Shown here piece after piece: positions 1 to 64,000 of a DNA stretch of 64,000 bases. Origin of the DNA: Falsochrobactrum tianjinense (lineage in GTDB: Bacteria; Pseudomonadota; Alphaproteobacteria; Rhizobiales; Rhizobiaceae); contig NZ_JAHRVA010000002.1 in the NCBI RefSeq assembly GCF_019100495.1, positions 62,001 to 126,000 on the forward strand, written 5' to 3'. Position 1 is the first letter of the stretch, and every line of letters begins with the position of its first letter. The position numbers and the translations under genes were made by a program. The notes beneath the pieces are model-generated. The model did not search any database and was not told the DNA's origin. It worked only from the letters and a program-made list of their open reading frames with translations.

Positions 1-2
1 CC

Positions 3-611
3 GTCGGACTTGGCGCAGATCAAGCTCGTGCCGAAACCGGCGCTGCAATAAGCTTTCGCGAGCTTGATGTGTGCGACGAAGCTGGAGTGCAGTCACTGGT
101 CGATAGTCTGGATCGTATCGATATCGTCGTGAACTGCGCCGGTGTGATCCGCCGCCAGGAGGAACATCAGCTTGACGTTTTCGAGAAAGTACTCGCTATC
201 AATCTGACTGGAACGATGCGCGTCTGCTCGGCGGCCCGCGAAAAACTGGCCAAAAGCGGCGGGACCATTGTCAATACCGCCTCCATGCTGTCTTTCTTTG
301 GCGGGGGTCTGGTTCCGGCTTACAGCGCAAGCAAGGGCGGGGTAGCGCAGCTTACCAAATCGCTCGCCATTGCCTACGCGCCCGATGGCATCCGCGTGAA
401 CGCCATTGCGCCGGGCTGGATCGCCACGCCTTTGACGCAGGCGCTTCAGGACGATCCTGTGCGATCCGGCCCGATCCTTGAGCGGACGCCCATGAAGCGA
501 TGGGGCGCGCCGGAAGATATTGCGGGTGCTGTTGCATTTCTGTGCAGTCCCGCCGCAGCCTTCATTACCGGCATTGTCATGCCCGTCGATGGGGGCTATC
601 TGGTGGCGTAG
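3..611 (+). CDS. SDR-family dehydrogenase, 5' end outside window
   Basis: This is the C-terminal 202 residues of a short-chain dehydrogenase/reductase; the reading frame is open to the left edge, so the N-terminal NAD(P)-binding glycine motif lies outside the window. Visible are the NCAGV motif near residue 44, a later catalytic YSASK segment, and the usual C-terminal proline-glycine (APGW) loop and GGY end. The family oxidises or reduces sugar or acid-sugar hydroxyls. An IclR regulator and dgoK/dgoA follow within 31 bases, so a sugar or aldonate dehydrogenase of the KduD/galactose-dehydrogenase kind is an inference from context. The substrate cannot be read from the sequence. Confidence 0.85.
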   Translation, partial: VGLGADQARAETGAAISFRELDVCDEAGVQSLVDSLDRIDIVVNCAGVIRRQEEHQLDVFEKVLAINLTGTMRVCSAAREKLAKSGGTIVNTASMLSFFGGGLVPAYSASKGGVAQLTKSLAIAYAPDGIRVNAIAPGWIATPLTQALQDDPVRSGPILERTPMKRWGAPEDIAGAVAFLCSPAAAFITGIVMPVDGGYLVA

Positions 612-641
612 GTCGGTTCTGGCTGGAAGGATACGTCGCCG

Positions 642-1442
642 ATGAGCAACGAGGAACATGGTTCTGCGCGCAGGCAAGAGGTGCCCGGCACGGCGGCATT
701 CTCGCGGTTCATGCGCGTGTTGCAGGCGGTCAGCGATAGTGACGAACGGATGACAACAGCAAAACTTGCAGCATCGGTCGGCCTTCCGCGCCCGACCGTT
801 TACCGCATCGTCGCAGCGCTCAAATCCGAAGGCATGCTGGCGGAAGAGCCGCAGACGGGAGCATTACTGCTCGGCCCCCGTCTTATCAGCCTTGCCGCGC
901 GCAGTTGGGACAGGTCCGATCTGAGAAAGGCTGCGCAAACACCGCTCGCGCGCCTGCGTGACCGGCTTGACGAGACGGTCCATCTCGCAATTCGCAGTGG
1001 CGACGAGATGGTCTATATCGACAAGATCGAAAGTAATCGCACCGTTCGGATGATGTCGCGCATCGGCATGCGTGTTCCGCTTCATTCCAGTTCGGTGGGC
1101 AAGGCATGGCTCGCCAGTCTTGACGCTGAGGAAGTGCGCAACACCCTTGCGCGAATACCTCTCGTATCGCGCACGAAATACACGCTTACCGACCGCGATG
1201 CGGTCGCCCGCGAGATCGAGATAACTCGCCAGCGCGGGTTTTCGCTCGATTTGCAGGAAAACGAAGAAGATATCTGCTGTTATGGTTGCGTCATCCTCGA
1301 CCGGGGCGGTCGCGTGCTGGGCTGTATCAGCGTGAGCATGCCGCGCTATCGTTTTGAAGAGGCTGAATCCGGGCCGATTACACAGGCGATGGCAGAATGT
1401 GTCCGCGACATTGCCGAAGAGATGATTTCCATAGATGGTTGA
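642..1442 (+). CDS. IclR-family transcriptional regulator
   Basis: A 266-residue protein of normal IclR length. The N-terminal winged helix-turn-helix spans about residues 35-80 (TTAKLAASVGLPRPTVYRI), followed by the ligand-binding IclR domain to the C-terminus. IclR proteins bind small organic acids or sugar acids and usually control the adjacent catabolic genes. The gene lies between an SDR dehydrogenase and dgoK and overlaps the likely dgoK start, so it probably regulates and is co-transcribed with this acid-sugar cluster. The effector is unknown; a galactonate or KDGal-like compound is an inference. Confidence 0.9.
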   Translation: MSNEEHGSARRQEVPGTAAFSRFMRVLQAVSDSDERMTTAKLAASVGLPRPTVYRIVAALKSEGMLAEEPQTGALLLGPRLISLAARSWDRSDLRKAAQTPLARLRDRLDETVHLAIRSGDEMVYIDKIESNRTVRMMSRIGMRVPLHSSSVGKAWLASLDAEEVRNTLARIPLVSRTKYTLTDRDAVAREIEITRQRGFSLDLQENEEDICCYGCVILDRGGRVLGCISVSMPRYRFEEAESGPITQAMAECVRDIAEEMISIDG

Positions 1443-2370
1443 GCCAATGACAGTTTCTGCTTCTTCCCCTTTCGTTTGCGCCGTTGACTGGGGCACGTCG
1501 AGTTTTCGCCTGTGGCTATTTGACCGTGATGGTGCGGTTCTCGCCGAAAGCCGGTCGGATGAAGGCATGATGAAGGCGGTGCAGACCGGCTTCGCCGTTG
1601 TTCTGGAAAAACATCTGGCATCGGTGGAAGCAGATCCCGATCTGCCGGTTCTAATCTGCGGCATGGCCGGTGCGCGGCAGGGTTGGGTGGAAGCGCCCTA
1701 TGTCGCGGTGCCGGCGACGCTTGGCGGTCTGGCCGATGCAGTCAGAAGCATCGAAGAACTGCCGCGCGATATCCGTATCCTGCCGGGCGTGGCGCAGCGT
1801 GATCCGGCTGCTCCCGATGTCATGCGCGGAGAAGAAACGCAATTGTTAGGCCTTGGAGCGAATGGCGCGAACCGGATCATCTGCATGCCCGGCACCCACA
1901 GCAAATGGGTGGAAATGCGCGATGGAGCCATCCATGGCTTCACCACCTATATGACCGGTGAGCTGTTCAGCGTCATCGGCAAGCATTCCATTCTCAAGCA
2001 TACGGTGGGCGCGGCGAAGGGCGGCACGGAAATTCCACCCGCATTTCTCCTGATCGCAGGTAAGGCGATTGCCGATCCCGATGCACTGGCACAGGGTCTG
2101 TTCAAACTGCGCGCAGGCCAGCTTCTGGGCTATAGCGACAACGGCGAGGGCGCGGTGCAATTGTCAGCTCTGCTGATCGGTGCGGAAATCGGTGCGGCCA
2201 TGCGGCAATATCCCGGCATGCGCGCGCCTGTTCTCATTTCCGATGGCCGCTTGGGTCTGCTTTACGAGGTGGCGATGAAACAGGCTGGTCTGGAGCCAGT
2301 CATTGTCAATGCCGACGATATCACCAGAACCGGCCTTTATACGCTCGCCCGCCAGATATGGACGGCTTGA
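1435..2370 (+). CDS. dgoK: 2-dehydro-3-deoxygalactonokinase
   Basis: The 311-residue product matches the DgoK family, which phosphorylates 2-dehydro-3-deoxy-D-galactonate at O6 in the De Ley-Doudoroff pathway. The phosphate-binding segment VDWGTSSFRLWLFD is at about residues 17-30, and a GTHSKWV segment lies mid-protein. The ATG at 1435 overlaps the iclR stop by eight bases; a second ATG at 1447 would give 307 residues and cannot be excluded. dgoA follows 42 bases downstream, so the pair makes the kinase and aldolase steps. The galactonate dehydratase is not in the window and may lie upstream. Confidence 0.9.
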   Translation: MVEPMTVSASSPFVCAVDWGTSSFRLWLFDRDGAVLAESRSDEGMMKAVQTGFAVVLEKHLASVEADPDLPVLICGMAGARQGWVEAPYVAVPATLGGLADAVRSIEELPRDIRILPGVAQRDPAAPDVMRGEETQLLGLGANGANRIICMPGTHSKWVEMRDGAIHGFTTYMTGELFSVIGKHSILKHTVGAAKGGTEIPPAFLLIAGKAIADPDALAQGLFKLRAGQLLGYSDNGEGAVQLSALLIGAEIGAAMRQYPGMRAPVLISDGRLGLLYEVAMKQAGLEPVIVNADDITRTGLYTLARQIWTA

Positions 2371-2412
2371 GCCGGTCCGCACGATCTGCCTTTTCTCACA
2401 AGGAGTTATGCC

Positions 2413-3054
2413 ATGTCCACCACATCGACAAAAATGCCCTGGCCCGGTCTCAAGCGCTCGCTGGTGGCGATCCTGCGCGGCATTCGCCCCGAAGAGGTGG
2501 AGGCCATTCTGGGTGCCCTGATCGAAGAGGGTTTTGAAGCCATAGAAATCCCGCTCAACTCGCCCCAGCCATGGGTTTCAATCGGCAAGGCGGTCGAACT
2601 GTTCGGCGAGCGGGCGCTGATCGGTGCGGGAACCGTCCTCACTGTGGAAGACGTTCACAAGCTTGCCGATCTTGGCGGGCGCATCATGGTCAGCCCCAAT
2701 ACGGATGCACAGGTCATAGGCGCGGCTGTCGAACGCGGCCTTTATTCCATGCCGGGCTGCTATACGGCCAGCGAGGCTTTGCTGGCTATCAAAAGCGGCG
2801 CATCAGCGCTTAAATTTTTCCCCGCTGCAACGCTCGGGCCTTCGGGGATTGCCGCGATCTGCACCATCCTGCCACGCAATGCTGTCGTAGGTGCTGTTGG
2901 CGGCGTTTCCGAGCGCGACTTTGCCGATTATGTCAAGGCTGGAGTTCGCGCATTCGGTCTGGGCAGCAGCCTTTACCGTCCCGGTGACAATGCTGCCAAC
3001 GTGCGCGAGAAAGCAAAAAGAACCATCGCTGCTTATGATGCACTGGGGTTATAA
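2413..3054 (+). CDS. dgoA: 2-dehydro-3-deoxy-6-phosphogalactonate aldolase
   Basis: A 213-residue class I aldolase of the KDPG/KDPGal family, which cleaves the phosphorylated ketodeoxy acid to pyruvate and glyceraldehyde 3-phosphate. Visible are VAILRGI near residue 17, GAGTVL near 75, the CYTASEA loop, and the Schiff-base lysine in ALKFFPA (about residue 135). The start has a strong AAGGAG 8 bases upstream. Its position after dgoK favours the galactonate rather than the Entner-Doudoroff substrate. The two activities cannot be separated by motif alone, so the symbol rests on context. Confidence 0.9.
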   Translation: MSTTSTKMPWPGLKRSLVAILRGIRPEEVEAILGALIEEGFEAIEIPLNSPQPWVSIGKAVELFGERALIGAGTVLTVEDVHKLADLGGRIMVSPNTDAQVIGAAVERGLYSMPGCYTASEALLAIKSGASALKFFPAATLGPSGIAAICTILPRNAVVGAVGGVSERDFADYVKAGVRAFGLGSSLYRPGDNAANVREKAKRTIAAYDALGL

Positions 3055-3109
3055 AAAGCTCTGGCACTTTGGTAAGGCCGATTGAAAAGGCGTACGCTTC
3101 GGGGTAAAG

Positions 3110-3132
3110 CCAAGGGGTGTCCTCCCCCTTGG
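3110..3132 (+). terminator. Short stem-loop after dgoA
   Basis: An 8-bp perfect inverted repeat, CCAAGGGG (3110-3117) and CCCCTTGG (3125-3132), closes a 7-base loop between dgoA and the LuxR-type gene. There is no U-run, so it may be a weak terminator, an RNA-stabilising loop or a protein-binding dyad. Confidence 0.4.
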
Positions 3133-3193
3133 GCGAGACAATCCATCATCCATGTTTCGCACGGCCAGCGAAGTTCAGGGACGAAAATCAAAA

Positions 3194-4018
3194 ATGAGAT
3201 CGGTTGAGACGAGCGATTTCGCAAAGAGCAATAAGGCGATAGCGGCCCTTATCGACGAATTGGATAATCCCCATTTCGAGAGCAGTTTCGTCGCAGCACT
3301 CAAGAAGGTGGTTTCTTTCGATCTCGCCATGATCTCGATTTACGACCAGGACAGCGTGTTCGCGCCCAATTACCCGCTGCCTTTCGGGATTAGCGATGAC
3401 GTTTTGGAAAAATATTACGCGTCAACCTATCGGTTCAGCCCGTTTTTTCAAATGCACAAGCTTGGGCTGCGCGGCGGCGTTTATCAGATGGAGAAGCTTG
3501 CAAATTCCTCGATTCTGCAAAAGCCGACCCGCAATATGGATATTCTGGAAATCGACCATTCCGAGGAGGTTGGTTACAGCACAATCGGTTGGCCGAAGCG
3601 TTTGCGCGAAATCGGCCTTGCAATCCGTCTTTCGAGCACGCAGACCGTTCAGGTCGCAATGTACCGCGTGGGTACGGCGCATTACCGGCCCAGGGAAGTG
3701 GAAAGTCTGAACGCCGTTTCGCAAATCATGAGTTCGCTTTACAAGCGCTTCTGGACGAGCGCCTCCGAGAGGCGGCAGCAGCCTTCGTCCATGATCGCGA
3801 AATCATTGCAGGAAATGGCGTGCCACACTCTCTCCCCGCGTGAGCTGGAAGTGATCTCGCTGATCGTGGAAGGCCAGTCGGGAGAGAATATCGCGCATAC
3901 GCTGGGGGTGGGCGAAGAAACGATAAAGACCCATCGCAAACGCGCCTATCAGAAACTTGGTGTTAAATCCCATGTGGAACTGTTCGTTCTTCTGATAAAC
4001 CGTCTGAAGAAGGTGTGA
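3194..4018 (+). CDS. LuxR-type helix-turn-helix regulator
   Basis: The last ~60 residues form a canonical LuxR/GerE DNA-binding domain (LSPRELEVISLIVEGQSGE, then ETIKTHRKRAYQKLGV). The N-terminal ~190 residues are a sensor-like region that I do not recognise as a classical acyl-homoserine-lactone domain; the region resembling that fold (YYASTYRFSPFF) lacks the usual D-P pair. An upstream ATG at 3152 would add 14 residues, but neither start has a strong ribosome site. The stop is 18 bases before the LtnD-like gene, which has a very strong ribosome site, so the regulator may be co-transcribed with and control the next two genes. It looks like a LuxR solo; no signal synthase is nearby. Confidence 0.8.
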   Translation: MRSVETSDFAKSNKAIAALIDELDNPHFESSFVAALKKVVSFDLAMISIYDQDSVFAPNYPLPFGISDDVLEKYYASTYRFSPFFQMHKLGLRGGVYQMEKLANSSILQKPTRNMDILEIDHSEEVGYSTIGWPKRLREIGLAIRLSSTQTVQVAMYRVGTAHYRPREVESLNAVSQIMSSLYKRFWTSASERRQQPSSMIAKSLQEMACHTLSPRELEVISLIVEGQSGENIAHTLGVGEETIKTHRKRAYQKLGVKSHVELFVLLINRLKKV

Positions 4019-4036
4019 TCAAAGGAGGAGAGCAGG

Positions 4037-4963
4037 GTGGGTTCAGGTAATACGGCAACCGTGATCGGTCTTGGTTCGATGGGGTGGGGCGCAGCCCTGT
4101 CCTTGCTGCGTGCAGGTTTTCGCGCCAAGGGCGTCGATATAAACCCACAAGTGCTTGAGCGTTTCGAAAAAGAGGGGGGCGAAGCCTATTCCGTGCCTGC
4201 CGAGGCCGGTGAAAGCGATGTGGTCTTTGTTTTCGTGGTCAATTCCGATCAGGCCAGGGAAGTGCTTTTCGGGCCGAAAGGCGCACTTGAAAGTGCACGG
4301 CCCGGCACCGTTTTCCTGCTATGCGTAACCATGGCTCCGAGCGCTACGCTCGAAATCGCAAGGGAACTTGAGGCGGCAGGCATGGCCGTCATCGATGCGC
4401 CTGTGTCCGGCGGTCATTTAAAGGCAATTGCGGGTGAGATTACGGTCATGGGGTCGGGACCGGACGCAGCTTTTGAAACGGCATCGAGTGCTCTGGATGC
4501 GGTTGCCGCCAAGGTGTTCCGACTGGGAAACGAAGTCGGAACCGGCTCAAAAGTCAAGATGATCAACCAGTTGCTGGCAGGAGTTCATATCGCAGCCGCT
4601 GCTGAAGCCCTAACCCTGGCCGCGAAAATCGGCCTTGATCTTGAAACTGTCTTCGATGTCATTCGGGTTTCCGCCGGCTCATCCTGGATGTTCGAGAACC
4701 GCGGGCCGCATATCGTCGAAGGGGACTATACGCCGCGTTCAGCGGTGAATATTTTCGTCAAGGATCTGGGCATCGTTACAAGTGAGGCGGAAAGTGCAGG
4801 TGGTGCGACCCCGTTGAGCGAGATGGCGCTTGCCTTGTTCGGGGATGCAGCGCAGGCCGGGCTGGGTCTGGAGGATGACGCCGCTGTGGCCAAGATATTG
4901 GCGCAAAAAAGCGGAACGATGCTGCCCGGCATGGCGGGGCAAACCGCTAAGAAGCACGGTTAA
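4037..4963 (+). CDS. NAD-binding beta-hydroxyacid dehydrogenase, L-threonate dehydrogenase-like
   Basis: A 308-residue member of the 3-hydroxyisobutyrate dehydrogenase superfamily. It has an N-terminal Rossmann motif (VIGLGSMGWGAA, about residues 8-19), the substrate-binding DAPVSGG (about 119-125) and the catalytic-lysine region GSKVKMINQLLAGV (about 171-184). The start is GTG at 4037, preceded by AAAGGAGGAG at 4021-4030. Relatives include L-threonate dehydrogenase (LtnD) and tartronate-semialdehyde reductases (GarR/GlxR). A hydroxypyruvate-isomerase-like gene starts one base after its stop, which fits either route. No DUF1537 kinase or class II aldolase of the threonate route is in the window. 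Confidence 0.8.
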   Translation: MGSGNTATVIGLGSMGWGAALSLLRAGFRAKGVDINPQVLERFEKEGGEAYSVPAEAGESDVVFVFVVNSDQAREVLFGPKGALESARPGTVFLLCVTMAPSATLEIARELEAAGMAVIDAPVSGGHLKAIAGEITVMGSGPDAAFETASSALDAVAAKVFRLGNEVGTGSKVKMINQLLAGVHIAAAAEALTLAAKIGLDLETVFDVIRVSAGSSWMFENRGPHIVEGDYTPRSAVNIFVKDLGIVTSEAESAGGATPLSEMALALFGDAAQAGLGLEDDAAVAKILAQKSGTMLPGMAGQTAKKHG

Positions 4964-4964
4964 G

Positions 4965-5729
4965 ATGGTCAAATTTTCTGCTAACCTAGGTTTTCTGTGG
5001 CAGGAAATGCCGCTCCCGGACGCTATCCGGGCGGCCAAAGCCGCAGGCTTTGATGCGGTCGAATGCCATTGGCCCTATGCATTCGAAGTGGGTGAGATCA
5101 GTGCGGCGCTTCGGGAAACCGGATTGTCGATGCTGGGACTGAACACCAACAGGGGAGATGTCGGGGCCGGTGACAACGGGCTTGCCGCCATTGTCGGGCG
5201 CGAAGAAGAGGCGCGGCAGGCGATTCGTCAGGCTGTCGATTACGCGGCGGCGCTTGAGGCTGCCTGCGTTCATGTCATGGCGGGTAAGGCGCAGGGCGAT
5301 GAGGCGCACCGGGCATTTTTGAATAACCTCTCTTACGCCTGTGAACTGGCTGCACCTCATGGCATTACGGTCCTGATTGAGCCGCTCAACCACCGCGACG
5401 CGCCGGGTTATTTTCTCAAGACTTCGGCGCAGGCGCTGGCCATCATCGAAGAGCTGGGCGCGCCTAATCTCAAACTAATGTTCGATTGCTATCATATCCA
5501 GATCATGGAAGGTGATATTAGCAAGCGACTGGAGGCTTTGTTGCCGCATATCGGACATATACAGATTGCGGCGGTGCCTGACCGTGGCGAGCCGGATCAC
5601 GGAGAACTGGATTATCGCCATATACTCCGGCTGCTGGCTTCGATAGGCTATGAGCGGCCTGTCGGTGCGGAATATCGTCCAGCTGGTTCCACCGATGCGG
5701 GGCTGTCCTGGATGAAGGAATTACGCTGA
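4965..5729 (+). CDS. Hydroxypyruvate isomerase / 2-oxotetronate isomerase family (Hyi/OtnI-like)
   Basis: A 254-residue TIM-barrel sugar-isomerase-like protein, the usual length of the Hyi/OtnI family. Barrel motifs include NRGDVGAGDNG near residue 58, LIEPLNHRDAPGYF near 137, MFDCYHIQIMEGD near 172 and HGELDYRHIL near 213, giving the expected glutamate, aspartate and histidine ligands. The ATG at 4965 starts one base after the stop of the LtnD-like gene, so the two are translationally coupled. An earlier in-frame start would overlap that gene and is unlikely. Reactions known in the family are hydroxypyruvate to tartronate semialdehyde and 2-oxotetronate isomerisation; which applies here is not decided by sequence. 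Confidence 0.8.
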   Translation: MVKFSANLGFLWQEMPLPDAIRAAKAAGFDAVECHWPYAFEVGEISAALRETGLSMLGLNTNRGDVGAGDNGLAAIVGREEEARQAIRQAVDYAAALEAACVHVMAGKAQGDEAHRAFLNNLSYACELAAPHGITVLIEPLNHRDAPGYFLKTSAQALAIIEELGAPNLKLMFDCYHIQIMEGDISKRLEALLPHIGHIQIAAVPDRGEPDHGELDYRHILRLLASIGYERPVGAEYRPAGSTDAGLSWMKELR

Positions 5730-5797
5730 TTTGATGACCTGACTATCAACGCGGCGCCATCGCCCATATGGTGATTTAAATGGCCGTTTGCTGTTGG

Positions 5798-5809
5798 GCA
5801 CAAATGTGC
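5798..5809. promoter_or_regulatory. Small palindrome upstream of sugar ABC operon
   Basis: The dyad GCACA-AA-TGTGC sits in the 249-base gap between the Hyi-like gene and the ABC transporter operon, about 170 bases before the first transporter start. It is a possible operator for the IclR or LuxR regulator encoded upstream; this is inference only. Confidence 0.3.
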
Positions 5810-5978
5810 TTACCATAACGAAAACACCTTTTGTCGGCGCGAGAGAAGCAAAGAATAGAAGCCGTCCCGACGAGACGATTTAACAGGAGAATGCCCCAAG
5901 CGCGCGTCAGGGAAGTGAGGAGCCCGCAACTGCGCTGCAAGAAAAATCAAAATCAGGTTGCACTCTGGGAGGAGACGC

Positions 5979-7046
5979 ATGGCCGCTGTTCAGTTTGCCG
6001 AGGTGAGGAAATCTTTTGGTAATTTTCCTGTCATCAAAGGCGTTGATATCGATATTGAAGACGGTGAGTTTGTTATTCTGGTAGGGCCATCCGGCTGCGG
6101 CAAGTCAACCCTGTTGCGCATGCTGGCAGGGCTGGAGAATATCTCGGGCGGCGAAATCCGCATTGGCGGAAGGACGGTCAACAGCTTGCCGCCCAAGGAG
6201 AGGGACATCGCCATGGTGTTCCAGAATTATGCTCTCTACCCTCATATGACGGTTGCGAAAAACATGGCTTTCTCGCTGATGCTCAATTCCTCGCCGCAGG
6301 CGGAAATCGACAAGCGCGTCAATTATGCAGCCGAAATCCTGGGCCTGAACACTCTACTCGATCGTTATCCGCGACAATTGTCCGGGGGGCAGCGCCAGCG
6401 CGTGGCCATGGGGCGCGCCATCGTCCGCGATCCGCAAGTCTTCTTGTTCGATGAACCGCTTTCCAATCTCGATGCAAAATTACGCGTAGCGATGAGAGCG
6501 GAAATCAAGGAACTGCATCACCGGCTGAAAACCACAACCGTCTATGTGACGCATGACCAGATCGAGGCCATGACTATGGCCGACAAGATCGTCGTCATGC
6601 ATGATGGCAAGGTTGAGCAGGTCGGCTCGCCGCTCGACCTTTACGACAATCCCAATAATCTGTTCGTCGCGGGGTTTATAGGCTCTCCCGCCATGAACAT
6701 GCTCCGGGGCAGGCTCGATCCTGACGATAACCGGACGTTTGTTGCGACTGATGGCACCCGTCTGCCGCTATCCCATGCCTATCCCGGAGCCGCAGGCAAG
6801 GAACTGATTTACGGTCTTCGCCCCGAATATATAAAGCTCGATAGTGAGGGGCTTCCCGCCCCAGTCGTCGTCATTGAGCCGACCGGTTATGAAACGCAGA
6901 TCGTCGTAAGTTTCGGCGGCTCAGAAATAACCTGCGTCTTCCGCGAACGCGTCAATGTCCGCCCCGGCGAGATGATCTCAATTTCGATTGATCCGGGCAA
7001 TGTTCATCTTTTTGATGAGCAAAGCGGGGAGCGTCTGAAAGCATAA
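5979..7046 (+). CDS. Sugar ABC transporter ATP-binding protein (UgpC/MalK type)
   Basis: A 355-residue CUT1-type ATPase. Walker A GPSGCGKST is at about residues 36-44, the signature LSGGQRQRVAMGRAIV about 134-149, Walker B VFLFDEPLSNLD follows, and the H-loop is in YVTHDQIEAM. The C-terminal third is the TOBE/OB regulatory region typical of UgpC and MalK. The start at 5979 has GGGAGGAG immediately upstream. It heads an operon with a binding protein and two permeases, so it energises import of a sugar, oligosaccharide or glycerol-phosphate-like compound. The substrate is not evident; an acid-sugar-related compound is suggested only by the neighbouring genes. Confidence 0.92.
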   Translation: MAAVQFAEVRKSFGNFPVIKGVDIDIEDGEFVILVGPSGCGKSTLLRMLAGLENISGGEIRIGGRTVNSLPPKERDIAMVFQNYALYPHMTVAKNMAFSLMLNSSPQAEIDKRVNYAAEILGLNTLLDRYPRQLSGGQRQRVAMGRAIVRDPQVFLFDEPLSNLDAKLRVAMRAEIKELHHRLKTTTVYVTHDQIEAMTMADKIVVMHDGKVEQVGSPLDLYDNPNNLFVAGFIGSPAMNMLRGRLDPDDNRTFVATDGTRLPLSHAYPGAAGKELIYGLRPEYIKLDSEGLPAPVVVIEPTGYETQIVVSFGGSEITCVFRERVNVRPGEMISISIDPGNVHLFDEQSGERLKA

Positions 7047-7147
7047 CGTATCCGCTTCGCAGAGGCCGGATCATCAGATATTGGCATTCGCCCATCGGGA
7101 CAGCGGATGCGGCAAGGGAGAACGTCCCGAATTTGGAGGAGGAGCAT

Positions 7148-8458
7148 ATGACCATCAAGAGAAGAACGTTCCTTGCGGGAACGGCAAGCCTTGTGGGAGC
7201 CTCGGGCCTGACTGGTCTGGGCATTCATCCGGTCTTCGCGGCCGAGCCGGAATATAAACCGGAAGAAGGTGCGAGCTTACGCCTTTTGCGCTGGACGCCT
7301 TTCGTGAAGGGAGACGAGGATAGCTGGCTGGCCAATACCAAGAAATTCACCGAAGCTACCGGTGTTGAAGTGCGTGTCGATAAGGAAAGCTGGGAGGATA
7401 TCCGCCCCAAGGCCGCCGTGGCCGCTAATGTGGGCTCCGGTCCTGATCTCGTCATGTGCTGGTTCGACGATGCGCATCAATATCCCGATAAGCTCGTCGA
7501 TCTGACGGAACTTGGCAATTATCTCGATGCCAAATATGGCGGTTTCTATGACGGCTTGAGGGGCTATGCGACCCGTGATGACAAGTTCATCGCCATGCCG
7601 CTGACGGCCATCGGTAATGCGATCGTCTATCGTGATAGCCACATGAAAGCAGCCGGGTTTGATGAATTTCCGCAGGATACCGCCGGGTTCCTCGAACTGT
7701 GCAAGGCGATGAAAGCCAAGGGAACGCCGGCCGGTTTTCCCCATGGCAAGGCTGTGGGCGACGGCAACAACTATGCCCATTGGCTTTTGTGGAGCCATGG
7801 CGGGAAGATGGTCGACGAAAGTGGGCAGGTCACGATCGATTCTCCTGAAACGCTCGCGGCCATCAACTATGCCAAGGAGCTTTATGCGACCTTCATTCCC
7901 GGAACCGAAAGCTGGCTTGATATCAACAACAACCGCGCTTTTCTTGCTGGCCAGGTTTCACTGACAGCCAACGGTGTTTCCATCTATTACGCCGCCAAGA
8001 ACGATGCGAGCCTTGCGGAAATTGCTGAAGACATGCGCAGCACGAATTTCCCCGTCGGGCCGGTCGGGAAAAGTGTCGAACTGCATCAGACCAGTTCACT
8101 GCTTTTGTTCCAGCACACCAAATATCCTGAAGCGGCGAAGGCCTACATCAAGTTCATGATGGAAGCCGACCAAATGAACGAATGGATCAAAGGCTCCAGC
8201 GCCTATTGCTGCCAGCCATTAAAGGCTTTTGCCGACAATCCCGTCTGGACCGAGAATCCGATCCATGCGCCGTATGCACGGGCTTCGGAAACACTGCGCC
8301 CGAATGGTTATGCGGGTCCGCTCGGTTATGCCTCGGCTGCGGTGATGGCCGACTATGTGCTGGTCGATATGTTCGCTGCGGCCGTCACTGGTGCATCCAC
8401 GCCGGAAGAGGCCATTGCGACAGCGCAAAAACGTGCCGAACGGTACTACCGCGTCTGA
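7148..8458 (+). CDS. Sugar ABC transporter substrate-binding protein, Tat-exported
   Basis: A 436-residue family 1 extracellular solute-binding protein. The N-terminus has a twin-arginine signal (KRRTFLAG, then a hydrophobic stretch and a probable cleavage after VFA-A near residue 34), so it should be exported folded to the periplasm. The ATG at 7148 has GGAGGAG just upstream; the in-frame ATG at 7133 is poorer. It lies between the ATPase and the two permeases and is followed by a perfect 18-bp stem-loop. The binding protein determines the substrate, which the sequence does not reveal. Confidence 0.9.
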   Translation: MTIKRRTFLAGTASLVGASGLTGLGIHPVFAAEPEYKPEEGASLRLLRWTPFVKGDEDSWLANTKKFTEATGVEVRVDKESWEDIRPKAAVAANVGSGPDLVMCWFDDAHQYPDKLVDLTELGNYLDAKYGGFYDGLRGYATRDDKFIAMPLTAIGNAIVYRDSHMKAAGFDEFPQDTAGFLELCKAMKAKGTPAGFPHGKAVGDGNNYAHWLLWSHGGKMVDESGQVTIDSPETLAAINYAKELYATFIPGTESWLDINNNRAFLAGQVSLTANGVSIYYAAKNDASLAEIAEDMRSTNFPVGPVGKSVELHQTSSLLLFQHTKYPEAAKAYIKFMMEADQMNEWIKGSSAYCCQPLKAFADNPVWTENPIHAPYARASETLRPNGYAGPLGYASAAVMADYVLVDMFAAAVTGASTPEEAIATAQKRAERYYRV

Positions 8459-8464
8459 TCCGCT

Positions 8465-8506
8465 GCGGTAGAGGGGCGAAAGTCAATCCTTTCGCCCCTC
8501 TACCGC
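8465..8506 (+). terminator. Perfect 18-bp stem-loop after binding-protein gene
   Basis: GCGGTAGAGGGGCGAAAG (8465-8482) and its exact complement (8489-8506) flank the loop TCAATC. It lies 6 bases after the binding-protein stop and 23 bases before the permease start, with only a weak T-rich tail. The likely role is partial termination or 3'-end protection of the binding-protein mRNA. Confidence 0.85.
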
Positions 8507-8529
8507 TCTTTGCCTTGGAGATTTGGTCC

Positions 8530-9474
8530 ATGACAATGACAAGCCCTACCGATCCCGGTGTGCCGCAGCGTCCTTTTCTCGCCCGGCTGGGAAACAACCG
8601 CGACATGCTCGGCTTTCTATTCATGCTGCCAGCGGCGGTATTTCTGCTCTGCTTTCTGACCTACCCGCTGGGTCTCGGCGTCTGGCTCGGTTTCACCGAT
8701 ACGAAAATCGGCCGAGACGGCATTTTCATAGGTCTGGAAAATTACGAATTTCTCTGGGATGACAGTGTGTTCTGGCTGTCTGTTTTCAATACGCTTTTAT
8801 ATACGTCCGTAGCTTCGGTGCTCAAATTCGTGCTTGGCCTGTGGCTTGCCTTGCTACTCAATGAAAACCTGCCGGTTAAATCCTTCTTCCGCGCAATCGT
8901 ACTTCTGCCATGGGTGGTGCCCACGGTGCTTTCGGCGTTGGCGTTCTGGTGGATTTACGATTCGCAGTTCTCGATTATCTCTTGGTCTCTGATCGAAATG
9001 GGACTGATCGACCAGCCGATCAATTTCCTCGGCGACCCCACCAATGCCCGTGCGTCTGTCATCGCAGCCAATGTGTGGCGCGGCATCCCCTTCGTGGCGA
9101 TTTCGCTGCTTGCGGGCCTGCAAACGATCCCCGTTTCGCTACAGGAAGCAGCTTCACTGGACGGCGCATCAAGCTGGCAACGGTTCCGCTATGTAACATT
9201 GCCGATGCTGACCCCGATCATCGCCGTGGTCATGACCTTCTCGGTGCTGTTCACCTTCACCGATTTTCAGCTCATCTATGTGCTGACCAGAGGTGGGCCG
9301 GTCAATGCGACGCACCTCATGGCGACGCTGTCCTTCCAGCGCGCTATTCCCGGCGGCCAATTGGGCGAGGGCGCGGCTATCGCTGTTGCGATGATCCCGT
9401 TCCTGCTTGCCGCCATCATGTTCTCCTTCTTCGGCTTGCAGCGCCGCAAATGGCAGCAGGGCGGGGGCGACTAA
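8530..9474 (+). CDS. Sugar ABC transporter permease 1
   Basis: A 314-residue inner-membrane permease of the MalF type. Hydrophobic helices start near residue 25 (GFLFMLPAAVFLLCFLTYPL), and the cytoplasmic EAA loop reads EAASLDGASSWQRFRYV, which contacts the ATPase. The ATG at 8530 has TTGGAG 9 bases upstream; the frame stays open further upstream, but that would run through the binding-protein gene and the hairpin. It pairs with the MalG-type permease that starts 14 bases after its stop. Confidence 0.9.
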   Translation: MTMTSPTDPGVPQRPFLARLGNNRDMLGFLFMLPAAVFLLCFLTYPLGLGVWLGFTDTKIGRDGIFIGLENYEFLWDDSVFWLSVFNTLLYTSVASVLKFVLGLWLALLLNENLPVKSFFRAIVLLPWVVPTVLSALAFWWIYDSQFSIISWSLIEMGLIDQPINFLGDPTNARASVIAANVWRGIPFVAISLLAGLQTIPVSLQEAASLDGASSWQRFRYVTLPMLTPIIAVVMTFSVLFTFTDFQLIYVLTRGGPVNATHLMATLSFQRAIPGGQLGEGAAIAVAMIPFLLAAIMFSFFGLQRRKWQQGGGD

Positions 9475-9488
9475 TCACGGAGACCGGC

Positions 9489-10400
9489 ATGAATACCAAG
9501 ATACAATCTCAGCCTGCCGCCCATGATGCGGCTTTCAACGATGATACGCAGGGTATGTCCTATCTCAACCGCCTGCCGCGCCGGGTGGTGACGCTCTATC
9601 TGCCCATGGCGCTGTTCGTCTTCGTGTTGCTGTTTCCATTCTACTGGATGACGATAACCTCTATTAAACCGAATTCGCAGCTTACCGATTACGATAATTA
9701 CAGCCCGTTCTGGGTGGTCGGCCCGACGCTCGATCATATCAAATATCTATTGTTCGAGACCTCCTACCCGGGCTGGCTATGGAACACGATGCTGGTGGCG
9801 ACGGCCTCCACAATCCTGTCTCTGGTTGCTTCCGTGGCGGGGGCCTATGCCATCGAGCGCATTCGTTTTACCGGCTCGCGCTCGGTGGGCCTGCTGATCT
9901 TTCTGGCCTATCTGGTGCCGCCGTCCATCCTGTTCATTCCGCTTGCCTTCATCGTCTTCAAAATCGGCATTTACGATTCACGCCTTGCACTGATCTTCAC
10001 CTATCCGACCTTCCTCATTCCCTTCTGTACATGGCTGCTGATGGGCTATTTCCGTTCAATCCCCTTCGAGCTGGAGGAAAGCGCGCTGGTGGATGGCGCG
10101 AGCCGCTGGCAGATTCTGGTCAAGATCATCCTGCCGCTTGCTGTTCCGGGACTAATTTCGGCAGGTATCTTCGCCTTCACCCTTTCATGGAACGAATTCA
10201 TTTATGCGCTTACATTCATTCAGTCTTCAGAGAATAAAACTGTACCGGTAGGAGTGCTGACCGAACTGGTGCGCGGCGATATTTTTGAATGGGGTGCGCT
10301 GATGGCGGGCGCGCTGTTCGGCTCGTTGCCAGTCGTCATCCTCTATTCCTTCTTTGTCGATTATTATGTCTCGTCCATGACCGGCGCGGTGAAGGAATGA
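9489..10400 (+). CDS. Sugar ABC transporter permease 2
   Basis: A 303-residue MalG-type permease. A short cytoplasmic N-terminus is followed by a first transmembrane helix (VVTLYLPMALFVFVLLFPFY), further helices, and the EAA-type loop ESALVDGASRWQILVKIILP. The ATG at 9489 is preceded by GGAG. It is the last gene of the four-gene transporter operon, and a strong inverted repeat follows its stop. Substrate and regulation are as for the rest of the operon and are not known from sequence. Confidence 0.9.
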   Translation: MNTKIQSQPAAHDAAFNDDTQGMSYLNRLPRRVVTLYLPMALFVFVLLFPFYWMTITSIKPNSQLTDYDNYSPFWVVGPTLDHIKYLLFETSYPGWLWNTMLVATASTILSLVASVAGAYAIERIRFTGSRSVGLLIFLAYLVPPSILFIPLAFIVFKIGIYDSRLALIFTYPTFLIPFCTWLLMGYFRSIPFELEESALVDGASRWQILVKIILPLAVPGLISAGIFAFTLSWNEFIYALTFIQSSENKTVPVGVLTELVRGDIFEWGALMAGALFGSLPVVILYSFFVDYYVSSMTGAVKE

Positions 10401-10406
10401 GTGTGG

Positions 10407-10440
10407 AACCAACCGGCCCTCGTGTGAGGGCCAGTTGGTT
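10407..10440 (+). terminator. Terminator of sugar ABC operon
   Basis: AACCAACCGGCCCTC (10407-10421) pairs with GAGGGCCAGTTGGTT (10426-10440) in 14 of 15 positions across the loop GTGT. A short T-run follows. It lies 7 bases after the last permease stop. Confidence 0.75.
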
Positions 10441-10587
10441 TGCGGAGCAGGCCAGCGATTTTGTGAAAAGATGAAACTCTCTAAAACATATTGTGTTTAA
10501 ACATATGAAGGCATTCTGCTTTATTCCTTTGTTGAGATGCATTGCCCCAACCGAGTCGCACTTTAAGTGGCAGGTTGAACGAAGCGG

Positions 10588-12237
10588 ATGAAAAGAGAGG
10601 CCGTCCGGATGTCGCAAAGAGTTTCCGCTCTTGCACCGTTTCAGAACAGAATTTTTCGCGGGCTATGGTCAGCGACGCTCTTTTCCAATCTGGGTGGCTT
10701 GGTGCAGACAGTCGGCGCGGGCTGGATGATGGCCACCATCGCGCATTCCGACGATATGGTTGCGCTGGTTCAGGCATCGACTACATTACCGGTAATGATT
10801 TTTTCGGTTGCGGCAGGTGCGCTAGCGGATAATTTTGACCGTCGCCGCATCATGCTGACCGCGCAGATACTGCTTTTGTTTATCTCTTTCGCATTGGCCG
10901 CTTTCGCCTATCTTGGCATGCTGACGCCATGGATGCTGCTAAGCTTCACCTTTCTGATCGGTTGTGGCGGCGCGCTGCATAATCCCTCCTGGCAGGCATC
11001 GATGGGCGACATTGTTCCCAGAGCCGACCTGCCTGCGGCTGTTGCCCTCAACAGCATGAGCTTCAATCTCATGCGCAGTATTGGGCCGGCGATCGGAGGC
11101 TTGATCGTTGCGGTTGCAGGTGCGGCGTTCGCTTTTCTTTTCAATGCCTTCAGCTATTGCGCGCTCATTATCGCACTGTGGCGCTGGAAACCGCAAACCG
11201 TCAAGTCCGATCTGCCCCGTGAAACCTTCGGCTCCGCAATGGTGGCAGGGTTGCGCTATGCGTCCATGTCGCCAAACCTGCTCAAGGTCATGTTCCGTAG
11301 CTTTCTGTTCGGCCTGTCGGCGGTCGTCATATTGGCGCTGCTGCCATTAGTGGCGCGCGATCTGGTTGAGGGAACTGCGCTCACTTACGGCATCATGCTG
11401 GGTTTTTTCGGGCTGGGCGCTATTGGCGGCGCGCTTTCAAGTGCGCATCTGCGGGAGCTTCTGGGCAATGAATGGCTGGTCCGCGGTGCTTTCGTGGCCT
11501 TCGCCATAAGCTGCGCGCTGCTTGCGGTCAGCAGAAGCATATGGCTTGGCTGCCTGTTCCTGCTTCCGGCCGGGCTGTCATGGGTGCTGGCGCTTTCGCT
11601 CTTCAATGTCACTGTGCAGCTTTCGACGCCACGCTGGGTCGTGGGCAGGGCGCTGGCGCTCTATCAGACCGCCACTTTCGGCGGTATGGCGGCGGGTAGC
11701 TGGCTGTGGGGCTCGATAGCTGAAGATTTCGGCGTTCCCATTGCGTTGATGGCCGCTGCTGCGGTGCTTCTGTTCGGAGCGCTGATCGGGATTTTATTGC
11801 CGCAGCCGGAATTCGAATCGCTCAATCTCGACCCGCTCAACCATTTCAGTGAGCCGAAGCTCCGCCTTGATCTTCGTTCACGCAGTGGCCCGATCATGAT
11901 TATGGTCGATTATAAAATTGCTCAGGAAGACGTTCCGGCTTTTCTCGCTGCCATGGCGGCGCGGCGGCGTATCCGCATTCGCGACGGCGCGCGGCAATGG
12001 GCGCTGCTGCGCGATCTGGAAAATCCAGAGACATGGACTGAAAGTTACCACGTTCCCACATGGGTGGAATATGTGCGCCATAACCAGCGCCGGACCCAAT
12101 CGGACGCTGAAGTTTCACAACGACTGTTCGCGCTTCATCAGGGTGAAAAACCGCCTCTGGTCCATCGCATGATTGAGCGGCAGACGGTGCCCATCCGGGA
12201 TGATATGCCGCTCAAGCCCCATCTGGACATGCCGTGA
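10588..12237 (+). CDS. MFS transporter (MFS_3 type) with C-terminal soluble domain
   Basis: A 549-residue major-facilitator protein. About eleven to twelve hydrophobic segments span residues ~30-415, including NLGGLVQTVGAGWMMATI and the family loop DNFDRRRIML. The last ~125 residues are soluble; a stretch reading MIMVDYKIAQEDVPAFLAAM then RRRIRIRDGARQWALLRD resembles a ferredoxin-like antibiotic-monooxygenase fold. This layout fits the EntS-like transmembrane secretion effector family, mostly exporters of siderophores or small toxic molecules. The start may be ATG 10588 or 10609. It stands alone between the ABC operon terminator and a pseudogene, so the substrate is open. Confidence 0.85.
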   Translation: MKREAVRMSQRVSALAPFQNRIFRGLWSATLFSNLGGLVQTVGAGWMMATIAHSDDMVALVQASTTLPVMIFSVAAGALADNFDRRRIMLTAQILLLFISFALAAFAYLGMLTPWMLLSFTFLIGCGGALHNPSWQASMGDIVPRADLPAAVALNSMSFNLMRSIGPAIGGLIVAVAGAAFAFLFNAFSYCALIIALWRWKPQTVKSDLPRETFGSAMVAGLRYASMSPNLLKVMFRSFLFGLSAVVILALLPLVARDLVEGTALTYGIMLGFFGLGAIGGALSSAHLRELLGNEWLVRGAFVAFAISCALLAVSRSIWLGCLFLLPAGLSWVLALSLFNVTVQLSTPRWVVGRALALYQTATFGGMAAGSWLWGSIAEDFGVPIALMAAAAVLLFGALIGILLPQPEFESLNLDPLNHFSEPKLRLDLRSRSGPIMIMVDYKIAQEDVPAFLAAMAARRRIRIRDGARQWALLRDLENPETWTESYHVPTWVEYVRHNQRRTQSDAEVSQRLFALHQGEKPPLVHRMIERQTVPIRDDMPLKPHLDMP

Positions 12238-12250
12238 AGTAAGTAACCGT

Positions 12251-12284
12251 TAGAGCCTTTCCAGCAAAAGTGGGAATGGTTTGT
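12251..12284 (+). repeat. Half copy of palindromic repeat
   Basis: TAGAGCCTTTCCAGCAAAAG and the following GTGGGAATGGTTT resemble, on the opposite strand, one arm of the 106-bp element at 52118-52223 (shared TAGAG, TTTCCAGCAAAAGTG and GGTTT). Only one arm is recognisable here. It directly precedes the quinone-oxidoreductase remnant. Confidence 0.55.
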
Positions 12285-12391
12285 ATTGAAAAAGCTTGAC
12301 TGGGTCGAACCGAAAATCCGGCGCGGCTTTTTGGATGTAGGGCTTGATTAACTACGTGGCAGCAGATGCTTGACTTCCTTGGCCGCATCTT

Positions 12392-12745
12392 TTGGTGTTG
12401 CTGATTGCTCTACGATACGCGAGAGATCGCGCGGCGGTGTATGAGGGCACGCACTGGCGCGGACGGCTCGCCTTCGACGGCCTTCTGAGCACAGGCAATA
12501 CGGAGATCGACGTCCCTGCCGTATTGACCAAGATGCTGCAACTGCGCGGCTTCACCTTGCGCCCGCATTCACGCGAGGAGAAGGCGGAAGTGCTCGAACG
12601 CTTCCATCAGCGCTGGATGCCGCTGCTGGTAAACGGAGAGATCGAGCCGGCCATTCATGCGGTGCTGCCGTTCGAATCCGCCATGAAAGCTCATTGCATG
12701 TTGGAGGGCGGCGACAATTTCGGCAAGATTGTGCTCAAATTCTAG
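12392..12745 (+). pseudogene. 3' remnant of quinone oxidoreductase (zinc-type alcohol dehydrogenase family)
   Basis: About 117 codons remain of a gene whose relatives have ~325. The remaining protein matches the C-terminus of NAD(P)H:quinone oxidoreductases: GRLAFDGLLSTGN, LRGFTLRPHSREEKAEVLE, a WMPLLVNGEIEP segment and the end GGDNFGKIVLKF. The catalytic and cofactor-binding N-terminal two thirds are missing, and the sequence upstream (12238-12391) is not a continuation in any frame I can follow. The first ~20 residues look out of family. A half repeat at 12251 suggests loss by rearrangement. It could still be transcribed, but no functional enzyme is expected. Confidence 0.75.
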
Positions 12746-12822
12746 AGAACAATTTCCAGTGCAGCCTTCATGAATCCACAGCCATAGATGTGCAAATGAC
12801 CTTTGCGGCCATTGTTTTTGAA

Positions 12823-12840
12823 CATAATATAACAGTTAAA
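12823..12840. promoter_or_regulatory. Candidate operator upstream of fbp
   Basis: Read on the minus strand this is TTTAACTGTTATATTATG. It matches 14 of 18 positions of a site at 17264-17281 before the ery DeoR gene and shares the core ACTGTTAT with the eryA/transporter intergenic region. A common regulator such as EryD or the DeoR protein is inferred. Confidence 0.35.
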
Positions 12841-12950
12841 TCGTTATAATTTTCTAGCCACATTGTTATGTTTTCAAAATGATGTTAGGCACCCGCTTGC
12901 CCCGTCATATGGGGGAATGCCTTGGAAATACCGGCAAAGGATTGCTGTCT

Positions 12951-14024
12951 ATGAGTTCCGCTTCATCTGCGCCAATTGCATCGCAGGGCGCCGATTGCCA
13001 CATTATCGCACATCATTATCCGCCTCTTGTCCTCGCTGGCGACTGCGATCGTATCGAGGCTGATAATGTCGAGGATTATCTCGACTTATGGACCGGTCAG
13101 GACGTGGCGCGTCTGGCAACCGCCAATGCAATCAGGGCCATTCTGGCGGGTGCAGTCAGGCTTGCAGGCCGTATCGCGCTTGGGTCGCTTCCGGGCGATC
13201 CGGGCAAGCTTGTCGGGATCAACAGTGATCAGGACCAGCAAAAGAGCATCGATGTCGGTTCGCATGATCTCTTTGTCGAACTATTGATTGCGGCAGGTGC
13301 TGCTTCCATACTTTCCGAAGAGGCGGACAAGCCGGTTTCTGGCCGCAAGGACGGCATTGTGGCCGTCGCCATCGACCCGCTTGACGGCTCCGGAAATGTG
13401 GGCCTTGGAGCGCCGCTCGGCACCATTTTTTCCATTGTGCCTGCTGATACGGACGAGCCGTTCCTGCAACCGGGCAGCCGCCAGATTGCCGCTGGATACG
13501 TTTCTTATGGCAATTCGGTCGATCTTGGATTTTCGGTGGGCGAGGGTGTTGTACTTGCAACGCTTGATCCCGTCAGTGGGACTTTCCTGATTACGCGCCG
13601 CAATCTGACATTGCCTGAACGTGCTTCCGAGTTGGCGTTCAACGCTTCCGTTTACCGCTATTTGCCTGACGGCATGAAAGCCTATGTCGATGATGCCTTT
13701 AATGGCAAGGACGGACCGCGCGGACGCAATTTCAACATGCGCTGGCTGGGCGCGGCAGTGGGCGACCTGCATCGCATCCTGCAACGCGGCGGGCTGTTTT
13801 TCTATGTAAACGATAGCCGGCCCGGCTATGAAAATGGCCGTCTGCGGCTCGTTTACGAAGCAAACCCGATTGCCTTTCTCTGTCAGCAGGCAGGTGGCAA
13901 GGCAACCGACGGACGCATGCCTGTCCTCGACATTGTTCCGCAATCCTATCATGAGCGTAGCGGACTGGTGTTTGGCGTGGCTGAAGAAGTAGACGTGCTT
14001 GGCAAATATTTCACCCGTAACTGA
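12951..14024 (+). CDS. fbp: Fructose-1,6-bisphosphatase, class I
   Basis: A 357-residue class I FBPase that hydrolyses fructose 1,6-bisphosphate to fructose 6-phosphate in gluconeogenesis. The metal site DPLDGSGN is at about residues 142-149, and the C-terminal signature YEANPIAFLCQQAGGKATDG at about 301-320. The second serine of the usual DPLDGSSN is glycine here. The start at 12951 has AAAGGA upstream; an in-frame ATG at 12879 lacks a good site. It is followed 12 bases later by fba. Being next to the ery genes, it can turn triose phosphate and erythrose 4-phosphate products into hexose phosphate. Confidence 0.92.
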   Translation: MSSASSAPIASQGADCHIIAHHYPPLVLAGDCDRIEADNVEDYLDLWTGQDVARLATANAIRAILAGAVRLAGRIALGSLPGDPGKLVGINSDQDQQKSIDVGSHDLFVELLIAAGAASILSEEADKPVSGRKDGIVAVAIDPLDGSGNVGLGAPLGTIFSIVPADTDEPFLQPGSRQIAAGYVSYGNSVDLGFSVGEGVVLATLDPVSGTFLITRRNLTLPERASELAFNASVYRYLPDGMKAYVDDAFNGKDGPRGRNFNMRWLGAAVGDLHRILQRGGLFFYVNDSRPGYENGRLRLVYEANPIAFLCQQAGGKATDGRMPVLDIVPQSYHERSGLVFGVAEEVDVLGKYFTRN

Positions 14025-14036
14025 CAGGAGTTAAGA

Positions 14037-15101
14037 ATGGCGCGCATCACGCTGCGGCAGTTACTCGATCACGCCGCTGAAAAAGGTTATGGCGTTCCCG
14101 CCTTCAATATCAACAATATGGAGCAGGCGCTGGCCATCATGGAAGCGGCAGATGCCGCCGATGCGCCGGTCATCCTGCAAGCATCGCGCGGCGCGCGTGC
14201 CTATGCCAATGACATCATGCTCAAGCATATGATGGATGCAGTCACGGAAATCTATCCGCATATTCCGGTTTGTGTGCATCTTGACCACGGCAATGAAGCC
14301 GGAACCTGCATGACCGCCATCCAGTCGGGCTTTACGTCCGTCATGATGGACGGCTCGCTCAAAGCCGATGGCAAGACGCCTGCGGATTGGGATTATAACG
14401 TTTCTGTCACACGGCAGGTCAGTGAAATGGCGCATCTGGGCGGTATTTCGGTGGAAGGCGAACTCGGCGTTCTGGGGTCGCTCGAAACCGGTATGGGCGA
14501 TGCGGAAGACGGCCACGGCGCGGAAGGCAAGCTTTCGCAGGAACAGCTTCTGACCGATCCGGATGAAGCGGTGAAATTCGTGCGCGAAACCAAGGTCGAT
14601 GCGCTGGCCATCGCCATGGGCACATCGCATGGCGCTTATAAGTTCAGCCGCAAGCCCGATGGTTCGGTGCTGGCTATGCATGTGATCGAAGAAATCCATC
14701 GCAAGCTGCCCAATACGCATCTGGTCATGCATGGTTCGTCTTCAGTGCCGGAAGAGCTGCAGGACATCATCAATAAATATGGCGGCAAGATGAAGCCGAC
14801 CTGGGGTGTGCCGGTCGAGGAGATCCAGCGCGGCATCAAGAATGGCGTGCGCAAGATCAATATCGATACAGACAACCGTATGGCATTGACTGGGCAAATT
14901 CGCCGCGTTCTTCAGGAAGATCCGAGCGAGTTCGATCCACGCAAATATCTCAAGCCGGCTATGGCGGCGATGACGAAGCTCTGCAAGGAACGTTTTGAGC
15001 AGTTCGGCACGGCAGGCCACGCAGGCTCGATCCGTCCACTGCCGGTTTCGGAAATGGCCAAGCGCTATCGCGATGGCTTGCTCGACCCGAAATTCAGCTA
15101 A
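14037..15101 (+). CDS. fba: Fructose-bisphosphate aldolase, class II
   Basis: A 354-residue zinc-dependent aldolase interconverting fructose 1,6-bisphosphate with dihydroxyacetone phosphate and glyceraldehyde 3-phosphate. The zinc-ligand region [12 protein letters not shown] is at about residues 79-90, with [16 protein letters not shown] (about 197-205) and VMHGSSSVP following. Its length and the FNINNMEQ start fit the longer Calvin-cycle-type subgroup. A GGAG site precedes the ATG. It forms an operon with fbp and ends at a strong terminator shared with the convergent ery genes. Confidence 0.95.
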
Positions 15102-15121
15102 TTTTGCGGATATAGCAAAAG

Positions 15122-15147
15122 AAAAGCGGCCAGATGGCCGCTTTTTT
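15122..15147. terminator. Bidirectional terminator between fba and rpiB
   Basis: AAAAGCGGCC (15122-15131), loop AGAT, GGCCGCTTTT (15136-15145), then more T. The stem has A-runs and T-runs on both sides, so it can end both the plus-strand fbp-fba transcript and the minus-strand ery transcript. Confidence 0.9.
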
Positions 15148-15167
15148 GCATTTAAGAGGCTGAGAAA

Positions 15168-15623
15168 TCAGCTCTTGTTGTACTTGGCGTCAACTTCGTT
15201 GATTGCCTTGACGTTGCCAGCCGAACGTCCGTTTTCATCGAAGGTCTGGGCAAGAAAGGCATCGGCAATGGTCTTCGCCACTTCCGAACCGATCACGCGT
15301 GCGCCCATGGTGATGATCTGCGCATTATTGGAGAGCGCCGCACGTTCTGCCGAATAGGTGTCGTGCGCTAGCGCCGCGCGGATACCGGGCACCTTGTTGG
15401 CCGAGATGCATACACCGATTCCGGTGCCGCAGACCAGAATGGCGCGATCATAAGTACCGTCAAGAACGCCTGAGGCCACACGGTCCGACAGATTGGCGTA
15501 GAATGCATCGGGGCCTGCATCCGTATGTGAGACTTCCGAGACTTCAAAACGGTCTTTCAGGTAGTCTGCGAGAACCTTGGCCAGGCCTTCGCCCGCACTA
15601 TCGCCTGCTACTGCGATTTTCAT
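15168..15623 (-). CDS. rpiB: RpiB-family isomerase, D-erythrulose-4-phosphate isomerase (EryI)
   Basis: A 151-residue RpiB/LacA-LacB family sugar-phosphate isomerase, with the signature [14 protein letters not shown] at about residues 64-77 and an N-terminal AVAGDSAG motif. In Brucella the homologue in this position performs the last erythritol step, D-erythrulose 4-phosphate to D-erythrose 4-phosphate (established work on the ery locus). The order DeoR-tpiA2-rpiB is kept here with 27 bases between tpiA2 and rpiB. It may also act as a ribose-5-phosphate isomerase; motifs alone do not separate these. Confidence 0.93.
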
Positions 15624-15650
15624 GATTTTACTCCTTGGTTTTCTGAGTTT

Positions 15651-16421
15651 TCAACCCGCCTGAACTTTTCGGGCGCATTTATCCAGAATGTCGAGATAGC
15701 CTTCCACGTTCCACGCCGAACGGCCGATGAACAATCCATCAATATGTGGGCATGCGATCAGTTCTTCGCAATTGCCCGGATTGACCGAGCCGCCGTAAAG
15801 GCAGAGCACGCGGCGACCAAGAATATCTTCCGCGACCGCGATGATTTCCGCCTGACGGGCATCCGCATAATCTGCGGAAGCTGGAATACCGTTCTCGCCG
15901 ATCGCCCAGACTGGCTCATAGGCCAGCAGGATTTCGGCCTTTTTCTGCTCGTCGGAAAGCTTTGCAAGCGCGCCGCGTACTTCATCCGCCAGAACTTCGG
16001 CAGCACGGCCGCTTTCGCGGTCTTCGAGTGTTTCGCCAATGCAGATAAGCGGAATCAGCCCATGGCGCACCGCAGCTTCGACTTTGAGGCCGACCGTTTC
16101 ATTGGTTTCGCCGAAGTGCTCGCGGCGTTCTGAATGGCCCAGTTCCACCATGTCGAGATTGCAGTCCTTGAGCATCAGCGGTGAGATTTCGCCAGTCCAT
16201 GCGCCCTGATCGGCCCAATGCATGTTCTGCGCGCCAACCTTGACAGATGTATCGGAGAGGATTTCCTTGGCTTCGCGCACGGCGGTAAAGGGCGGAATGA
16301 CAAAACGCTGAATGTCTGGTGAGCGACTGCCATCGGCAGCTTTGAGTGCCTGAGCAAAAAGACGCGCTTCTGCAAGCGTCTTGTTCATTTTCCAACTCGT
16401 TCCAACCCAGAATTTCGCCAT
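15651..16421 (-). CDS. tpiA2: TpiA2, L-erythrulose-1-phosphate isomerase (EryH)
   Basis: A 256-residue triose-phosphate-isomerase fold protein. It keeps the TIM residues: lysine in SWKMNKT (about 10-16), the catalytic histidine in ELGHSERR (about 95-102), the glutamate in LAYEPVWAIG (about 165-174) and the phosphate loop YGGSVNPGN. In Brucella this second TPI converts L-erythrulose 1-phosphate to D-erythrulose 4-phosphate rather than serving glycolysis (established knowledge for the locus). It lies 14 bases after the DeoR regulator and ahead of rpiB. Sequence alone would also allow a plain TPI. Confidence 0.92.
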   Translation of the reverse strand: MAKFWVGTSWKMNKTLAEARLFAQALKAADGSRSPDIQRFVIPPFTAVREAKEILSDTSVKVGAQNMHWADQGAWTGEISPLMLKDCNLDMVELGHSERREHFGETNETVGLKVEAAVRHGLIPLICIGETLEDRESGRAAEVLADEVRGALAKLSDEQKKAEILLAYEPVWAIGENGIPASADYADARQAEIIAVAEDILGRRVLCLYGGSVNPGNCEELIACPHIDGLFIGRSAWNVEGYLDILDKCARKVQAG

Positions 16422-16435
16422 GGGATAACTCTTTC

Positions 16436-17200
16436 CTAGTCTGCTATCGTCAATTTGATCCCGGCCTGTTCCAGCGGCGCCAGAACATCGCTTCCGGGCG
16501 ATAAATCGGTGGTGATTGCGTCAAAATCGGCAAGATCGGCCATGACATGCAAAGCCGAGCGCCCAAAGCGCTGATGATTGACCAGCAGGCATGAGCGGAC
16601 GGAAGAAGCAGTCATGGCGCGCTTGGTGCGCACGACGCTTTCATCCATATGATAGACCAATCTGCCGTTGACTGCGGGGGTCGAAATGAAGGCGATATCG
16701 GCGCTCAACCGCGATAGCGCCTCTTCCGTCAGCAAGCCAAAGAACGCATTGAATTTGGATGAATAGACCCCGCCCAGCGCAATGAGATTGATGCCGCTCT
16801 CGCCTTTGAGGTTGTCAATAATGACGGCATTGTTGGTGATGACGGTCAATGGACACTTTTCGCGCAGCATCGTGCCAAGAACCGCCGCCGTCGAGCCGTC
16901 GTTGATCATGACGGTCATGCCCGGTTCGACTAGTTCAAGGGCCGCGCGCGCCATCCGAAGTTTTGCTTCGCCATCCTGTTTTTCGCGAAAGCGGAAATCG
17001 CTTTCAAACTGTGTGCCGGTATCGATGGTCGCGCCGCCTCGCATCTTGCGCAAGACCCCCGCTTGTTCCAGCGCGTCGAGATCGCGGTGAATGGTCATTT
17101 TGGAAACCGCAAAGCGCTCGGCCAGATGATCAAGGTCGACAGCATGATTTTCGATCAGCAGATTTATAATCGCTTGTCTTCTGTCTTCGCGTTTCACCAT
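16436..17200 (-). CDS. eryR: DeoR-family regulator of the erythritol locus (EryR)
   Basis: A 254-residue DeoR-type repressor. The N-terminal helix-turn-helix is about residues 21-55 (LDHLAERFAVSKMTIHRDLD), followed by a sugar-phosphate-sensing domain with the VITNNAVIIDNL and GGVYSSKFNAFFG segments. It lies in the eryA-rpiB block, between eryD and tpiA2, with its own 113-base upstream gap holding a palindrome. That suggests a separate promoter and autoregulation, probably responding to a phosphorylated erythritol intermediate; the effector is inferred. Confidence 0.88.
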   Translation of the reverse strand: MVKREDRRQAIINLLIENHAVDLDHLAERFAVSKMTIHRDLDALEQAGVLRKMRGGATIDTGTQFESDFRFREKQDGEAKLRMARAALELVEPGMTVMINDGSTAAVLGTMLREKCPLTVITNNAVIIDNLKGESGINLIALGGVYSSKFNAFFGLLTEEALSRLSADIAFISTPAVNGRLVYHMDESVVRTKRAMTASSVRSCLLVNHQRFGRSALHVMADLADFDAITTDLSPGSDVLAPLEQAGIKLTIAD

Positions 17201-17240
17201 ATTTCCGATCCGCGTTATGAATTTCAGTTAAAAAGATAAA

Positions 17241-17282
17241 TCACAAAATCACAAAAAAATCTAATTAAATGTTATTTTGTGA
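17241..17282. promoter_or_regulatory. Candidate DeoR-type operator upstream of eryR
   Basis: TCACAAAAT (17241-17249) is repeated as TCACAAAAA from 17249 and inverted exactly as ATTTTGTGA (17274-17282). This direct-plus-inverted array in an AT-rich gap 41 bases before the eryR start is a typical repressor site. Confidence 0.6.
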
Positions 17283-17313
17283 TCTTCCTGTAGAAATGTT
17301 CACATGAATCAGT

Positions 17314-18252
17314 TCAGGCTTCGACAAGGGCTTTCGCGGTGCGCTCATCGGTGATGAGACCGTAGAGGCGTCCGCTTTTAAGAACTGCGCGAATAGCTTC
17401 CACTTTGGATACCCCACCAGCAAGACCGATGATGCGGCTCATATCGGCATTTTCGACGGAGGCGGCGATGGTGCGCGCGGTAAGGCCGGTTTCCAGCGAG
17501 CGACCCTCGGCATCGAAGAAGTGGCCGAGCATCTCACCGACGCCGCCCAGGTCAGCGATTTCCTCGACTTCCGCAAGCTGGATCACGCCGGACGTGACGA
17601 GTTGCGCTTGCCCATCGACTGTGCCGATACCGACGATCTTCAATTCCGCGCGGCAGCCCATTTCGAATATGCTGGTGACGCCCTTTTGCGCGAGCAGCAC
17701 TTCGCGATCTTCCGCTGTATTGGCAAAGAACGGAACTGGCATGACATAGGCAGGCATGCTGGTTTTCTCGGCAATACGGTGCATCACGTCATGGGGATTG
17801 GCGGCGAAGTTTCGCGTCAGGCCACCGAGCAACGAGACGAATTGCAGGTCTTGCGTGCTGACGCGGGGCATATGTTTGACCGCCGCTGAAAGCGTACGGC
17901 CATGGCCAAGGCCGATCACTTCGTGATCCCCATGCTCGATCTCACGGCGAAGGAATTCGGCCCCTGCATTACCAAGTGCAACCAGCGGCAATCCCTCTTC
18001 ACCAAGATCAGGCGCCACTTCACAATACTCGAGCTGATAAAGCTCGCCGAGCCGGTTTTCGAGGTCGATACATTCGGTGATGTCGCCGTCGATCGTCACT
18101 TTGACCGCGCCATCGGCAACCGCCTTGGCGATGAGGCGATGCGCCTTCACCGAAGGCAACCCTAAACGTTTGGCCACTGCGGATTGGGTCATGCCGGCTA
18201 CGAAATGCAGCCAGGCAGCACGAAGGGCAAGGGAATCGTCGGGGTCCGCCAT
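17314..18252 (-). CDS. eryD: Erythritol operon repressor EryD
   Basis: A 312-residue SorC/DeoR-like regulator. The N-terminal helix-turn-helix (MTQSAVAKRLGLPSVKAHRL) is at about residues 20-39, and the rest is the sugar-binding effector domain with the GHGRTLSAAVKHMP and QLVTSGVIQLAEVEEI segments. In Brucella, EryD represses the eryABCD operon and erythritol relieves repression (established). It begins 23 bases after eryC with GGAAG as ribosome site. The reading frame is intact across the eryC-eryD junction, the area deleted in vaccine strain S19. Confidence 0.93.
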   Translation of the reverse strand: MADPDDSLALRAAWLHFVAGMTQSAVAKRLGLPSVKAHRLIAKAVADGAVKVTIDGDITECIDLENRLGELYQLEYCEVAPDLGEEGLPLVALGNAGAEFLRREIEHGDHEVIGLGHGRTLSAAVKHMPRVSTQDLQFVSLLGGLTRNFAANPHDVMHRIAEKTSMPAYVMPVPFFANTAEDREVLLAQKGVTSIFEMGCRAELKIVGIGTVDGQAQLVTSGVIQLAEVEEIADLGGVGEMLGHFFDAEGRSLETGLTARTIAASVENADMSRIIGLAGGVSKVEAIRAVLKSGRLYGLITDERTAKALVEA

Positions 18253-18275
18253 GGTTCATGATCTTCCAGTAGCCG

Positions 18276-19208
18276 TTAAACTTTCAAATCTGCAACGCCG
18301 GTGTCGATATGCGGAGCCCAGAAAGCCACACTTTCGGCAATATGGGGAATGACTTCGCGGTCGTTCGGTTCGCGTTCTTTGAACGAAAGCTCAAGGCAGA
18401 TCTCATTGTCCCGTGCGCCACCTTCGGCGAGGGCCTTCAGAAGCGGTTCCGGCTGGATGCGGCCCTTGGCATTGAACTCCGCCGTGAACGGGCGATGACC
18501 GCCCTTGTCCATCAGGCTTTGTTTGATATGGATGATCGGCGATACTTTCGGCACGGTGCGCGCCCAGGCATAAGGATCGAAATCAGCCGGATTGGAAGAG
18601 GTCACATCGCCATGGTCGATATCGGCCATCATCCACATGGGAATGGCCATACTGGCGGCGGTGAGGCGATCTTGAAGCTTCATGCATTCGACAATCGTTT
18701 CGCCGAATTCGCGCCCGATGCTCATCGGCTCCCAGAAGACATATTCAAGACCTGCGCCTGCGGCGTGTTCCGCTACTTCTGCCCAGCAATCGACCGCGAT
18801 CTTGATGAGTTCTTCCCGGCGCGCGGGATCGTCAAAATCCTTATAGGTGAAGATCGCAAACTGCGTACCCACCGACTTGCCGCCTAGATCACCGATGATA
18901 TCGGCAAAAGTCTTGAACCAGTCGACGTAATAGCGGCGCACGTCGCGGTCGGGGTGGCCAAAATGGTTGAGACGGCCATAAGGACCGGTCATGCCAGAGG
19001 TCACGCGAACGCCGGTGCGCTGCAGCGCCTTGTCCATATCACGGGTGAGGCGGCGAATGGTCGAAGCCTGCCAGCTCGGATTGATGAATTCATGCGTGAG
19101 CTGAAGATCGCGTAAACGCAGGTCGCGCGCCACAGTTTTGATCAAATCGCCCGGCTCTGCAAAGCGGTTGACCAGCGGATTGGTGTTGAGCGAAAGCGTC
19201 AGAGCCAT
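18276..19208 (-). CDS. eryC: EryC, D-erythrulose-1-phosphate 3-epimerase
   Basis: A 310-residue TIM-barrel protein of the sugar-isomerase superfamily. In Brucella it converts D-erythrulose 1-phosphate to L-erythrulose 1-phosphate, the third erythritol step. Visible acid and histidine clusters include LEYVFWEPMSIGREFGE, MADIDHGDVTSS and IHIKQSLMDKGGH. The start at 19208 (MALTLSLN) has GAGGA six bases upstream and lies 7 bases after the eryB stop; an upstream in-frame start at 19253 would run into eryB. The C-terminus (ELSFKEREPND) carries the last glutamate expected in these barrels. Confidence 0.92.
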   Translation of the reverse strand: MALTLSLNTNPLVNRFAEPGDLIKTVARDLRLRDLQLTHEFINPSWQASTIRRLTRDMDKALQRTGVRVTSGMTGPYGRLNHFGHPDRDVRRYYVDWFKTFADIIGDLGGKSVGTQFAIFTYKDFDDPARREELIKIAVDCWAEVAEHAAGAGLEYVFWEPMSIGREFGETIVECMKLQDRLTAASMAIPMWMMADIDHGDVTSSNPADFDPYAWARTVPKVSPIIHIKQSLMDKGGHRPFTAEFNAKGRIQPEPLLKALAEGGARDNEICLELSFKEREPNDREVIPHIAESVAFWAPHIDTGVADLKV

Positions 19209-19215
19209 GTCGTCC

Positions 19216-20736
19216 TCAGGCAGAAATCTTGTTGGTTTCGAACCATTGCGCAAAGGCAGTGCGTTCGGCTTCGGTCAGGTGCAGGTAATGTTTGGTACGG
19301 CGATAGAGAATGTCTTCCGCCGTTTTCGCCCATTCCTTGGCCACCAGATAGCGCACTTCGGCTTCGTAGAAATTTCCGCCGAAATGACGGCCCAGCTCTT
19401 CGAGGTTTTGCGCTGCGCCGATTACATCTTTCGTTCTTGCGCCATAGAGGCGGCCATAATGATGGACGAGCGTGCGCGGCATCCACGGATAGGTGTCGCG
19501 CAAGGCGTTGGCGAAGGTTTCGTAATCGGCATTGGGGATTTCCCCGCCTGGAAGCGGTGCGCCATGCGTCCAGTCATCACCCATCTTCGGGAAGATATGC
19601 TTCAGGCGATGCATGCCGCGCTCCGCCAATTCGCGGAACGTGGTAATCTTGCCGCCGAAGACATTGAGCAGCGGTGCATCGTTGGTTTCATCGAGGTCGA
19701 AAACGTAATCACGGGTCACGGCTGAAGGATTGCCCTTACCGTCATCGAACAGCGGACGCACGCCGGAGAAGGAATGCAGCACGTCTTCGCGGCGCAGCTT
19801 TTCCTTGAAATAGCGGTTCACGGCGGTTAGCAGATATTCGATTTCCTTCTCGTCTGCGGCAACGTCTTCCGCACGGCCGTCATAGGCAATGTCGGTGGTG
19901 CCGATCAGTGCCTTGTCCCCTTCATAGGGGTTGATGAAGATCACGCGCTTGTCGTGGTTCTGGACGAGATAGGCGTTCGATCCCGACCAGAACTTGGGCA
20001 CGATGATATGGCTGCCCTTGACGAGACGCACATTGCGCGACGAGTTCGATCCGGCCACATTGGTGATGACATCCGTGACCCATGGTCCGGCGCAATTAAC
20101 GATGCAGCGTGCGCGGAACGTGCTGGTTTCGCCCGTATCGCGGTTCTTGGTTTCCACGATCCAGCTGCCTTTTTCGCCCATTTTTTCACGACGCGCGGAG
20201 ACGACGGGCGTGCGGGTCAGGATCGTCGCGCCCTTTTCGGCCGCGCCGACCGCATTGAGGGCCACGAGGCGGGCGTCGTCCACCCAGCAGTCAGAATATT
20301 CGAAGCCTCGTGTGTACTGGTCGAGGATCGGGGTGCCTTCCGGGTCGCGCTTGAGATCAAGCGTTCGGGTTCCGGGCAACTTCTTGCGACCGCCAAGATG
20401 GTCGTAGAGAAACAGACCAAGCCGCACCAGCCAGGCCGGGCGATCCTGCGGGCTGTGCGGCAGAACGAAACGCATCGGCCAGATGATGTGCGGGGCGGCG
20501 TTCAGAAGCACCTCGCGCTCGATCAGCGCCTCGCGCACCAGGCGAAATTCGTAATATTCGAGATAGCGCAGACCGCCATGCACCAGCTTGCCGGAACGAG
20601 ACGAAGTGCCTTGCGCCAGATCGTCCTTTTCGGCCATCACGACCTTGAGACCGCGTCCAGCTGCATCGCGGGCCACGCCTGCGCCGTTAATGCCGCCGCC
20701 AATTACAAACAGATCGCAGGTTTCCGGTTCAGCCAT
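19216..20736 (-). CDS. eryB: EryB, D-erythritol-1-phosphate dehydrogenase
   Basis: A 506-residue FAD-dependent dehydrogenase related to aerobic glycerol-3-phosphate dehydrogenase GlpD. The dinucleotide-binding motif VIGGGINGAGVARDAAGRG is at about residues 10-28, and GTSSRSGKLVHGGLRYLE at about 43-60 is the GlpD signature. It oxidises D-erythritol 1-phosphate to D-erythrulose 1-phosphate and should pass electrons to the membrane quinone pool. The ATG at 20736 has AAGGAG 8 bases upstream; the frame's earlier start at 20763 is not supported. It lies between eryA and eryC in the operon. Confidence 0.93.
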   Translation of the reverse strand: MAEPETCDLFVIGGGINGAGVARDAAGRGLKVVMAEKDDLAQGTSSRSGKLVHGGLRYLEYYEFRLVREALIEREVLLNAAPHIIWPMRFVLPHSPQDRPAWLVRLGLFLYDHLGGRKKLPGTRTLDLKRDPEGTPILDQYTRGFEYSDCWVDDARLVALNAVGAAEKGATILTRTPVVSARREKMGEKGSWIVETKNRDTGETSTFRARCIVNCAGPWVTDVITNVAGSNSSRNVRLVKGSHIIVPKFWSGSNAYLVQNHDKRVIFINPYEGDKALIGTTDIAYDGRAEDVAADEKEIEYLLTAVNRYFKEKLRREDVLHSFSGVRPLFDDGKGNPSAVTRDYVFDLDETNDAPLLNVFGGKITTFRELAERGMHRLKHIFPKMGDDWTHGAPLPGGEIPNADYETFANALRDTYPWMPRTLVHHYGRLYGARTKDVIGAAQNLEELGRHFGGNFYEAEVRYLVAKEWAKTAEDILYRRTKHYLHLTEAERTAFAQWFETNKISA

Positions 20737-20771
20737 TTCATGCTCCTTCGGATGCAATCGCATCCCATAGT

Positions 20772-22352
20772 CTATATGCGGGCTAACTTGTCCCAGATCG
20801 GCGTCAGCGCCAGCCGGGCTTCGCGATAGGCAACGAAGAGTTCTTCATAGTGCTTTGCGCGCGCTTCATCCGGCGCTTCGCCGGTGCCGAGCAATGGCTT
20901 GACCCATTCGGCGATGCAGTCATCCATGCCCGGATAAGTACCGATGGCGACAGCGGCCATCATGGCAGCACCTGCCGCCCCAGCCTCTTCGCGGGCCGAA
21001 ACACGCACCGGCGCATTGACGGCGGCTGCAAGCGTGCTGCGCAGGGCCTTCGAGCGCGCCGCACCACCGGTAATGCGCAATTCAGCAGGCATTTCACCCA
21101 TGGCCGCATAACAATCGCGCGTCGCCATACCGAGGCCTTCGACGACCGAACGCACCAGTTCCGGGAACCGATCGCGGCTGGAAAGTCCGGCGAAGCCTGC
21201 GCGTGCGTAGGCATTGACGAAGGGGCCGCGCTCGCCTGCTTCCGAAATATAAGGATGATAGAGGATCGTGCCGGGGCGGCTGGCATTGAACCAGTCATCG
21301 AGGCGGGGTATGAGATCGCTCAGGGAGACGGGTTTCTCCGGCGTCGATATAAGATCGGCAGCGACCTGCAATATCCAGTCGATATTGATCGTCGCGCCCA
21401 TATTGGTCTGGACCTGCGTAACGATGCCGGGAATGGGCAGCGCGATGACGTAGCCCGTGCCATCCTTATTCAGGTGAATATCCGCCACGGGCTTGGCGCG
21501 CATATGCACGCCCGTCGAGCCGATGGTCGAACATCCGGCACCTGCCGTGCCGCCACGCACGCCGGCGCCGAGTGCCGTCATGGCCATGTCCACATAGCCG
21601 AGGCTCACCGGCGTTCCGGCCTTGAGGCCGGTTGCAGCCGCCGCTTCGGGCGATAGAGGATGCTGGACTTCTGTGCCGTCGATGATTTCGGGCAAGAGTC
21701 TGCGGCGCGTTTGCAGGCCGAGCGCTTCGATGACCACATCGTCATACTGGCGATTGCGGAAATTGCCGAAGGTAAAACTTGCTTCCGAAGGGTCTGTGGC
21801 GCGGACGCCAGTGAGATTGAGGTACAGCCAATCCTTACAATGAAGCGCGACTTCGGCATTGTCGAGAAGTTCCGGCGCAAATCTGTCCATATGCGCCATC
21901 TGCGAACCCTGCTGGCAGGTATTGAGTCCGGTGCCGGTCGCCTCAAAACGTGCGCGATTCATCGGTTCGGCAGCAAGCCGTGTGACGGTTTCCGCCGCTC
22001 GGGCGTCAAGCCATATCCATGCATCACCGACGGGCTTGTTATCCTTGCCCACCAGCCAGGTACCGTCGCCCTGGCCGGTAACCGCTACGGCTGCCGTGCG
22101 CTCGGCAAGTCCCGGCATTTTATCGCCAAGATCGCGCAGTGCGTTCGCACAATCTTCCCAGGTCTGGGAAAGCGATTGGGTGACAGCGCCATGTTCGCCG
22201 GTTTCATATTTATTGCGGACGGCTGCCGATTCCAGTTGCCGACCTTCAAGGTTGAATGCAACTGCCTTGACGACAGACGTGCCGGCGTCGATCCCGATGA
22301 TTATATCACCTTTACCATGCATGACGGAGATACGCTTTCCCACAGTGCTCAT
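20772..22352 (-). CDS. eryA: Erythritol kinase EryA
   Basis: A FGGY-family carbohydrate kinase that phosphorylates erythritol to D-erythritol 1-phosphate, the first step. The ATP-binding phosphate-1 motif IIGIDAGTSVVKAVAFN is at about residues 18-34, and the adenosine region ITGGAARSKALRSTL is near 421. It is the promoter-proximal gene of eryABCD and is divergent from the ABC transporter operon across a 505-base regulatory gap. The start is uncertain: ATG 22352 gives 526 residues and ATG 22322 gives 516, and neither has a clear ribosome site. Confidence 0.93.
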   Translation of the reverse strand: MSTVGKRISVMHGKGDIIIGIDAGTSVVKAVAFNLEGRQLESAAVRNKYETGEHGAVTQSLSQTWEDCANALRDLGDKMPGLAERTAAVAVTGQGDGTWLVGKDNKPVGDAWIWLDARAAETVTRLAAEPMNRARFEATGTGLNTCQQGSQMAHMDRFAPELLDNAEVALHCKDWLYLNLTGVRATDPSEASFTFGNFRNRQYDDVVIEALGLQTRRRLLPEIIDGTEVQHPLSPEAAAATGLKAGTPVSLGYVDMAMTALGAGVRGGTAGAGCSTIGSTGVHMRAKPVADIHLNKDGTGYVIALPIPGIVTQVQTNMGATINIDWILQVAADLISTPEKPVSLSDLIPRLDDWFNASRPGTILYHPYISEAGERGPFVNAYARAGFAGLSSRDRFPELVRSVVEGLGMATRDCYAAMGEMPAELRITGGAARSKALRSTLAAAVNAPVRVSAREEAGAAGAAMMAAVAIGTYPGMDDCIAEWVKPLLGTGEAPDEARAKHYEELFVAYREARLALTPIWDKLARI

Positions 22353-22857
22353 TCACGGACAACTGGATTTCCGCGACGAAATATGCCGCTCGCGACGCCT
22401 ATTTTAACGAAAACGGGCTATGCATATGATTGAGATAACATAAGCTTTCGAATGTGTCTGTAAAATTTTTGACTTACAGTATTTTTTTTCACAATGGGGT
22501 GGCGCAGATAAATTCGCCATCAGTAATTTGACCCGGCGCTATCTATTTTGGACTGCTCGAGCAAAACTCTAAAACCATAATGTGGTATAATATACTGTTA
22601 TTAAATAATAAAGTATACTGTTTGGGTGAGGTGCTCTGTCTTTGCCTGCTCATAGGCAGGTTTGCCCTGGCCCGCTTTTGCGTAGAGGATTTCGCTACTT
22701 CAATGTGGATTTCCAGATGGAGGTTAATGAAAATCGCCCTGTTATGAAAACATATGATTGACAGATATTAGTGTTTATAACATCATTATTGAAGTTGATA
22801 ACACGCCGCTATCATAGCATATGGCGCGGCAGCAGAAATTGCTCAAGGCGTTTGATT
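22353..22857. promoter_or_regulatory. Divergent promoter region of eryA and the transporter operon
   Basis: This 505-base, AT-rich gap has no convincing gene. It carries a 9-bp direct repeat TATACTGTT (22591-22599 and 22614-22622, 23 bases start to start, about two helical turns), flanking an imperfect TTATTAAATAATAA dyad. Further right, GTTATGAAAACATATG (around 22740) and TTTATAACATCATTATTG (around 22773) are AT-rich sequences with TGTTAT-like cores. The direct repeat is the best candidate for the EryD operator. Exact promoters are not assigned. Confidence 0.6.
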
Positions 22858-23511
22858 ATGAGTATACAAGCTGATCAAGTTTCGCAGAAGCCCGCCAGAA
22901 ACAATCGCTCTGTTTTATGGAGTGTGATTGCTGCGGTAGTGGTTATTGGTGCGATCGGATTTGATACAACAGTGGTGAGGATCGGTTCCGAGGCCGATGT
23001 GCGTCAGCAGGTTTTCTCGCCTGAAGCCTATGGTGCTGAAGAGTTTCCGAAAGTCAAAGCGGATGTCGAAAGGCGCGCCGTCGATGCGGTCGAGGTGGGA
23101 ACTGCGGTTGCGGCCGACAAGGGCGCCGCTGGAAAGAAATATGGCGTAGGTGACGTCAATCCGGTCATTCCAGTCAAGTTTACCGGTGTCGTTGAAGAGC
23201 GCAAGTCCAATTACAATATCGTCAAGGTCGACGGTTTCCCCGAGGGTATGACGATCCGCGTCCAAACCGGCCCGGCTGTCAACGGCACGGATCTGCGTGA
23301 TGCCACAGGCACCATCGAATTTGGCCAGTTCAAGAACCAGATCGAATATCAGAACGCCGGTTCCGCGCTCAATAATGAGATGAAAAAGCAGATACTGGAA
23401 GGTGTTCCCGTTGATAATCTCGTCGGACAGACGGTTTCGGTTGTCGGTGTTTTCAAGCTCGTCAATCCGAAAAACTGGCTCGTTACGCCAGTGGGATTTG
23501 AAGTCAAATGA
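22858..23511 (+). CDS. DUF2291-family membrane-anchored protein of the polyol ABC operon
   Basis: A 217-residue protein with one N-terminal transmembrane helix (VLWSVIAAVVVIGAIGF, about residues 20-36) and a periplasmic remainder containing VIPVKFTGVVEERKSNYN and a small beta-rich fold. It matches the DUF2291 family, whose genes typically precede ribose-type sugar ABC transporter genes; the biochemical role is unknown. The start at 22858 is chosen because the open frame upstream (to 22771) is basic and unlike the family. Its stop overlaps the ATPase start by four bases, so the two are translationally coupled. Confidence 0.8.
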   Translation: MSIQADQVSQKPARNNRSVLWSVIAAVVVIGAIGFDTTVVRIGSEADVRQQVFSPEAYGAEEFPKVKADVERRAVDAVEVGTAVAADKGAAGKKYGVGDVNPVIPVKFTGVVEERKSNYNIVKVDGFPEGMTIRVQTGPAVNGTDLRDATGTIEFGQFKNQIEYQNAGSALNNEMKKQILEGVPVDNLVGQTVSVVGVFKLVNPKNWLVTPVGFEVK

Positions 23512-25052
23512 ATCCGGAAAATAAAATCGAAGGCAGGCACGGCGAGGTCGTTCTGGCCGCGCAGAATATCGCCAAGTCCTATGGCCGGGTTCATGCGCTC
23601 AAGGGCGTGAATTTCGAGATCAGGCGCGGGCAGGTCACGACGCTGTTCGGCGAAAACGGCGCTGGCAAATCGACGCTGATGAAGGTGCTGTCGGGCGTGA
23701 TCCAGCCGACCTCCGGCACGATTCTTCTCGATGGCGAGCCGGTGGTTTTCAGTTCGTCGTCCGATGCGCGCGATCGCGGAATTTCGATCATCCACCAGGA
23801 ATTGAGCCTCGCGCCAAACCTGAATGTACGCGATAATGTCTTCATGGGGCGTGAAATCCGCACGCCGACAGGTGTAAATTTTGCTGAAGAAGAACGCCTG
23901 ACTCGTGCGCTTCTCGAAGAGCTGGAAGAGGACATAGATCCGCTGACCCTGGTCGAGGATTTGCGGCTGGGCCAGCAGCAGATCGTTGAAATCGCTCGCG
24001 CACTTTCGGTCAATTCGCGCATTCTTATTATGGACGAGCCGACTTCCGCACTCAGCGCAACGGAAGTGGAAGTGCTGTTCAAGGTTATTCGCGACCTGAC
24101 ATCGCGCGGCGTTGCCATTGTCTATATTTCGCATCATCTTGAAGAAGCCTTGCAGATCACTGATCATGCGGTGGTGCTGCGAGACGGTGCCATGACAGCT
24201 TATTCTCCGCGCGCTGATATCGATTTGGAATGGATCGTACGCAATATGGTTGGCGAGAATTTCGATCTTGGCTCGCCGCCGACCGGCTATGAATGGGGCG
24301 ACGTTGCGCTTTCCGTGACAGATCTCACGGTTCCCGATCCGTCGGGTGCCGGTTTCGCGGTTGTTGACCGCATGTCGCTCGATGTACGCGCAGGCGAAGT
24401 CGTCTGCATCTATGGTCTGATGGGAGCTGGGCGCACGGAATTGCTTGAAGCGGTCGCAGGCCGGCTCAAGACGACTGAGGGCCAGATATTGCTCAATGGA
24501 CAGGATGTGTCTGGTTTGACCATTGCGCAGCGTATCGACAGAGGATTGGTTTTGGTTCCTGAAGACCGCCAACGCGATGGCCTCGTTCAGACCATGACGG
24601 TGGGCGGAAACCTTTCCCTTGCCAGTATCAGCGCTATCATCAGGGGATTTTTCACCTCGAAGAAGAGAGAAAAAGACCTGATCGGGCAGGCCATCCAGAA
24701 GGTTCACATCAAGACGGATGGCGGCGAGGCGACAATTGGCTCGCTTTCGGGCGGTAATCAGCAAAAGGTCGTCATTGGCAAGATGCTGGCGACAGAGCCG
24801 GAAGTGGTCCTGTTGGATGAACCGAGCCGCGGCATCGACATTGGCGCAAAGGCGGAAGTTTTCAAGCTGCTGGCCGAGAAGGCCCGGCAGGGGCTGGCGG
24901 TTGTCTACACCACCTCGGAAGTCGGCGAATGCCTGAGCATCGCCCATCGTATCATCGTTATGCACCGCGGACGCGTTTCGGCCGAATTCGGCTCGGACGT
25001 TTCCAAGGAGAAGATCATGGCCGCCTCGGGCGAGGCCATGGTCAGTCACTGA
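23508..25052 (+). CDS. eryE: Ribose-type sugar ABC transporter ATPase, probable erythritol importer
   Basis: A 514-residue duplicated ATPase (RbsA type). The first half has Walker A GENGAGKST (about residues 44-52), signature LRLGQQQIVEIARAL and Walker B ILIMDEPTSAL. The second half has a degenerate P-loop region GLMGAGRTEL and signature SLSGGNQQKVVIGKML with VVLLDEPSRGID. It overlaps the DUF2291 gene by ATGA. By its divergence from eryA and by rhizobial erythritol loci, it probably powers erythritol uptake; the symbol follows rhizobial usage and is tentative. Confidence 0.85.
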   Translation: MNPENKIEGRHGEVVLAAQNIAKSYGRVHALKGVNFEIRRGQVTTLFGENGAGKSTLMKVLSGVIQPTSGTILLDGEPVVFSSSSDARDRGISIIHQELSLAPNLNVRDNVFMGREIRTPTGVNFAEEERLTRALLEELEEDIDPLTLVEDLRLGQQQIVEIARALSVNSRILIMDEPTSALSATEVEVLFKVIRDLTSRGVAIVYISHHLEEALQITDHAVVLRDGAMTAYSPRADIDLEWIVRNMVGENFDLGSPPTGYEWGDVALSVTDLTVPDPSGAGFAVVDRMSLDVRAGEVVCIYGLMGAGRTELLEAVAGRLKTTEGQILLNGQDVSGLTIAQRIDRGLVLVPEDRQRDGLVQTMTVGGNLSLASISAIIRGFFTSKKREKDLIGQAIQKVHIKTDGGEATIGSLSGGNQQKVVIGKMLATEPEVVLLDEPSRGIDIGAKAEVFKLLAEKARQGLAVVYTTSEVGECLSIAHRIIVMHRGRVSAEFGSDVSKEKIMAASGEAMVSH

Positions 25053-25075
25053 TATAGTTATGGAGCACTGATAGA

Positions 25076-26116
25076 ATGTCAGTCACAAGCACCAAAGAGA
25101 AGGCTGCGGCCCCCGAGGGAGCGAAGCGTAAAACCAGCATCGTGCAATTGCTGCTCGAAGGCCGTGCGTTCTTTGCGCTTATTGCAATCATCGCCGTCTT
25201 CTCGTTCCTTTCACCTTATTACTTCACTGTCGGCAATTTCCTCATCATGTCGTCGCATGTGGCCATTTTCGGCCTGCTGGCGATCGGTATGCTGCTGGTG
25301 ATCCTCAATGGGGGCATCGACCTTTCCGTGGGTTCGACGCTGGGGCTTGCGGGCGTGTTTGCAGGCTTTCTGATGCAGGGCGTGACGCTCTCGCAATTTG
25401 ACATCATTCTTTATTTCCCGGTCTGGGCGGTCGTGCTCATCACCTGCGCGCTGGGCGCTTTCGTGGGCGCGGTGAATGGCGTGCTGATTGCCTATCTGCG
25501 CGTTCCCGCCTTTGTGGCGACGCTTGGCGTGCTTTACTGCGCGCGCGGTGTTGCGCTGCTGATGACCAACGGTCTAACCTACAATAACCTTGGCGGTCGT
25601 CCCGAACTTGGCAATACCGGCTTCGACTGGCTCGGCTTCAACCGGCTTTTTGGCGTGCCGATCGGTGTGCTGGTTCTTGCCGTTCTCGCAATCATCTTCG
25701 CAATTGTTTTGAACCGGACCGCATTTGGCCGCTGGCTCTATGCATCGGGCGGCAATGAACGGGCGGCGGAACTTTCGGGCGTTCCGGTCAAGCGCGTCAA
25801 GGTTTCCGTCTATGTCATTTCTGGCGTCTGTGCGGCAATTGCCGGGCTGGTCCTGTCGTCACAGCTGACCTCGGCTGGCCCCACGGCGGGCAATACCTAT
25901 GAACTCACCGCAATCGCCGCGGTCGTTATCGGCGGCGCTGCCCTGACGGGCGGGCGCGGCACAATTCTGGGTACGCTGCTTGGCGCTTTCGTGATCGGCT
26001 TTCTTTCTGACGGCCTCGTCATCATCGGCGTATCGTCTTACTGGCAGACCGTCTTTACCGGCGCGGTGATCGTGCTCGCGGTTCTGCTCAACAGCATTCA
26101 ATATGCCCGGCGCTAG
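25076..26116 (+). CDS. eryF: Ribose-type sugar ABC transporter permease
   Basis: A 346-residue inner-membrane permease of the RbsC family. It has about eight to ten hydrophobic helices, the conserved GMLLVILNGGIDLSVGSTLG segment (about residues 67-86) and GRWLYASGGNERAAELSGV (about 218-236), both typical of CUT2 permeases. It lies 23 bases after the ATPase. A GC-rich stem-loop follows before the binding-protein gene. Erythritol or another polyol is the likely substrate by location; the symbol is tentative. Confidence 0.85.
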   Translation: MSVTSTKEKAAAPEGAKRKTSIVQLLLEGRAFFALIAIIAVFSFLSPYYFTVGNFLIMSSHVAIFGLLAIGMLLVILNGGIDLSVGSTLGLAGVFAGFLMQGVTLSQFDIILYFPVWAVVLITCALGAFVGAVNGVLIAYLRVPAFVATLGVLYCARGVALLMTNGLTYNNLGGRPELGNTGFDWLGFNRLFGVPIGVLVLAVLAIIFAIVLNRTAFGRWLYASGGNERAAELSGVPVKRVKVSVYVISGVCAAIAGLVLSSQLTSAGPTAGNTYELTAIAAVVIGGAALTGGRGTILGTLLGAFVIGFLSDGLVIIGVSSYWQTVFTGAVIVLAVLLNSIQYARR

Positions 26117-26123
26117 TATCGCG

Positions 26124-26153
26124 CGGCCTCGCCCAGTGTTCTGGACGGGGCCG
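26124..26153 (+). terminator. Stem-loop between permease and binding-protein genes
   Basis: CGGCCTCGCCCAG (26124-26136) pairs with CTGGACGGGGCCG (26141-26153) at 11 of 13 positions, loop TGTT, followed by TTT. It may attenuate read-through or mark the 5' side of a separately transcribed binding-protein message. Confidence 0.5.
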
Positions 26154-26261
26154 TTTCGGGCGTAGCGAAAACTTTCCAAGATGGCGATGGACTCGCCCCC
26201 TGGAAATAATACCGCCGGGAAACCGGCATAATGGCAACGCTAATTGTTACGGGAGAGAGAC

Positions 26262-27209
26262 ATGTTTAAAAAAGGAATGCGGGTTCTGTTTGCTGCCGCA
26301 GCAGCACTGCCGCTCATCGCCAGCTCGGCCTGGGCCGAAGGTCTGATGACGATCATCGTCAATGATCCTTCCAATCCTTACTGGTATACGGAAGGTGAAA
26401 TCGCCAAGAAGACCGCCGAAAGCCTCGGCTATTCGGCAGTTGTTGGGGGTCATAAGGGCGACACCAACACCGAAAGCAACCTGATCGACACCGCCATCAC
26501 CAACAAATCGGTGGCCATCATTCTCGATCCGGCCAATGCTGATGGTTCGGTTGGTGCGGTCAAGCGTGCAATCGCCGCCAATATCCCGGTTTTCCTCGTG
26601 AATGCCGAGATCAATCAGGAAGGTCTGGCCAAGGCGCAGCTCGTTTCCAATAACGCGCAGGGCGCAGCCCTTGGTGCTACGCAATGGGTGGAAAGCGTTG
26701 GTGAAGAAGGCAAATATGTCGAACTCTTCGGATCGCCTTCCGACAATAATGCCGCTACGCGCTCGAACGGCTATGAAACCGTTCTTTCGCAATATCCTGA
26801 TCTGGTGAAGGCTGGTCAGGACGTCGCCAACTGGGACCGTACCCAGGGTCACGACAAGATGCAGGCTCTGCTTCAGGCCAATCCCGACATTATCGGCGTG
26901 ATCTCCGGCAATGACGAAATGGCATTGGGCGCAATTGCTGCCCTCAAGAAGGCCGGCAAACTCGATCAGGTCAAGGTTGGCGGTTTCGACGGTTCGCCAG
27001 ATGCTGTTGCTGCCATCAAGGCCGGTGAACTTCAGTACACCGTGCTTCAGCCGGTTGCGGTTTTCTCGGAAGCTGCTGTCAAGCAAGCAGATAACTTCAT
27101 CAAGACTGGTGAAACCGGTGTGGATCAGGAAAAGCAGCTTTTCGACTGCATCCTGATCACCAAGGACAATGTCGATAAATACACTTCGCCATTCGTTCTT
27201 GAGCAGTAA
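26262..27209 (+). CDS. eryG: Periplasmic sugar-binding protein (RbsB type), probable polyol binder
   Basis: A 315-residue periplasmic binding protein. A Sec signal peptide (KKGMRVLFAAAAALPLIASS, cleavage likely after AWA near residue 24) precedes a two-lobed Peripla_BP_4 domain with NDPSNPYWYTE and VISGNDEMALGAIAAL. The ATG at 26262 has GGGAGAGAG directly upstream. It should deliver substrate to the permease/ATPase pair encoded just before it. An intact hairpin lies 3' of the gene. Erythritol is the likely ligand by location, but a different polyol fitting the downstream kinase is equally possible. Confidence 0.87.
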   Translation: MFKKGMRVLFAAAAALPLIASSAWAEGLMTIIVNDPSNPYWYTEGEIAKKTAESLGYSAVVGGHKGDTNTESNLIDTAITNKSVAIILDPANADGSVGAVKRAIAANIPVFLVNAEINQEGLAKAQLVSNNAQGAALGATQWVESVGEEGKYVELFGSPSDNNAATRSNGYETVLSQYPDLVKAGQDVANWDRTQGHDKMQALLQANPDIIGVISGNDEMALGAIAALKKAGKLDQVKVGGFDGSPDAVAAIKAGELQYTVLQPVAVFSEAAVKQADNFIKTGETGVDQEKQLFDCILITKDNVDKYTSPFVLEQ

Positions 27210-27223
27210 GACCTCGCACGAAC

Positions 27224-27249
27224 GGGACGCAGGTTTCTATCCGCGTCCC
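27224..27249 (+). terminator. Stem-loop 3' of RbsB-type gene
   Basis: GGGACGC (27224-27230) and GCGTCCC (27243-27249) form a perfect 7-bp stem, extended by an inner GG/CC pair. It lies 15 bases after the binding-protein stop and only a few bases before the DeoR gene. A role in stabilising the binding-protein mRNA is inferred. Confidence 0.55.
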
Positions 27250-27253
27250 ATCG

Positions 27254-28120
27254 GTGCATGAAGCGGTAAGAATGGCAGTGAGCAGCAAAGCAGCTATTGA
27301 AAACCTTATGGCGGAGCAGGTTCCGAACGACAGTCGACATGCGCGTCAACTGGTTCGCCGCCAGAAAATCGCCGAGACCGTGATGTCCGAAGGCTCAATG
27401 CGCATTGAGGACATTACCGAACGCTTCGGCATCAGCCTCATGACCGCACATCGGGACGTCGATGAGCTGGTCAGCCGTGGTCTTTGCCGCAAGACGCGCG
27501 GCATCGTTTCCGCTGCGCCGACAAGCCTTATCGAGGCGAGCGACATTTATCGTATCACGCGTCAGGCAGACGAGAAAAAGCTGATTGCGGCGGCGGCGAT
27601 GCAGTTCGTCGAGCCGGGACAGGCGATTTTTTTCGACGATTCTACGACCGTTCTTCAGATGGTCCCGCATCTTCCGGCCAAGGCGCCGTTGACTGTCATC
27701 ACCAATTCGCTCACCCTGATGAATGAAACCCGCGACATGACCGATATCACGCTGTTGGGTCTGGGCGGGCAGCTTTATAATTGGTGCAATGCTTTCGTGG
27801 GTGGAATGACGACCAACGAGATTCGTCGTTTGCGTGCCGATGTGGCTTTCATTTCGATTGCAGCGATTACCGACGATCTTCTTTTCCATCAATCTCCAGA
27901 AATGGTCGAGACCAAGCGCGCTATGCTTGAAAGTGCCGCCAAGCGTGTGCTGCTGGCCGATCACACCAAGTTCGAGCGCCGGGCACTGCATGGATTCGGA
28001 GCATTGAGCGATTTCGACGTGGTTATCGTCGACGAACGAACGTCTTTCGCGCATCTCGACCGCATGCAGGCGCAAGGTATTAATGTCGTCGTCGCGCGTC
28101 CGGCCGCGACCGACACGTAA
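27254..28120 (+). CDS. DeoR-family regulator of the second polyol module
   Basis: A 288-residue DeoR repressor. The helix-turn-helix is at about residues 51-70 (MRIEDITERFGISLMTAHRD), followed by the phosphosugar-sensing domain (PLTVITNSLTLMNETRDM, then LLGLGGQLYNWCNAFVGG). A shorter start at ATG 27272 is also possible. It is transcribed with the transporter genes and sits before a kinase and a flavoprotein dehydrogenase, so it probably senses their phosphorylated intermediate. It is clearly a different protein from the DeoR gene at 16436-17200. Confidence 0.87.
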   Translation: MHEAVRMAVSSKAAIENLMAEQVPNDSRHARQLVRRQKIAETVMSEGSMRIEDITERFGISLMTAHRDVDELVSRGLCRKTRGIVSAAPTSLIEASDIYRITRQADEKKLIAAAAMQFVEPGQAIFFDDSTTVLQMVPHLPAKAPLTVITNSLTLMNETRDMTDITLLGLGGQLYNWCNAFVGGMTTNEIRRLRADVAFISIAAITDDLLFHQSPEMVETKRAMLESAAKRVLLADHTKFERRALHGFGALSDFDVVIVDERTSFAHLDRMQAQGINVVVARPAATDT

Positions 28121-28171
28121 ACAAGAGCGGAGGCTATGCGGCCTTTGCCTGCATTTCAGGAATGATGATTC

Positions 28172-29686
28172 ATGCCTTGCCTACTGGGAATCGATAGCGG
28201 ACTGACCGTAACCAAAGCCGTATTGTTCGATATTGACGGCACGCCGCTTTCTATTGCGCGCCGCCGCGTGACCCAGTCTTTTCCGCAACCGCGCCACGTC
28301 GAGCGTGATATGGACGAATTCTGGAACGCAACCGCGGATGCGATCGCCGAGGCAATCGCGAAAAGCGGACGTCCAGCATCCGATATTTTGGCAATTGCCA
28401 CAACGGCGCACGGTGATGGCATTTATATGCTCGACAAGGATCGTCGTCCGCTTGGGCCGGGCATATTGTCGCTCGACAGCCGAGCGCTGGATGTCGCCGG
28501 ACGCTGGCTTGGCGGGCCGGTGGCGAAAAAATCCATCTCCATTACCGGGCAGGCTCCGCACGCCTCGGCCCCGTCGGCCATCCTTGCATGGATAAAAGAA
28601 AACGAGCCGGAGCGCTATGCGCAGATCGGGCATGTTCTGGCTGCAAAGGACTGGCTGCGCTTTTGCCTGACTGGCGAGGTGGGAACCGACCGCACCGAAG
28701 CCTCGACGTCCTTTACCGACGTCAATACACAGGGTTATTCCAAAGATGCGCTCGCCCTGTTCGGTCTGGAGGAGCTTTGGGGGGCACTGCCGCCCATGGC
28801 GCGCTCCGACGAAATCGTCGGTGATGTTTCGGAAGCCTGTGCGGAACGCACCGGCCTTGTCGCGGGTACGCCTGTTGTCGCCGGTCTGCATGATGTGACG
28901 GCCTCTGCCCTGGGTGTCGGCGGTCTTGGGATCGGTACCGTCGCAGTGGTTGCAGGCACCTATTCGATCAATGAAACGCTTTCCTCCGAGCCGCGCGTCG
29001 ATGAAAGCTGGTTCTGCCGCAATGGCATTGCGCCCGGCGAATGGAACAATATGTCCATTTCGCCTGCCTCAACCGCGAATTACGACTGGTTCCTCGATAA
29101 GCTTTGTGCAGCGGAGCGTCGCGAGGCCGAGCAGTCGGGTCGGTCTATCCACGATATGCTGCGCACGGAAATCGACGCGGCGCTGGCGAAGCCCTCGACG
29201 GCTATGTTCCATCCCTATCTTTTCGGTTCGCCTTACGGCGCTATGGCGAGCGGTTCGTTTTTCGGCCTGCGAGGCTGGCAGGAGCGTGGCGACATGCTGC
29301 GCGCCGTCTGGGAGGGCATCGCCTTTAATCATCGCATTCACGTCGATCATCTTAAAGGCGGGTTCGCCATTTCCAGCGCGCGCTTGACAGGGGGGGTATC
29401 GCGCAGCCCGGCCTTTGCGCAGATGTTCGCCAATGTGCTTGGCATGCCTGTCACGGTGACGGATACGGATGAAGCCGCTGCCTGGGGGGCTGCCCTTTGT
29501 GCAGGCAAGGGCGCAGGGGTTTTCGGCGATGTTTATAGCGATCCGCGCGATCTTGATGCCATCGCAATAACCTATAGTCCCGATATGGAGCGCAGTTCGC
29601 AATATGAAAAGCGCTATGCGCTGTTCTGTGAGATGGCGTCGGCGCTTGGCCCTCTTTGGCCGAAGATCGAAGCTCTGAGCGACTGA
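28172..29686 (+). CDS. FGGY-family carbohydrate kinase
   Basis: A 504-residue FGGY kinase (L-xylulose/3-keto-L-gulonate kinase-like). The phosphate-1 motif LLGIDSGLTVTKAVLFD is at about residues 4-20; substrate-loop segments ATTAHGDGIYMLDKDRRP and GLHDVTASALGVGG and the adenosine motif LTGGVSRSPAFAQMF follow. It resembles EryA in fold and length but is clearly divergent. It begins 51 bases after the DeoR gene and is followed 33 bases later by a GlpD-like enzyme, mirroring eryA-eryB. A polyol or ketose is the likely substrate; which one cannot be told. Confidence 0.85.
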   Translation: MPCLLGIDSGLTVTKAVLFDIDGTPLSIARRRVTQSFPQPRHVERDMDEFWNATADAIAEAIAKSGRPASDILAIATTAHGDGIYMLDKDRRPLGPGILSLDSRALDVAGRWLGGPVAKKSISITGQAPHASAPSAILAWIKENEPERYAQIGHVLAAKDWLRFCLTGEVGTDRTEASTSFTDVNTQGYSKDALALFGLEELWGALPPMARSDEIVGDVSEACAERTGLVAGTPVVAGLHDVTASALGVGGLGIGTVAVVAGTYSINETLSSEPRVDESWFCRNGIAPGEWNNMSISPASTANYDWFLDKLCAAERREAEQSGRSIHDMLRTEIDAALAKPSTAMFHPYLFGSPYGAMASGSFFGLRGWQERGDMLRAVWEGIAFNHRIHVDHLKGGFAISSARLTGGVSRSPAFAQMFANVLGMPVTVTDTDEAAAWGAALCAGKGAGVFGDVYSDPRDLDAIAITYSPDMERSSQYEKRYALFCEMASALGPLWPKIEALSD

Positions 29687-29719
29687 AATGACGCGCAATA
29701 AAGATGTAAAGACAGTGAA

Positions 29720-31441
29720 ATGAACGAGCCCGAGAACACTCAATATAACCGGATCAAGCAACTGGAAGCGGAGGGTGTCGACGTCCTCATTCTAGGCGCA
29801 GGCGTCAATGGCGCAGGGTTGTTTCGCGATCTGAGCGAGCAGGGCGTCAATTGCCTTATCGTCGACAAGGCGGATTTCGGTTCCGGCACTAGCGCTGCGC
29901 CGTCGCGCCTGATCCATGGCGGGCTGAAATACCTGGAGACAGGCGAATTCGGGCTGATCGCGCAATCGACGCTGGAGCGCAATCTTCTGTTGAAAAATGC
30001 GCCTCATAACGTCCAGCCCCTGCCGACATTCATTCCGGTTTTTTCGTGGACGCGCGGCGTCTGGGCCTCCTTACGCACGCTGATGGGCTCCACTACCGCG
30101 CCGCGCAGCCGGGGTGCCGTGCTCATCAAGATCGGCCTTGCGCTCTATGATTATTTTGGCGCGCGTGAGCGTGTCATGCCGCGCCATCGGTTTTTGTTCA
30201 AAAATACCGCGACGAAGGAAATGCCTTATATTACCCCGGCGATCGTCGCAGGCGGTATCTATCATGATGCCAAGGTCAGCCAGCCGGAGCGTCTCGTCTA
30301 TGAACTGGTGAGCGACGGCCTCGCCGCAAACCCCAAGAGCGCTGCCAGCAATTTCATGGCACTGGTTTCCGCCAAAGACGGTGCTGTGAGCTTCGAAGGG
30401 CCGGACGGGGCGGCATTTACGGTGACACCAAAACTGGTCGTCAATGCCGCCGGACCGTGGATCGATCATGTGAATGAAGCGCTTGGCAAGCCGACGAAGA
30501 TGATCGGCGGCACCAAAGGATCGCATATTCTCATCGATCATCCGGAACTGGTGAAGAGCCTCAATGGCCGTATGATCTATTTCGAAGCGGATGATGGGCG
30601 TATCTGTCTTGTTTATGACTATCACGGTCTGGCGCTTGTCGGTTCGACCGATATTCCATCAGACGACCCCGATAATGTGCGTGCCGAAGAACCCGAGATC
30701 GATTATTTTATCGACAGCTTGCGCTCGTTATTGCCGAAGCTGCAATTCGACCGCAAGCAAATCGTCTATGCCTATAGTGGCATTCGTCCGCTGCCTGCGT
30801 CGAATGCTTCCGAACCGGGTCTTATCAGCCGCGATCACTCTGCGCCCATCATCGAGCCGGATCGTGAGCGGCCTTTTGCCATCATCTCGCTTGTCGGCGG
30901 CAAGTGGACGACCTTTCGCGGCTTTGCCGAGGAAGTGGCGGATACGGTGCTTTCGCGTCTGGGGCGTGATCGCCTTAAATCTACCCGCAACCTCTCCATC
31001 GGCGGAGGCAAGGATTATCCGGCGGGTGTTCAGGCGCACGCCGCATGGGTGGGAAAATACGCCATGGAGAGTGGACTGTCTTCTGCGCGTGTAGAAACAT
31101 TATTGGCGCGCTACGGCACCACTGCTTCCGCCATTATCGAACAGGAGACACGAGTCGGCACTGTTTTTCTGCCGGAAACAGATACGATCAGTGCAGCGGA
31201 AATCGCCTGGATCGCGCGCAACGAACTGGTAGTGCATCTGGCTGATATCGTGCTGCGGCGTACGACGCTTGCAATCGACGGTGCGCTTTCGACCAGCAAT
31301 TTGCAGGCAATAGCAGATATTGCGGCGCGGGAACTGGGATGGAGCGACGCGCGCAAGATGCAGGAGATCGAAACGGTCACTACCGAGCTTGCGCGCCGCC
31401 ATGGCGTTATCCTGATCAGCCAGCCCGCCAAACGGCGCTGA
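29720..31441 (+). CDS. GlpD-like FAD-dependent polyol-phosphate dehydrogenase
   Basis: A 573-residue flavoprotein. FAD-binding motif ILGAGVNGAGLFRDLSEQG is at about residues 25-43, and GTSAAPSRLIHGGLKYLE at about 57-74 is the GlpD signature; GGTKGSHILIDHP and SLVGGKWTTFRGFAEE follow. The C-terminal ~130 residues form the GlpD C-terminal domain. It may be a glycerol-3-phosphate dehydrogenase or a dedicated dehydrogenase for the product of the adjacent kinase. The kinase/GlpD-like pairing parallels eryA/eryB, which favours the second. It ends 13 bases before the convergent ngg gene. Confidence 0.87.
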   Translation: MNEPENTQYNRIKQLEAEGVDVLILGAGVNGAGLFRDLSEQGVNCLIVDKADFGSGTSAAPSRLIHGGLKYLETGEFGLIAQSTLERNLLLKNAPHNVQPLPTFIPVFSWTRGVWASLRTLMGSTTAPRSRGAVLIKIGLALYDYFGARERVMPRHRFLFKNTATKEMPYITPAIVAGGIYHDAKVSQPERLVYELVSDGLAANPKSAASNFMALVSAKDGAVSFEGPDGAAFTVTPKLVVNAAGPWIDHVNEALGKPTKMIGGTKGSHILIDHPELVKSLNGRMIYFEADDGRICLVYDYHGLALVGSTDIPSDDPDNVRAEEPEIDYFIDSLRSLLPKLQFDRKQIVYAYSGIRPLPASNASEPGLISRDHSAPIIEPDRERPFAIISLVGGKWTTFRGFAEEVADTVLSRLGRDRLKSTRNLSIGGGKDYPAGVQAHAAWVGKYAMESGLSSARVETLLARYGTTASAIIEQETRVGTVFLPETDTISAAEIAWIARNELVVHLADIVLRRTTLAIDGALSTSNLQAIADIAARELGWSDARKMQEIETVTTELARRHGVILISQPAKRR

Positions 31442-31454
31442 CCGAAAATCCTGC

Positions 31455-33281
31455 TTATCCGGCCCGACGTTCCGCTGGATGAGCATTGGTTTTCAACTGC
31501 GGGAAGAGGCATTCCACGAAGCGGGCCGCTGTGGGCTGCGGTTCGTGATTGGCAAGCCCCGGTCGCTCGTTTGCTTCGATGAAGATGTAATTCGGATCTT
31601 CGGGTGATTTGATCATCAGATCGATACCAACCACTGGAATATTGATCGCTCGCGCCGCCTTGCACGCCGCATCGACCAGTTTCTTGTTCACGACAGCCGT
31701 TACATCGTGAATGGTACCGCCTTTGTGCAGATTGGCGGCTTTGCGCACCGTAATCTCGCGGCGATCTTCAAGTATGTGATCGAGCGTAAGGTCCTGTTGC
31801 GCCAGACAGCGTTTCGTTTCAGCATCTATGGGAATACGGCTTTCGCCGCCTGTTGCGGCGGCGCGGCGGCGTGATTGAGTTTCTATGAGCTTACGGATCG
31901 TTGCTTTTCCGTCGCCGATCACGCGCGGCGGGCGGCGAACTGCTGCGGCCACCAGCTTATAATCAATGACGATGAGACGTAAATCCTCGCCCTCGAAGCA
32001 GGATTCAAGCAAGACTTGATCGCAGACTTCGCGGGCCTGCTTGATTGCCGCGCGCAGGTCTTTCATTGTTGAAATGCCGACTGAAATGCCGCGCCCCTGT
32101 TCGCCGCGTGCTGGTTTTACCACCAGACTGCCGTGCTTTTCGAGGAAAGATTCGAGCGTCTCGTCGCTGCCACTGGCTGGAATTTGCTCCGGCACGGCAA
32201 GCCCTGCCTTGGCAACGGTTCGAGTTGTCACGGCCTTGTCGTCACAGAGCGACATGGCGACGCCGGATGTCATTTCCGAGAGGCTTTCGCGGCAATGTAT
32301 CGAACGGCCGCCGTGCGACAGGCGGAAGAACCCGCCCTCGGCGTCCGTTATATCGACATGAATGCCGCGACGCAGTGCTTCATCGACGATGATGCGCGCG
32401 TAGGGATTGAGCGCATCGATGGAATTGAGCGGCAATGCGAAGAATTTCTCATTGATCGCGTTCTTGCGCTTGATGGCAAAGAAGGGAACACGGCGAAATT
32501 TCAGCTTGTCGTAAAGCCGGATCGCGTTGTCATTGTCATAAAGGACCGACAAGTCTACATGGTTCAGTCCGCGTGCCTGAAAATGCTCGGCAAGCTTGCG
32601 CACGAGCTTTTCGCCAATGCCGGGCTGGCGCGCCTGCGGATGAACCGCAAGGCACCACAGTGACGCGCCCTTGTCGGGATCATCGAAAAGTCGCTCATGA
32701 TTGATGCCCGTGACCGTACCTACAATCTCGCCCGTCGTATCGTCCTGCGCTACAAAATAGGTGACGGCGCGATTGTCGCGTTCGGCGGAAAAGAAATCAG
32801 GACGCAGCTGGACCATTCCACAAGCCGCATAGACCGCGTTAATACCGTCTGCATCAAGCTCGGAGACCGCACGCCGAATGGTGATGCCGCGCGTGCGTCT
32901 GCCGCCTGCGCGATAAGTGGCCAGTTCCAGCCGGTATGTGTGCGACGGATCAAGAAAGATTTCCTGCGGCGCCAGCGAGAGCAGGATATGCGGGTCACTG
33001 ACATAAAACAGGATATCGCGGCTATCGGGTGCTTCCGCGCGCAAAGCTTCAACGATTGCCTCGTTGCTGTCGAATGTCTGCGCGAAGAGCAGTCGTCCCC
33101 AGCCGCAGTCGAAGATCACATTGCGGTTCTTGTCCGAACTATTTTCCTCGTTCTGGCCATGCAGATGCTCCTGATAGGAGCCGGCCTCGCCGGGAGAACG
33201 CAACCGCGTCAGCCGATGAGAGAAGGCTTTCGTTCCCCTTGTCTTCTGCCTCGTCATGTCCGTCTTGTCTGCTTTCTTCAT
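31455..33281 (-). CDS. ngg: N-acetylglutaminylglutamine synthetase (GNAT plus ATP-grasp)
   Basis: A 608-residue fusion. The N-terminal half is a GNAT acetyltransferase (FVAQDDTTGEIVGTV, HPQARQPGIGEKLVRKL, about residues 150-260). The C-terminal half is an ATP-grasp ligase (HGSLVVKPARGEQGRG, then GIDLMIKSPEDPNY with FIEANERPG). It makes the dipeptide N-acetylglutaminylglutamine, precursor of the osmolyte NAGGN. The ATG at 33281 is one base after the asnO stop, with AGGAGG inside the end of asnO, so the two are tightly coupled. The frame stays open further upstream within asnO, but the coupled start is preferred. Confidence 0.9.
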   Translation of the reverse strand: MKKADKTDMTRQKTRGTKAFSHRLTRLRSPGEAGSYQEHLHGQNEENSSDKNRNVIFDCGWGRLLFAQTFDSNEAIVEALRAEAPDSRDILFYVSDPHILLSLAPQEIFLDPSHTYRLELATYRAGGRRTRGITIRRAVSELDADGINAVYAACGMVQLRPDFFSAERDNRAVTYFVAQDDTTGEIVGTVTGINHERLFDDPDKGASLWCLAVHPQARQPGIGEKLVRKLAEHFQARGLNHVDLSVLYDNDNAIRLYDKLKFRRVPFFAIKRKNAINEKFFALPLNSIDALNPYARIIVDEALRRGIHVDITDAEGGFFRLSHGGRSIHCRESLSEMTSGVAMSLCDDKAVTTRTVAKAGLAVPEQIPASGSDETLESFLEKHGSLVVKPARGEQGRGISVGISTMKDLRAAIKQAREVCDQVLLESCFEGEDLRLIVIDYKLVAAAVRRPPRVIGDGKATIRKLIETQSRRRAAATGGESRIPIDAETKRCLAQQDLTLDHILEDRREITVRKAANLHKGGTIHDVTAVVNKKLVDAACKAARAINIPVVGIDLMIKSPEDPNYIFIEANERPGLANHEPQPTAARFVECLFPQLKTNAHPAERRAG

Positions 33282-33282
33282 G

Positions 33283-35058
33283 TCAGGCCTCCTGTGTCTG
33301 GAGCCACATTTCCAGCAGCCCCGCTTGCCAGAGTTCTGAGCCGCGCAACGGTGTGATATGATCGGAGGGATTGGCAAACAGGCGGTCGAGATAGTCCTTC
33401 TGGAACAGCCCGCGTTCACGCGCTTTTTGCGATGTCAGCGCGTCACGCAGCATATCGAGATAGGGGCCGGCTATATATTTTAGCTGCGGTACAGGGAAAT
33501 AGCCCTTCTTGCGGTCAATCACTGCGGCGGGCACGATCTTGCGCGCCACATCCTTGAGGATACCCTTGCCGCCATCGCGCAATTTCTCTTCCGGCGGAAT
33601 GCGCGCGGCAAGCTCCACCAGCTCGTGGTCTAGAAAAGGAACGCGGGCTTCCAGTCCCCAGGCCATCGTCATATTATCGACGCGTTTGACCGGATCATCA
33701 ACCAGCATGACATTGCTGTCGAGGCGCAGGGCGCGGTCCACCGGCGTATCTGCTCCGTCGCGCAATAATTGCTCGTTCAGAAATTCGCGGCTATAATCGC
33801 GATCAGACAGCCATTCGGGTGCAAGCTGCGTTGCGAGCACGTCATGCGAGCGATCGCAAAAGGCTTTGGCATAGTCGCTCACCACATCATTGGAATCAAC
33901 GAGCGGCGGATACCAGTGATAGCCGCCGAAAACTTCATCGGCGCCCTGGCCCGATTGCACGACCTTGATATGTTTGGAAACTTCTTTGGAAAGCAGATAG
34001 AAGCCTACATTATCGTAGGAAACCATGGGTTCGGACATTGCTGCGATGGTTCCGGGCAGCGCATCCATCAGATCGGCTGAAGGTACGAAAATCTTGTGAT
34101 GATCAGTGCCGAAATGTTCGGCAATCAGATCAGAATAGACGAACTCGTCGCCTTTTTCGCCATTGGCTTCCTCAAACCCGACCGAAAAACTCATCAAGCC
34201 TGTCTGCCCGGCTTCTGCGAGCAAGCCGACGATCATGCTGGAATCCACCCCGCCCGAAAGCAGGACGCCAACCGGCACATCGGAAATCATGCGGCGTTTG
34301 ACGGCGATGCGCACCGCATCCAGCAATTGCTCCTGCCATTCTTCGCGGCTTAAAGCGCTGTCGCCCGGCCTGCGGCCATAGGGCGGCTGCCAATAGAGGC
34401 GGTCAGTGAAACTGCCATTGGCTTCATAAATGCGAATGGTTGCGGGACTGAGCTTGCGAACCCCATTATAGATGGTGCGCGGTGGTGGCACGACCGCGTG
34501 AAAGCTCATATAATGATGCAAGGCGGCGCGGTCGATGGATGTATCGACGCCGCCGGCCTTCACCAGCGCGGGAAGTGACGATGCGAACCGCAACGCGCCT
34601 GCGACCTGCGCCAGATAAAGCGGCTTGATGCCGAAGCGGTCACGCGCCATGACAAGCCTGCCGCTATCGCGTTCATGGATGGCGAAAGCGAACATGCCGT
34701 GAAAACGCGAAACACATTCTTCGCCCCAGGCATGCCACGCCTTCAGGATCACTTCCGTGTCGCCATCGGAAAAGAAGCGATAGCCCTTCTGCTCCAGTTC
34801 GGCGCGCAATTCGCGGAAATTATAGATGCAGCCATTGAAAACGATGCTCAGACCAAGATCGGCGTCGATCATCGGTTGCTGCGATTTTTCGGAAAGATCG
34901 AGGATTCTCAATCGCCTGTGACCAAACCCGACATTGCCCCGTACTACGATACCGGACGCATCCGGTCCGCGGGGGGCAAGTATGTCTGCCATTTTCGAGA
35001 TTGCTGAAATCGAGGGCGTAACGCCGTCGAACCTCACTTCTCCGCAAATTCCACACAT
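33283..35058 (-). CDS. asnO: Asparagine synthetase-like amidotransferase of NAGGN synthesis
   Basis: A 591-residue class II glutamine amidotransferase fused to an asparagine-synthetase domain. The start at 35058 is fixed by the sequence MCGICGE, because the catalytic cysteine must follow the initiator methionine; an upstream in-frame start at 35088 would bury it. The PP-loop ATP motif LLSGGVDSSMIVGLLAE is at about residues 266-282. It amidates N-acetylglutaminylglutamine to NAGGN with ngg, a compatible solute known in Sinorhizobium and Pseudomonas. Being paired with ngg, it is not a general asparagine synthetase. Confidence 0.9.
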   Translation of the reverse strand: MCGICGEVRFDGVTPSISAISKMADILAPRGPDASGIVVRGNVGFGHRRLRILDLSEKSQQPMIDADLGLSIVFNGCIYNFRELRAELEQKGYRFFSDGDTEVILKAWHAWGEECVSRFHGMFAFAIHERDSGRLVMARDRFGIKPLYLAQVAGALRFASSLPALVKAGGVDTSIDRAALHHYMSFHAVVPPPRTIYNGVRKLSPATIRIYEANGSFTDRLYWQPPYGRRPGDSALSREEWQEQLLDAVRIAVKRRMISDVPVGVLLSGGVDSSMIVGLLAEAGQTGLMSFSVGFEEANGEKGDEFVYSDLIAEHFGTDHHKIFVPSADLMDALPGTIAAMSEPMVSYDNVGFYLLSKEVSKHIKVVQSGQGADEVFGGYHWYPPLVDSNDVVSDYAKAFCDRSHDVLATQLAPEWLSDRDYSREFLNEQLLRDGADTPVDRALRLDSNVMLVDDPVKRVDNMTMAWGLEARVPFLDHELVELAARIPPEEKLRDGGKGILKDVARKIVPAAVIDRKKGYFPVPQLKYIAGPYLDMLRDALTSQKARERGLFQKDYLDRLFANPSDHITPLRGSELWQAGLLEMWLQTQEA

Positions 35059-35096
35059 AAAAAGGGTTGAAACCTCCATTGTTGTCATAAATTAAA

Positions 35097-35126
35097 AGGC
35101 CGTCGCTTGGATCGTGGCGGCGGCCT
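35097..35126 (-). terminator. Terminator downstream of NAGGN peptidase
   Basis: AGGCCGTCGC (35097-35106) pairs with GCGGCGGCCT (35117-35126) with one mismatch. On the minus strand the stem runs into TTTTAATTT. It separates the peptidase gene (upstream on this strand) from asnO-ngg. Confidence 0.7.
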
Positions 35127-35211
35127 CATGCGCATTTCCCTACTCGGCGATTCCCGCTTTTGCCGGATATGCCCTATGGCAAATGCATCAGCAGCGAGAT
35201 GGTTCCACAAT

Positions 35212-36396
35212 TTATGTAGGAAAAGTATTCTTCTTGTCGCCGTCGTCCGGGGTATCGTCGGGCTTGAGATCCTGTTCCGCTTCGGATGCGGTCTGATGGG
35301 TGAAGCCTTTGACGCCTTTGGCAAGTTCTTCCGCGTCACGTTCAATCTGCACCTCGCTCAGCGCATAATGCACCGCCAGCCGAGCGATGGAGGTGAGGGC
35401 GCTCAAGTGAATGCGCTCATAACCATGGGAGGCGTCGACGCCAAATGTCAGCAGGGCAGTGCGCACGTCATGCCCCGCTTCCACGGCGGAAGCCGCATCG
35501 GAGCGGTAATAGCGGAACACATCCTTCTGCACCGTGATTCCGTGCTCGTGACAAAGTTCAAACAGCTTCTTGCTCAGGTGATAATCGAAGGGACCGGTCT
35601 GGTCCGCCATGGCAAGAGTGACACCGAATTCGGAAGAATTCTGCCCCGGCGCGGTAGTGCCATTATCAATCGCTACCAATGACGCAATATCCGGCACGAC
35701 AACGGCGGATGCGCCTACGCCGGTTTCTTCACCGATGGTAAAAAGCCAGTAAGTATCGACCGGCGTTTTCACCTTGGCCCGTTGCATCGCTTCCAGTGCC
35801 GCCAGCATGATCGCGACGCCTGCCTTATCGTCGAGATGGCGGGAGACAATGAACCCGTTGTCTATGAATTCCGGGGCGGGGTCGATGGCGACAATATCGC
35901 CGACATCGATACCCAGTTCGACCAGGTCGTCCCGGTTGCGTGCCAGCGCATCGACGCGAAGCTCGATATGGGGCCAACCCACCGGCTGCGTGTCGACTTC
36001 CTCATTGAAAGTATGGCCTGAAGCCTTCAGCGGCAGAATCGAGCCGCGATAGATGCCCTTGGACGAAAAGATCGAAACGCGGGCGCCTTCGGCAAAGCGC
36101 GCTGACCAGTTGCCGATGGAAACGAGTTCCAGCCTGCCATTGGGCTTGAGATATTTGACCTGTGCGCCCAGCGTGTCGAGATGGGAGACAATGGCACGGG
36201 CGGGGCGTCTGTTCTCGCCATGCCGCCGTGCCCTTATCGCACCGCGCCGGGTGAGGACGACATCGAGGCCGAGCCGCTCCAGTTCACGCGCAACATAATG
36301 CACGGCCTCATCTGTAAAGCCGGTCGGACTTGGAATCGCCAGCAGAGCGGCCAGCTTTTCGGTGAGATAGTCCTGATCGATTGCTATATCAGCCAT
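35212..36396 (-). CDS. M42-type metallopeptidase of the NAGGN system
   Basis: A 394-residue M42/M20-like metallopeptidase of the type found beside NAGGN genes, thought to recycle or trim the osmolyte. Metal-ligand motifs include AIVSHLDTLGAQV (about residues 68-80), VSRHLDDKAGVAIML (about 178-192), IGEETGVGAS (about 216-225) and HGYERIHLSAL. The start at 36396 has no clear ribosome site; ATG 36414 is possible. It is 67 bases after gshA on the same strand and separated from asnO by a terminator, so it may be transcribed with gshA. Confidence 0.82.
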   Translation of the reverse strand: MADIAIDQDYLTEKLAALLAIPSPTGFTDEAVHYVARELERLGLDVVLTRRGAIRARRHGENRRPARAIVSHLDTLGAQVKYLKPNGRLELVSIGNWSARFAEGARVSIFSSKGIYRGSILPLKASGHTFNEEVDTQPVGWPHIELRVDALARNRDDLVELGIDVGDIVAIDPAPEFIDNGFIVSRHLDDKAGVAIMLAALEAMQRAKVKTPVDTYWLFTIGEETGVGASAVVVPDIASLVAIDNGTTAPGQNSSEFGVTLAMADQTGPFDYHLSKKLFELCHEHGITVQKDVFRYYRSDAASAVEAGHDVRTALLTFGVDASHGYERIHLSALTSIARLAVHYALSEVQIERDAEELAKGVKGFTHQTASEAEQDLKPDDTPDDGDKKNTFPT

Positions 36397-36463
36397 ACCG
36401 GCAATAGATCGCAAATCAGAACTTCTGCGTCAACCTCGCGCCCGTCGTTTTTCCTGTCGCCCC

Positions 36464-37837
36464 TTAATAGGCGTATTCGAGAAAGACGGGCTCGATGGAA
36501 CCGGCCCAGACGCTGTTATAGGCGTTGAGCATACGCTCGGCATCCGTCACGCCAGCGGCGACGATTTCCTCAAGCGGAGCGAGGAAGTGAGTTTCGTCAA
36601 AGCCGTCGCTGTTGAGCTTGTTGCGGTTGAGAAGACCAAGACGCGAAATCCGCAAGGTTTCGCGCGCGATCTGCGCCACTGGCTTGCCGCGGAAATCCGC
36701 ATTGAGCGCCTTGGAAGGCACCTCATTGCGCAGGGCCAGAACCTCTTCATAGCTCCAGTCACGAGTCAGCGCTTCTGCTGCATCGAGCGCCTCTGCATCA
36801 TAGAGCAGCCCGACCCAATAGGCGGGCAGGGCGCAAATACGCCGCCATGGACCGCCATCGGCGCCGCGCATTTCAAGGAAACGCTTCAGCCGCACTTCCG
36901 GAAACAGCGTTGAAAGATGATTGGTCCAGTCGCCCATATTCGGCACCGGATCGCTCACTTCGCCTTTCAGCGCGCCATTCATGAACTGGCGGAAGGTGAC
37001 ATGGGTGCAATTGTGGTAGCGGCCATCGCGAAGGATGAAATACATCGGCACATCGAGCGCCCATTCGACATAATCCATAAAGCCGTAATTTTCGGAGAAG
37101 ACAAAAGGCAGGATGCCGGCGCGCTGATTGTCAGTGTCGCGCCAGATATTGGAGCGCCATGACAGCAGTCCGTTCGGTTTGCCTTCGGTAAAGGGAGAGC
37201 TGGCGAAAAGCGCGGTCGCAACCGATTGCAGCTTCATCGAGACCTGCATCTTGCGACGCATGTCGGTTTCCGAAGAGAAGTCGAGGTTCACCTGAACAGT
37301 CGATGTGCGATACATCATGTCCAGACCTTCATGCCCGACTTTGGGCATATAATCGGTCATGATGTTATAGCGCGATTTCGGCATGACAGGCGTTTCGGCA
37401 AGCGTCCATTTCGGACTGCCGCCGAGGCCAAGGAAACGGATGCCGAGCGGTTCGGCAATCTCATGCACTTGCGACAGATGGGCGTTCACTTCGCGGCAGG
37501 TCTGGTGAATGGTGGAAAGCGGCGCGCCGGAAAGCTCGAACTGGCCGCCGGGTTCCAGCGAGATTGCGCCCTGTCCGGTCGGTTCGACCAGTCCGATAAT
37601 GCTACCCTCGTCGATGATCGGTTCCCAGCCGAGCCGGGCCTGCATGCCTTCGAGAATTGCCTTGATGCCGCGCGGGCCTTCATAGGGCACGGGGCTGTTA
37701 TCGGCGACATAAAAGGGGAATTTTTCATGTTCCGTGCCGATGCGCCAGGCTTCCTTTGGCTTGCAGCCTTCTGCAAGATAGGCTGCAAGTTCCTCAACGC
37801 CTGTCAGTGCGGTTTCATCAGTCGTATCGCGCGCCAT
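36464..37837 (-). CDS. gshA: Glutamate-cysteine ligase (plant/proteobacterial GCS2 type)
   Basis: A 457-residue glutamate-cysteine ligase making gamma-glutamylcysteine, the first step to glutathione. Conserved segments include GTEHEKFPFYVADNSPVPYE (about residues 36-55), EPTGQGAISLEPGGQFELSG and MYRTSTVQVNLDFSSETDM. Its length fits the alpha-proteobacterial/plant family rather than the Escherichia coli type. It lies 96 bases after rsmE, and that gap holds a perfect 12-bp dyad. Downstream on the same strand is the NAGGN peptidase. Cytoplasmic. Confidence 0.92.
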   Translation of the reverse strand: MARDTTDETALTGVEELAAYLAEGCKPKEAWRIGTEHEKFPFYVADNSPVPYEGPRGIKAILEGMQARLGWEPIIDEGSIIGLVEPTGQGAISLEPGGQFELSGAPLSTIHQTCREVNAHLSQVHEIAEPLGIRFLGLGGSPKWTLAETPVMPKSRYNIMTDYMPKVGHEGLDMMYRTSTVQVNLDFSSETDMRRKMQVSMKLQSVATALFASSPFTEGKPNGLLSWRSNIWRDTDNQRAGILPFVFSENYGFMDYVEWALDVPMYFILRDGRYHNCTHVTFRQFMNGALKGEVSDPVPNMGDWTNHLSTLFPEVRLKRFLEMRGADGGPWRRICALPAYWVGLLYDAEALDAAEALTRDWSYEEVLALRNEVPSKALNADFRGKPVAQIARETLRISRLGLLNRNKLNSDGFDETHFLAPLEEIVAAGVTDAERMLNAYNSVWAGSIEPVFLEYAY

Positions 37838-37870
37838 GCATTCTATCCTCAGTCATCTTTCACTTTTCAG

Positions 37871-37898
37871 CGTGATTGGACAAAAATGTCCAATCACG
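37871..37898. promoter_or_regulatory. Perfect 12-bp palindrome upstream of gshA
   Basis: CGTGATTGGACA (37871-37882) and TGTCCAATCACG (37887-37898) are exact complements across AAAA. It starts 34 bases before the gshA ATG and lies in the gap after rsmE. There is no T-run after the stem on the minus strand, so an operator is more likely than a terminator. Confidence 0.55.
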
Positions 37899-37933
37899 CA
37901 AGTCAATTTCATTGAAGTAAGGAATTTGTGCTC

Positions 37934-38662
37934 TCATGGCCGGGTTTTCCAGTCGCCCAGTACGGCCTGTACCAAAGTAAGCGCTGCCACGGCTGCCGTA
38001 TCGGCGCGCAGGATGCGCGGACCCAGCGGGATTGCGGTCACAAAGGGCAACGAGCGCAAAAGCTTTCGTTCCTCTTCTGAAAACCCGCCTTCGGGGCCGA
38101 TCAGGACGCCGTAAGGCCCCGGCTGAAGCTGGCTGAGGGTGGCCAGCGGGTCGTCTGCCTCATGGCCTTCGTCGCAGAATATCAGGCGGCGCGATGTGTC
38201 CCATTGCTCTAGGAACTGGCCGAATCGCTCGGCTTCGCGGCATTCGGGAACGGAGAGGACGCCGCATTGCTCCGCCGCCTCGATGGCATTGGCCCTGATG
38301 CGATCCGTGCCGAGCTTCGCCATTTGTGTATGCTGGGTAATGACCGGTTGCAGAATGCCCGCACCCATTTCCACGGCTTTTTGCACCATATAGTCGAGCC
38401 GCCCCTGCTTGAGAGGCGCAAAACAATAGATCAGGTCGCAGGGCTGCGGCTGGGGGCGGGTCTGCTCGATGGACTCAAGAAAAAGCCGCTTCTTGCCCTC
38501 GGGCCGCAGCCGCATTTTCCACTCGCCGTCCTGCCCGTTGAAAGCGAGGATTTCATCGCCTTCCTTCAGGCGCAGCACATGGGCAAGATAATGAGCCGCC
38601 TGCAGCGTGGTTTCCACGCAGGCCCCATCCCCAAGTCCGGCCTCGATATAAAGTCTGAACAT
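37934..38662 (-). CDS. rsmE: 16S rRNA (uracil1498-N3)-methyltransferase
   Basis: A 242-residue SPOUT-class methyltransferase that methylates U1498 of 16S rRNA. The C-terminal knot motif [12 protein letters not shown] (about residues 192-203) and the segment [20 protein letters not shown] (about 218-237) are typical of RsmE. The start at 38662 (MFRLYIEAG) is preferred; the six residues upstream (from 38680) are not family-like. Order rsmE-gshA is common in Rhizobiales. Cytoplasmic. Confidence 0.92.
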
Positions 38663-38994
38663 CCTGTAATTCGCGCGCATGATCGCATCGATGGCAGAGG
38701 GCAGGGGCTGTGGTCAAGAACTTTGGTCATTTGGCGCGTTTTGCATCGCGGTGCGTCGATTTTCTGGAACCGGAAGGCCCCTGTTAACGTTGCCCCTTTG
38801 CCACAGCCGCTTATGATTTGAGGTCTTGTGCGGCAAACTGGTGTTGGAAACCATGCCGTTCAGTTGCAGGTAACTTTTTTCGTGTGTAACTGGACCCGAC
38901 TCCGGGTGGCGATTGATGGAACAGGCTTCGGTTCTGCTCATTATGAAAACTCGGCCTATCGTTATTCGGCAAACCCTCGAAAGAGTTTCTCATT
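38663..38994. other. 332-base intergenic region, no gene seen
   Basis: This gap lies between the rsmE start (minus strand) and the 46-residue small protein (plus strand), so it should hold divergent promoters. No repeat, RNA gene or strong hairpin was found. Short open frames in it have no family-like features. Confidence 0.5.
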
Positions 38995-39135
38995 ATGCCC
39001 GCTAAGCATGCCGCCCTTCTTACTGTCCTGATGATTTCCGCAATCGCATTTATGGCAGTTGGCATCTTTGCCGTCGATGCGGGCGATCACATGACGTCCA
39101 CCGATGGCTACGGCATCTCCAACTCGCATTATTAA
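38995..39135 (+). CDS. Small single-pass membrane protein, 46 residues
   Basis: An open frame of 46 codons encodes one transmembrane helix (LLTVLMISAIAFMAVGIFAV, about residues 8-27) and a short polar tail ending SNSHY. A GAAAGAG lies about 6 bases before the ATG. Its last four bases overlap the convergent phosphatase gene. No family is recognised. Hydrophobic pattern and placement make it plausible, but it is short enough that chance cannot be excluded. Confidence 0.4.
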   Translation: MPAKHAALLTVLMISAIAFMAVGIFAVDAGDHMTSTDGYGISNSHY

Positions 39136-39881
39136 TCAAGCGCTTCCAGGAAGTGTTTTTCCGCACCATCAATAATGATGGCGGAAAGCCTGCCGCTTTT
39201 CCATGCATGGGTATCGAGATTGACCCGGTTGGGGTGGATATCGATTGCGTCCTGCGGCGTATGGCCATGGATAATGACCTTCTCGAAAAGTCCGGTCCAT
39301 CCGAGGAAAATGTTGCGAATCCAGATCAGCTCATCGGGATCCTGAGCGTCGAGCGGCAGGGACGGATTGACGCCTGCATGGCAAAAGAAAAAATCCTCGA
39401 ATGCCAGCGAGCGCGGCAGCGAGCGTATGAAGTCAATATGCGCTTGCGGGACGGCCTGCACCAGATTGCTGTGGCCTTCCTGTGCGCTCACGGCCTGCGT
39501 GAAATCGATCTCGACGCCATAGGAGCGTGCCGTTTCCTCGCCGCCATTCGCTGCAAAGAGGCCCGTTACTTCGCCGGTCGCCAGATATTGCAGGAAACCG
39601 GCCTCATGATTGCCAAGCAGCGCCAGCATACGCGGATCATGTTTTGAAACTTTGATGAGGAAATCCAGTACGCCGCGCGAATCGGGACCGCGGTCGACAT
39701 AGTCGCCAAGGTGGATAATGCGCCAGTCATGGGTCGGGCGCGCGTCTATATCGGCGCGTATCAGGCCATGCATGTCCTGCAAAAGATCGAGACGGCCATG
39801 AATGTCGCCAATAGCATAAAGGCGCAGGCCCTCCGGTCCCCTCGCATCGGCGAATTTCATAGGGTTAATGGGGCCTTTCAT
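39132..39881 (-). CDS. PPP-family serine/threonine phosphatase-like metallophosphoesterase
   Basis: A 249-residue metallophosphoesterase with all PPP motifs in order: GDIHGR (about residues 25-30), GDYVDRG (about 59-65), GNHE (about 91-94), and the later HAGVNPSLP and HGHTP. Such proteins dephosphorylate phosphoproteins or small molecules using a dimetal centre. Its start overlaps the GntR stop by four bases, so it is coupled to that gene. The target is unknown. It is the last gene of a LysR-GntR-phosphatase unit. Confidence 0.88.
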   Translation of the reverse strand: MKGPINPMKFADARGPEGLRLYAIGDIHGRLDLLQDMHGLIRADIDARPTHDWRIIHLGDYVDRGPDSRGVLDFLIKVSKHDPRMLALLGNHEAGFLQYLATGEVTGLFAANGGEETARSYGVEIDFTQAVSAQEGHSNLVQAVPQAHIDFIRSLPRSLAFEDFFFCHAGVNPSLPLDAQDPDELIWIRNIFLGWTGLFEKVIIHGHTPQDAIDIHPNRVNLDTHAWKSGRLSAIIIDGAEKHFLEALD

Positions 39882-40678
39882 GGGCTTTTGCCTTCTTTTG
39901 TCTCTTTTCCTGCCCGCTGACGATAGCGCAATTGTGCGACGCGTTCACGTTCGTCATTCAACTCCCGGTCATTCATGGCCTGTTCGACAAACCGAATATG
40001 ATTTTGCACTGCCTCGCGCGCGGCTTGCGGATTGCCTGCAATGACCCCATCGTAAATGGCGCGGTGCTGGGCGAGAAACATGTCGGCCACACCGGGATAG
40101 CTGTAGATCAGGCTGCGATTATAGAAAACGCCATCCTTGAGAAGCTGATAGCAGGAGCGCAGCGTGTGCAGTAGCACGATATTATGCGCGGCCTCACCAA
40201 TGGCGTTGTGAAATTCAACATCAAGCTGAGCACCTTTGTCGAAATCATTGTCATCATTGGCTTTTTTCATGGCGTCCATGATTTCTGCCAGCAGTGCCCT
40301 GTCGGCGGGAGTTGCGCGCAGGGCCGCATATTCGGCGGCGATGCTCTCAATTTCGCGGCGATATTCGAGATAATCGGTGGTGGCCTTGCGATGGCTGGCG
40401 AAAAGCCCGACCACAGGCGCGCTGAAAACCTGTCCGATGACATCGGCCACGAAGGTTCCGCCGCCATGGCGCGAGAGCAGCAGCCCCGCATTTTCGAGCT
40501 GTTTGAGTGCCCCGCGCAGAATGGGGCGGGAAATATTGAACTGGCGCGCCAGTTCCCGCTCGCCCGGAAGCCGTTCGCCGCCGCGCAGAACCCCTTCCAG
40601 GATCAGGCTTTCTATCTGATGCACGACATCATCCGCGGTTCTGCTTGCCCGAATGCGCGAAAAAACTGTTTCGGCCAT
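39878..40678 (-). CDS. GntR-family (FadR/FCD subfamily) regulator
   Basis: A 266-residue regulator. The N-terminal winged helix-turn-helix (RLPGERELARQFNISRPILR, about residues 34-53) is followed by an all-helical FCD domain with the metal-ligand-like HNAIGEAAHNIVLLHTLR segment. FCD GntR proteins often sense lactate, glycolate or similar acids. The start at 40678 (MAETVF) has GGAG upstream; the frame stays open into the LysR gene but that extension is not family-like. Being divergent from glcDEF through the adjacent LysR, it is a candidate GlcC-like regulator of glycolate use. Confidence 0.85.
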   Translation of the reverse strand: MAETVFSRIRASRTADDVVHQIESLILEGVLRGGERLPGERELARQFNISRPILRGALKQLENAGLLLSRHGGGTFVADVIGQVFSAPVVGLFASHRKATTDYLEYRREIESIAAEYAALRATPADRALLAEIMDAMKKANDDNDFDKGAQLDVEFHNAIGEAAHNIVLLHTLRSCYQLLKDGVFYNRSLIYSYPGVADMFLAQHRAIYDGVIAGNPQAAREAVQNHIRFVEQAMNDRELNDERERVAQLRYRQRAGKETKEGKSP

Positions 40679-40695
40679 GCGGTTAATATCTCCAG

Positions 40696-41613
40696 TCAGC
40701 TCTGTGGAGCAGCGCCACTCTCCCAATAGGGAACGGGACCATAAAGTTCGGCCAGATAATCGATGAAAATTCGTACCTTTGCCGGCAGAAACTGCCTTGA
40801 AGGATAGACCGCGTGAATGGCGACGTGACGCGATGCGGAGTAATCGGGCAGAAGCTGCACGAGCTTGCCTGCTGCCAGTTCCGGCCCAATATCCCATGTC
40901 GAGCGCTGTGCAATGCCAAGACCGGCGAGAACGGCTTCCCGCACGATTTCGCTGGAATTGGTCTGTAACGGCCCGATAGGCCGAATCGTCATCGGCCCCT
41001 CCGGTCCTTCGAGTCGCCAGGGGTCGTTATTATGCGGAGCAAGGCAGATATGATCTTGCAGATCTTCAATGCGCTGCGGAATGCCGCGTTCCTCAATATA
41101 GGCTGGGGAAGCGACCAGAATGCGCCGCACCGGCGCAAGACGCCGCGTGACGAGCGTGGAATCGGGCAGATCGCCGATGCGGATCGCCAGATCGTAGCCC
41201 TCGCCGACAATATCCACCATCTCGTCGGAAAGCTGCATATTGACAGTGAGATCGGAATTGGCGCGCATGAAAGGCATAAGGTAAGGCGCGATATGCATAC
41301 GTCCAAAGGTGGTGGGGGCGGAGATTTTCAGCGTCCCGCGCGCATCCGCCGATTTGCGGGCAAGAAAAGCTTCGGCTTCTTCGATATGGCCAAGAATTTC
41401 CAGCACGCGCTCATAGTAGCCATGCCCGGCTTCGGTCAGGGCGATGCGGCGCGTGGTGCGCTGCATGAGCCGCGTACCGAGCCGCTCTTCCAGCCGCCCC
41501 ATGCGTTTTGAAACCACCGCCGGTGATATACCAAGATCGCGTGCCGCCGCCGACATGCTGCCGGTTGCGACAACGCGCGCAAAAATCTCCATGTCCGCCA
41601 GACTGCTCATCAT
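40696..41613 (-). CDS. LysR-family transcriptional regulator
   Basis: A 305-residue LysR protein. The N-terminal helix-turn-helix is about residues 17-46 (GSMSAAARDLGISPAVVSKR), and the periplasmic-binding-like effector domain covers the rest. Its KMGRLEERLGTRLMQRTTRR-like turn is typical of CrgA-type members. It is divergent from glcD with a 155-base gap, so its target is probably glcDEF, itself, or both. The GntR gene follows 17 bases after its stop in the same unit. Confidence 0.9.
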   Translation of the reverse strand: MMSSLADMEIFARVVATGSMSAAARDLGISPAVVSKRMGRLEERLGTRLMQRTTRRIALTEAGHGYYERVLEILGHIEEAEAFLARKSADARGTLKISAPTTFGRMHIAPYLMPFMRANSDLTVNMQLSDEMVDIVGEGYDLAIRIGDLPDSTLVTRRLAPVRRILVASPAYIEERGIPQRIEDLQDHICLAPHNNDPWRLEGPEGPMTIRPIGPLQTNSSEIVREAVLAGLGIAQRSTWDIGPELAAGKLVQLLPDYSASRHVAIHAVYPSRQFLPAKVRIFIDYLAELYGPVPYWESGAAPQS

Positions 41614-41680
41614 GCTAGCATCTAGCCAAAGCCGACCCGCAATCGCAAGGCGATTATAATCGCTGCATCAAAACAGTTTG

Positions 41681-41696
41681 CCACATGCGCAAGTGG
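41681..41696. promoter_or_regulatory. Dyad in LysR/glcD divergent promoter
   Basis: CCAC-ATGCGCAA-GTGG is centred in the 155-base gap between the LysR gene and glcD, flanked by TTTG and TCAAA that extend the symmetry imperfectly. A regulator site for the LysR or GntR protein is inferred; the adjacent TGGTCAAATAATATTACC also has weak GntR-like character. Confidence 0.35.
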
Positions 41697-41768
41697 TCAA
41701 ATAATATTACCTCTTGACGCTGGCGGCGGCGGATGCACTCTGGGGGCAGAGGAGTTCAAGAGGAAATC

Positions 41769-43265
41769 ATGAGCGGATTAATCATGCCGGAGCCGGATGT
41801 TTCGGTGCTCCAGCGGCGCGGGCAGATCGTTGCAGCGCTGCGCGAAATCGTGCCGGGCGAGGGGGTCGTCGATACGGTCAATGCCATGCGGGTATTTGAA
41901 ACCGATGGGCTGACCGCGCATCGGCAATTGCCGCTTGTCGTGGTGCTGCCTGAAACGGTGGAGCAGGTTTCAGATGTTCTGCGCTATTGTCACGAGCATG
42001 AAATCCGCGTCGTGCCGCGCGGGGCGGGCACCTCGCTTTCCGGGGGCGCGATACCTCTGGAAGACGCAGTGCTGCTGGTTCTGTCGCGCTTCAACCGCAT
42101 TCTGGAAATCGATTATCCCAATCGTGTCGCCGTGGTGCAGCCCGGCGTGACCAATCTGGGCATCACCAAAGCTGTCGAACATGAGGGCTTTTATTATGCC
42201 CCCGATCCGTCCTCGCAGATTGCCTGTTCCATTGGCGGCAATGTTGCGGAAAATGCCGGTGGCGTGCATTGCCTCAAATATGGGCTGACGGCCAATAATG
42301 TTCTCGGCATCGAGATGGTGCTGATTACCGGCGAAGTGCTGCGGCTGGGCGGCAAGCATCTCGACAGTGAAGCCTATGATCTGCTGGGGCTGATGACGGG
42401 TTCGGAAGGTCTGCTGGGCGTCGTCACCGAAGTCAGCGTACGCATATTGCAAAAGCCCGAAACGGCGCGCGCCGTCATGATCGGCTTTCCTTCCAGCGAG
42501 CAGGCGGGGCAGTGCGTGGCGGATATTATCGGCGCGGGCATTATTCCCGGCGGCATGGAAATGATGGACCGGCCTGCCATTCATGCAGCGGAGGATTTCG
42601 TGCGCGTCGGCTACCCGCTCGATGTGGAAGCGCTTCTGATCGTGGAACTGGATGGCCCGCCGGTGGAGGTGGACTATCTGATTGCGCAGGTGGAAAAGAT
42701 AGCGCTCAAGAATGGCTCGACCACTTGTACATTGTCGCAATCGGAAGAGGAGAGGCTGGCGTTCTGGGCTGGGCGCAAGGCGGCTTTTCCGGCGGTCGGA
42801 CGCATTTCGCCGGATTATCTTTGTATGGATGGAACCATCCCGCGCAAGGAACTGCCCAATGTTCTTTCGGGTATGCGTGCGCTTTCCGAAAAATACGGAT
42901 TGCGCGTCGCCAATGTCTTTCATGCGGGTGATGGCAATCTGCATCCGCTCATTCTTTACGATGCGAATATTCCCGGCCAGCTACGGGCGGCGGAAGATTT
43001 CGGCGCGGATATTCTGCGGCTATGCGTGAAGGTTGGCGGCGTGCTGACCGGGGAACACGGGGTGGGCGTGGAAAAGCGCGACCTCATGCCGGTCATGTTC
43101 AACGAAATCGATCTTGACCAGCAGATGCGCGTCAAATGCGCCTTCGATGCCAAGCATCTGCTCAATCCCGGCAAGGTTTTCCCGCAATTGCGTCGTTGCG
43201 CTGAGCTGGGCCGTATGCATGTGCATCGCGGCGAACTGGCTTTTCCTGATATTCCACGGTTTTGA
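41769..43265 (+). CDS. glcD: Glycolate oxidase subunit GlcD
   Basis: A 498-residue FAD-linked oxidoreductase with a vanillyl-alcohol-oxidase-type FAD domain: VVPRGAGTSLSGGAIPL (about residues 79-95), then AVVQPGVTNLGITKAVEHEG and SIGGNVAENAGGVHCLKYG. The C-terminus carries the conserved GEHGVGVEKRDLM. It oxidises glycolate to glyoxylate, or a related 2-hydroxyacid such as D-lactate. The ATG at 41769 has GAGGAA upstream. It starts the glcD-glcE-glcF operon, separated from glcE by only two bases. Confidence 0.93.
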   Translation: MSGLIMPEPDVSVLQRRGQIVAALREIVPGEGVVDTVNAMRVFETDGLTAHRQLPLVVVLPETVEQVSDVLRYCHEHEIRVVPRGAGTSLSGGAIPLEDAVLLVLSRFNRILEIDYPNRVAVVQPGVTNLGITKAVEHEGFYYAPDPSSQIACSIGGNVAENAGGVHCLKYGLTANNVLGIEMVLITGEVLRLGGKHLDSEAYDLLGLMTGSEGLLGVVTEVSVRILQKPETARAVMIGFPSSEQAGQCVADIIGAGIIPGGMEMMDRPAIHAAEDFVRVGYPLDVEALLIVELDGPPVEVDYLIAQVEKIALKNGSTTCTLSQSEEERLAFWAGRKAAFPAVGRISPDYLCMDGTIPRKELPNVLSGMRALSEKYGLRVANVFHAGDGNLHPLILYDANIPGQLRAAEDFGADILRLCVKVGGVLTGEHGVGVEKRDLMPVMFNEIDLDQQMRVKCAFDAKHLLNPGKVFPQLRRCAELGRMHVHRGELAFPDIPRF

Positions 43266-43267
43266 CC

Positions 43268-44500
43268 ATGAATGATGCCAGTATAATCAAGCCGGGGGAC
43301 GAAGCAGATGTGCAGGATGCCGTGCAATGGGCGCTTGCCAAAGGCGCGCCGCTCGAAATCATCGGCCACGGCACCAAACGCGGTATAGGCAATCAGGTTG
43401 TGGCAAGCCATGTGCTTGATCTCTCCAGCCTCAGCGGCGTGACGCTTTACGAGCCGGATGAACTGGTGCTTTCGGCCAGAGCGGGAACGCCGCTTGCGGA
43501 AATCGAGCAATTGCTTTCCGATAATGGCCAGTGTTTTCATTTTGAGCCGATGGATTACGGGCCGCTGCTTTCAGGCGAGGCGGGACGCGGCACGATTGCA
43601 GGCGTCCTGGCTGCAAATCTTTCCGGTCCGCGCCGCATCAAGGCGGGAGCGGCACGCGATCATGTGCTTGGTGTGCGTGTGGTTTCCGGGCGCGGAGAGT
43701 TTTTCAAATCCGGCGGGCGCGTGGTCAAGAACGTCACCGGCTACGATCTTTCCAAAGGCATGGCGAATTCCTGGGGTACGCTTGGCGCTGCAACCGAAAT
43801 CACTTTCAAGGTCTTGCCTGCCTTTGAAACAGTCGCCACGCTCGCCCTGCGCGGCCTCGACGATGAAGCGGCAGCGCGGGCAATGGCGATGGCGATGGGC
43901 GCGCGCGAGGAAGTGGCGTCCGCAGCCCATCTGCCGCCAAGCGTGGCGTGGCGTTTTCTCGACGGCAAGCTGGGCGGCGAGGCCGCGACGATCTTCCGGA
44001 TTGAAGGCTTTGCACCATCCGTCAAGCATCGGATGGCACAGTTGCAAACCCGGTTTGGTCGTGCTGGCGCAATCGATATACTTGACGAAACACAATCACG
44101 GCAGCTTTGGCGCGAGGTGCGCGACGTGCTTCCTTTCGTCAAAAAGGGCGACCAGCGCGTGGTCTGGCGCGTATCGATGGCTCCGATGCAGGGCTGGCGC
44201 ATGGTGGATGAATTTCGCCGCCATGCCGGGGTGGACGCCTATTATGACTGGCAGGGCGGGCTGATCTGGCTGCGGATGGAAGCCGAGCCGGAGGCGCAGA
44301 TATTGCGTGCGCTGATTGCCAGATATGGCGGCGGACATGCGACTTTGGTGCGCGCACCGGAGAGTTTGCGCGCAAGCACAGATGTATTCGAGCCGCAAGA
44401 ACCGGCCCTTGCTGCCCTTTCGCAGCGGCTCAAGCAGCAATTCGACCCGGAAAATATTCTTAATCCGGGACGCATGTATAAATATCCGGCTGGAGCGTAA
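43268..44500 (+). CDS. glcE: Glycolate oxidase subunit GlcE
   Basis: A 410-residue FAD-binding subunit homologous to GlcD's first half. It has the PLEIIGHGTKRGIGNQ segment (about residues 30-45), GTIAGVLAANLSGPRRIKAG and GGRVVKNVTGYDLSKGMA. With GlcD and GlcF it forms the membrane-associated glycolate oxidase. The ATG at 43268 is two bases past the glcD stop; TTG 43262 is a possible but weaker start. glcF follows three bases after its stop. Confidence 0.92.
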   Translation: MNDASIIKPGDEADVQDAVQWALAKGAPLEIIGHGTKRGIGNQVVASHVLDLSSLSGVTLYEPDELVLSARAGTPLAEIEQLLSDNGQCFHFEPMDYGPLLSGEAGRGTIAGVLAANLSGPRRIKAGAARDHVLGVRVVSGRGEFFKSGGRVVKNVTGYDLSKGMANSWGTLGAATEITFKVLPAFETVATLALRGLDDEAAARAMAMAMGAREEVASAAHLPPSVAWRFLDGKLGGEAATIFRIEGFAPSVKHRMAQLQTRFGRAGAIDILDETQSRQLWREVRDVLPFVKKGDQRVVWRVSMAPMQGWRMVDEFRRHAGVDAYYDWQGGLIWLRMEAEPEAQILRALIARYGGGHATLVRAPESLRASTDVFEPQEPALAALSQRLKQQFDPENILNPGRMYKYPAGA

Positions 44501-44503
44501 ATC

Positions 44504-45811
44504 ATGCAAACCAATTTCAGCCCCGAACAATTGCTCGATCCCGGCGTCAATGAAGCCGAGAAAATCCTGCGCAAATGCGTGCATTGCGGCTTTTGCACCG
44601 CGACCTGCCCGACCTATGTGACGCTTGGTAATGAACTCGACAGCCCGCGCGGGCGCATCTACCTCATCAAGGATATGCTGGAAAATGGGCGCCCGGCGGA
44701 TGAGGAAGTCGTCCGTCATGTCGATCGCTGCCTGTCTTGCCTTTCCTGCATGACGACATGCCCTTCCGGCGTCAATTACATGCACCTGATCGACCATGCG
44801 CGCGTCCATATCGAAAGGACCTATAAGCGTCCTTTCATGGATCGCTTCCTGCGCGCCGTTCTTGCGCGGGTACTGCCCTATCCGGCGCGCTTTCGCGCGG
44901 CTTTGAAAATGGCAAAGCTCGGACGTCCGCTGGCGCCGCTGTTTCGCAAAAACGACAGGCTGAAGCCGGTTGCGGCCATGCTCGAACTGGCACCGCGCCA
45001 TCTGCCTGCGTGCGAGGAGATTGCAGCCGAAAAAACCTCCGCCACCGGCACACGCGGACGGGTGGCCATGCTCAATGGTTGTGTGCAGCCAGTTCTCAAT
45101 CCCGGCATCAATGCTGCCGCAATGCGTCTGCTCAATCGCCTTGGCATTGAGGTGATAATACCCCGAAATGAAGGTTGCTGCGGCTCGCTGGTGCATCATA
45201 TGGGCCGTGAGGAACGCGCGCTTGAACAGGCACGGCACAATGTCGATCTTTGGACCCGCGAGATCGAAGCGGGCGGGCTTGATGCGATCATTGTCACTGC
45301 GTCGGGCTGCGGCACCACCATCAAGGATTATGGCTTTATGCTGCGCCTCGATCCCGCTTATACATCCAAGGCGGCGCGAGTTTCAGCGCTTGCCAAAGAT
45401 GTAACCGAATATCTGGCTTCCATCGAAATGCCCGAACCGCAACAGCAAGCCGGGTTGACGGTGGCCTATCATTCCGCCTGTTCGATGCAGCATGGCCAAA
45501 AGATCACGCGCCAGCCCAAAGAGCTGCTCACGCGCGCGGGCTTTACGGTTCGCGAACCGCTGGAAGGGCATTTATGCTGCGGCTCGGCGGGAACCTATAA
45601 TATCATGCAATCCGATATTGCTGTGACGCTACGCGACCGCAAGGCGAAGAATATCGAGGCCACGGGGGCCGATCTGATTGCAACCGGCAATATTGGCTGC
45701 ATGACGCAGATTGCAGCAGGCAGCAGATTACCTATCGTTCATACGGTCGAACTGATCGACTGGGCCTATGGCGGGCCGAAGCCCGCCGCCCTGTCTGGCA
45801 TCGGGCAGTAA
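44504..45811 (+). CDS. glcF: Glycolate oxidase iron-sulfur subunit GlcF
   Basis: A 435-residue iron-sulfur protein. Two cysteine clusters CVHCGFCTATCPTY (about residues 26-39) and CLSCLSCMTTCPSG (about 77-90) bind [4Fe-4S] centres, and two CCG domains follow (EGCCGSLVHHMG and LCCGSAGTYNIM). It passes electrons from GlcDE toward the quinone pool. The start overlaps closely with the glcE end. It ends 8 bases before the convergent aldo/keto reductase. Confidence 0.94.
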   Translation: MQTNFSPEQLLDPGVNEAEKILRKCVHCGFCTATCPTYVTLGNELDSPRGRIYLIKDMLENGRPADEEVVRHVDRCLSCLSCMTTCPSGVNYMHLIDHARVHIERTYKRPFMDRFLRAVLARVLPYPARFRAALKMAKLGRPLAPLFRKNDRLKPVAAMLELAPRHLPACEEIAAEKTSATGTRGRVAMLNGCVQPVLNPGINAAAMRLLNRLGIEVIIPRNEGCCGSLVHHMGREERALEQARHNVDLWTREIEAGGLDAIIVTASGCGTTIKDYGFMLRLDPAYTSKAARVSALAKDVTEYLASIEMPEPQQQAGLTVAYHSACSMQHGQKITRQPKELLTRAGFTVREPLEGHLCCGSAGTYNIMQSDIAVTLRDRKAKNIEATGADLIATGNIGCMTQIAAGSRLPIVHTVELIDWAYGGPKPAALSGIGQ

Positions 45812-45819
45812 CAGAGACG

Positions 45820-46647
45820 TCACAGGGCGACAATGGTCGGGTTGCGCCCGATACGCCCATCGGCGCGGTCGAGTTCGGTGATCGCGTCGTGATCCGTGCC
45901 GTTGAGATGGAAGTCGAAAATCTCAAAATTTTCCCGGATACGGGATGGGGTCACGGATTTCGGAATAACGATATTTCCCGTCTCGATATGCCAGCGCAGG
46001 ATGACTTGCGCCACGGATTTTCCATGCGCGCTGGCGATGGCTTTCAGCGTCTCGTTTTCCATCAGGGTGCCCTGACCGAGCGGGCTCCAGGCTTCGGTTG
46101 CGATATTATGCTTGCTATGAAACAGGCGCAGCTCATCCTGCTGGAATTGCGGATGCAATTCGATCTGGTTTATGGCGGGCGGGACGTCGCTTTCCTTGAG
46201 GATGCGTTCCAGATCGGCGGTACGGAAATTCGACAGACCGATGGACTTAGCCCGGCCTTCTTCTTTGATCCGCGTAAAAGCGCGCCATGCCTCCATGAAC
46301 AAATCTTTGGAAGGCATGGGCCAATGGATCAGATAGAGATCGACATAATCGGTTCCGAGCCTTTTCAGACTGGCGTCGAAGGCTTTGAGGGTCGTTTCAT
46401 AGCCCTGTTCGCTGTTCCAGAGTTTGGTTGTGAGGTAGATGTCGCCGCGCGCAATATCCGATTCGCGAATCCCCTTGCCCACGCCTTCCTCATTGCCGTA
46501 AATGGCTGCGGTATCGATGTGGCGATAGCCGGTATTCAATGCTTCGCTAACTGCGACCGCAGCGTCATCATTGCTGATTTTCCAAACACCGTAACCGAGC
46601 TGTGGAATGCGATTGCCGTCGTTGAGTTTTACTGCCGGTACGGTCAT
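45820..46647 (-). CDS. Aldo/keto reductase (2,5-diketo-D-gluconate reductase-like)
   Basis: A 275-residue AKR with a TIM barrel: GYRHIDTAAIYGNEEGVGKG (about residues 40-59), DYVDLYLIHWPMP (about 104-116) and the NADPH-binding VIPKSVTPSRIREN (about 228-241). The catalytic Asp, Tyr, Lys and His are all present. It reduces sugar aldehydes, diketogluconate or methylglyoxal-like carbonyls; the substrate is not clear. The ATG at 46647 has GGAAGGA upstream. It is a single gene on its strand between glcF and the L,D-transpeptidase. Confidence 0.87.
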   Translation of the reverse strand: MTVPAVKLNDGNRIPQLGYGVWKISNDDAAVAVSEALNTGYRHIDTAAIYGNEEGVGKGIRESDIARGDIYLTTKLWNSEQGYETTLKAFDASLKRLGTDYVDLYLIHWPMPSKDLFMEAWRAFTRIKEEGRAKSIGLSNFRTADLERILKESDVPPAINQIELHPQFQQDELRLFHSKHNIATEAWSPLGQGTLMENETLKAIASAHGKSVAQVILRWHIETGNIVIPKSVTPSRIRENFEIFDFHLNGTDHDAITELDRADGRIGRNPTIVAL

Positions 46648-46772
46648 GTTCTGTCCTTCCCTCATATATTATGCCGTTCTGTCGGCAGCATAGGGGTGTT
46701 CGCAAAAAAAGGAAAAGCTCTTTCGGCAGCTTTGCCAGGTTAGAATGTTCTTCCATAAAGCTGGCACCAAAA

Positions 46773-46802
46773 AGCCGTCATTATCACATGATAATAACGG
46801 CT
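46773..46802 (-). terminator. Terminator downstream of L,D-transpeptidase
   Basis: AGCCGTCATTATCA (46773-46786) and TGATAATAACGGCT (46789-46802) pair at 13 of 14 positions. On the minus strand the stem is followed by TTTTT, a classic intrinsic terminator 27 bases beyond the transpeptidase stop. Confidence 0.85.
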
Positions 46803-46828
46803 CATTGATTGCAGTTATATGAAAAATA

Positions 46829-47602
46829 TCAGCGCACGACTACGCGCGCGCCGACAGGAACCCGATTGTAAAGATCGGTGACATCTTCATTGCGCATTCG
46901 GAAACACCCCGAAGACATTGCCTTGCCGATGGTCCAGGGCTGGTTGGTACCATGTATCCGGTAAAGCGTGGAGCCGAGATAAAGTGCGCGTGCGCCTAGT
47001 GGATTGTTGATGCCGCCCTTCATTTGCGCAGGCAGGATACGGCCCTTTTTGCGTTCGCGCTGGATCATGGCTCTGGGCGGCGTCCAGGTTGGCCATTCCG
47101 CCTTGCGACTGACGCGCTGAGTGCCTTTCCAGCCAAAGCCCTGTTTGCCCACGCCCACGCCATAACGCCGCGCCTTGCCATTGGCCCCGACCAGATAGAG
47201 AAAGCGCTTGCCGGTATCGATAATGATCGTGCCGGGCTTTTCCGAGCCGGGATAAGTAACTGTTTGGGGCAGATAGACGGGGTCCATCTGCAGCTGCTTC
47301 TTGCGTGTTACTTTGACGGGATTGGCGGCCGGACGCTGCTGGCTGACATTCTGGTAGCGCGCTTTCGGTTGCTGTTTTTGCCGCAATATCTTGGATTTTT
47401 GCACCGTTGCCGGTTTGATCTGCGGGGCGATCCGGCTCGCCGCGCCCTGCAATTGCGCGATCCATGGGGCCGAAACATCCCGGCTAAGATAAATGGGTGG
47501 TGGAGTGGCGTAACGATCATTGGCGAATGCCATTCCCGTATTCACGACGGATACGGCAATTGCCGCAAGCGATCCTATCAAAAGAAGATGACGTGGTTTC
47601 AT
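46829..47602 (-). CDS. L,D-transpeptidase (YkuD domain), periplasmic
   Basis: A 257-residue secreted enzyme. A signal peptide (LLLIGSLAAIAVSVVNTGMA, residues ~6-25) precedes a proline- and glutamine-rich linker and a YkuD catalytic domain with HGTNQPWTIGKAMSSGCFRM (about residues 220-239), which holds the catalytic cysteine. It forms 3-3 cross-links in peptidoglycan or anchors outer-membrane proteins to it. The start at 47602 is chosen from the signal peptide; the frame is open to 47701 but that part is not signal-like. Confidence 0.9.
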   Translation of the reverse strand: MKPRHLLLIGSLAAIAVSVVNTGMAFANDRYATPPPIYLSRDVSAPWIAQLQGAASRIAPQIKPATVQKSKILRQKQQPKARYQNVSQQRPAANPVKVTRKKQLQMDPVYLPQTVTYPGSEKPGTIIIDTGKRFLYLVGANGKARRYGVGVGKQGFGWKGTQRVSRKAEWPTWTPPRAMIQRERKKGRILPAQMKGGINNPLGARALYLGSTLYRIHGTNQPWTIGKAMSSGCFRMRNEDVTDLYNRVPVGARVVVR

Positions 47603-47840
47603 GTGCCCGATCAGTCTCTCTCGCACTTGGCATTGGCGCTGGTGCGGTTTCCTTTGGCCTCTCCTGGCGCGATACGTCAGGAGAGCAGCCTCGAAATTCA
47701 TGTGGACATTGTGGGGAGCAATAGAATCATAAAGGTAAATATTGGCGGGACGTTTGTTGCCATCTTATGCAAATTACAGTTGTGGTTAGCGGCCCGTTGC
47801 GCGACATGATTAAAATTGGATGAAGGTTCGGAGAGTGAAA

Positions 47841-48488
47841 ATGAACGAATTGATGTCTGAAACAACCGGATTAGTCCGCGATGCGGATGGTACGGTGCGC
47901 TGTTTCTGGTCCGGCAACCTGCCTGATTATGTCGCCTATCACGATCAGGAATGGGGCGTACCGGTTGCTGACGACCAGCGTCTTTTCGAGAAAATATGCC
48001 TTGAAGGGTTTCAGTCCGGCCTGTCCTGGCTGACGATACTGCGCAAGCGCGAAAATTTCCGCGCCGCTTTCGATGGTTTCGATTTTCGTCGCGTCGCGCT
48101 TTACGATGAAAAGGACGTCGAGCGCCTGCTTGGTGACAAAGGCATTGTGCGCCATCGCGGCAAGATAGAATCCACTATCAACAATGCCCGGCGCGCTATT
48201 GAACTGGTCGGCGAAAAGGGGTCGCTTGCCGCCTATTTCTGGTCGTTTGAGCCGAAGGCGGAAGAACGCCCGACCATTGTCGATTATCCGACGCTGGCCG
48301 CTAATCCGAAAACCGACATATCGACGCGCATTTCCAAAGACCTCAAGAAACGCGGCTGGTCATTTGTAGGGCCGACAACTGTTTATGCCTTCATGCAGGC
48401 GATGGGGATGGTGAACGACCATATCGAAGGCTGCCATTGCCGCGCGCATATTGAGAAGCTACGCCAGTCCTTTTTGCGGCCCGGCTAA
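47841..48488 (+). CDS. tag: DNA-3-methyladenine glycosylase I
   Basis: A 215-residue DNA repair glycosylase that removes 3-methyladenine. The zinc-site cysteine and histidine pattern is present: CFWSG and YHDQEWGVP near the N-terminus (about residues 21-44) and HIEGCHCRAH near the C-terminus (about 194-203). The helix-hairpin-helix core GFQSGLSWLTILRKRENFR is also typical. The ATG at 47841 is preferred over the upstream start at 47820. It lies alone, divergent from the L,D-transpeptidase. Confidence 0.93.
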   Translation: MNELMSETTGLVRDADGTVRCFWSGNLPDYVAYHDQEWGVPVADDQRLFEKICLEGFQSGLSWLTILRKRENFRAAFDGFDFRRVALYDEKDVERLLGDKGIVRHRGKIESTINNARRAIELVGEKGSLAAYFWSFEPKAEERPTIVDYPTLAANPKTDISTRISKDLKKRGWSFVGPTTVYAFMQAMGMVNDHIEGCHCRAHIEKLRQSFLRPG

Positions 48489-48582
48489 GCACATCGCGTT
48501 TGCTTCATACCCCGCACTTGCCGCACCGGGTTTGATGCGTTAGGAAACCGGCAACGGATCTGCTGGATACCTCCGGCGTAAC

Positions 48583-50121
48583 ATGAACAAAATCAGTGAT
48601 CAGGCAGGAAAAATGGCCGATAAAGCGGACAGGATGAAGGCGCGGTTGCCGCGCGGGTTTGTCGATCGGGCGCCGGACGATCTGCGCGCCACAGAAAAGA
48701 TGATGGCGACCATCCGCGAAGTCTATGACCTTTATGGTTTTGAGCCGGTAGAAACGCCGCTGGTCGAATATACCGACGCGCTGGGAAAGTTCCTGCCGGA
48801 TCAGGACCGCCCCAATGAAGGGGTTTTCTCGTTTCAGGACGATGATGAGCAATGGTTGTCGCTGCGTTACGACCTGACGGCGCCGCTCGCCCGTTATGTT
48901 GCGGAAAACTACGAAAGCCTGCCCAAACCCTATCGCAGCTATCGCAGCGGCTGGGTGTTCCGCAACGAAAAGCCCGGTCCGGGCCGTTTCCGCCAGTTCA
49001 TGCAGTTCGACGCCGATACGGTCGGCGCGCCCAATGTTTCAGCGGATGCCGAAATGTGCATGATGATGGCCGATACGCTGGAACGACTAGGCATAAAGCG
49101 CGGCGATTATGTGATCCGTGTCAATAATCGCAAGGTGCTCGACGGAGTTCTCGATGCCATCGGCCTTGATGGCGAAGGCAATGCCGCCAGCCGCCTCAAT
49201 GTGCTGCGTGGCATCGACAAGCTGGACAAGTTCGGCCCCGAAGGCGTGCGCCTGCTGCTGGGCAAAGGCCGTCTTGACGAGAGTGGCGATTTCACCAAGG
49301 GCGCGCAATTGCCGGAAGCGGCAATCGAGAAGGTTCTGGCCTTCACCGCTGCCGGTGGCGCGACGGGGGCTGAAACGATCGCCAATCTGCAAGCTGTCGT
49401 CGCAGGCAATGTGAAGGGCGAGCAGGGCGTGACGGAGCTCGCTGGCATGCAGGCGCTGTTCAGCGCAGGCGGCTATGAAAGCCGCGTGAAGATTGATCCT
49501 TCCGTGGTGCGCGGTCTGGAATATTATACCGGCCCGGTTTTTGAAGCCGAATTACTGTTCGATGTCACCAATGAAGACGGGCAGAAAGTCGTGTTCGGCT
49601 CAGTCGGCGGTGGCGGGCGTTATGACGGTCTGGTCTCGCGCTTCCGTGGCGAGGCAGTGCCGGCCACGGGCTTTTCCATCGGCGTCTCACGCCTGATGAC
49701 GGCACTGAAGAATCTCGGCAAGCTGGATGTTTCCGATACAGTTGGCCCGGTTGTCGTGCTGGTCATGGACAAGGATGGGCCAAGTCTTGGCCGCTATCAG
49801 AGAATGGTTTCCAATCTGCGTCAGGCGGGTATTCGCGCGGAAATGTATGTCGGCGGCTCCGGCATGAAGGCGCAGATGAAATATGCCGACCGCCGCAATG
49901 CGCCTTGCGTTGTCATTCAGGGCTCGCAGGAGCGTGAAGCGGGCGAGGTTCAGATCAAGGATCTGATTGAGGGCAAGCGCCTTTCCGCGGAGATCGAAGA
50001 CAATGTGACATGGCGTGAAAGCCGCCCTGCGCAGGTCACGGTGAACGAAGGCGGACTTGTGGATGCTGTTCGAGAAATCCTCGATGCTCAAGCGCGTGAT
50101 CGCGCCCAGCAGGCAAAGTGA
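48583..50121 (+). CDS. hisS: Histidyl-tRNA synthetase
   Basis: A 512-residue class II aminoacyl-tRNA synthetase. Motif 2 ([19 protein letters not shown], about residues 121-139) and the histidine-binding segment [15 protein letters not shown] (about 308-322) are clear, followed by the [10 protein letters not shown] motif and an anticodon-binding C-terminus. It charges tRNA-His and is essential. Its stop is 7 bases before the hisZ start, giving a hisS-hisZ-hisG order. Confidence 0.95.
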
Positions 50122-50128
50122 CGGGCCA

Positions 50129-51271
50129 ATGATGGGATCAGCTACATTTTCGCTGCGGGAACCTCTTTTCGACACGCTGCGCAGCCAATTCATCGCGAGC
50201 GAAGCGGAACTGGTACATATTCCACTGATCCAGCCTGCCGACCCATTTCTGGATATGGCGGGCGAGGATTTGCGCCGCCGTATTTTCCTGACGGAAAACG
50301 AGAATGGTGACAGCCTTTGTCTGCGTCCGGAATTCACCATTCCGGTTTGTCGCAATCATATTGCGCTCAATGCCTCCACACCAAAACGCTATGCTTATAT
50401 TGGCGAAGTGTTTCGCCAGCGTCGTGACGGAGCGGCGGAGTTTTTGCAAGCGGGCATCGAAGATCTTGGCACGGCTGATGAGGCGGCATCCGACGCGCGC
50501 TCCATCGCCGATGCGTTGGCCTGCGTGAAGGCCGCTGCGCCGGGTTCGCAGCTCGAAATCGTTCTGGGCGACCAGTCGGTTTTTGCAGGCATGCTCAAGG
50601 CGCTCGGCTTGCCACAGGGGTGGCGCAAGAAACTGCTGCGGGCATTTGGCGACGCGCATTCGATGGAAGCAGCGTTTGCCGAACTGACCGGAGAGCAGCG
50701 TAGCGATCCGTTGCCCGAAACGCTCGCTCCGCTTGTAGCGCAGGGTGACGAGGAGGAACTGGCGCTCATGCTTGAGGCGGAAATGCTGGAAGCGGGTATT
50801 TCACCGGGGGCAGGGCGCACGCCCGCTGAAATTGCCCGCCGCCTGATCGAAAAGGAAGATCTGGCGACTACGCGCTTCCCATCGACGGCGCTTGATGCAT
50901 TGAAGCGTTTCCTTGCGATTCGGGTTTCGCTCGATACGGCGGCCATCACCATGCGGGCTTTTGCAGCCGATAATGCGCTTGATCTCAGCGCAGTTTTGCA
51001 GAAATTTGAAGACCGGACGGATGCAATTGCCGCCGCAGGCATCGCAATCGAAGATATCGTCTACAAAGCGTCTTTTGGTCGACCGCTCGATTATTATACC
51101 GGGCTGGTCTATGAAATCCGGCAGGCGGGAGCGGAAGCCGAAACCGTGCTGGCTGGTGGTGGCCGTTATGACCGCCTGCTTACCATGCTGGGCGCCTCCG
51201 ACAATATTCCGGGCGTGGGCTTTTCCATCTGGCTCGACCGGCTTGGTGCGCTGGCGGGAGAACGATCATGA
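50129..51271 (+). CDS. hisZ: ATP phosphoribosyltransferase regulatory subunit
   Basis: A 380-residue paralogue of HisS that lost synthetase activity and serves as the regulatory subunit for short HisG. HisS-like features remain: [34 protein letters not shown], and [17 protein letters not shown]. The start is ATG 50129 or 50132. It ends overlapping hisG (ATGA). The presence of HisZ explains why HisG here is only 231 residues. Confidence 0.93.
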
Positions 51272-51963
51272 GCGTGACACTGGCGTTGCCATCCAAGGGG
51301 CGGCTTAAGGCACAGACACTCGCTGTGCTGGAAAAGGCTGGATATAAGGTCGTCCTCCCCGATGACGAGCGCAATTACCGCGCCCGGATCGAGGGCGATA
51401 ACGATCTCGATATTCTTTTCCTTTCAGCCTCCGAAATAGCACGCGAACTTGGTTATGGCGGCATTGATCTTGGCGTAACGGGCGAAGATCTCGTGCGCGA
51501 AACCCTGTCTCATGCTGACGAGCGCGTTACCATTGAAGCGGAACTGGGTTTTGGCCATGCCGATGTGGTGGTGGCCGTACCAGAAGTCTGGCGCGACGTC
51601 ACGACCATGGCCGACCTTGACGATGTGGCGGCAGATTTCCGCCAGCGCCACGGCCGCCGGTTGCGCATTGCGACCAAATATTGGCGGCTGACGCAGCAGT
51701 TCTTTTCACAAAAACATGGCATTCAGGTCTATCGTATCGTAGAAAGCCTTGGTGCAACTGAAGGCGCGCCTGCGGCCGGTTCCGCCGATATGATTGTCGA
51801 TATCACCTCAACGGGCTCGACCCTGAAGGCAAACCGGCTCAAGGTGCTCGAAGATGGCATTATTCTGCGTTCACAGGCTTGTCTCGTGTCCGCGCGCCGC
51901 AGCCAGATCGACGTGCGCGTACAGGATATTATTGCCCGTATTCGTAATGGGCTGAAAGCCTGA
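51268..51963 (+). CDS. hisG: ATP phosphoribosyltransferase, short form
   Basis: A 231-residue HisG of the short, HisZ-dependent type, catalysing the first step of histidine synthesis from ATP and PRPP. Visible are [20 protein letters not shown] (about residues 4-23), GVTGEDLV and the PRPP-binding [19 protein letters not shown] (about 173-191). It lacks the C-terminal regulatory domain of long HisG, as expected with HisZ. It overlaps hisZ by four bases and is followed by a strong terminator. Confidence 0.95.
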
Positions 51964-51985
51964 TCGTTTTCCAGATTTCACAAAA

Positions 51986-52018
51986 AAGCCACGCCTCATA
52001 TGAGACGTGGCTTTTTTT
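51986..52018 (+). terminator. Terminator of hisS-hisZ-hisG
   Basis: AAGCCACGCCTCA pairs with TGAGACGTGGCTT with one mismatch across a minimal loop, followed by a run of seven T (about 52012-52018). It lies 22 bases after the hisG stop. Confidence 0.88.
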
Positions 52019-52117
52019 AAATGCAGAGTGTCATTAGCTACACTTGGCATCAGTCGAGAGCGAATTTGCGTGGGGATAGCGGTCAAGCTAACTATCCCAG
52101 TTGATTTGCGTTTCATT

Positions 52118-52223
52118 TAGAGCGGTTCCTGTTTAAACGGAATCATTGGACCCGCCCTAAGTCTTTGTTTTGTTGCATTGTCCTAACGCAAAACCGTTTC
52201 ACACTTTTGCTGGAAATACTCTA
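52118..52223. repeat. 106-bp imperfect palindromic repeat (Bru-RS-like)
   Basis: The element begins TAGAGCGGTTCCTG and ends GCTGGAAATACTCTA, giving inverted TAGAG/CTCTA ends. Its right arm read in reverse (TTTCCAGCAAAAGTG) recurs at 12251-12284. Size and imperfect palindromy fit the ~103-105-bp Bru-RS intergenic repeats described in Brucella; the assignment is inference. It lies between hisG and the fumC 3' end. Confidence 0.6.
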
Positions 52224-52275
52224 GCTTGGCCGCACTATGAGCTTTTCGATATAGTGTTTATTACGAGTGCGTAAA

Positions 52276-53667
52276 TTACTCTGGAGCAATCATTCGCTCC
52301 GCACGGACCAGTCGGTCATAATCCTCTTCCGAAACCAATCCGCTGTTGAGGGCCTCTTCTCGCAAGGTTGTGCCATTCTTGTGGGCCGTCTTGGCAATCT
52401 TCGCCGCATTATCATATCCGATAACTGGAGCCAGGGCGGTGACAAGCATGAGCGAGCGATCCAGCAAATCTTTGATACGTGCCTCATTTGCTTCGATTCC
52501 TTCGATACAATGATCGGCAAAGGAAACCATGGCGTCGCTCAAAATCCGGATTGATTGCAAGGTATTATAGGCAATGACTGGCTTGAAGACATTCAGTTCG
52601 AAATGGCCCTGACTTGCTGCAACTGTCACTGCCGTATGATTGCCAAAAACCTGCGTGGCGACCATGGTCAGAGCCTCCGCCTGTGTCGGATTCACCTTGC
52701 CGGGCATGATGGAGGAACCGGGTTCGTTTTCCGGCAGCGTTAGTTCACCGAGACCGGATCGGGGGCCGGAACCGAGGAAGCGGATATCGTTAGCAATTTT
52801 GAAGAGGTCGGCGGCCAACGCATTGAGGCTGCCATGGAAATTGGCGATAGCGCCATGACTTGCCAGCGCTTCGAACTTGTTCGGTGCGGTCTTGAAGGCA
52901 AGGCCAGTGATCTCGCTTACGGCCTCGGCAAAGCCGGTATCGAAGCCTTTAGGCGCATTCAGACCGGTGCCGACCGCCGTGCCGCCCTGTGCAAGCAGGA
53001 AAATATCTTCAAGCGCTTGTTCTATGCGACGGCGCGCATATTCAAGCGCTACGCGATAGCCGGAGAATTCCTGTCCGAGCGTGACAGGGGTGGCATCCTG
53101 CGTATGGGTGCGCCCAATCTTGATAATGTCCTTGAAGGATTCTTCTTTGGCTTTGAGGGCTTGTGTGAGCTGCTCCAGTGCCGGATAGAGCCGATTGACT
53201 GTTTCCATCGCGGTGGCGATGTGAATGGCAGTCGGAAAGCTGTCATTGGATGACTGGCTCATATTGACGTGGTCATTTGGATGGACCGGCTTTTTCGAGC
53301 CGCGTTCGCCGCCCAGAAGTTCGATGGCGCGGTTGGAAATGACCTCGTTGGCATTCATGTTTGACTGCGTGCCAGAACCGGTCTGCCAGACGACAAGCGG
53401 AAAATGATCGTCAAGTTTGCTTTCAATAACTTCGGATGCTGCAACCGCGATGACTTGCCCCAGCACTGGATCGAGTCTGCCGAGCGTGACATTGGTTTCC
53501 GCCGCCGCACGCTTTACGATGCCCAATGCATGCACAAGCGGCAAGGGCATGCGCTCGCCACCGATCTTGAAATTTTGCAGCGAGCGCTGCGTCTGTGCGC
53601 CCCAGTAGCGGTCGGCCGCAACCTCAATCGGTCCGAAAGTATCGGTTTCGGTACGCATGGCGGTCAT
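52276..53667 (-). CDS. fumC: Fumarate hydratase, class II
   Basis: A 463-residue iron-free fumarase converting fumarate to malate. The superfamily signature [15 protein letters not shown] (about residues 317-331) is intact, as are the [15 protein letters not shown] (about 98-112) and [19 protein letters not shown] (about 129-147) segments. The start at 53667 (MTAMRTETD) has GGAG 9 bases upstream; ATG 53658 would drop three residues. Cytoplasmic, in the tricarboxylic acid cycle. It lies downstream of a small acidic protein gene. Confidence 0.94.
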
Positions 53668-53808
53668 TCTCAATCTCCGGCTCATTTCAGGCAAACATAG
53701 CACATTATCAGACCAACGCAGGGCTTCGCTTGCGACAATTGGTACGATCTTATGATAAAATAGGATTCTGAAAGTCAAATTTAATTGACCAGCATCATTT
53801 CGGAAATA

Positions 53809-54069
53809 TCAATTATCTTCTTCATCCTCATCGCCGCCTTCGGTCTCGGAAATCCATGCGATCGGATCTATTTTCTGCTGGGTCTTGCTGTCTGTGAATA
53901 TCCACCAGCCGGTATCAGTCTCATCCCAATCCCCGCCGCCTGCCTGCAAGCGTTCCAGGGAGCGATATTGGCTAATGGATTCATTGCGCTGATCGTCGTC
54001 ATCCAGCCAGACCACCGTGATCTTGCGGCCATCTTTGGGCGCTGTATCTATGGGCATTTCCTTGCGCAT
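53809..54069 (-). CDS. Small acidic hypothetical protein, 86 residues
   Basis: The protein begins MRKEMPIDTAPKDGRKITVV and ends with a very acidic tail (GGDEDEEDN). The PIDTAPKDG-type N-terminus occurs in small alpha-proteobacterial and phage-related hypothetical proteins, but no function is known. GGAGAGG lies just before the ATG. A WWIF aromatic patch sits mid-protein. It is 141 bases upstream of the fumC start on the same strand. Confidence 0.65.
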   Translation of the reverse strand: MRKEMPIDTAPKDGRKITVVWLDDDDQRNESISQYRSLERLQAGGGDWDETDTGWWIFTDSKTQQKIDPIAWISETEGGDEDEEDN

Positions 54070-54418
54070 GGACCTCTCCATCTCCATCACTTGAAGCAAC
54101 GTGTTTTAGAATAGCGCGAGGTCGTAGAAGGGCAAGCAAAGATGAGAAGAGCGGGGAAGGTGGAAAGACAGACCGAAGCCTGCCTTTCCTGTTGCCTGAG
54201 ACAGGACTTCCGAAGCGGGGGGCAAATGGAAGTCCATCTCATATGCCTTTTGCGATTGATCATGAATGAAGCAGGATGTAAATGAGAAAAAACTAAAATA
54301 TATATCTTAGCCCCAGTAAAGCGAGGCTTAGGTAAATTTTTCATAAATCACAATTGGTTACATCATGTAAGAAAGGCGGCCATTGGCCGCCTTTCTACAT
54401 TTCCAAGGTATGGGCTTC
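54070..54418. other. 349-base gap between groEL and small acidic gene
   Basis: It holds the groESL terminator at 54371-54395 and, near its left end, the presumed promoter of the small acidic gene. An AT-rich stretch lies at about 54290-54360. A short frame within it on the minus strand lacks any family features. No RNA gene seen. Confidence 0.5.
54371..54395 (-). terminator. Terminator of groES-groEL
   Basis: GAAAGGCGGCC (54371-54381) and GGCCGCCTTTC (54385-54395) are exact complements with loop ATT. The stem is 24 bases beyond the groEL stop. Confidence 0.8.
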
Positions 54419-56092
<1,674 letters not shown>

Positions 56093-56123
56093 TTATGGTG
56101 ATTGATTTCTGAGGTACGGGCTA

Positions 56124-56420
56124 TTAGCCGACGATACCAAGAATGTCGGATTCCTTCATGATCAGCAGGTCTTCACCGCCGATCTTGACTTCGGTGCCCG
56201 ACCACTTGCCGAACAGAATCTTGTCGCCAGCCTTCACTTCCAGCGCAATCAGCTTGCCAGCTTCATCACGCGCACCGGCGCCAACAGCAACGATTTCGCC
56301 TTCCTGCGGCTTTTCCTTGGCGGTGTCAGGGATAATGATGCCGCCAGCAGTCTTTGCTTCCGATTCTACGCGACGCACGACAACGCGATCGTGGAGCGGA
56401 CGGAACTTGATCTCAGCCAT
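56124..56420 (-). CDS. groES: 10-kDa co-chaperonin GroES
   Basis: A 98-residue co-chaperonin of standard length. It begins [19 protein letters not shown], contains the mobile loop ([20 protein letters not shown], about residues 18-37), and ends ESDILGIVG. The start at 56420 is preceded by GGGTTATACC with no strong ribosome site; the frame is open to 56477 but the extra residues are not family-like. It caps GroEL and is the first gene of the operon under CIRCE control. Confidence 0.96.
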
Positions 56421-56481
56421 GGTATAACCCTTGGTGTTGTAGATGTTGAACCTGTTTAAGCGAGCCGACCGGCTCACACTG

Positions 56482-56508
56482 TTAGCACTCTATGTATCTG
56501 AGTGCTAA
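56482..56508 (-). promoter_or_regulatory. CIRCE operator of groESL
   Basis: TTAGCACTC (56482-56490), nine bases, GAGTGCTAA (56500-56508): an exact CIRCE element, the binding site of the HrcA repressor. It lies 61 bases upstream of the groES start, at or just after the expected transcription start. Confidence 0.97.
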
Positions 56509-56517
56509 CACGCCTTT

Positions 56518-56546
56518 GAGATAGAAGCAGGGCTATTCTTTGTCAA
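56518..56546 (-). promoter_or_regulatory. groESL promoter
   Basis: On the minus strand TTGACA (56541-56546) and TATCTC (56518-56523) are spaced by 17 bases. Preceded by C, the left part reads CTTGACA, which also fits the alpha-proteobacterial heat-shock sigma-32 pattern. A dual vegetative/heat-shock promoter is inferred. Confidence 0.6.
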
Positions 56547-56942
56547 GGATGATTGCCGTTTTTTGACAGGCTTACAATAAACTCTGGCGATGTACGCAAG
56601 GGGAACGATATAGGAGTGAAACGCGCGGGCCTGCGTATATGGGAACTATACAAGCCTCGCACAAGCTGGCCAGACGATTTACAGCCATTCCCGGCTTATT
56701 ATCGGAAAATGGCTGTTCTGGTTAATCTCATATGAAGGGAGGCAGCGTATTTATTGCACCCATCAGGCTCTCATCCGGTGTTCATTTAGACGCATCCCGT
56801 CCTAACTGTGGTGACAGATCGGGCTGCTTGGGGTAGAGGAAACGCCATGGCGCGTGCCGTGCCTTCACGCTAGTCCATTGCTTTCGCGATGGCCGCTTCC
56901 AATTTTGCCGGAAATAACCGGATCAGCATATAGAGGATGACG
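56547..56942. other. 396-base gap between groES promoter and HAD gene
   Basis: No convincing gene or RNA. A 60-codon frame at 56553-56735 has no family features and overlaps the groESL promoter. Promoter elements for the HAD-ribF unit should lie in the right half; none is clear enough to mark. Confidence 0.45.
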
Positions 56943-57791
56943 ATGAAATTGCCAGAGTGTCTTGACGATCTCACGGACGGATATGATGCGCTCTTTTGTG
57001 ATGTCTGGGGGGTCCTGCATAATGGTGAAGTTTCGTTTTCCGCAGCAATAGCCGCTTTGCAGCGCGCTCGCGCCAAGGGACTGACTGTGATTCTGGTCAC
57101 CAATGCGCCGCGGCCTTTCCCCAGCGTCGCAGCGCAGCTAACGCTGCTTGGCGTGCCGGAAGACGCTTATGACCGCATCGTGACGTCCGGCGATGTGACG
57201 CGTGATTTGATTGCGGAGGGTCCCCGACAGGTCTTCCATATCGGCAGCGAGCGTGAACTGGCCATCTATGACGGGCTGGATGTAGAGCTGGTGGAAGAGT
57301 TTGAGGCTTCGGGGGTCGTCTGCACCGGGCTTTATGACGACGAAACCGAAACGCCGGAAGACTATGCGGAACTATTGCAGCGGCTGCGTTCGCGCAATCT
57401 GCCTTTCATTTGCGCTAATCCTGATATCATGGTCGAGCGCGGATCGCGTCTTGTATGGTGCGCGGGCGCGCTGGCACGCGACTATGGTCAGCTTGGTGGT
57501 CGCATGCTGATTGCCGGAAAGCCGCATCGCCCGATTTATGAAGCTGCATCCAAAGCGGTCGAGGAAATCCGGGGGCAGTCCGTGGAGCGCAACCGCATTC
57601 TCGCCATTGGCGACGGCGTACTCACGGATGTAAAGGGAGCTGCCGATTACGGCGCTGACGTGCTCTATATTTCGGGCGGGGTGCATGCTGCCGATTATGC
57701 AGCGGATGGCGAAGTGGATTTGGCCAAAATGGATGTGTTTTTGCAAAAACACGGCCATTCGCCTATCGCCTCCCTTTATGCACTTGTCTGA
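56943..57791 (+). CDS. HAD-superfamily IIA hydrolase (TIGR01459-like)
   Basis: A 282-residue HAD phosphatase of the NagD-like IIA class. The nucleophile motif LFCDVWGVLHNG is at about residues 16-27, motif II VTNAPRP near 56, and the C-terminal IGDGVLTDVKGAADYGADV near 220-238 binds magnesium. This subgroup is common in alpha-proteobacteria next to ribF. ATG 56943 has AGAGG at good spacing; ATG 56937 is also possible. ribF follows 25 bases later. A role linked to flavin or nucleotide phosphates is only suggested by that context. Confidence 0.88.
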   Translation: MKLPECLDDLTDGYDALFCDVWGVLHNGEVSFSAAIAALQRARAKGLTVILVTNAPRPFPSVAAQLTLLGVPEDAYDRIVTSGDVTRDLIAEGPRQVFHIGSERELAIYDGLDVELVEEFEASGVVCTGLYDDETETPEDYAELLQRLRSRNLPFICANPDIMVERGSRLVWCAGALARDYGQLGGRMLIAGKPHRPIYEAASKAVEEIRGQSVERNRILAIGDGVLTDVKGAADYGADVLYISGGVHAADYAADGEVDLAKMDVFLQKHGHSPIASLYALV

Positions 57792-57816
57792 TAGCTATGC
57801 GAGCTGAATTCCGCCC

Positions 57817-58812
57817 ATGACAGAACCACTCTTCAAGCGCTTTTCAGGAACGGAGGTATTTCCCGAATCGCTGCATAATTGTGTGGTGGCGATCGGCAAT
57901 TTCGATGGTGTTCATCGTGGTCACCAGGCCGTGCTCGAACGGGCGCTGGAATTGGCCCACGAGAATAGTCTGCCAGCGGTGGTTCTGACTTTCGAGCCGC
58001 ATCCGCGCAGTTTTTTCAAGCCAGACGGGCCGGTGGAGCGGCTCACCGATGCCACCGAAAAAGCACAGATCCTGCGACTCATGGGGTTTGACGCTGTAGT
58101 GGAACAGCCATTTACCGCAGAGTTTTCCCAGCAATCGGCAGAAGATTTCGTACAGCACATTCTCGTCGAGAAGCTGCACGCCAATTGCGTCGTGGCCGGC
58201 TATGACTTTCATTTTGGCAAAGGACGCCGTGGAACGCCGGAATTTTTGCAAAATGCCGGCGACACATCCGGCATAAGCGTATCTCTGGTCGATGCCTTCA
58301 GCGACGAGGGTGGTAATCTCGTTTCCTCGACGCGCATTCGCGCACTACTTTGTGAGGGCGAAGCCGCGCAGGCCGCGGGATTGCTCGGCTATCGTTATCG
58401 GGTCAGCGGCGAAATCATCCATGGCAAGAAGCTCGGGCGGACTCTGGGCTTTCCAACAGCCAATATGGGTATAGATGGCCATGTCAGCCTGAAATACGGA
58501 ATTTATGCTGTCAGATTTCGCCGCGCTGACGGTGCGTTATATGATGGTGTTGCGAGCCTGGGCCGCCGCCCCACCGTTGACAGTGATGGCGTTCCGCTGC
58601 TCGAAACATTTCTTTTTGACTTTTCCGGCGATCTTTATGGCGAAGTCGCCACGGTCTCTTTCTTTGGTTTCCTGCGCGGCGAAGTAAAGTTCGATGGACT
58701 CGATCCACTTGTCGAGCAGATGAAGCGCGATGAGGAGGAGGCGCGAGCCTTGCTGGCCGGAGCCAGACCTCTATCAGAGCTGGATCGCATCCTTTCCTTC
58801 CAGTCGGCATAA
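57817..58812 (+). CDS. ribF: Bifunctional riboflavin kinase / FAD synthetase
   Basis: A 331-residue enzyme making FMN and FAD. The N-terminal FAD synthetase domain has GNFDGVHRGHQAVLE (about residues 27-41) and LTFEPHPRSFF; the C-terminal riboflavin kinase has KKLGRTLGFPTANMGID (about 207-223) and ASLGRRPTVD. It is essential for flavoenzymes such as EryB and GlcD. It follows the HAD gene closely and ends 7 bases before the convergent polyamine-type ATPase. Confidence 0.95.
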   Translation: MTEPLFKRFSGTEVFPESLHNCVVAIGNFDGVHRGHQAVLERALELAHENSLPAVVLTFEPHPRSFFKPDGPVERLTDATEKAQILRLMGFDAVVEQPFTAEFSQQSAEDFVQHILVEKLHANCVVAGYDFHFGKGRRGTPEFLQNAGDTSGISVSLVDAFSDEGGNLVSSTRIRALLCEGEAAQAAGLLGYRYRVSGEIIHGKKLGRTLGFPTANMGIDGHVSLKYGIYAVRFRRADGALYDGVASLGRRPTVDSDGVPLLETFLFDFSGDLYGEVATVSFFGFLRGEVKFDGLDPLVEQMKRDEEEARALLAGARPLSELDRILSFQSA

Positions 58813-58819
58813 CTTTATA

Positions 58820-59914
58820 TTATTCGCCGGGCAGAATATGTGTCGCCTCGGGACGCCATGAAACCCAGAGGCTGGCACCCGGCTCAAGATCGAGATGTTC
58901 AAGTTCGTCGTGGCTTTTTTGCGCCTTGATCTTCATGCCATCTGTGCCTTCCAGATGGACGACAGCCGTCGCTCCGACAAATTCCTCACCCACCACGCGT
59001 GCCTGCATGCCGTTATAGCCATCGGCAGGCGGAGTACTGTTTAGCTGCACCCGATCATCGGAAACTACGAAAGTCGCCCTGTCACCCGCTGCAAGCGACT
59101 TGGCGGGATTGGCCATGATATCGAACTCGCCTGCTGACGTTGTGATCTTCAGAATCTCGCCGCTGACGTTACGAACCTTTCCGGTGAAAATGTTGGATGA
59201 GCTGAGGAATTCGGCCACAAACTTCGTGCGCGGGGCGCGATAGATTTCCTGCGGAATGCCGATCTGCTCGATCCGGCCGCGGCTCATGATAATAACGCGG
59301 TCGGCCATCGAGAATGCTTCCGACTGGCTATGCGTGACATAGACGAAAGTGATGCCCAGTTCGCGTTGCAAATTGGAAAGCACGATCTGCATGTGCACTT
59401 TCAGATGCGCGTCGAGCGCCGATAGCGGCTCGTCAAGCAGCAGGATTTCCGGCTCCGTCACCAGCGAGCGGGCAAGGGCCACACGCTGACGCTGGCCTCC
59501 GGAGAGGTGGGCGACATTGCGATCTGCAAATTCAACGATCTGCATACGTTCAAGCCATTTATCGACGCGTTTGCGTCGCTCGGATTTTTCCACGCCCCGC
59601 ATTCGCAGCGAGAACTCAATGTTCTCGCGCACCGTGAGAAATGGGAACAGCGCCAGGCTCTGCCATACCATTGGCGTATCGCGCTGCCATGTCGGTAGGT
59701 CATTGATGCGCTTGCCATCAAGGCGGATTTCGCCTTCGCTTGGCGCCTCCAGCCCTGCGAGCATGCGCAAGGTCGTGGTCTTGCCGCAGCCGCTCGAACC
59801 CATAATGGCGAGGAACTCGCCCTTGCGGATCTCGAAATTGATCTTTTCGACGGCGACGAAACTGCCAAAACGTTTGACGACACCATCGAAGACAACGAGA
59901 GCCTCATCTATCAT
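58820..59914 (-). CDS. Spermidine/putrescine-type ABC transporter ATPase
   Basis: A 364-residue PotA-like ATPase. Walker A GSSGCGKTT (about residues 39-47), signature LSGGQRQRVALARSLV (about 139-154) and Walker B ILLLDEPLSALD are present, and a TOBE domain forms the C-terminus. Its start overlaps the permease stop by four bases. The operon encodes SBP, two permeases and this ATPase, in that order on the minus strand. Substrate class (polyamine, or another cationic or small organic solute) is from family resemblance only. Confidence 0.9.
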   Translation of the reverse strand: MIDEALVVFDGVVKRFGSFVAVEKINFEIRKGEFLAIMGSSGCGKTTTLRMLAGLEAPSEGEIRLDGKRINDLPTWQRDTPMVWQSLALFPFLTVRENIEFSLRMRGVEKSERRKRVDKWLERMQIVEFADRNVAHLSGGQRQRVALARSLVTEPEILLLDEPLSALDAHLKVHMQIVLSNLQRELGITFVYVTHSQSEAFSMADRVIIMSRGRIEQIGIPQEIYRAPRTKFVAEFLSSSNIFTGKVRNVSGEILKITTSAGEFDIMANPAKSLAAGDRATFVVSDDRVQLNSTPPADGYNGMQARVVGEEFVGATAVVHLEGTDGMKIKAQKSHDELEHLDLEPGASLWVSWRPEATHILPGE

Positions 59915-60747
59915 ATAATTTCTTCTCCGGAGGTTATTGCTTCCGCCGCGGGTGCGACGCTGCGTTTCATCAGAAGAATCTGGGCCAGCACAACGAGCGT
60001 GATCGAAACAAGGAACACGAAGGTGCCGATGACATTGATGCGCGGGCTGACCTGCCCTTGGAGAAAGCCGAGCACCTTGACGGGCAGGGTTTCGTTCAGG
60101 CCAGAGACAAACCAGGCCACGGCGAATTCATCAAAAGACACGGCCATGGTGATGAACAGCGCGGAAAATATTGCGGGTTTGCAGAAGGGAATGATGACAT
60201 GGCGCATGGCCATCCATTCGGATGCGCCGAGGTTCCATGCCGCCGCCTCCAGCGAAGGGTCCATTTGTGACAGGCGCAGTCGGATGATCGCCATGGCAAA
60301 AGGCGCGCACATGACAACATGGGCGATGATGACCGAATAAATCGCGCCCGACAGGTTGATGTTGGACAGGAAGGCCAGCATTGCCAACCCAAGGATGACG
60401 ACAGGAATTGTTGGGGGCAGCAGGGCGAGCGCGACATAAATGGTCTTGCCGAAGAATTTGTAGCGGAAATCGGTATAGGCCGCGCCAAAGCCGATAGCGG
60501 TCGCCAGAACTGATACGATCAAACCTGCAACAAGCGTATTGCGCAGCCCCTCCCAAACCAGCGGGTCGTTGGCGACGGCTTCGTACCAGGTCATCGAGAA
60601 GCCGCCGAGAGGAAGCGAGGGGAAGCGGTCGACATTGAACGAAAAGACGAAGCTTGCGGCAATCGGTGCAAAGATGAATGCGAAAGCCAGCAGAACGTAA
60701 AACCTCAAAATCCAGTCAATCCATGGATTGCGGTTGAAACTGTTCAT
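59911..60747 (-). CDS. ABC transporter permease (PotC type)
   Basis: A 278-residue inner-membrane permease with about six helices, the first being FYVLLAFAFIFAPIAASFVF. The EAA loop SLEAAAWNLGASEWMAMRHV (about residues 166-185) contacts the ATPase. Start and stop overlap the genes on both sides by four bases, so the three cytoplasmic and membrane genes are tightly coupled. It is of the PotC class by size and helix layout. Confidence 0.9.
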   Translation of the reverse strand: MNSFNRNPWIDWILRFYVLLAFAFIFAPIAASFVFSFNVDRFPSLPLGGFSMTWYEAVANDPLVWEGLRNTLVAGLIVSVLATAIGFGAAYTDFRYKFFGKTIYVALALLPPTIPVVILGLAMLAFLSNINLSGAIYSVIIAHVVMCAPFAMAIIRLRLSQMDPSLEAAAWNLGASEWMAMRHVIIPFCKPAIFSALFITMAVSFDEFAVAWFVSGLNETLPVKVLGFLQGQVSPRINVIGTFVFLVSITLVVLAQILLMKRSVAPAAEAITSGEEII

Positions 60748-61592
60748 CGTCCACGCTCCTTATAGGCATAGCCGATTGCGGCGAAGGCGACGGCGAGCAG
60801 CGTTGCGATCATGGTGAGGGCGATCACTGCCGCACGCGGCCATTGCTGGCCGGATTTGGTGGTGTCGGTTATCAGGATGGAGAGAGTAGGCGGGTCGCCG
60901 CCGCCCAGATAGAGCGGGCTGACGAAATCGCCGAATGTCAGAATAAAGCAGAACAGCGCCGCGATCACCAGACCGACCCTGGCCGATGGCAGGACCACCT
61001 CAAAGATGGTGCGCAGTCGTCCGCACCGCAGATTATGCGCGGCCTCAATGAGCGTCCTGTCTATGAACATCAGACTGAACAATTGCAGCAGAGCCACCAG
61101 CGGGAAGCTCAGAGTCAGATAGCCGATCATGGTGCCAAAGCCTGAGTTCAGCATGCCGAACGGCCCGAGTCCGACCGTTGCCAGCAGCGCATTGATGATG
61201 CCATTGTCGGAGAGGAATATCTGCCATGAATAGACACGGACCAGGTAGCTTGTGAAAAATGGGATCACCATCAGGAACACTGCCCAGCGCCGCCCGGTTT
61301 CAGTGAGTTTGAAGGCGATTGCATAGGAACAGGGAAAAGCCAGCACGCTGGTGATGATCGCAGCGAAGGTGGCGAGCGTGAGGGTACGTAGATAGGCATC
61401 CCAGAAGACGCCGCGACCGAGCATCCTGACCCAGTTGACGATATCGAAGTCCGGTTCCATGCGGAAATTTTTGACCGTCCAGAAACTGAGCGCGATCAGG
61501 AACAATAGTGGCGCAAGGAAAAACAGCACCTGCCAGATCAGCATCGGTAGCGAGAAGGTCAATCCGTAAAGAGTAATCGATTTCCGCATCAT
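60744..61592 (-). CDS. ABC transporter permease (PotB type)
   Basis: A 282-residue permease with six predicted helices, the first being LPMLIWQVLFFLAPLLFLIA. The EAA-like loop IEAAHNLRCGRLRTIFEVVL lies at about residues 192-211. It follows the binding-protein gene by a 105-base gap holding a stem-loop, and overlaps the next permease by four bases. PotB-class by order and size. Confidence 0.9.
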   Translation of the reverse strand: MMRKSITLYGLTFSLPMLIWQVLFFLAPLLFLIALSFWTVKNFRMEPDFDIVNWVRMLGRGVFWDAYLRTLTLATFAAIITSVLAFPCSYAIAFKLTETGRRWAVFLMVIPFFTSYLVRVYSWQIFLSDNGIINALLATVGLGPFGMLNSGFGTMIGYLTLSFPLVALLQLFSLMFIDRTLIEAAHNLRCGRLRTIFEVVLPSARVGLVIAALFCFILTFGDFVSPLYLGGGDPPTLSILITDTTKSGQQWPRAAVIALTMIATLLAVAFAAIGYAYKERGR

Positions 61593-61652
61593 GCATTCCC
61601 AAGCTTGAAGATACCTGTACGCTCAATCGCCGTGCAGGATCGCTGGAATGAA

Positions 61653-61674
61653 TGAGTGGATCGTAATCCACTCA
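61653..61674 (-). terminator. Stem-loop between binding-protein and permease genes
   Basis: TGAGTGGAT (61653-61661) and ATCCACTCA (61666-61674) are exact complements around CGTA, 24 bases after the binding-protein stop. There is no clear T-run. It probably sets differential expression inside the operon. Confidence 0.6.
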
Positions 61675-61697
61675 GCGAATATATTGCTCTCCCCGTC

Positions 61698-62834
61698 CTA
61701 CGTCCCTTTATATTCAGACCAGAAGTCGTTCCAGTCTTCGAGACCCTGTTGAACCGGAAGCTGCCGATACTTGATGCGTCCGTCGCGGATCAGGTCCATG
61801 GCATTGTGTTCATTGAGAAGCATGCCCTGTCGTTTGGCTTCTTCAGGAGTTTCCTTGGCGAGCAGCTCCCAGCCCTTCTTGTTCGGGATGAGGCAGGGAT
61901 AGGCCGCCATATTGGCTGACTTGACCTGACCTTTCGGGGAAGTGATATATTGAATCCACTTCTTGGCCAGTTCGCCCTTGCTTGTACCCTTGCCGATCGA
62001 GAAGGATTCTGTGAACTGCAATCCGCCTTCCTCCGGAATGACGCTGCGCACCTTGGCGCCATTGCGCTCCAGCGTACCGGTGATCCAGTCGCCAATCCCG
62101 GCCATGGCCAGCACCTGCCCGTTCTGCAATGAGGAGAAGGTGCCGCCATAATCGAAGAAGCCGCCGATCTGCGGCCGCAACGTCATGATCTTGTCCTGAA
62201 CGCCCGTCCAGGCGGCCTCGTCAATGTCGTAGGGCGAGGCATTGCCGTTGAGCAGGCTGATTTGGCCCAGATTGGGCAGATGCCAGTCGAAATGGCCGAC
62301 CTTGCCCTTGAGCTTCTGGTCCCAGTAGACATTATAGGTCGAGGCTTCTTTTTCAGTGATTGCATCGGTATTGTAGGCTACGCCGAGGAAGCCGAAGCGG
62401 GTGATGACGGAATAAAGATCGTCGCCTTCCCAGTGACCGGGAAAATGCTGGAATTCCGGGAAGAAATCATTGAACGAATAATCGGCGGGATCGAGCTTTT
62501 CGATATAGCCGGCGGCGTTAAGCTGCTGGACATATTCGGCATCCGAGAGGATGAGATCGAAAGTGCCGGGAGGAGACTGCGAAATCAGGCCCAGCATATT
62601 GTCGCCGCCGGTGTAATATTTGGGCTTGAACTTGACGTTGTTCTCCGCCTCGAATTCGGCCACGATATCTGGCTCGGCATGGCCATACCAGGCCAGCATG
62701 GTGAGTTCGGTGGGCTGTGCGAATGCGGACCTGTTCACATAGGGCATTGCCAGAATGCCGCCACCCAATACGCTTGCCCCTTTGAGAATCTGTCGCCGGG
62801 TCAGAGAACCCGACAGTCTGTCCTTGATGGTCAT
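61698..62834 (-). CDS. Spermidine/putrescine-type substrate-binding protein, Tat-exported
   Basis: A 378-residue periplasmic binding protein (PotD/PotF-like, family 1). The N-terminal signal has a twin-arginine motif (SLTRRQILKGAS) followed by a hydrophobic run and an AFA-Q cleavage site near residue 40. The start at 62834 has GGGGA at good spacing; ATG 62846 lies upstream with a poorer site. It is the first gene of the transporter operon and 91 bases downstream of a LysR gene. The substrate is not evident. Confidence 0.88.
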   Translation of the reverse strand: MTIKDRLSGSLTRRQILKGASVLGGGILAMPYVNRSAFAQPTELTMLAWYGHAEPDIVAEFEAENNVKFKPKYYTGGDNMLGLISQSPPGTFDLILSDAEYVQQLNAAGYIEKLDPADYSFNDFFPEFQHFPGHWEGDDLYSVITRFGFLGVAYNTDAITEKEASTYNVYWDQKLKGKVGHFDWHLPNLGQISLLNGNASPYDIDEAAWTGVQDKIMTLRPQIGGFFDYGGTFSSLQNGQVLAMAGIGDWITGTLERNGAKVRSVIPEEGGLQFTESFSIGKGTSKGELAKKWIQYITSPKGQVKSANMAAYPCLIPNKKGWELLAKETPEEAKRQGMLLNEHNAMDLIRDGRIKYRQLPVQQGLEDWNDFWSEYKGT

Positions 62835-62925
62835 CGTATTCCCCATTTTTATTGTTATTGTGCAAGCTTAAGAAGCGCAGCTCCATTTGAAAAATTAATT
62901 ATTATAATTTGTCCATTAGCTACGC

Positions 62926-63840
62926 TTATTGGCGGGTTAGCTCCGCCGGGCGACGCAGCGGATCGCTGGGCACTCCGGCATCGTCAAGCCGCATGATGAT
63001 ATGGTTGATCAGGCCGATCCCGGCGTCCGAGAGGCGGGGATGCTTGTAGAACAGCCCGACGCGTATCTCGGCCAGCGGGGGAAATCCATCTGCTTCGTTC
63101 AGGATGCGCATACCCGGCAGGATAGTGTAGCGCGTCATGGCGCTCACGCCCAGACCGTTGATAACAGCGTTTTGCAAGCCAGAAATACCAGGCCCCGTAT
63201 AGGCCATGCGCCAGCGCATCTGTGCGGCGTCGAGCGCCTGGATCATCCGCGCGCGATAGCCGCAGCCTTCCGGGTGGGCGGCGAGCGGTATGCCCGCCTG
63301 CGGGTCGAAACGGGCATCCTGCGCGCCGGTCCATACAGGCTGCTCGATCCACGCCCGTGACAGATATTGCGCGCGGTCGGTTTCAGCCATGGCAATGGCC
63401 AGATCAAGTTCATCGGCGCGCAGCCGGTCGAGAACCGTTTCGCTCAGGCCACAATAAATCTCAAGGGCTACGTCGCGGTGCTGGCGGGTATATTCGGTGA
63501 TGACGCCTTGCAGAAACGCAACGGCATAGTCATTTGGCAATCCAATGCGCAGAACGCCCGACAGCTTGGAGCGGTTGAAATAAGACGCTGCCTCATCATT
63601 GAGCCGGAGGATTTCGCGGGCATAACTCAAGAGCATTTCACCTTCGGCGGTGAGTGAAAGGGTGCGACCGACCTGCTTGATGAGCGGAGCACCGATCAGT
63701 TCCTCAAGCCTGCGCATCTGCAAGGAAATTGCCGGCTGGGTGCGGCCGAGCATGTCGCCAGCCTTGGTATAGGCGCCGAGGTCGATGACAGAAACAAATG
63801 TACGCAGAAGGTCAGTCTGGAGATTTACAATGTTTCGCAT
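62926..63840 (-). CDS. LysR-family transcriptional regulator
   Basis: A 304-residue LysR regulator with the N-terminal helix-turn-helix (GAYTKAGDMLGRTQPAISLQ, about residues 17-36) and a C-terminal effector domain. It is divergent from the gene starting at 63942 across a ~100-base gap and lies upstream of the polyamine-type transporter on the same strand. It may regulate either or both; AT-rich sequence in the gap (TGACTATTATAAATTTCTCA) is a possible LysR site region. Confidence 0.9.
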   Translation of the reverse strand: MRNIVNLQTDLLRTFVSVIDLGAYTKAGDMLGRTQPAISLQMRRLEELIGAPLIKQVGRTLSLTAEGEMLLSYAREILRLNDEAASYFNRSKLSGVLRIGLPNDYAVAFLQGVITEYTRQHRDVALEIYCGLSETVLDRLRADELDLAIAMAETDRAQYLSRAWIEQPVWTGAQDARFDPQAGIPLAAHPEGCGYRARMIQALDAAQMRWRMAYTGPGISGLQNAVINGLGVSAMTRYTILPGMRILNEADGFPPLAEIRVGLFYKHPRLSDAGIGLINHIIMRLDDAGVPSDPLRRPAELTRQ

Positions 63841-63941
63841 GGATTTCGTTTCCTTATGCGCAGATGACTATTATAAATTTCTCATATCTCCCAGTTCTGT
63901 TCAAATCCTGTTTTCGGATCATCAATGGGAGATGTGTGACT

Positions 63942-64000
63942 ATGCCCGAACAAACAGTTTTTGCTGCCGAATTGTCCTGGCCCGATTACGATGCCTGCGT
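63942..64000 (+). CDS. Start of a gene, possibly creatininase family; runs off window
   Basis: Only the first 19 codons are present: MPEQTVFAAELSWPDYDACV-like start, after GGGAG at good spacing. The AELSWPDYDA pattern resembles the N-terminus of creatinine amidohydrolase-family proteins, which often begin with an LTWPE-type segment. This is too short for a firm call. It is divergent from the LysR gene and may be regulated by it. Confidence 0.35.
   Translation, partial: MPEQTVFAAELSWPDYDAC

What the first reader, a model, noticed from the sequence alone, without database searches (positions are those of the whole stretch)
22858..31441. A second kinase/GlpD-like polyol module is wired to the presumed erythritol importer
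The operon divergent from eryA encodes a DUF2291 protein, an RbsABC-type transporter, its own DeoR regulator, an FGGY kinase and a GlpD-like flavoprotein. The kinase-dehydrogenase pair mirrors eryA-eryB but is clearly divergent in sequence. Either erythritol import is bundled with a second, separate polyol pathway, or one transporter serves two polyols. No isomerases for a second pathway lie in this operon, so it would have to borrow EryC, TpiA2 and RpiB or use others. This is the strongest candidate here for an undescribed system.
Basis: partly seen in the sequence, partly recalled or inferred. Interest (0 to 1): 0.7.

Follow-up and report, generated by a model that had tools for sequence, protein, structure and literature searches.

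The report
Second sugar-alcohol pathway beside erythritol genes
Next to the well-known genes for eating the sugar alcohol erythritol sits a conserved but apparently unstudied kinase-dehydrogenase pair that probably feeds a second four-carbon sugar alcohol, most likely L-threitol, into the last two steps of the same pathway.

Summary
An operon at 22858-31441 (+), divergent from eryA, encodes DUF2291, EryE, EryF, EryG, a DeoR regulator, an FGGY kinase (kin2) and a GlpD-like flavoprotein (glpD2). Kin2 and GlpD2 are about 30% identical to EryA/EryB, and the genome has a separate canonical GlpK and GlpD. The pair is no oddity of this genome: all 35 loci found with kin2 at >=49% identity have glpD2 downstream, and 34 of them carry EryG. 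Rhizobium 3841 has it. No paper passage that I saw discusses it. Three stand-alone operons holding the pair adjoin EryI (two) or an EryH-type isomerase (one), and two of those three genomes lack EryC. In one other genus the same importer sits with the gene types of the mycobacterial L-threitol route. Best reading: kin2 and GlpD2 turn L-threitol into L-erythrulose-1-phosphate, which enters at EryH/EryI and bypasses the epimerase EryC. That the route is four-carbon is well supported by gene context; that the substrate is L-threitol is inferred, with no assay. It is a new variant of a known kind of locus.

The parts
22462..22490 (-). eryO-like EryD operator beside the eryA promoter
   Evidence: AAAATTTT-N11-ATTTTTTTTC, same flanks as the reverse complement of the 29-bp eryO printed in PMC10190533; the block is largely conserved in the 12 Brucellaceae intergenic regions aligned, with changes in the T run in L003, L005 and L010
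22774..22803 (+). direct repeat TTTATAACA-N12-TTGATAACA, putative operator of deoR2 in the promoter of the DUF2291 operon
   Evidence: present in 12 of 12 Brucellaceae aligned, with at most one mismatch in the second half; a pair with up to 1 mismatch per half in 8 of 28 loci scanned, at most 1 of 200 mononucleotide shuffles each; that DeoR2 binds it is inference
22858..23511 (+). DUF2291 protein, first gene of the operon
   Evidence: PF10054, 155.8 bits
23508..25052 (+). eryE, CUT2-type ABC ATPase
   Evidence: 81% to R. johnstonii 3841 eryE
25076..26116 (+). eryF, permease
   Evidence: PF02653; 86% to 3841 eryF
26262..27209 (+). eryG, periplasmic binding protein
   Evidence: PF13407; nearest solved structures 5ibq/4ry0, named ribose-type binding proteins
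27272..28120 (+). deoR2, the operon's own DeoR regulator (alternative GTG start at 27254)
   Evidence: PF00455 + PF08220; present >60% in 33 of 35 loci
28172..29686 (+). kin2, FGGY kinase, predicted L-threitol (tetritol) kinase
   Evidence: PF00370 + PF02782; family signature
29720..31441 (+). glpD2, GlpD-like flavoprotein, predicted L-threitol-1-phosphate dehydrogenase
   Evidence: PF01266 + PF16901; K70 in 29 of 29
20772..22352 (-). eryA, erythritol kinase (divergent operon)
   Evidence: 74% to 3841 eryA
19216..20763 (-). eryB, erythritol-phosphate dehydrogenase
   Evidence: 84% to 3841 eryB
18276..19253 (-). eryC, D-erythrulose-1-phosphate 3-epimerase, predicted not to be needed by the second route
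   Evidence: 84% to 3841 eryC; no match in G247 and G677 at E<=1e-20
17314..18252 (-). eryD, repressor of eryABCD
   Evidence: 69% to 3841 eryD
16436..17200 (-). eryR, DeoR regulator of the tpi-rpiB unit
   Evidence: 74% to 3841 eryR
15651..16421 (-). tpiA2/eryH, predicted shared isomerase (L-erythrulose-1-P to D-erythrulose-4-P)
   Evidence: separated from housekeeping Tpi with 100/100 support
15168..15623 (-). rpiB/eryI, predicted shared D-erythrulose-4-phosphate isomerase
   Evidence: NF051858, 251.7 bits, cut-off 240

Best explanation
The operon is the second arm of a two-substrate tetritol locus. EryEFG imports erythritol and a second four-carbon polyol. Kin2 phosphorylates that polyol at a terminal carbon. 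GlpD2, keeping the GlpD/EryB stereochemistry, oxidises the carbon next to the phosphorylated one and passes electrons to the quinone pool. If the polyol is L-threitol, the product is L-erythrulose-1-phosphate (= D-3-tetrulose-4-phosphate), which is also what EryC makes in the erythritol arm. It then goes through TpiA2/EryH to D-erythrulose-4-phosphate and RpiB/EryI to D-erythrose-4-phosphate. Only two dedicated enzymes are needed and EryC is bypassed. DeoR2 is the likely local regulator. Shown: gene content, conservation, co-occurrence, isomerase pairing, and no EryC match in two stand-alone genomes. Inferred: substrate, stereochemistry, electron acceptor, regulation. My confidence is 0.75 that the route is a four-carbon one entering above EryH/EryI, and 0.5 that the substrate is L-threitol.
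For: (1) Co-occurrence: kin2 in 18 of 397 order genomes and EryC in 26 of 397, both in 17. EryG >=70% in 23 of 392: all 15 that also have EryC have kin2. Nine EryC genomes lack kin2, and none of the nine is among the EryG hits. (2) Pairing with isomerases: kin2-glpD2-tpi-rpiB in one run in G264, G186 and G043, and tpi-rpiB-kin2-glpD2 in G080 and G115. (3) Stand-alone operons with other transporters: G677 (Pelagibius; divergent from the operon) and G050 (next to glpD2) carry an RpiB over the EryI cut-off (243.9 and 248.5; cut-off 240), and G247 carries an EryH-type TIM divergent from the operon (65%). G247 and G677 have no EryC match at E<=1e-20, while 12 of the 15 genomes tested have it at >=60%. 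(4) Shared signatures: GlpD2 K70 in 29 of 29 (3 stand-alone included) against R in 9 of 9 paralogues and 7 of 7 EryB/GlpD rows; 11 kin2 columns invariant in 29 of 29 and absent from 7 paralogues. The kin2 HGDG loop shares its G-D-G with the QGDG of 8 of 8 EryA rows shown. (5) In genus g100, 8 genomes have EryG >=80% but are among neither the EryC nor the kin2 hits. In the 5 of these 8 that I opened, EryEFG lies with a Zn-dehydrogenase, DhaK, DhaL and a TIM on the EryH side of the tree (HMMs run on L173 only). These are the gene types I recall for the M. smegmatis L-threitol route; passages of PMC10733421 give the reactions of EltD, LerK, LerI and DerI, and that EryC converts D- to L-erythrulose-1-P.
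Against: I know of no assay, growth or structure data for kin2 or GlpD2. Independence from EryC rests on two genomes, of which G677 has no stated completeness; 17 of 18 kin2 genomes also have EryC. G247 and G677 also carry EryA-like genes (53% and 51%) with EryB-like neighbours in another locus, so they are not free of polyol kinases. G247 has no RpiB over the EryI cut-off (144.5 bits). The EryH-type TIM of G677 lies in a different, DhaK-containing cluster. Tree support uniting embedded and stand-alone GlpD2 is moderate (71/88); L034 and L149 sit on long branches, and in the kin2 tree L149 does not group with the rest. No rpiB was found in the five g100 stretches, and EltD/LerK also act on erythritol, so the g100 clusters point to L-threitol only through their LerI-like TIM. 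Geddes 2013 expects no further polyol from this locus type.
Confidence: 0.5

Rival explanations
1. The pair is a second erythritol route: kin2 phosphorylates the opposite prochiral end of erythritol and GlpD2, with reversed stereospecificity, gives L-erythrulose-1-phosphate directly, so EryC is not needed.
For: Same isomerase pairing and EryC independence as the best reading; the transporter's known substrate is erythritol (passage of PMC2364660: eryF mutation in R. leguminosarum abolished erythritol uptake).
Against: Needs GlpD2 to reverse the stereochemistry of GlpD/EryB although the H, R and K motifs are kept; redundant with EryC-bearing loci in 17 of 18 genomes; that eryA, eryB or eryC mutants lose erythritol growth although the pair is present in Rhizobium is recalled, not checked.
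Confidence: 0.15
2. The substrate is a pentitol, hexitol or other polyol, and the isomerase neighbours only reflect shared ancestry of the locus.
For: Among solved structures kin2 is nearest to LsrK (138 bits), and LyxK-type and similar enterobacterial kinases match at 31-34%; a sister GlpD-like/FGGY system lies with a class I aldolase that would split a longer ketose-1-phosphate (annotated in L089; L085).
Against: The only aldolase seen next to the pair is the class II Fba of most Rhizobium loci, and Fba is tied to erythritol use in Brucella (PMC11508834, title and a figure legend). An R. leguminosarum erythritol cosmid did not restore adonitol or L-arabitol growth (PMC3599248; whether the cosmid carried the pair is not stated). 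Stand-alone operons adjoin EryI or EryH.
Confidence: 0.13
3. D-threitol route: kin2 makes D-threitol-4-phosphate and GlpD2 oxidises C2 to D-erythrulose-4-phosphate, which needs only EryI.
For: G677 and G050 carry only EryI next to the operon.
Against: GlpD and EryB act on the carbon next to the phosphorylated one (established chemistry, recalled); EryH-type genes lie next to the pair or its operon in G247, G264, G186, G043 and G084.
Confidence: 0.08
4. The pair is an accessory glycerol kinase and glycerol-3-phosphate dehydrogenase.
For: GlpD2 matches GlpD models distantly (260 bits, cut-off 360).
Against: The genome has canonical GlpK and GlpD; kin2 scores 123 against a 590 cut-off for GlpK; kin2 has HGDG where the genome's GlpK has QRET.
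Confidence: 0.03

Closest known systems
Rhizobium leguminosarum/Brucella-type erythritol locus (eryABCD, eryEFG, eryR-tpiA2-rpiB)
   Same: Same gene order; EryA/B/C/E/F/G 74-86% identical to R. johnstonii 3841, where the pair is also present (RL_RS33910, RL_RS33905).
   Different: The texts I saw (PMC3599248 parts 1-4; passages of PMC3522698, PMC2364660, PMC10190533) stop at eryEFG or deoR and do not treat the kinase/GlpD2 pair.
Mycobacterium smegmatis L-threitol route (EltD, LerK, LerI, DerI)
   Same: Same predicted intermediates from L-erythrulose-1-phosphate on; the LerI and DerI reactions equal those of EryH and EryI.
   Different: That route oxidises first and then phosphorylates (LerK; DhaK type by recall); here an FGGY kinase would act first and a flavoprotein second.
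Sinorhizobium meliloti mptABCDE-eryA-lalA-rbtBC locus
   Same: One importer serving erythritol plus other polyols (PMC3599248).
   Different: Different transporter family (Mpt); extra substrates adonitol and L-arabitol. No kin2-glpD2 was seen within the stretches opened around EryA of loci that I take to be Mpt-like (L145, L147, L148, L179, L180).
SorC/aldo-keto reductase/GlpD-like/class I aldolase/FGGY kinase clusters of rhizobia and relatives
   Same: FGGY kinase with a GlpD-like oxidoreductase and a CUT2 transporter.
   Different: 38-45% identity, an aldolase in the two annotated examples, R instead of K at GlpD2 position 70.

Membership tests
FGGY carbohydrate kinase | FGGY_N and FGGY_C domains | tested here: met
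   198.9 and 92.5 bits
Glycerol kinase, xylulokinase or AI-2 kinase equivalog | score over the NCBIfam cut-off | tested here: not met
   XylB 232/380, LsrK 177/528, GlpK 123/590
Erythritol kinase EryA | close sequence relationship | tested here: not met
   29% identity to the window's EryA; EryA is a distant outgroup row
GlpD/GlpO flavoprotein superfamily | DAO and DAO_C domains | tested here: met
   119.7 and 76.5 bits
Glycerol-3-phosphate dehydrogenase GlpD (equivalog) | score over the NCBIfam cut-off | tested here: not met
   260 of 360 and 235 of 352
Erythritol locus of R. leguminosarum type | eryABCD divergent from DUF2291-eryEFG, with eryR-tpiA2-rpiB | tested here: met
EryI D-erythrulose-4-phosphate isomerase | NF051858 cut-off 240 | tested here: met
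   window RpiB 251.7
L-threitol catabolic pathway | activity of kinase and dehydrogenase on L-threitol and its phosphate | not testable with these tools
   needs enzyme assays
M. smegmatis-type L-threitol route | polyol dehydrogenase plus DhaK-type kinase in the locus (definition recalled) | tested here: not met
   absent from the seven-gene operon; present instead in the five genus g100 loci opened

The most novel reading that the evidence does not exclude
A phosphorylative L-threitol pathway with two unassigned activities, an FGGY L-threitol kinase and a quinone-linked L-threitol-1-phosphate dehydrogenase, is built into the erythritol locus of Brucellaceae and rhizobia. EryEFG is then a dual erythritol/L-threitol importer, and the two tetritols meet at L-erythrulose-1-phosphate, one through EryC and one without it.
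Probability: 0.42. Interest if true: 0.66.

Novelty: new variant of a known kind. Interest (0 to 1): 0.56.

Why it matters
The erythritol locus is one of the best-studied catabolic loci of rhizobia and Brucellaceae, because it bears on nodulation competitiveness, rhizosphere growth and host tissue preference, yet two conserved genes of its transporter operon have no assigned role in what I could read. If they serve L-threitol, the 'erythritol' importer and regulators must be reread as a tetritol system. Two enzyme activities gain candidate genes, and a simple genetic prediction follows: the second substrate should need EryH and EryI but not EryC. This is directly testable in a laboratory Rhizobium strain.

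Tried and rejected
Glycerol reading: set aside after finding a separate canonical GlpK and GlpD in the genome. Chance neighbourhood: rejected by kin2-glpD2 adjacency in 35 of 35 loci. Recent duplication of eryA-eryB: rejected, because EryB is a close GlpD relative (540 bits to 2qcu) while GlpD2 is a distant one (143 bits). Pentitol reading: lowered by the cosmid result in PMC3599248 and by the EryI/EryH pairing. A class-wide search (385 genomes) gave, besides the own genome, five kin2 relatives at 36-41% and added nothing. Structure prediction of EryG could not be obtained. Literature: 'threitol kinase' and 'threitol phosphate' occur in none of the 25 papers listed out of 87 holding at least one of four threitol terms (62 not listed). 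The inferred Rhizobium tags pRL120197 and pRL120198 (counted by me from eryF = pRL120201) were in no paper (the 2 papers found matched other tags).

Rows dropped: L123_EryB was a mislabelled GlpD2 row and was left out of the counts. G197 (truncated kin2/glpD2) was left out of the stand-alone set and of the trees.
Full report
WHAT IS THERE. The window is G000:C11:62001-126000 of a 3.50-Mb genome in 20 contigs. Shared gene order and 83-98% protein identity over fifteen genes, eryC through the downstream neighbours, make Falsochrobactrum shanghaiense (L003) the nearest named relative seen. The tool counts 34 other genomes as the same genus (unnamed); the named loci of similar identity (85-89% for kin2) bear the names Brucella, Ochrobactrum and Falsochrobactrum, or order names only. 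The operon at 22858-31441 is as described: DUF2291, eryE, eryF, eryG, deoR2, kin2, glpD2, all open, with gaps of 62, 51 and 33 bases between the last four genes. It diverges from eryA-eryB-eryC-eryD, followed by eryR-tpiA2-rpiB.

NOT GLYCEROL, NOT A RECENT COPY OF ERYAB. Kin2 is 29% identical to EryA and below every NCBIfam equivalog cut-off listed. GlpD2 is a distant GlpD (143 bits to 2qcu), whereas EryB is a close one (540 bits). The genome has a canonical GlpK and GlpD elsewhere.

CONSERVATION. The genome-contig scan kept the best 80 of 253 relatives, 79 distinct loci. Of the 35 with kin2 at >=49%, 35 have glpD2 downstream, 34 EryG >70%, 33 deoR2 >60%, 33 eryA and 33 eryB >60%. Of 34 other same-genus genomes, 31 carry kin2 at 83% or more (one, G783, in two pieces); G791, G793 and G808 lack it. 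On plasmids the family stops sharply: the 60 rows shown of 246 records fall at 64-74% or at 39% and below, with none between. Rhizobium johnstonii 3841 has the pair as RL_RS33910 and RL_RS33905. Shinella, Paracoccus sp. TOH without deoR2 and Rhizobium sp. K15/93 with eryR between kin2 and glpD2 have it too.

CO-OCCURRENCE. In 397 genomes of the order, kin2 (E<=1e-115) is in 18 and EryC (E<=1e-90, 58% identity or more) in 26; 17 have both and only G247 has kin2 without EryC. EryG (E<=1e-120, 70% or more) is in 23 of 392 (a slightly different draw; G777, a kin2 genome not listed there, shows EryG in its locus L152). All 15 EryG genomes with EryC have kin2. The nine EryC genomes without kin2 (G690, G029, G040, G068, G103, G172, G208, G228, G283) are not among the EryG hits, though I saw only for G690 that it was drawn. 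So the pair follows the EryEFG importer rather than the erythritol enzymes as such.

ISOMERASE PAIRING. In G264, G186 and G043, kin2-glpD2 runs straight into tpiA2-rpiB; in G080 and G115 the order is eryR-tpiA2-rpiB-kin2-glpD2; in G084 it is kin2-deoR-glpD2-eryR-tpiA2 with rpiB next on the other strand. Three stand-alone operons have other transporters and no eryABC in the stretch opened: G247, G050 and Pelagibius G677. G677 (divergent from the operon) and G050 (next to glpD2) carry an RpiB over the curated EryI cut-off (243.9 and 248.5; cut-off 240). G247 carries an EryH-type TIM divergent from the operon and only a sub-threshold RpiB elsewhere (144.5). EryC gives no match in G247 and G677 at E<=1e-20, is present at >=60% in 12 of the 15 genomes tested, and only a 27% match in G197. 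The TIMs of G247 and G677 fall with EryH, apart from housekeeping Tpi, with 100/100 support. Caveats: the completeness of G677 is not stated; its TIM lies in a different DhaK-type cluster; both G247 and G677 hold EryA-like kinases (53%, 51%) with EryB-like neighbours in another locus that I take to be Mpt-like; G050 has its own EryC in another locus.

SAME ENZYME IN BOTH SETTINGS. GlpD2 of 26 embedded and 3 stand-alone loci share K70 (29 of 29), at the position of E. coli GlpD R54, where 9 of 9 aldolase-linked or other paralogues and 7 of 7 EryB/GlpD rows have R (the number 54 is counted by me from the alignment, its active-site role is recalled). Eleven kin2 columns (T78, D82, F181, H240, W280, R283, W291, P298, A299, S360, N386) are invariant in 29 of 29 and absent from 7 paralogues; T78, D82 and F181 are shared with the window's EryA. 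Kin2 rows have T(A/G)HGDG and EryA rows T(A/G)QGDG where the genome's GlpK has TNQRET. Tree support for uniting embedded and stand-alone GlpD2 is moderate (71/88). In the quick kin2 tree L149 (G050) falls outside.

CHEMISTRY. Passages of PMC10733421 state that EryC converts D- into L-erythrulose-1-phosphate and that LerI and DerI carry L-erythrulose-1-phosphate to erythrose-4-phosphate. A figure legend of PMC11508834 lists L-erythritol-4-P, L-3-tetrulose-4-P, EryC as racemase, D-3-tetrulose-4-P, EryH and EryI. By Fischer projection (my derivation), L-3-tetrulose-4-P is D-erythrulose-1-P and D-3-tetrulose-4-P is L-erythrulose-1-P. sn-glycerol-3-P and L-erythritol-4-P have the same configuration at the oxidised carbon. 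The tetritol phosphate that keeps this configuration and yields L-erythrulose-1-P is L-threitol phosphate. L-threitol is thus the one tetritol for which an unchanged GlpD stereochemistry makes EryC unnecessary. This is the core of the inference and is untested.

AN INDEPENDENT POINTER FROM THE IMPORTER. Eight genomes of genus g100 have EryG at 80-83% and are among neither the EryC nor the kin2 hits (I did not see for each that it was drawn). I opened five of the eight. In 5 of 5, DUF2291-EryEFG lies beside a zinc-type dehydrogenase, DhaK, DhaL, a DeoR regulator, a chemoreceptor and a TIM that groups with EryH against housekeeping Tpi; SorC was found by the same query in four (not L176); none has eryA, eryB, eryC, kin2, glpD2 or rpiB in the stretch (HMM confirmation on L173 only). 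EryG of g100 sits among the erythritol-locus EryG rows and apart from the 47-51% paralogues (100/100). These gene types are those I recall for EltD, LerK and LerI of M. smegmatis. EltD and LerK take L-threitol to L-erythrulose-1-P and erythritol to D-erythrulose-4-P, so a LerI-type TIM is needed only for L-threitol. That makes L-threitol a likely cargo of this importer family.

REGULATION. Ba et al. (PMC10190533, passages) mapped the EryD operator between the -35 and -10 of a promoter in the eryE-eryA gap; an equivalent lies at 22462-22490 near eryA. A different conserved element, TTTATAACA-N12-TTGATAACA at 22774-22803, lies in the promoter region of the DUF2291 operon (12 of 12 Brucellaceae with at most one mismatch in the second half; 8 of 28 loci overall). 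In B. abortus eryEFG was about 2-fold induced by erythritol, and the following deoR 2.3-fold in one of two data sets (PMC3522698, passages); the gene tags after that deoR do not occur in the text.

LITERATURE. PMC3599248 was read in parts 1 to 4 of 5 (its figures are not held). It expects no further polyol from this locus type and reports that an R. leguminosarum erythritol cosmid did not confer adonitol or L-arabitol growth. PMC11103875 (passages) names eryB, eryR, tpiA2 and rpiB2 as needed in the rhizosphere; kin2 and glpD2, but also eryA and eryC, are not named in the passage shown. PMC3245297 (passages) treats EryA among FGGY kinases and shows nothing on this pair. Searches. The primary papers of Yost 2006, Barbier 2014 and Huang 2015 were not seen; they are known from citations and recall.

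VERDICT. The four-carbon assignment is well supported by context (0.75); L-threitol is the most likely substrate (0.5). It is a new variant of a known kind.

Noticed in passing
L172-L176 (unnamed genus g100): EryEFG-DUF2291 orthologues linked to a Zn-dehydrogenase, DhaK, DhaL, EryH/LerI-type TIM and a chemoreceptor, without eryABC in the stretch: a likely alphaproteobacterial L-threitol cluster of mycobacterial logic.
   Followed up: partly
L089 701-12140; also L085 786-13166; relatives in L088 and L153: A sister system: CUT2 transporter, SorC-type regulator, aldo-keto reductase, GlpD-like protein, aldolase, FGGY kinase and GMC oxidoreductase (annotated in L089 and L085); probably a longer polyol split by an aldolase.
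   Followed up: partly
L001 16740-20922, also L005, L006, L010; L080 17309-22872; L144 9352-14184 onward: A paralogous transporter (about 50% to EryEFG; DUF2291 also present in L080 and L144); with a DhaK-family kinase and a phosphogluconate-dehydrogenase-C-domain protein in Shinella, and with an EryH-like TIM in G247. Substrate unknown.
   Followed up: no
G197 (L136): Kin2 and glpD2 survive only as short open frames (120 and 335 aa) and EryC gives only a 27% match, while eryR, tpiA2 and rpiB remain: apparent decay of the locus.
   Followed up: no
window 31455-36414 (-): Downstream neighbours look like an N-acetylglutaminylglutamine osmolyte cluster (GNAT/ATP-grasp protein, MCGICG-type amidotransferase, peptidase; names recalled, not tested); among L001-L035 they were matched next to the operon only in L003.
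   Followed up: no
L020-L024, L026-L030, L032: In most Rhizobium loci and in Phyllobacterium the class II aldolase gene lies directly downstream of glpD2 in opposite orientation, whereas in the window it lies beside rpiB.
   Followed up: no
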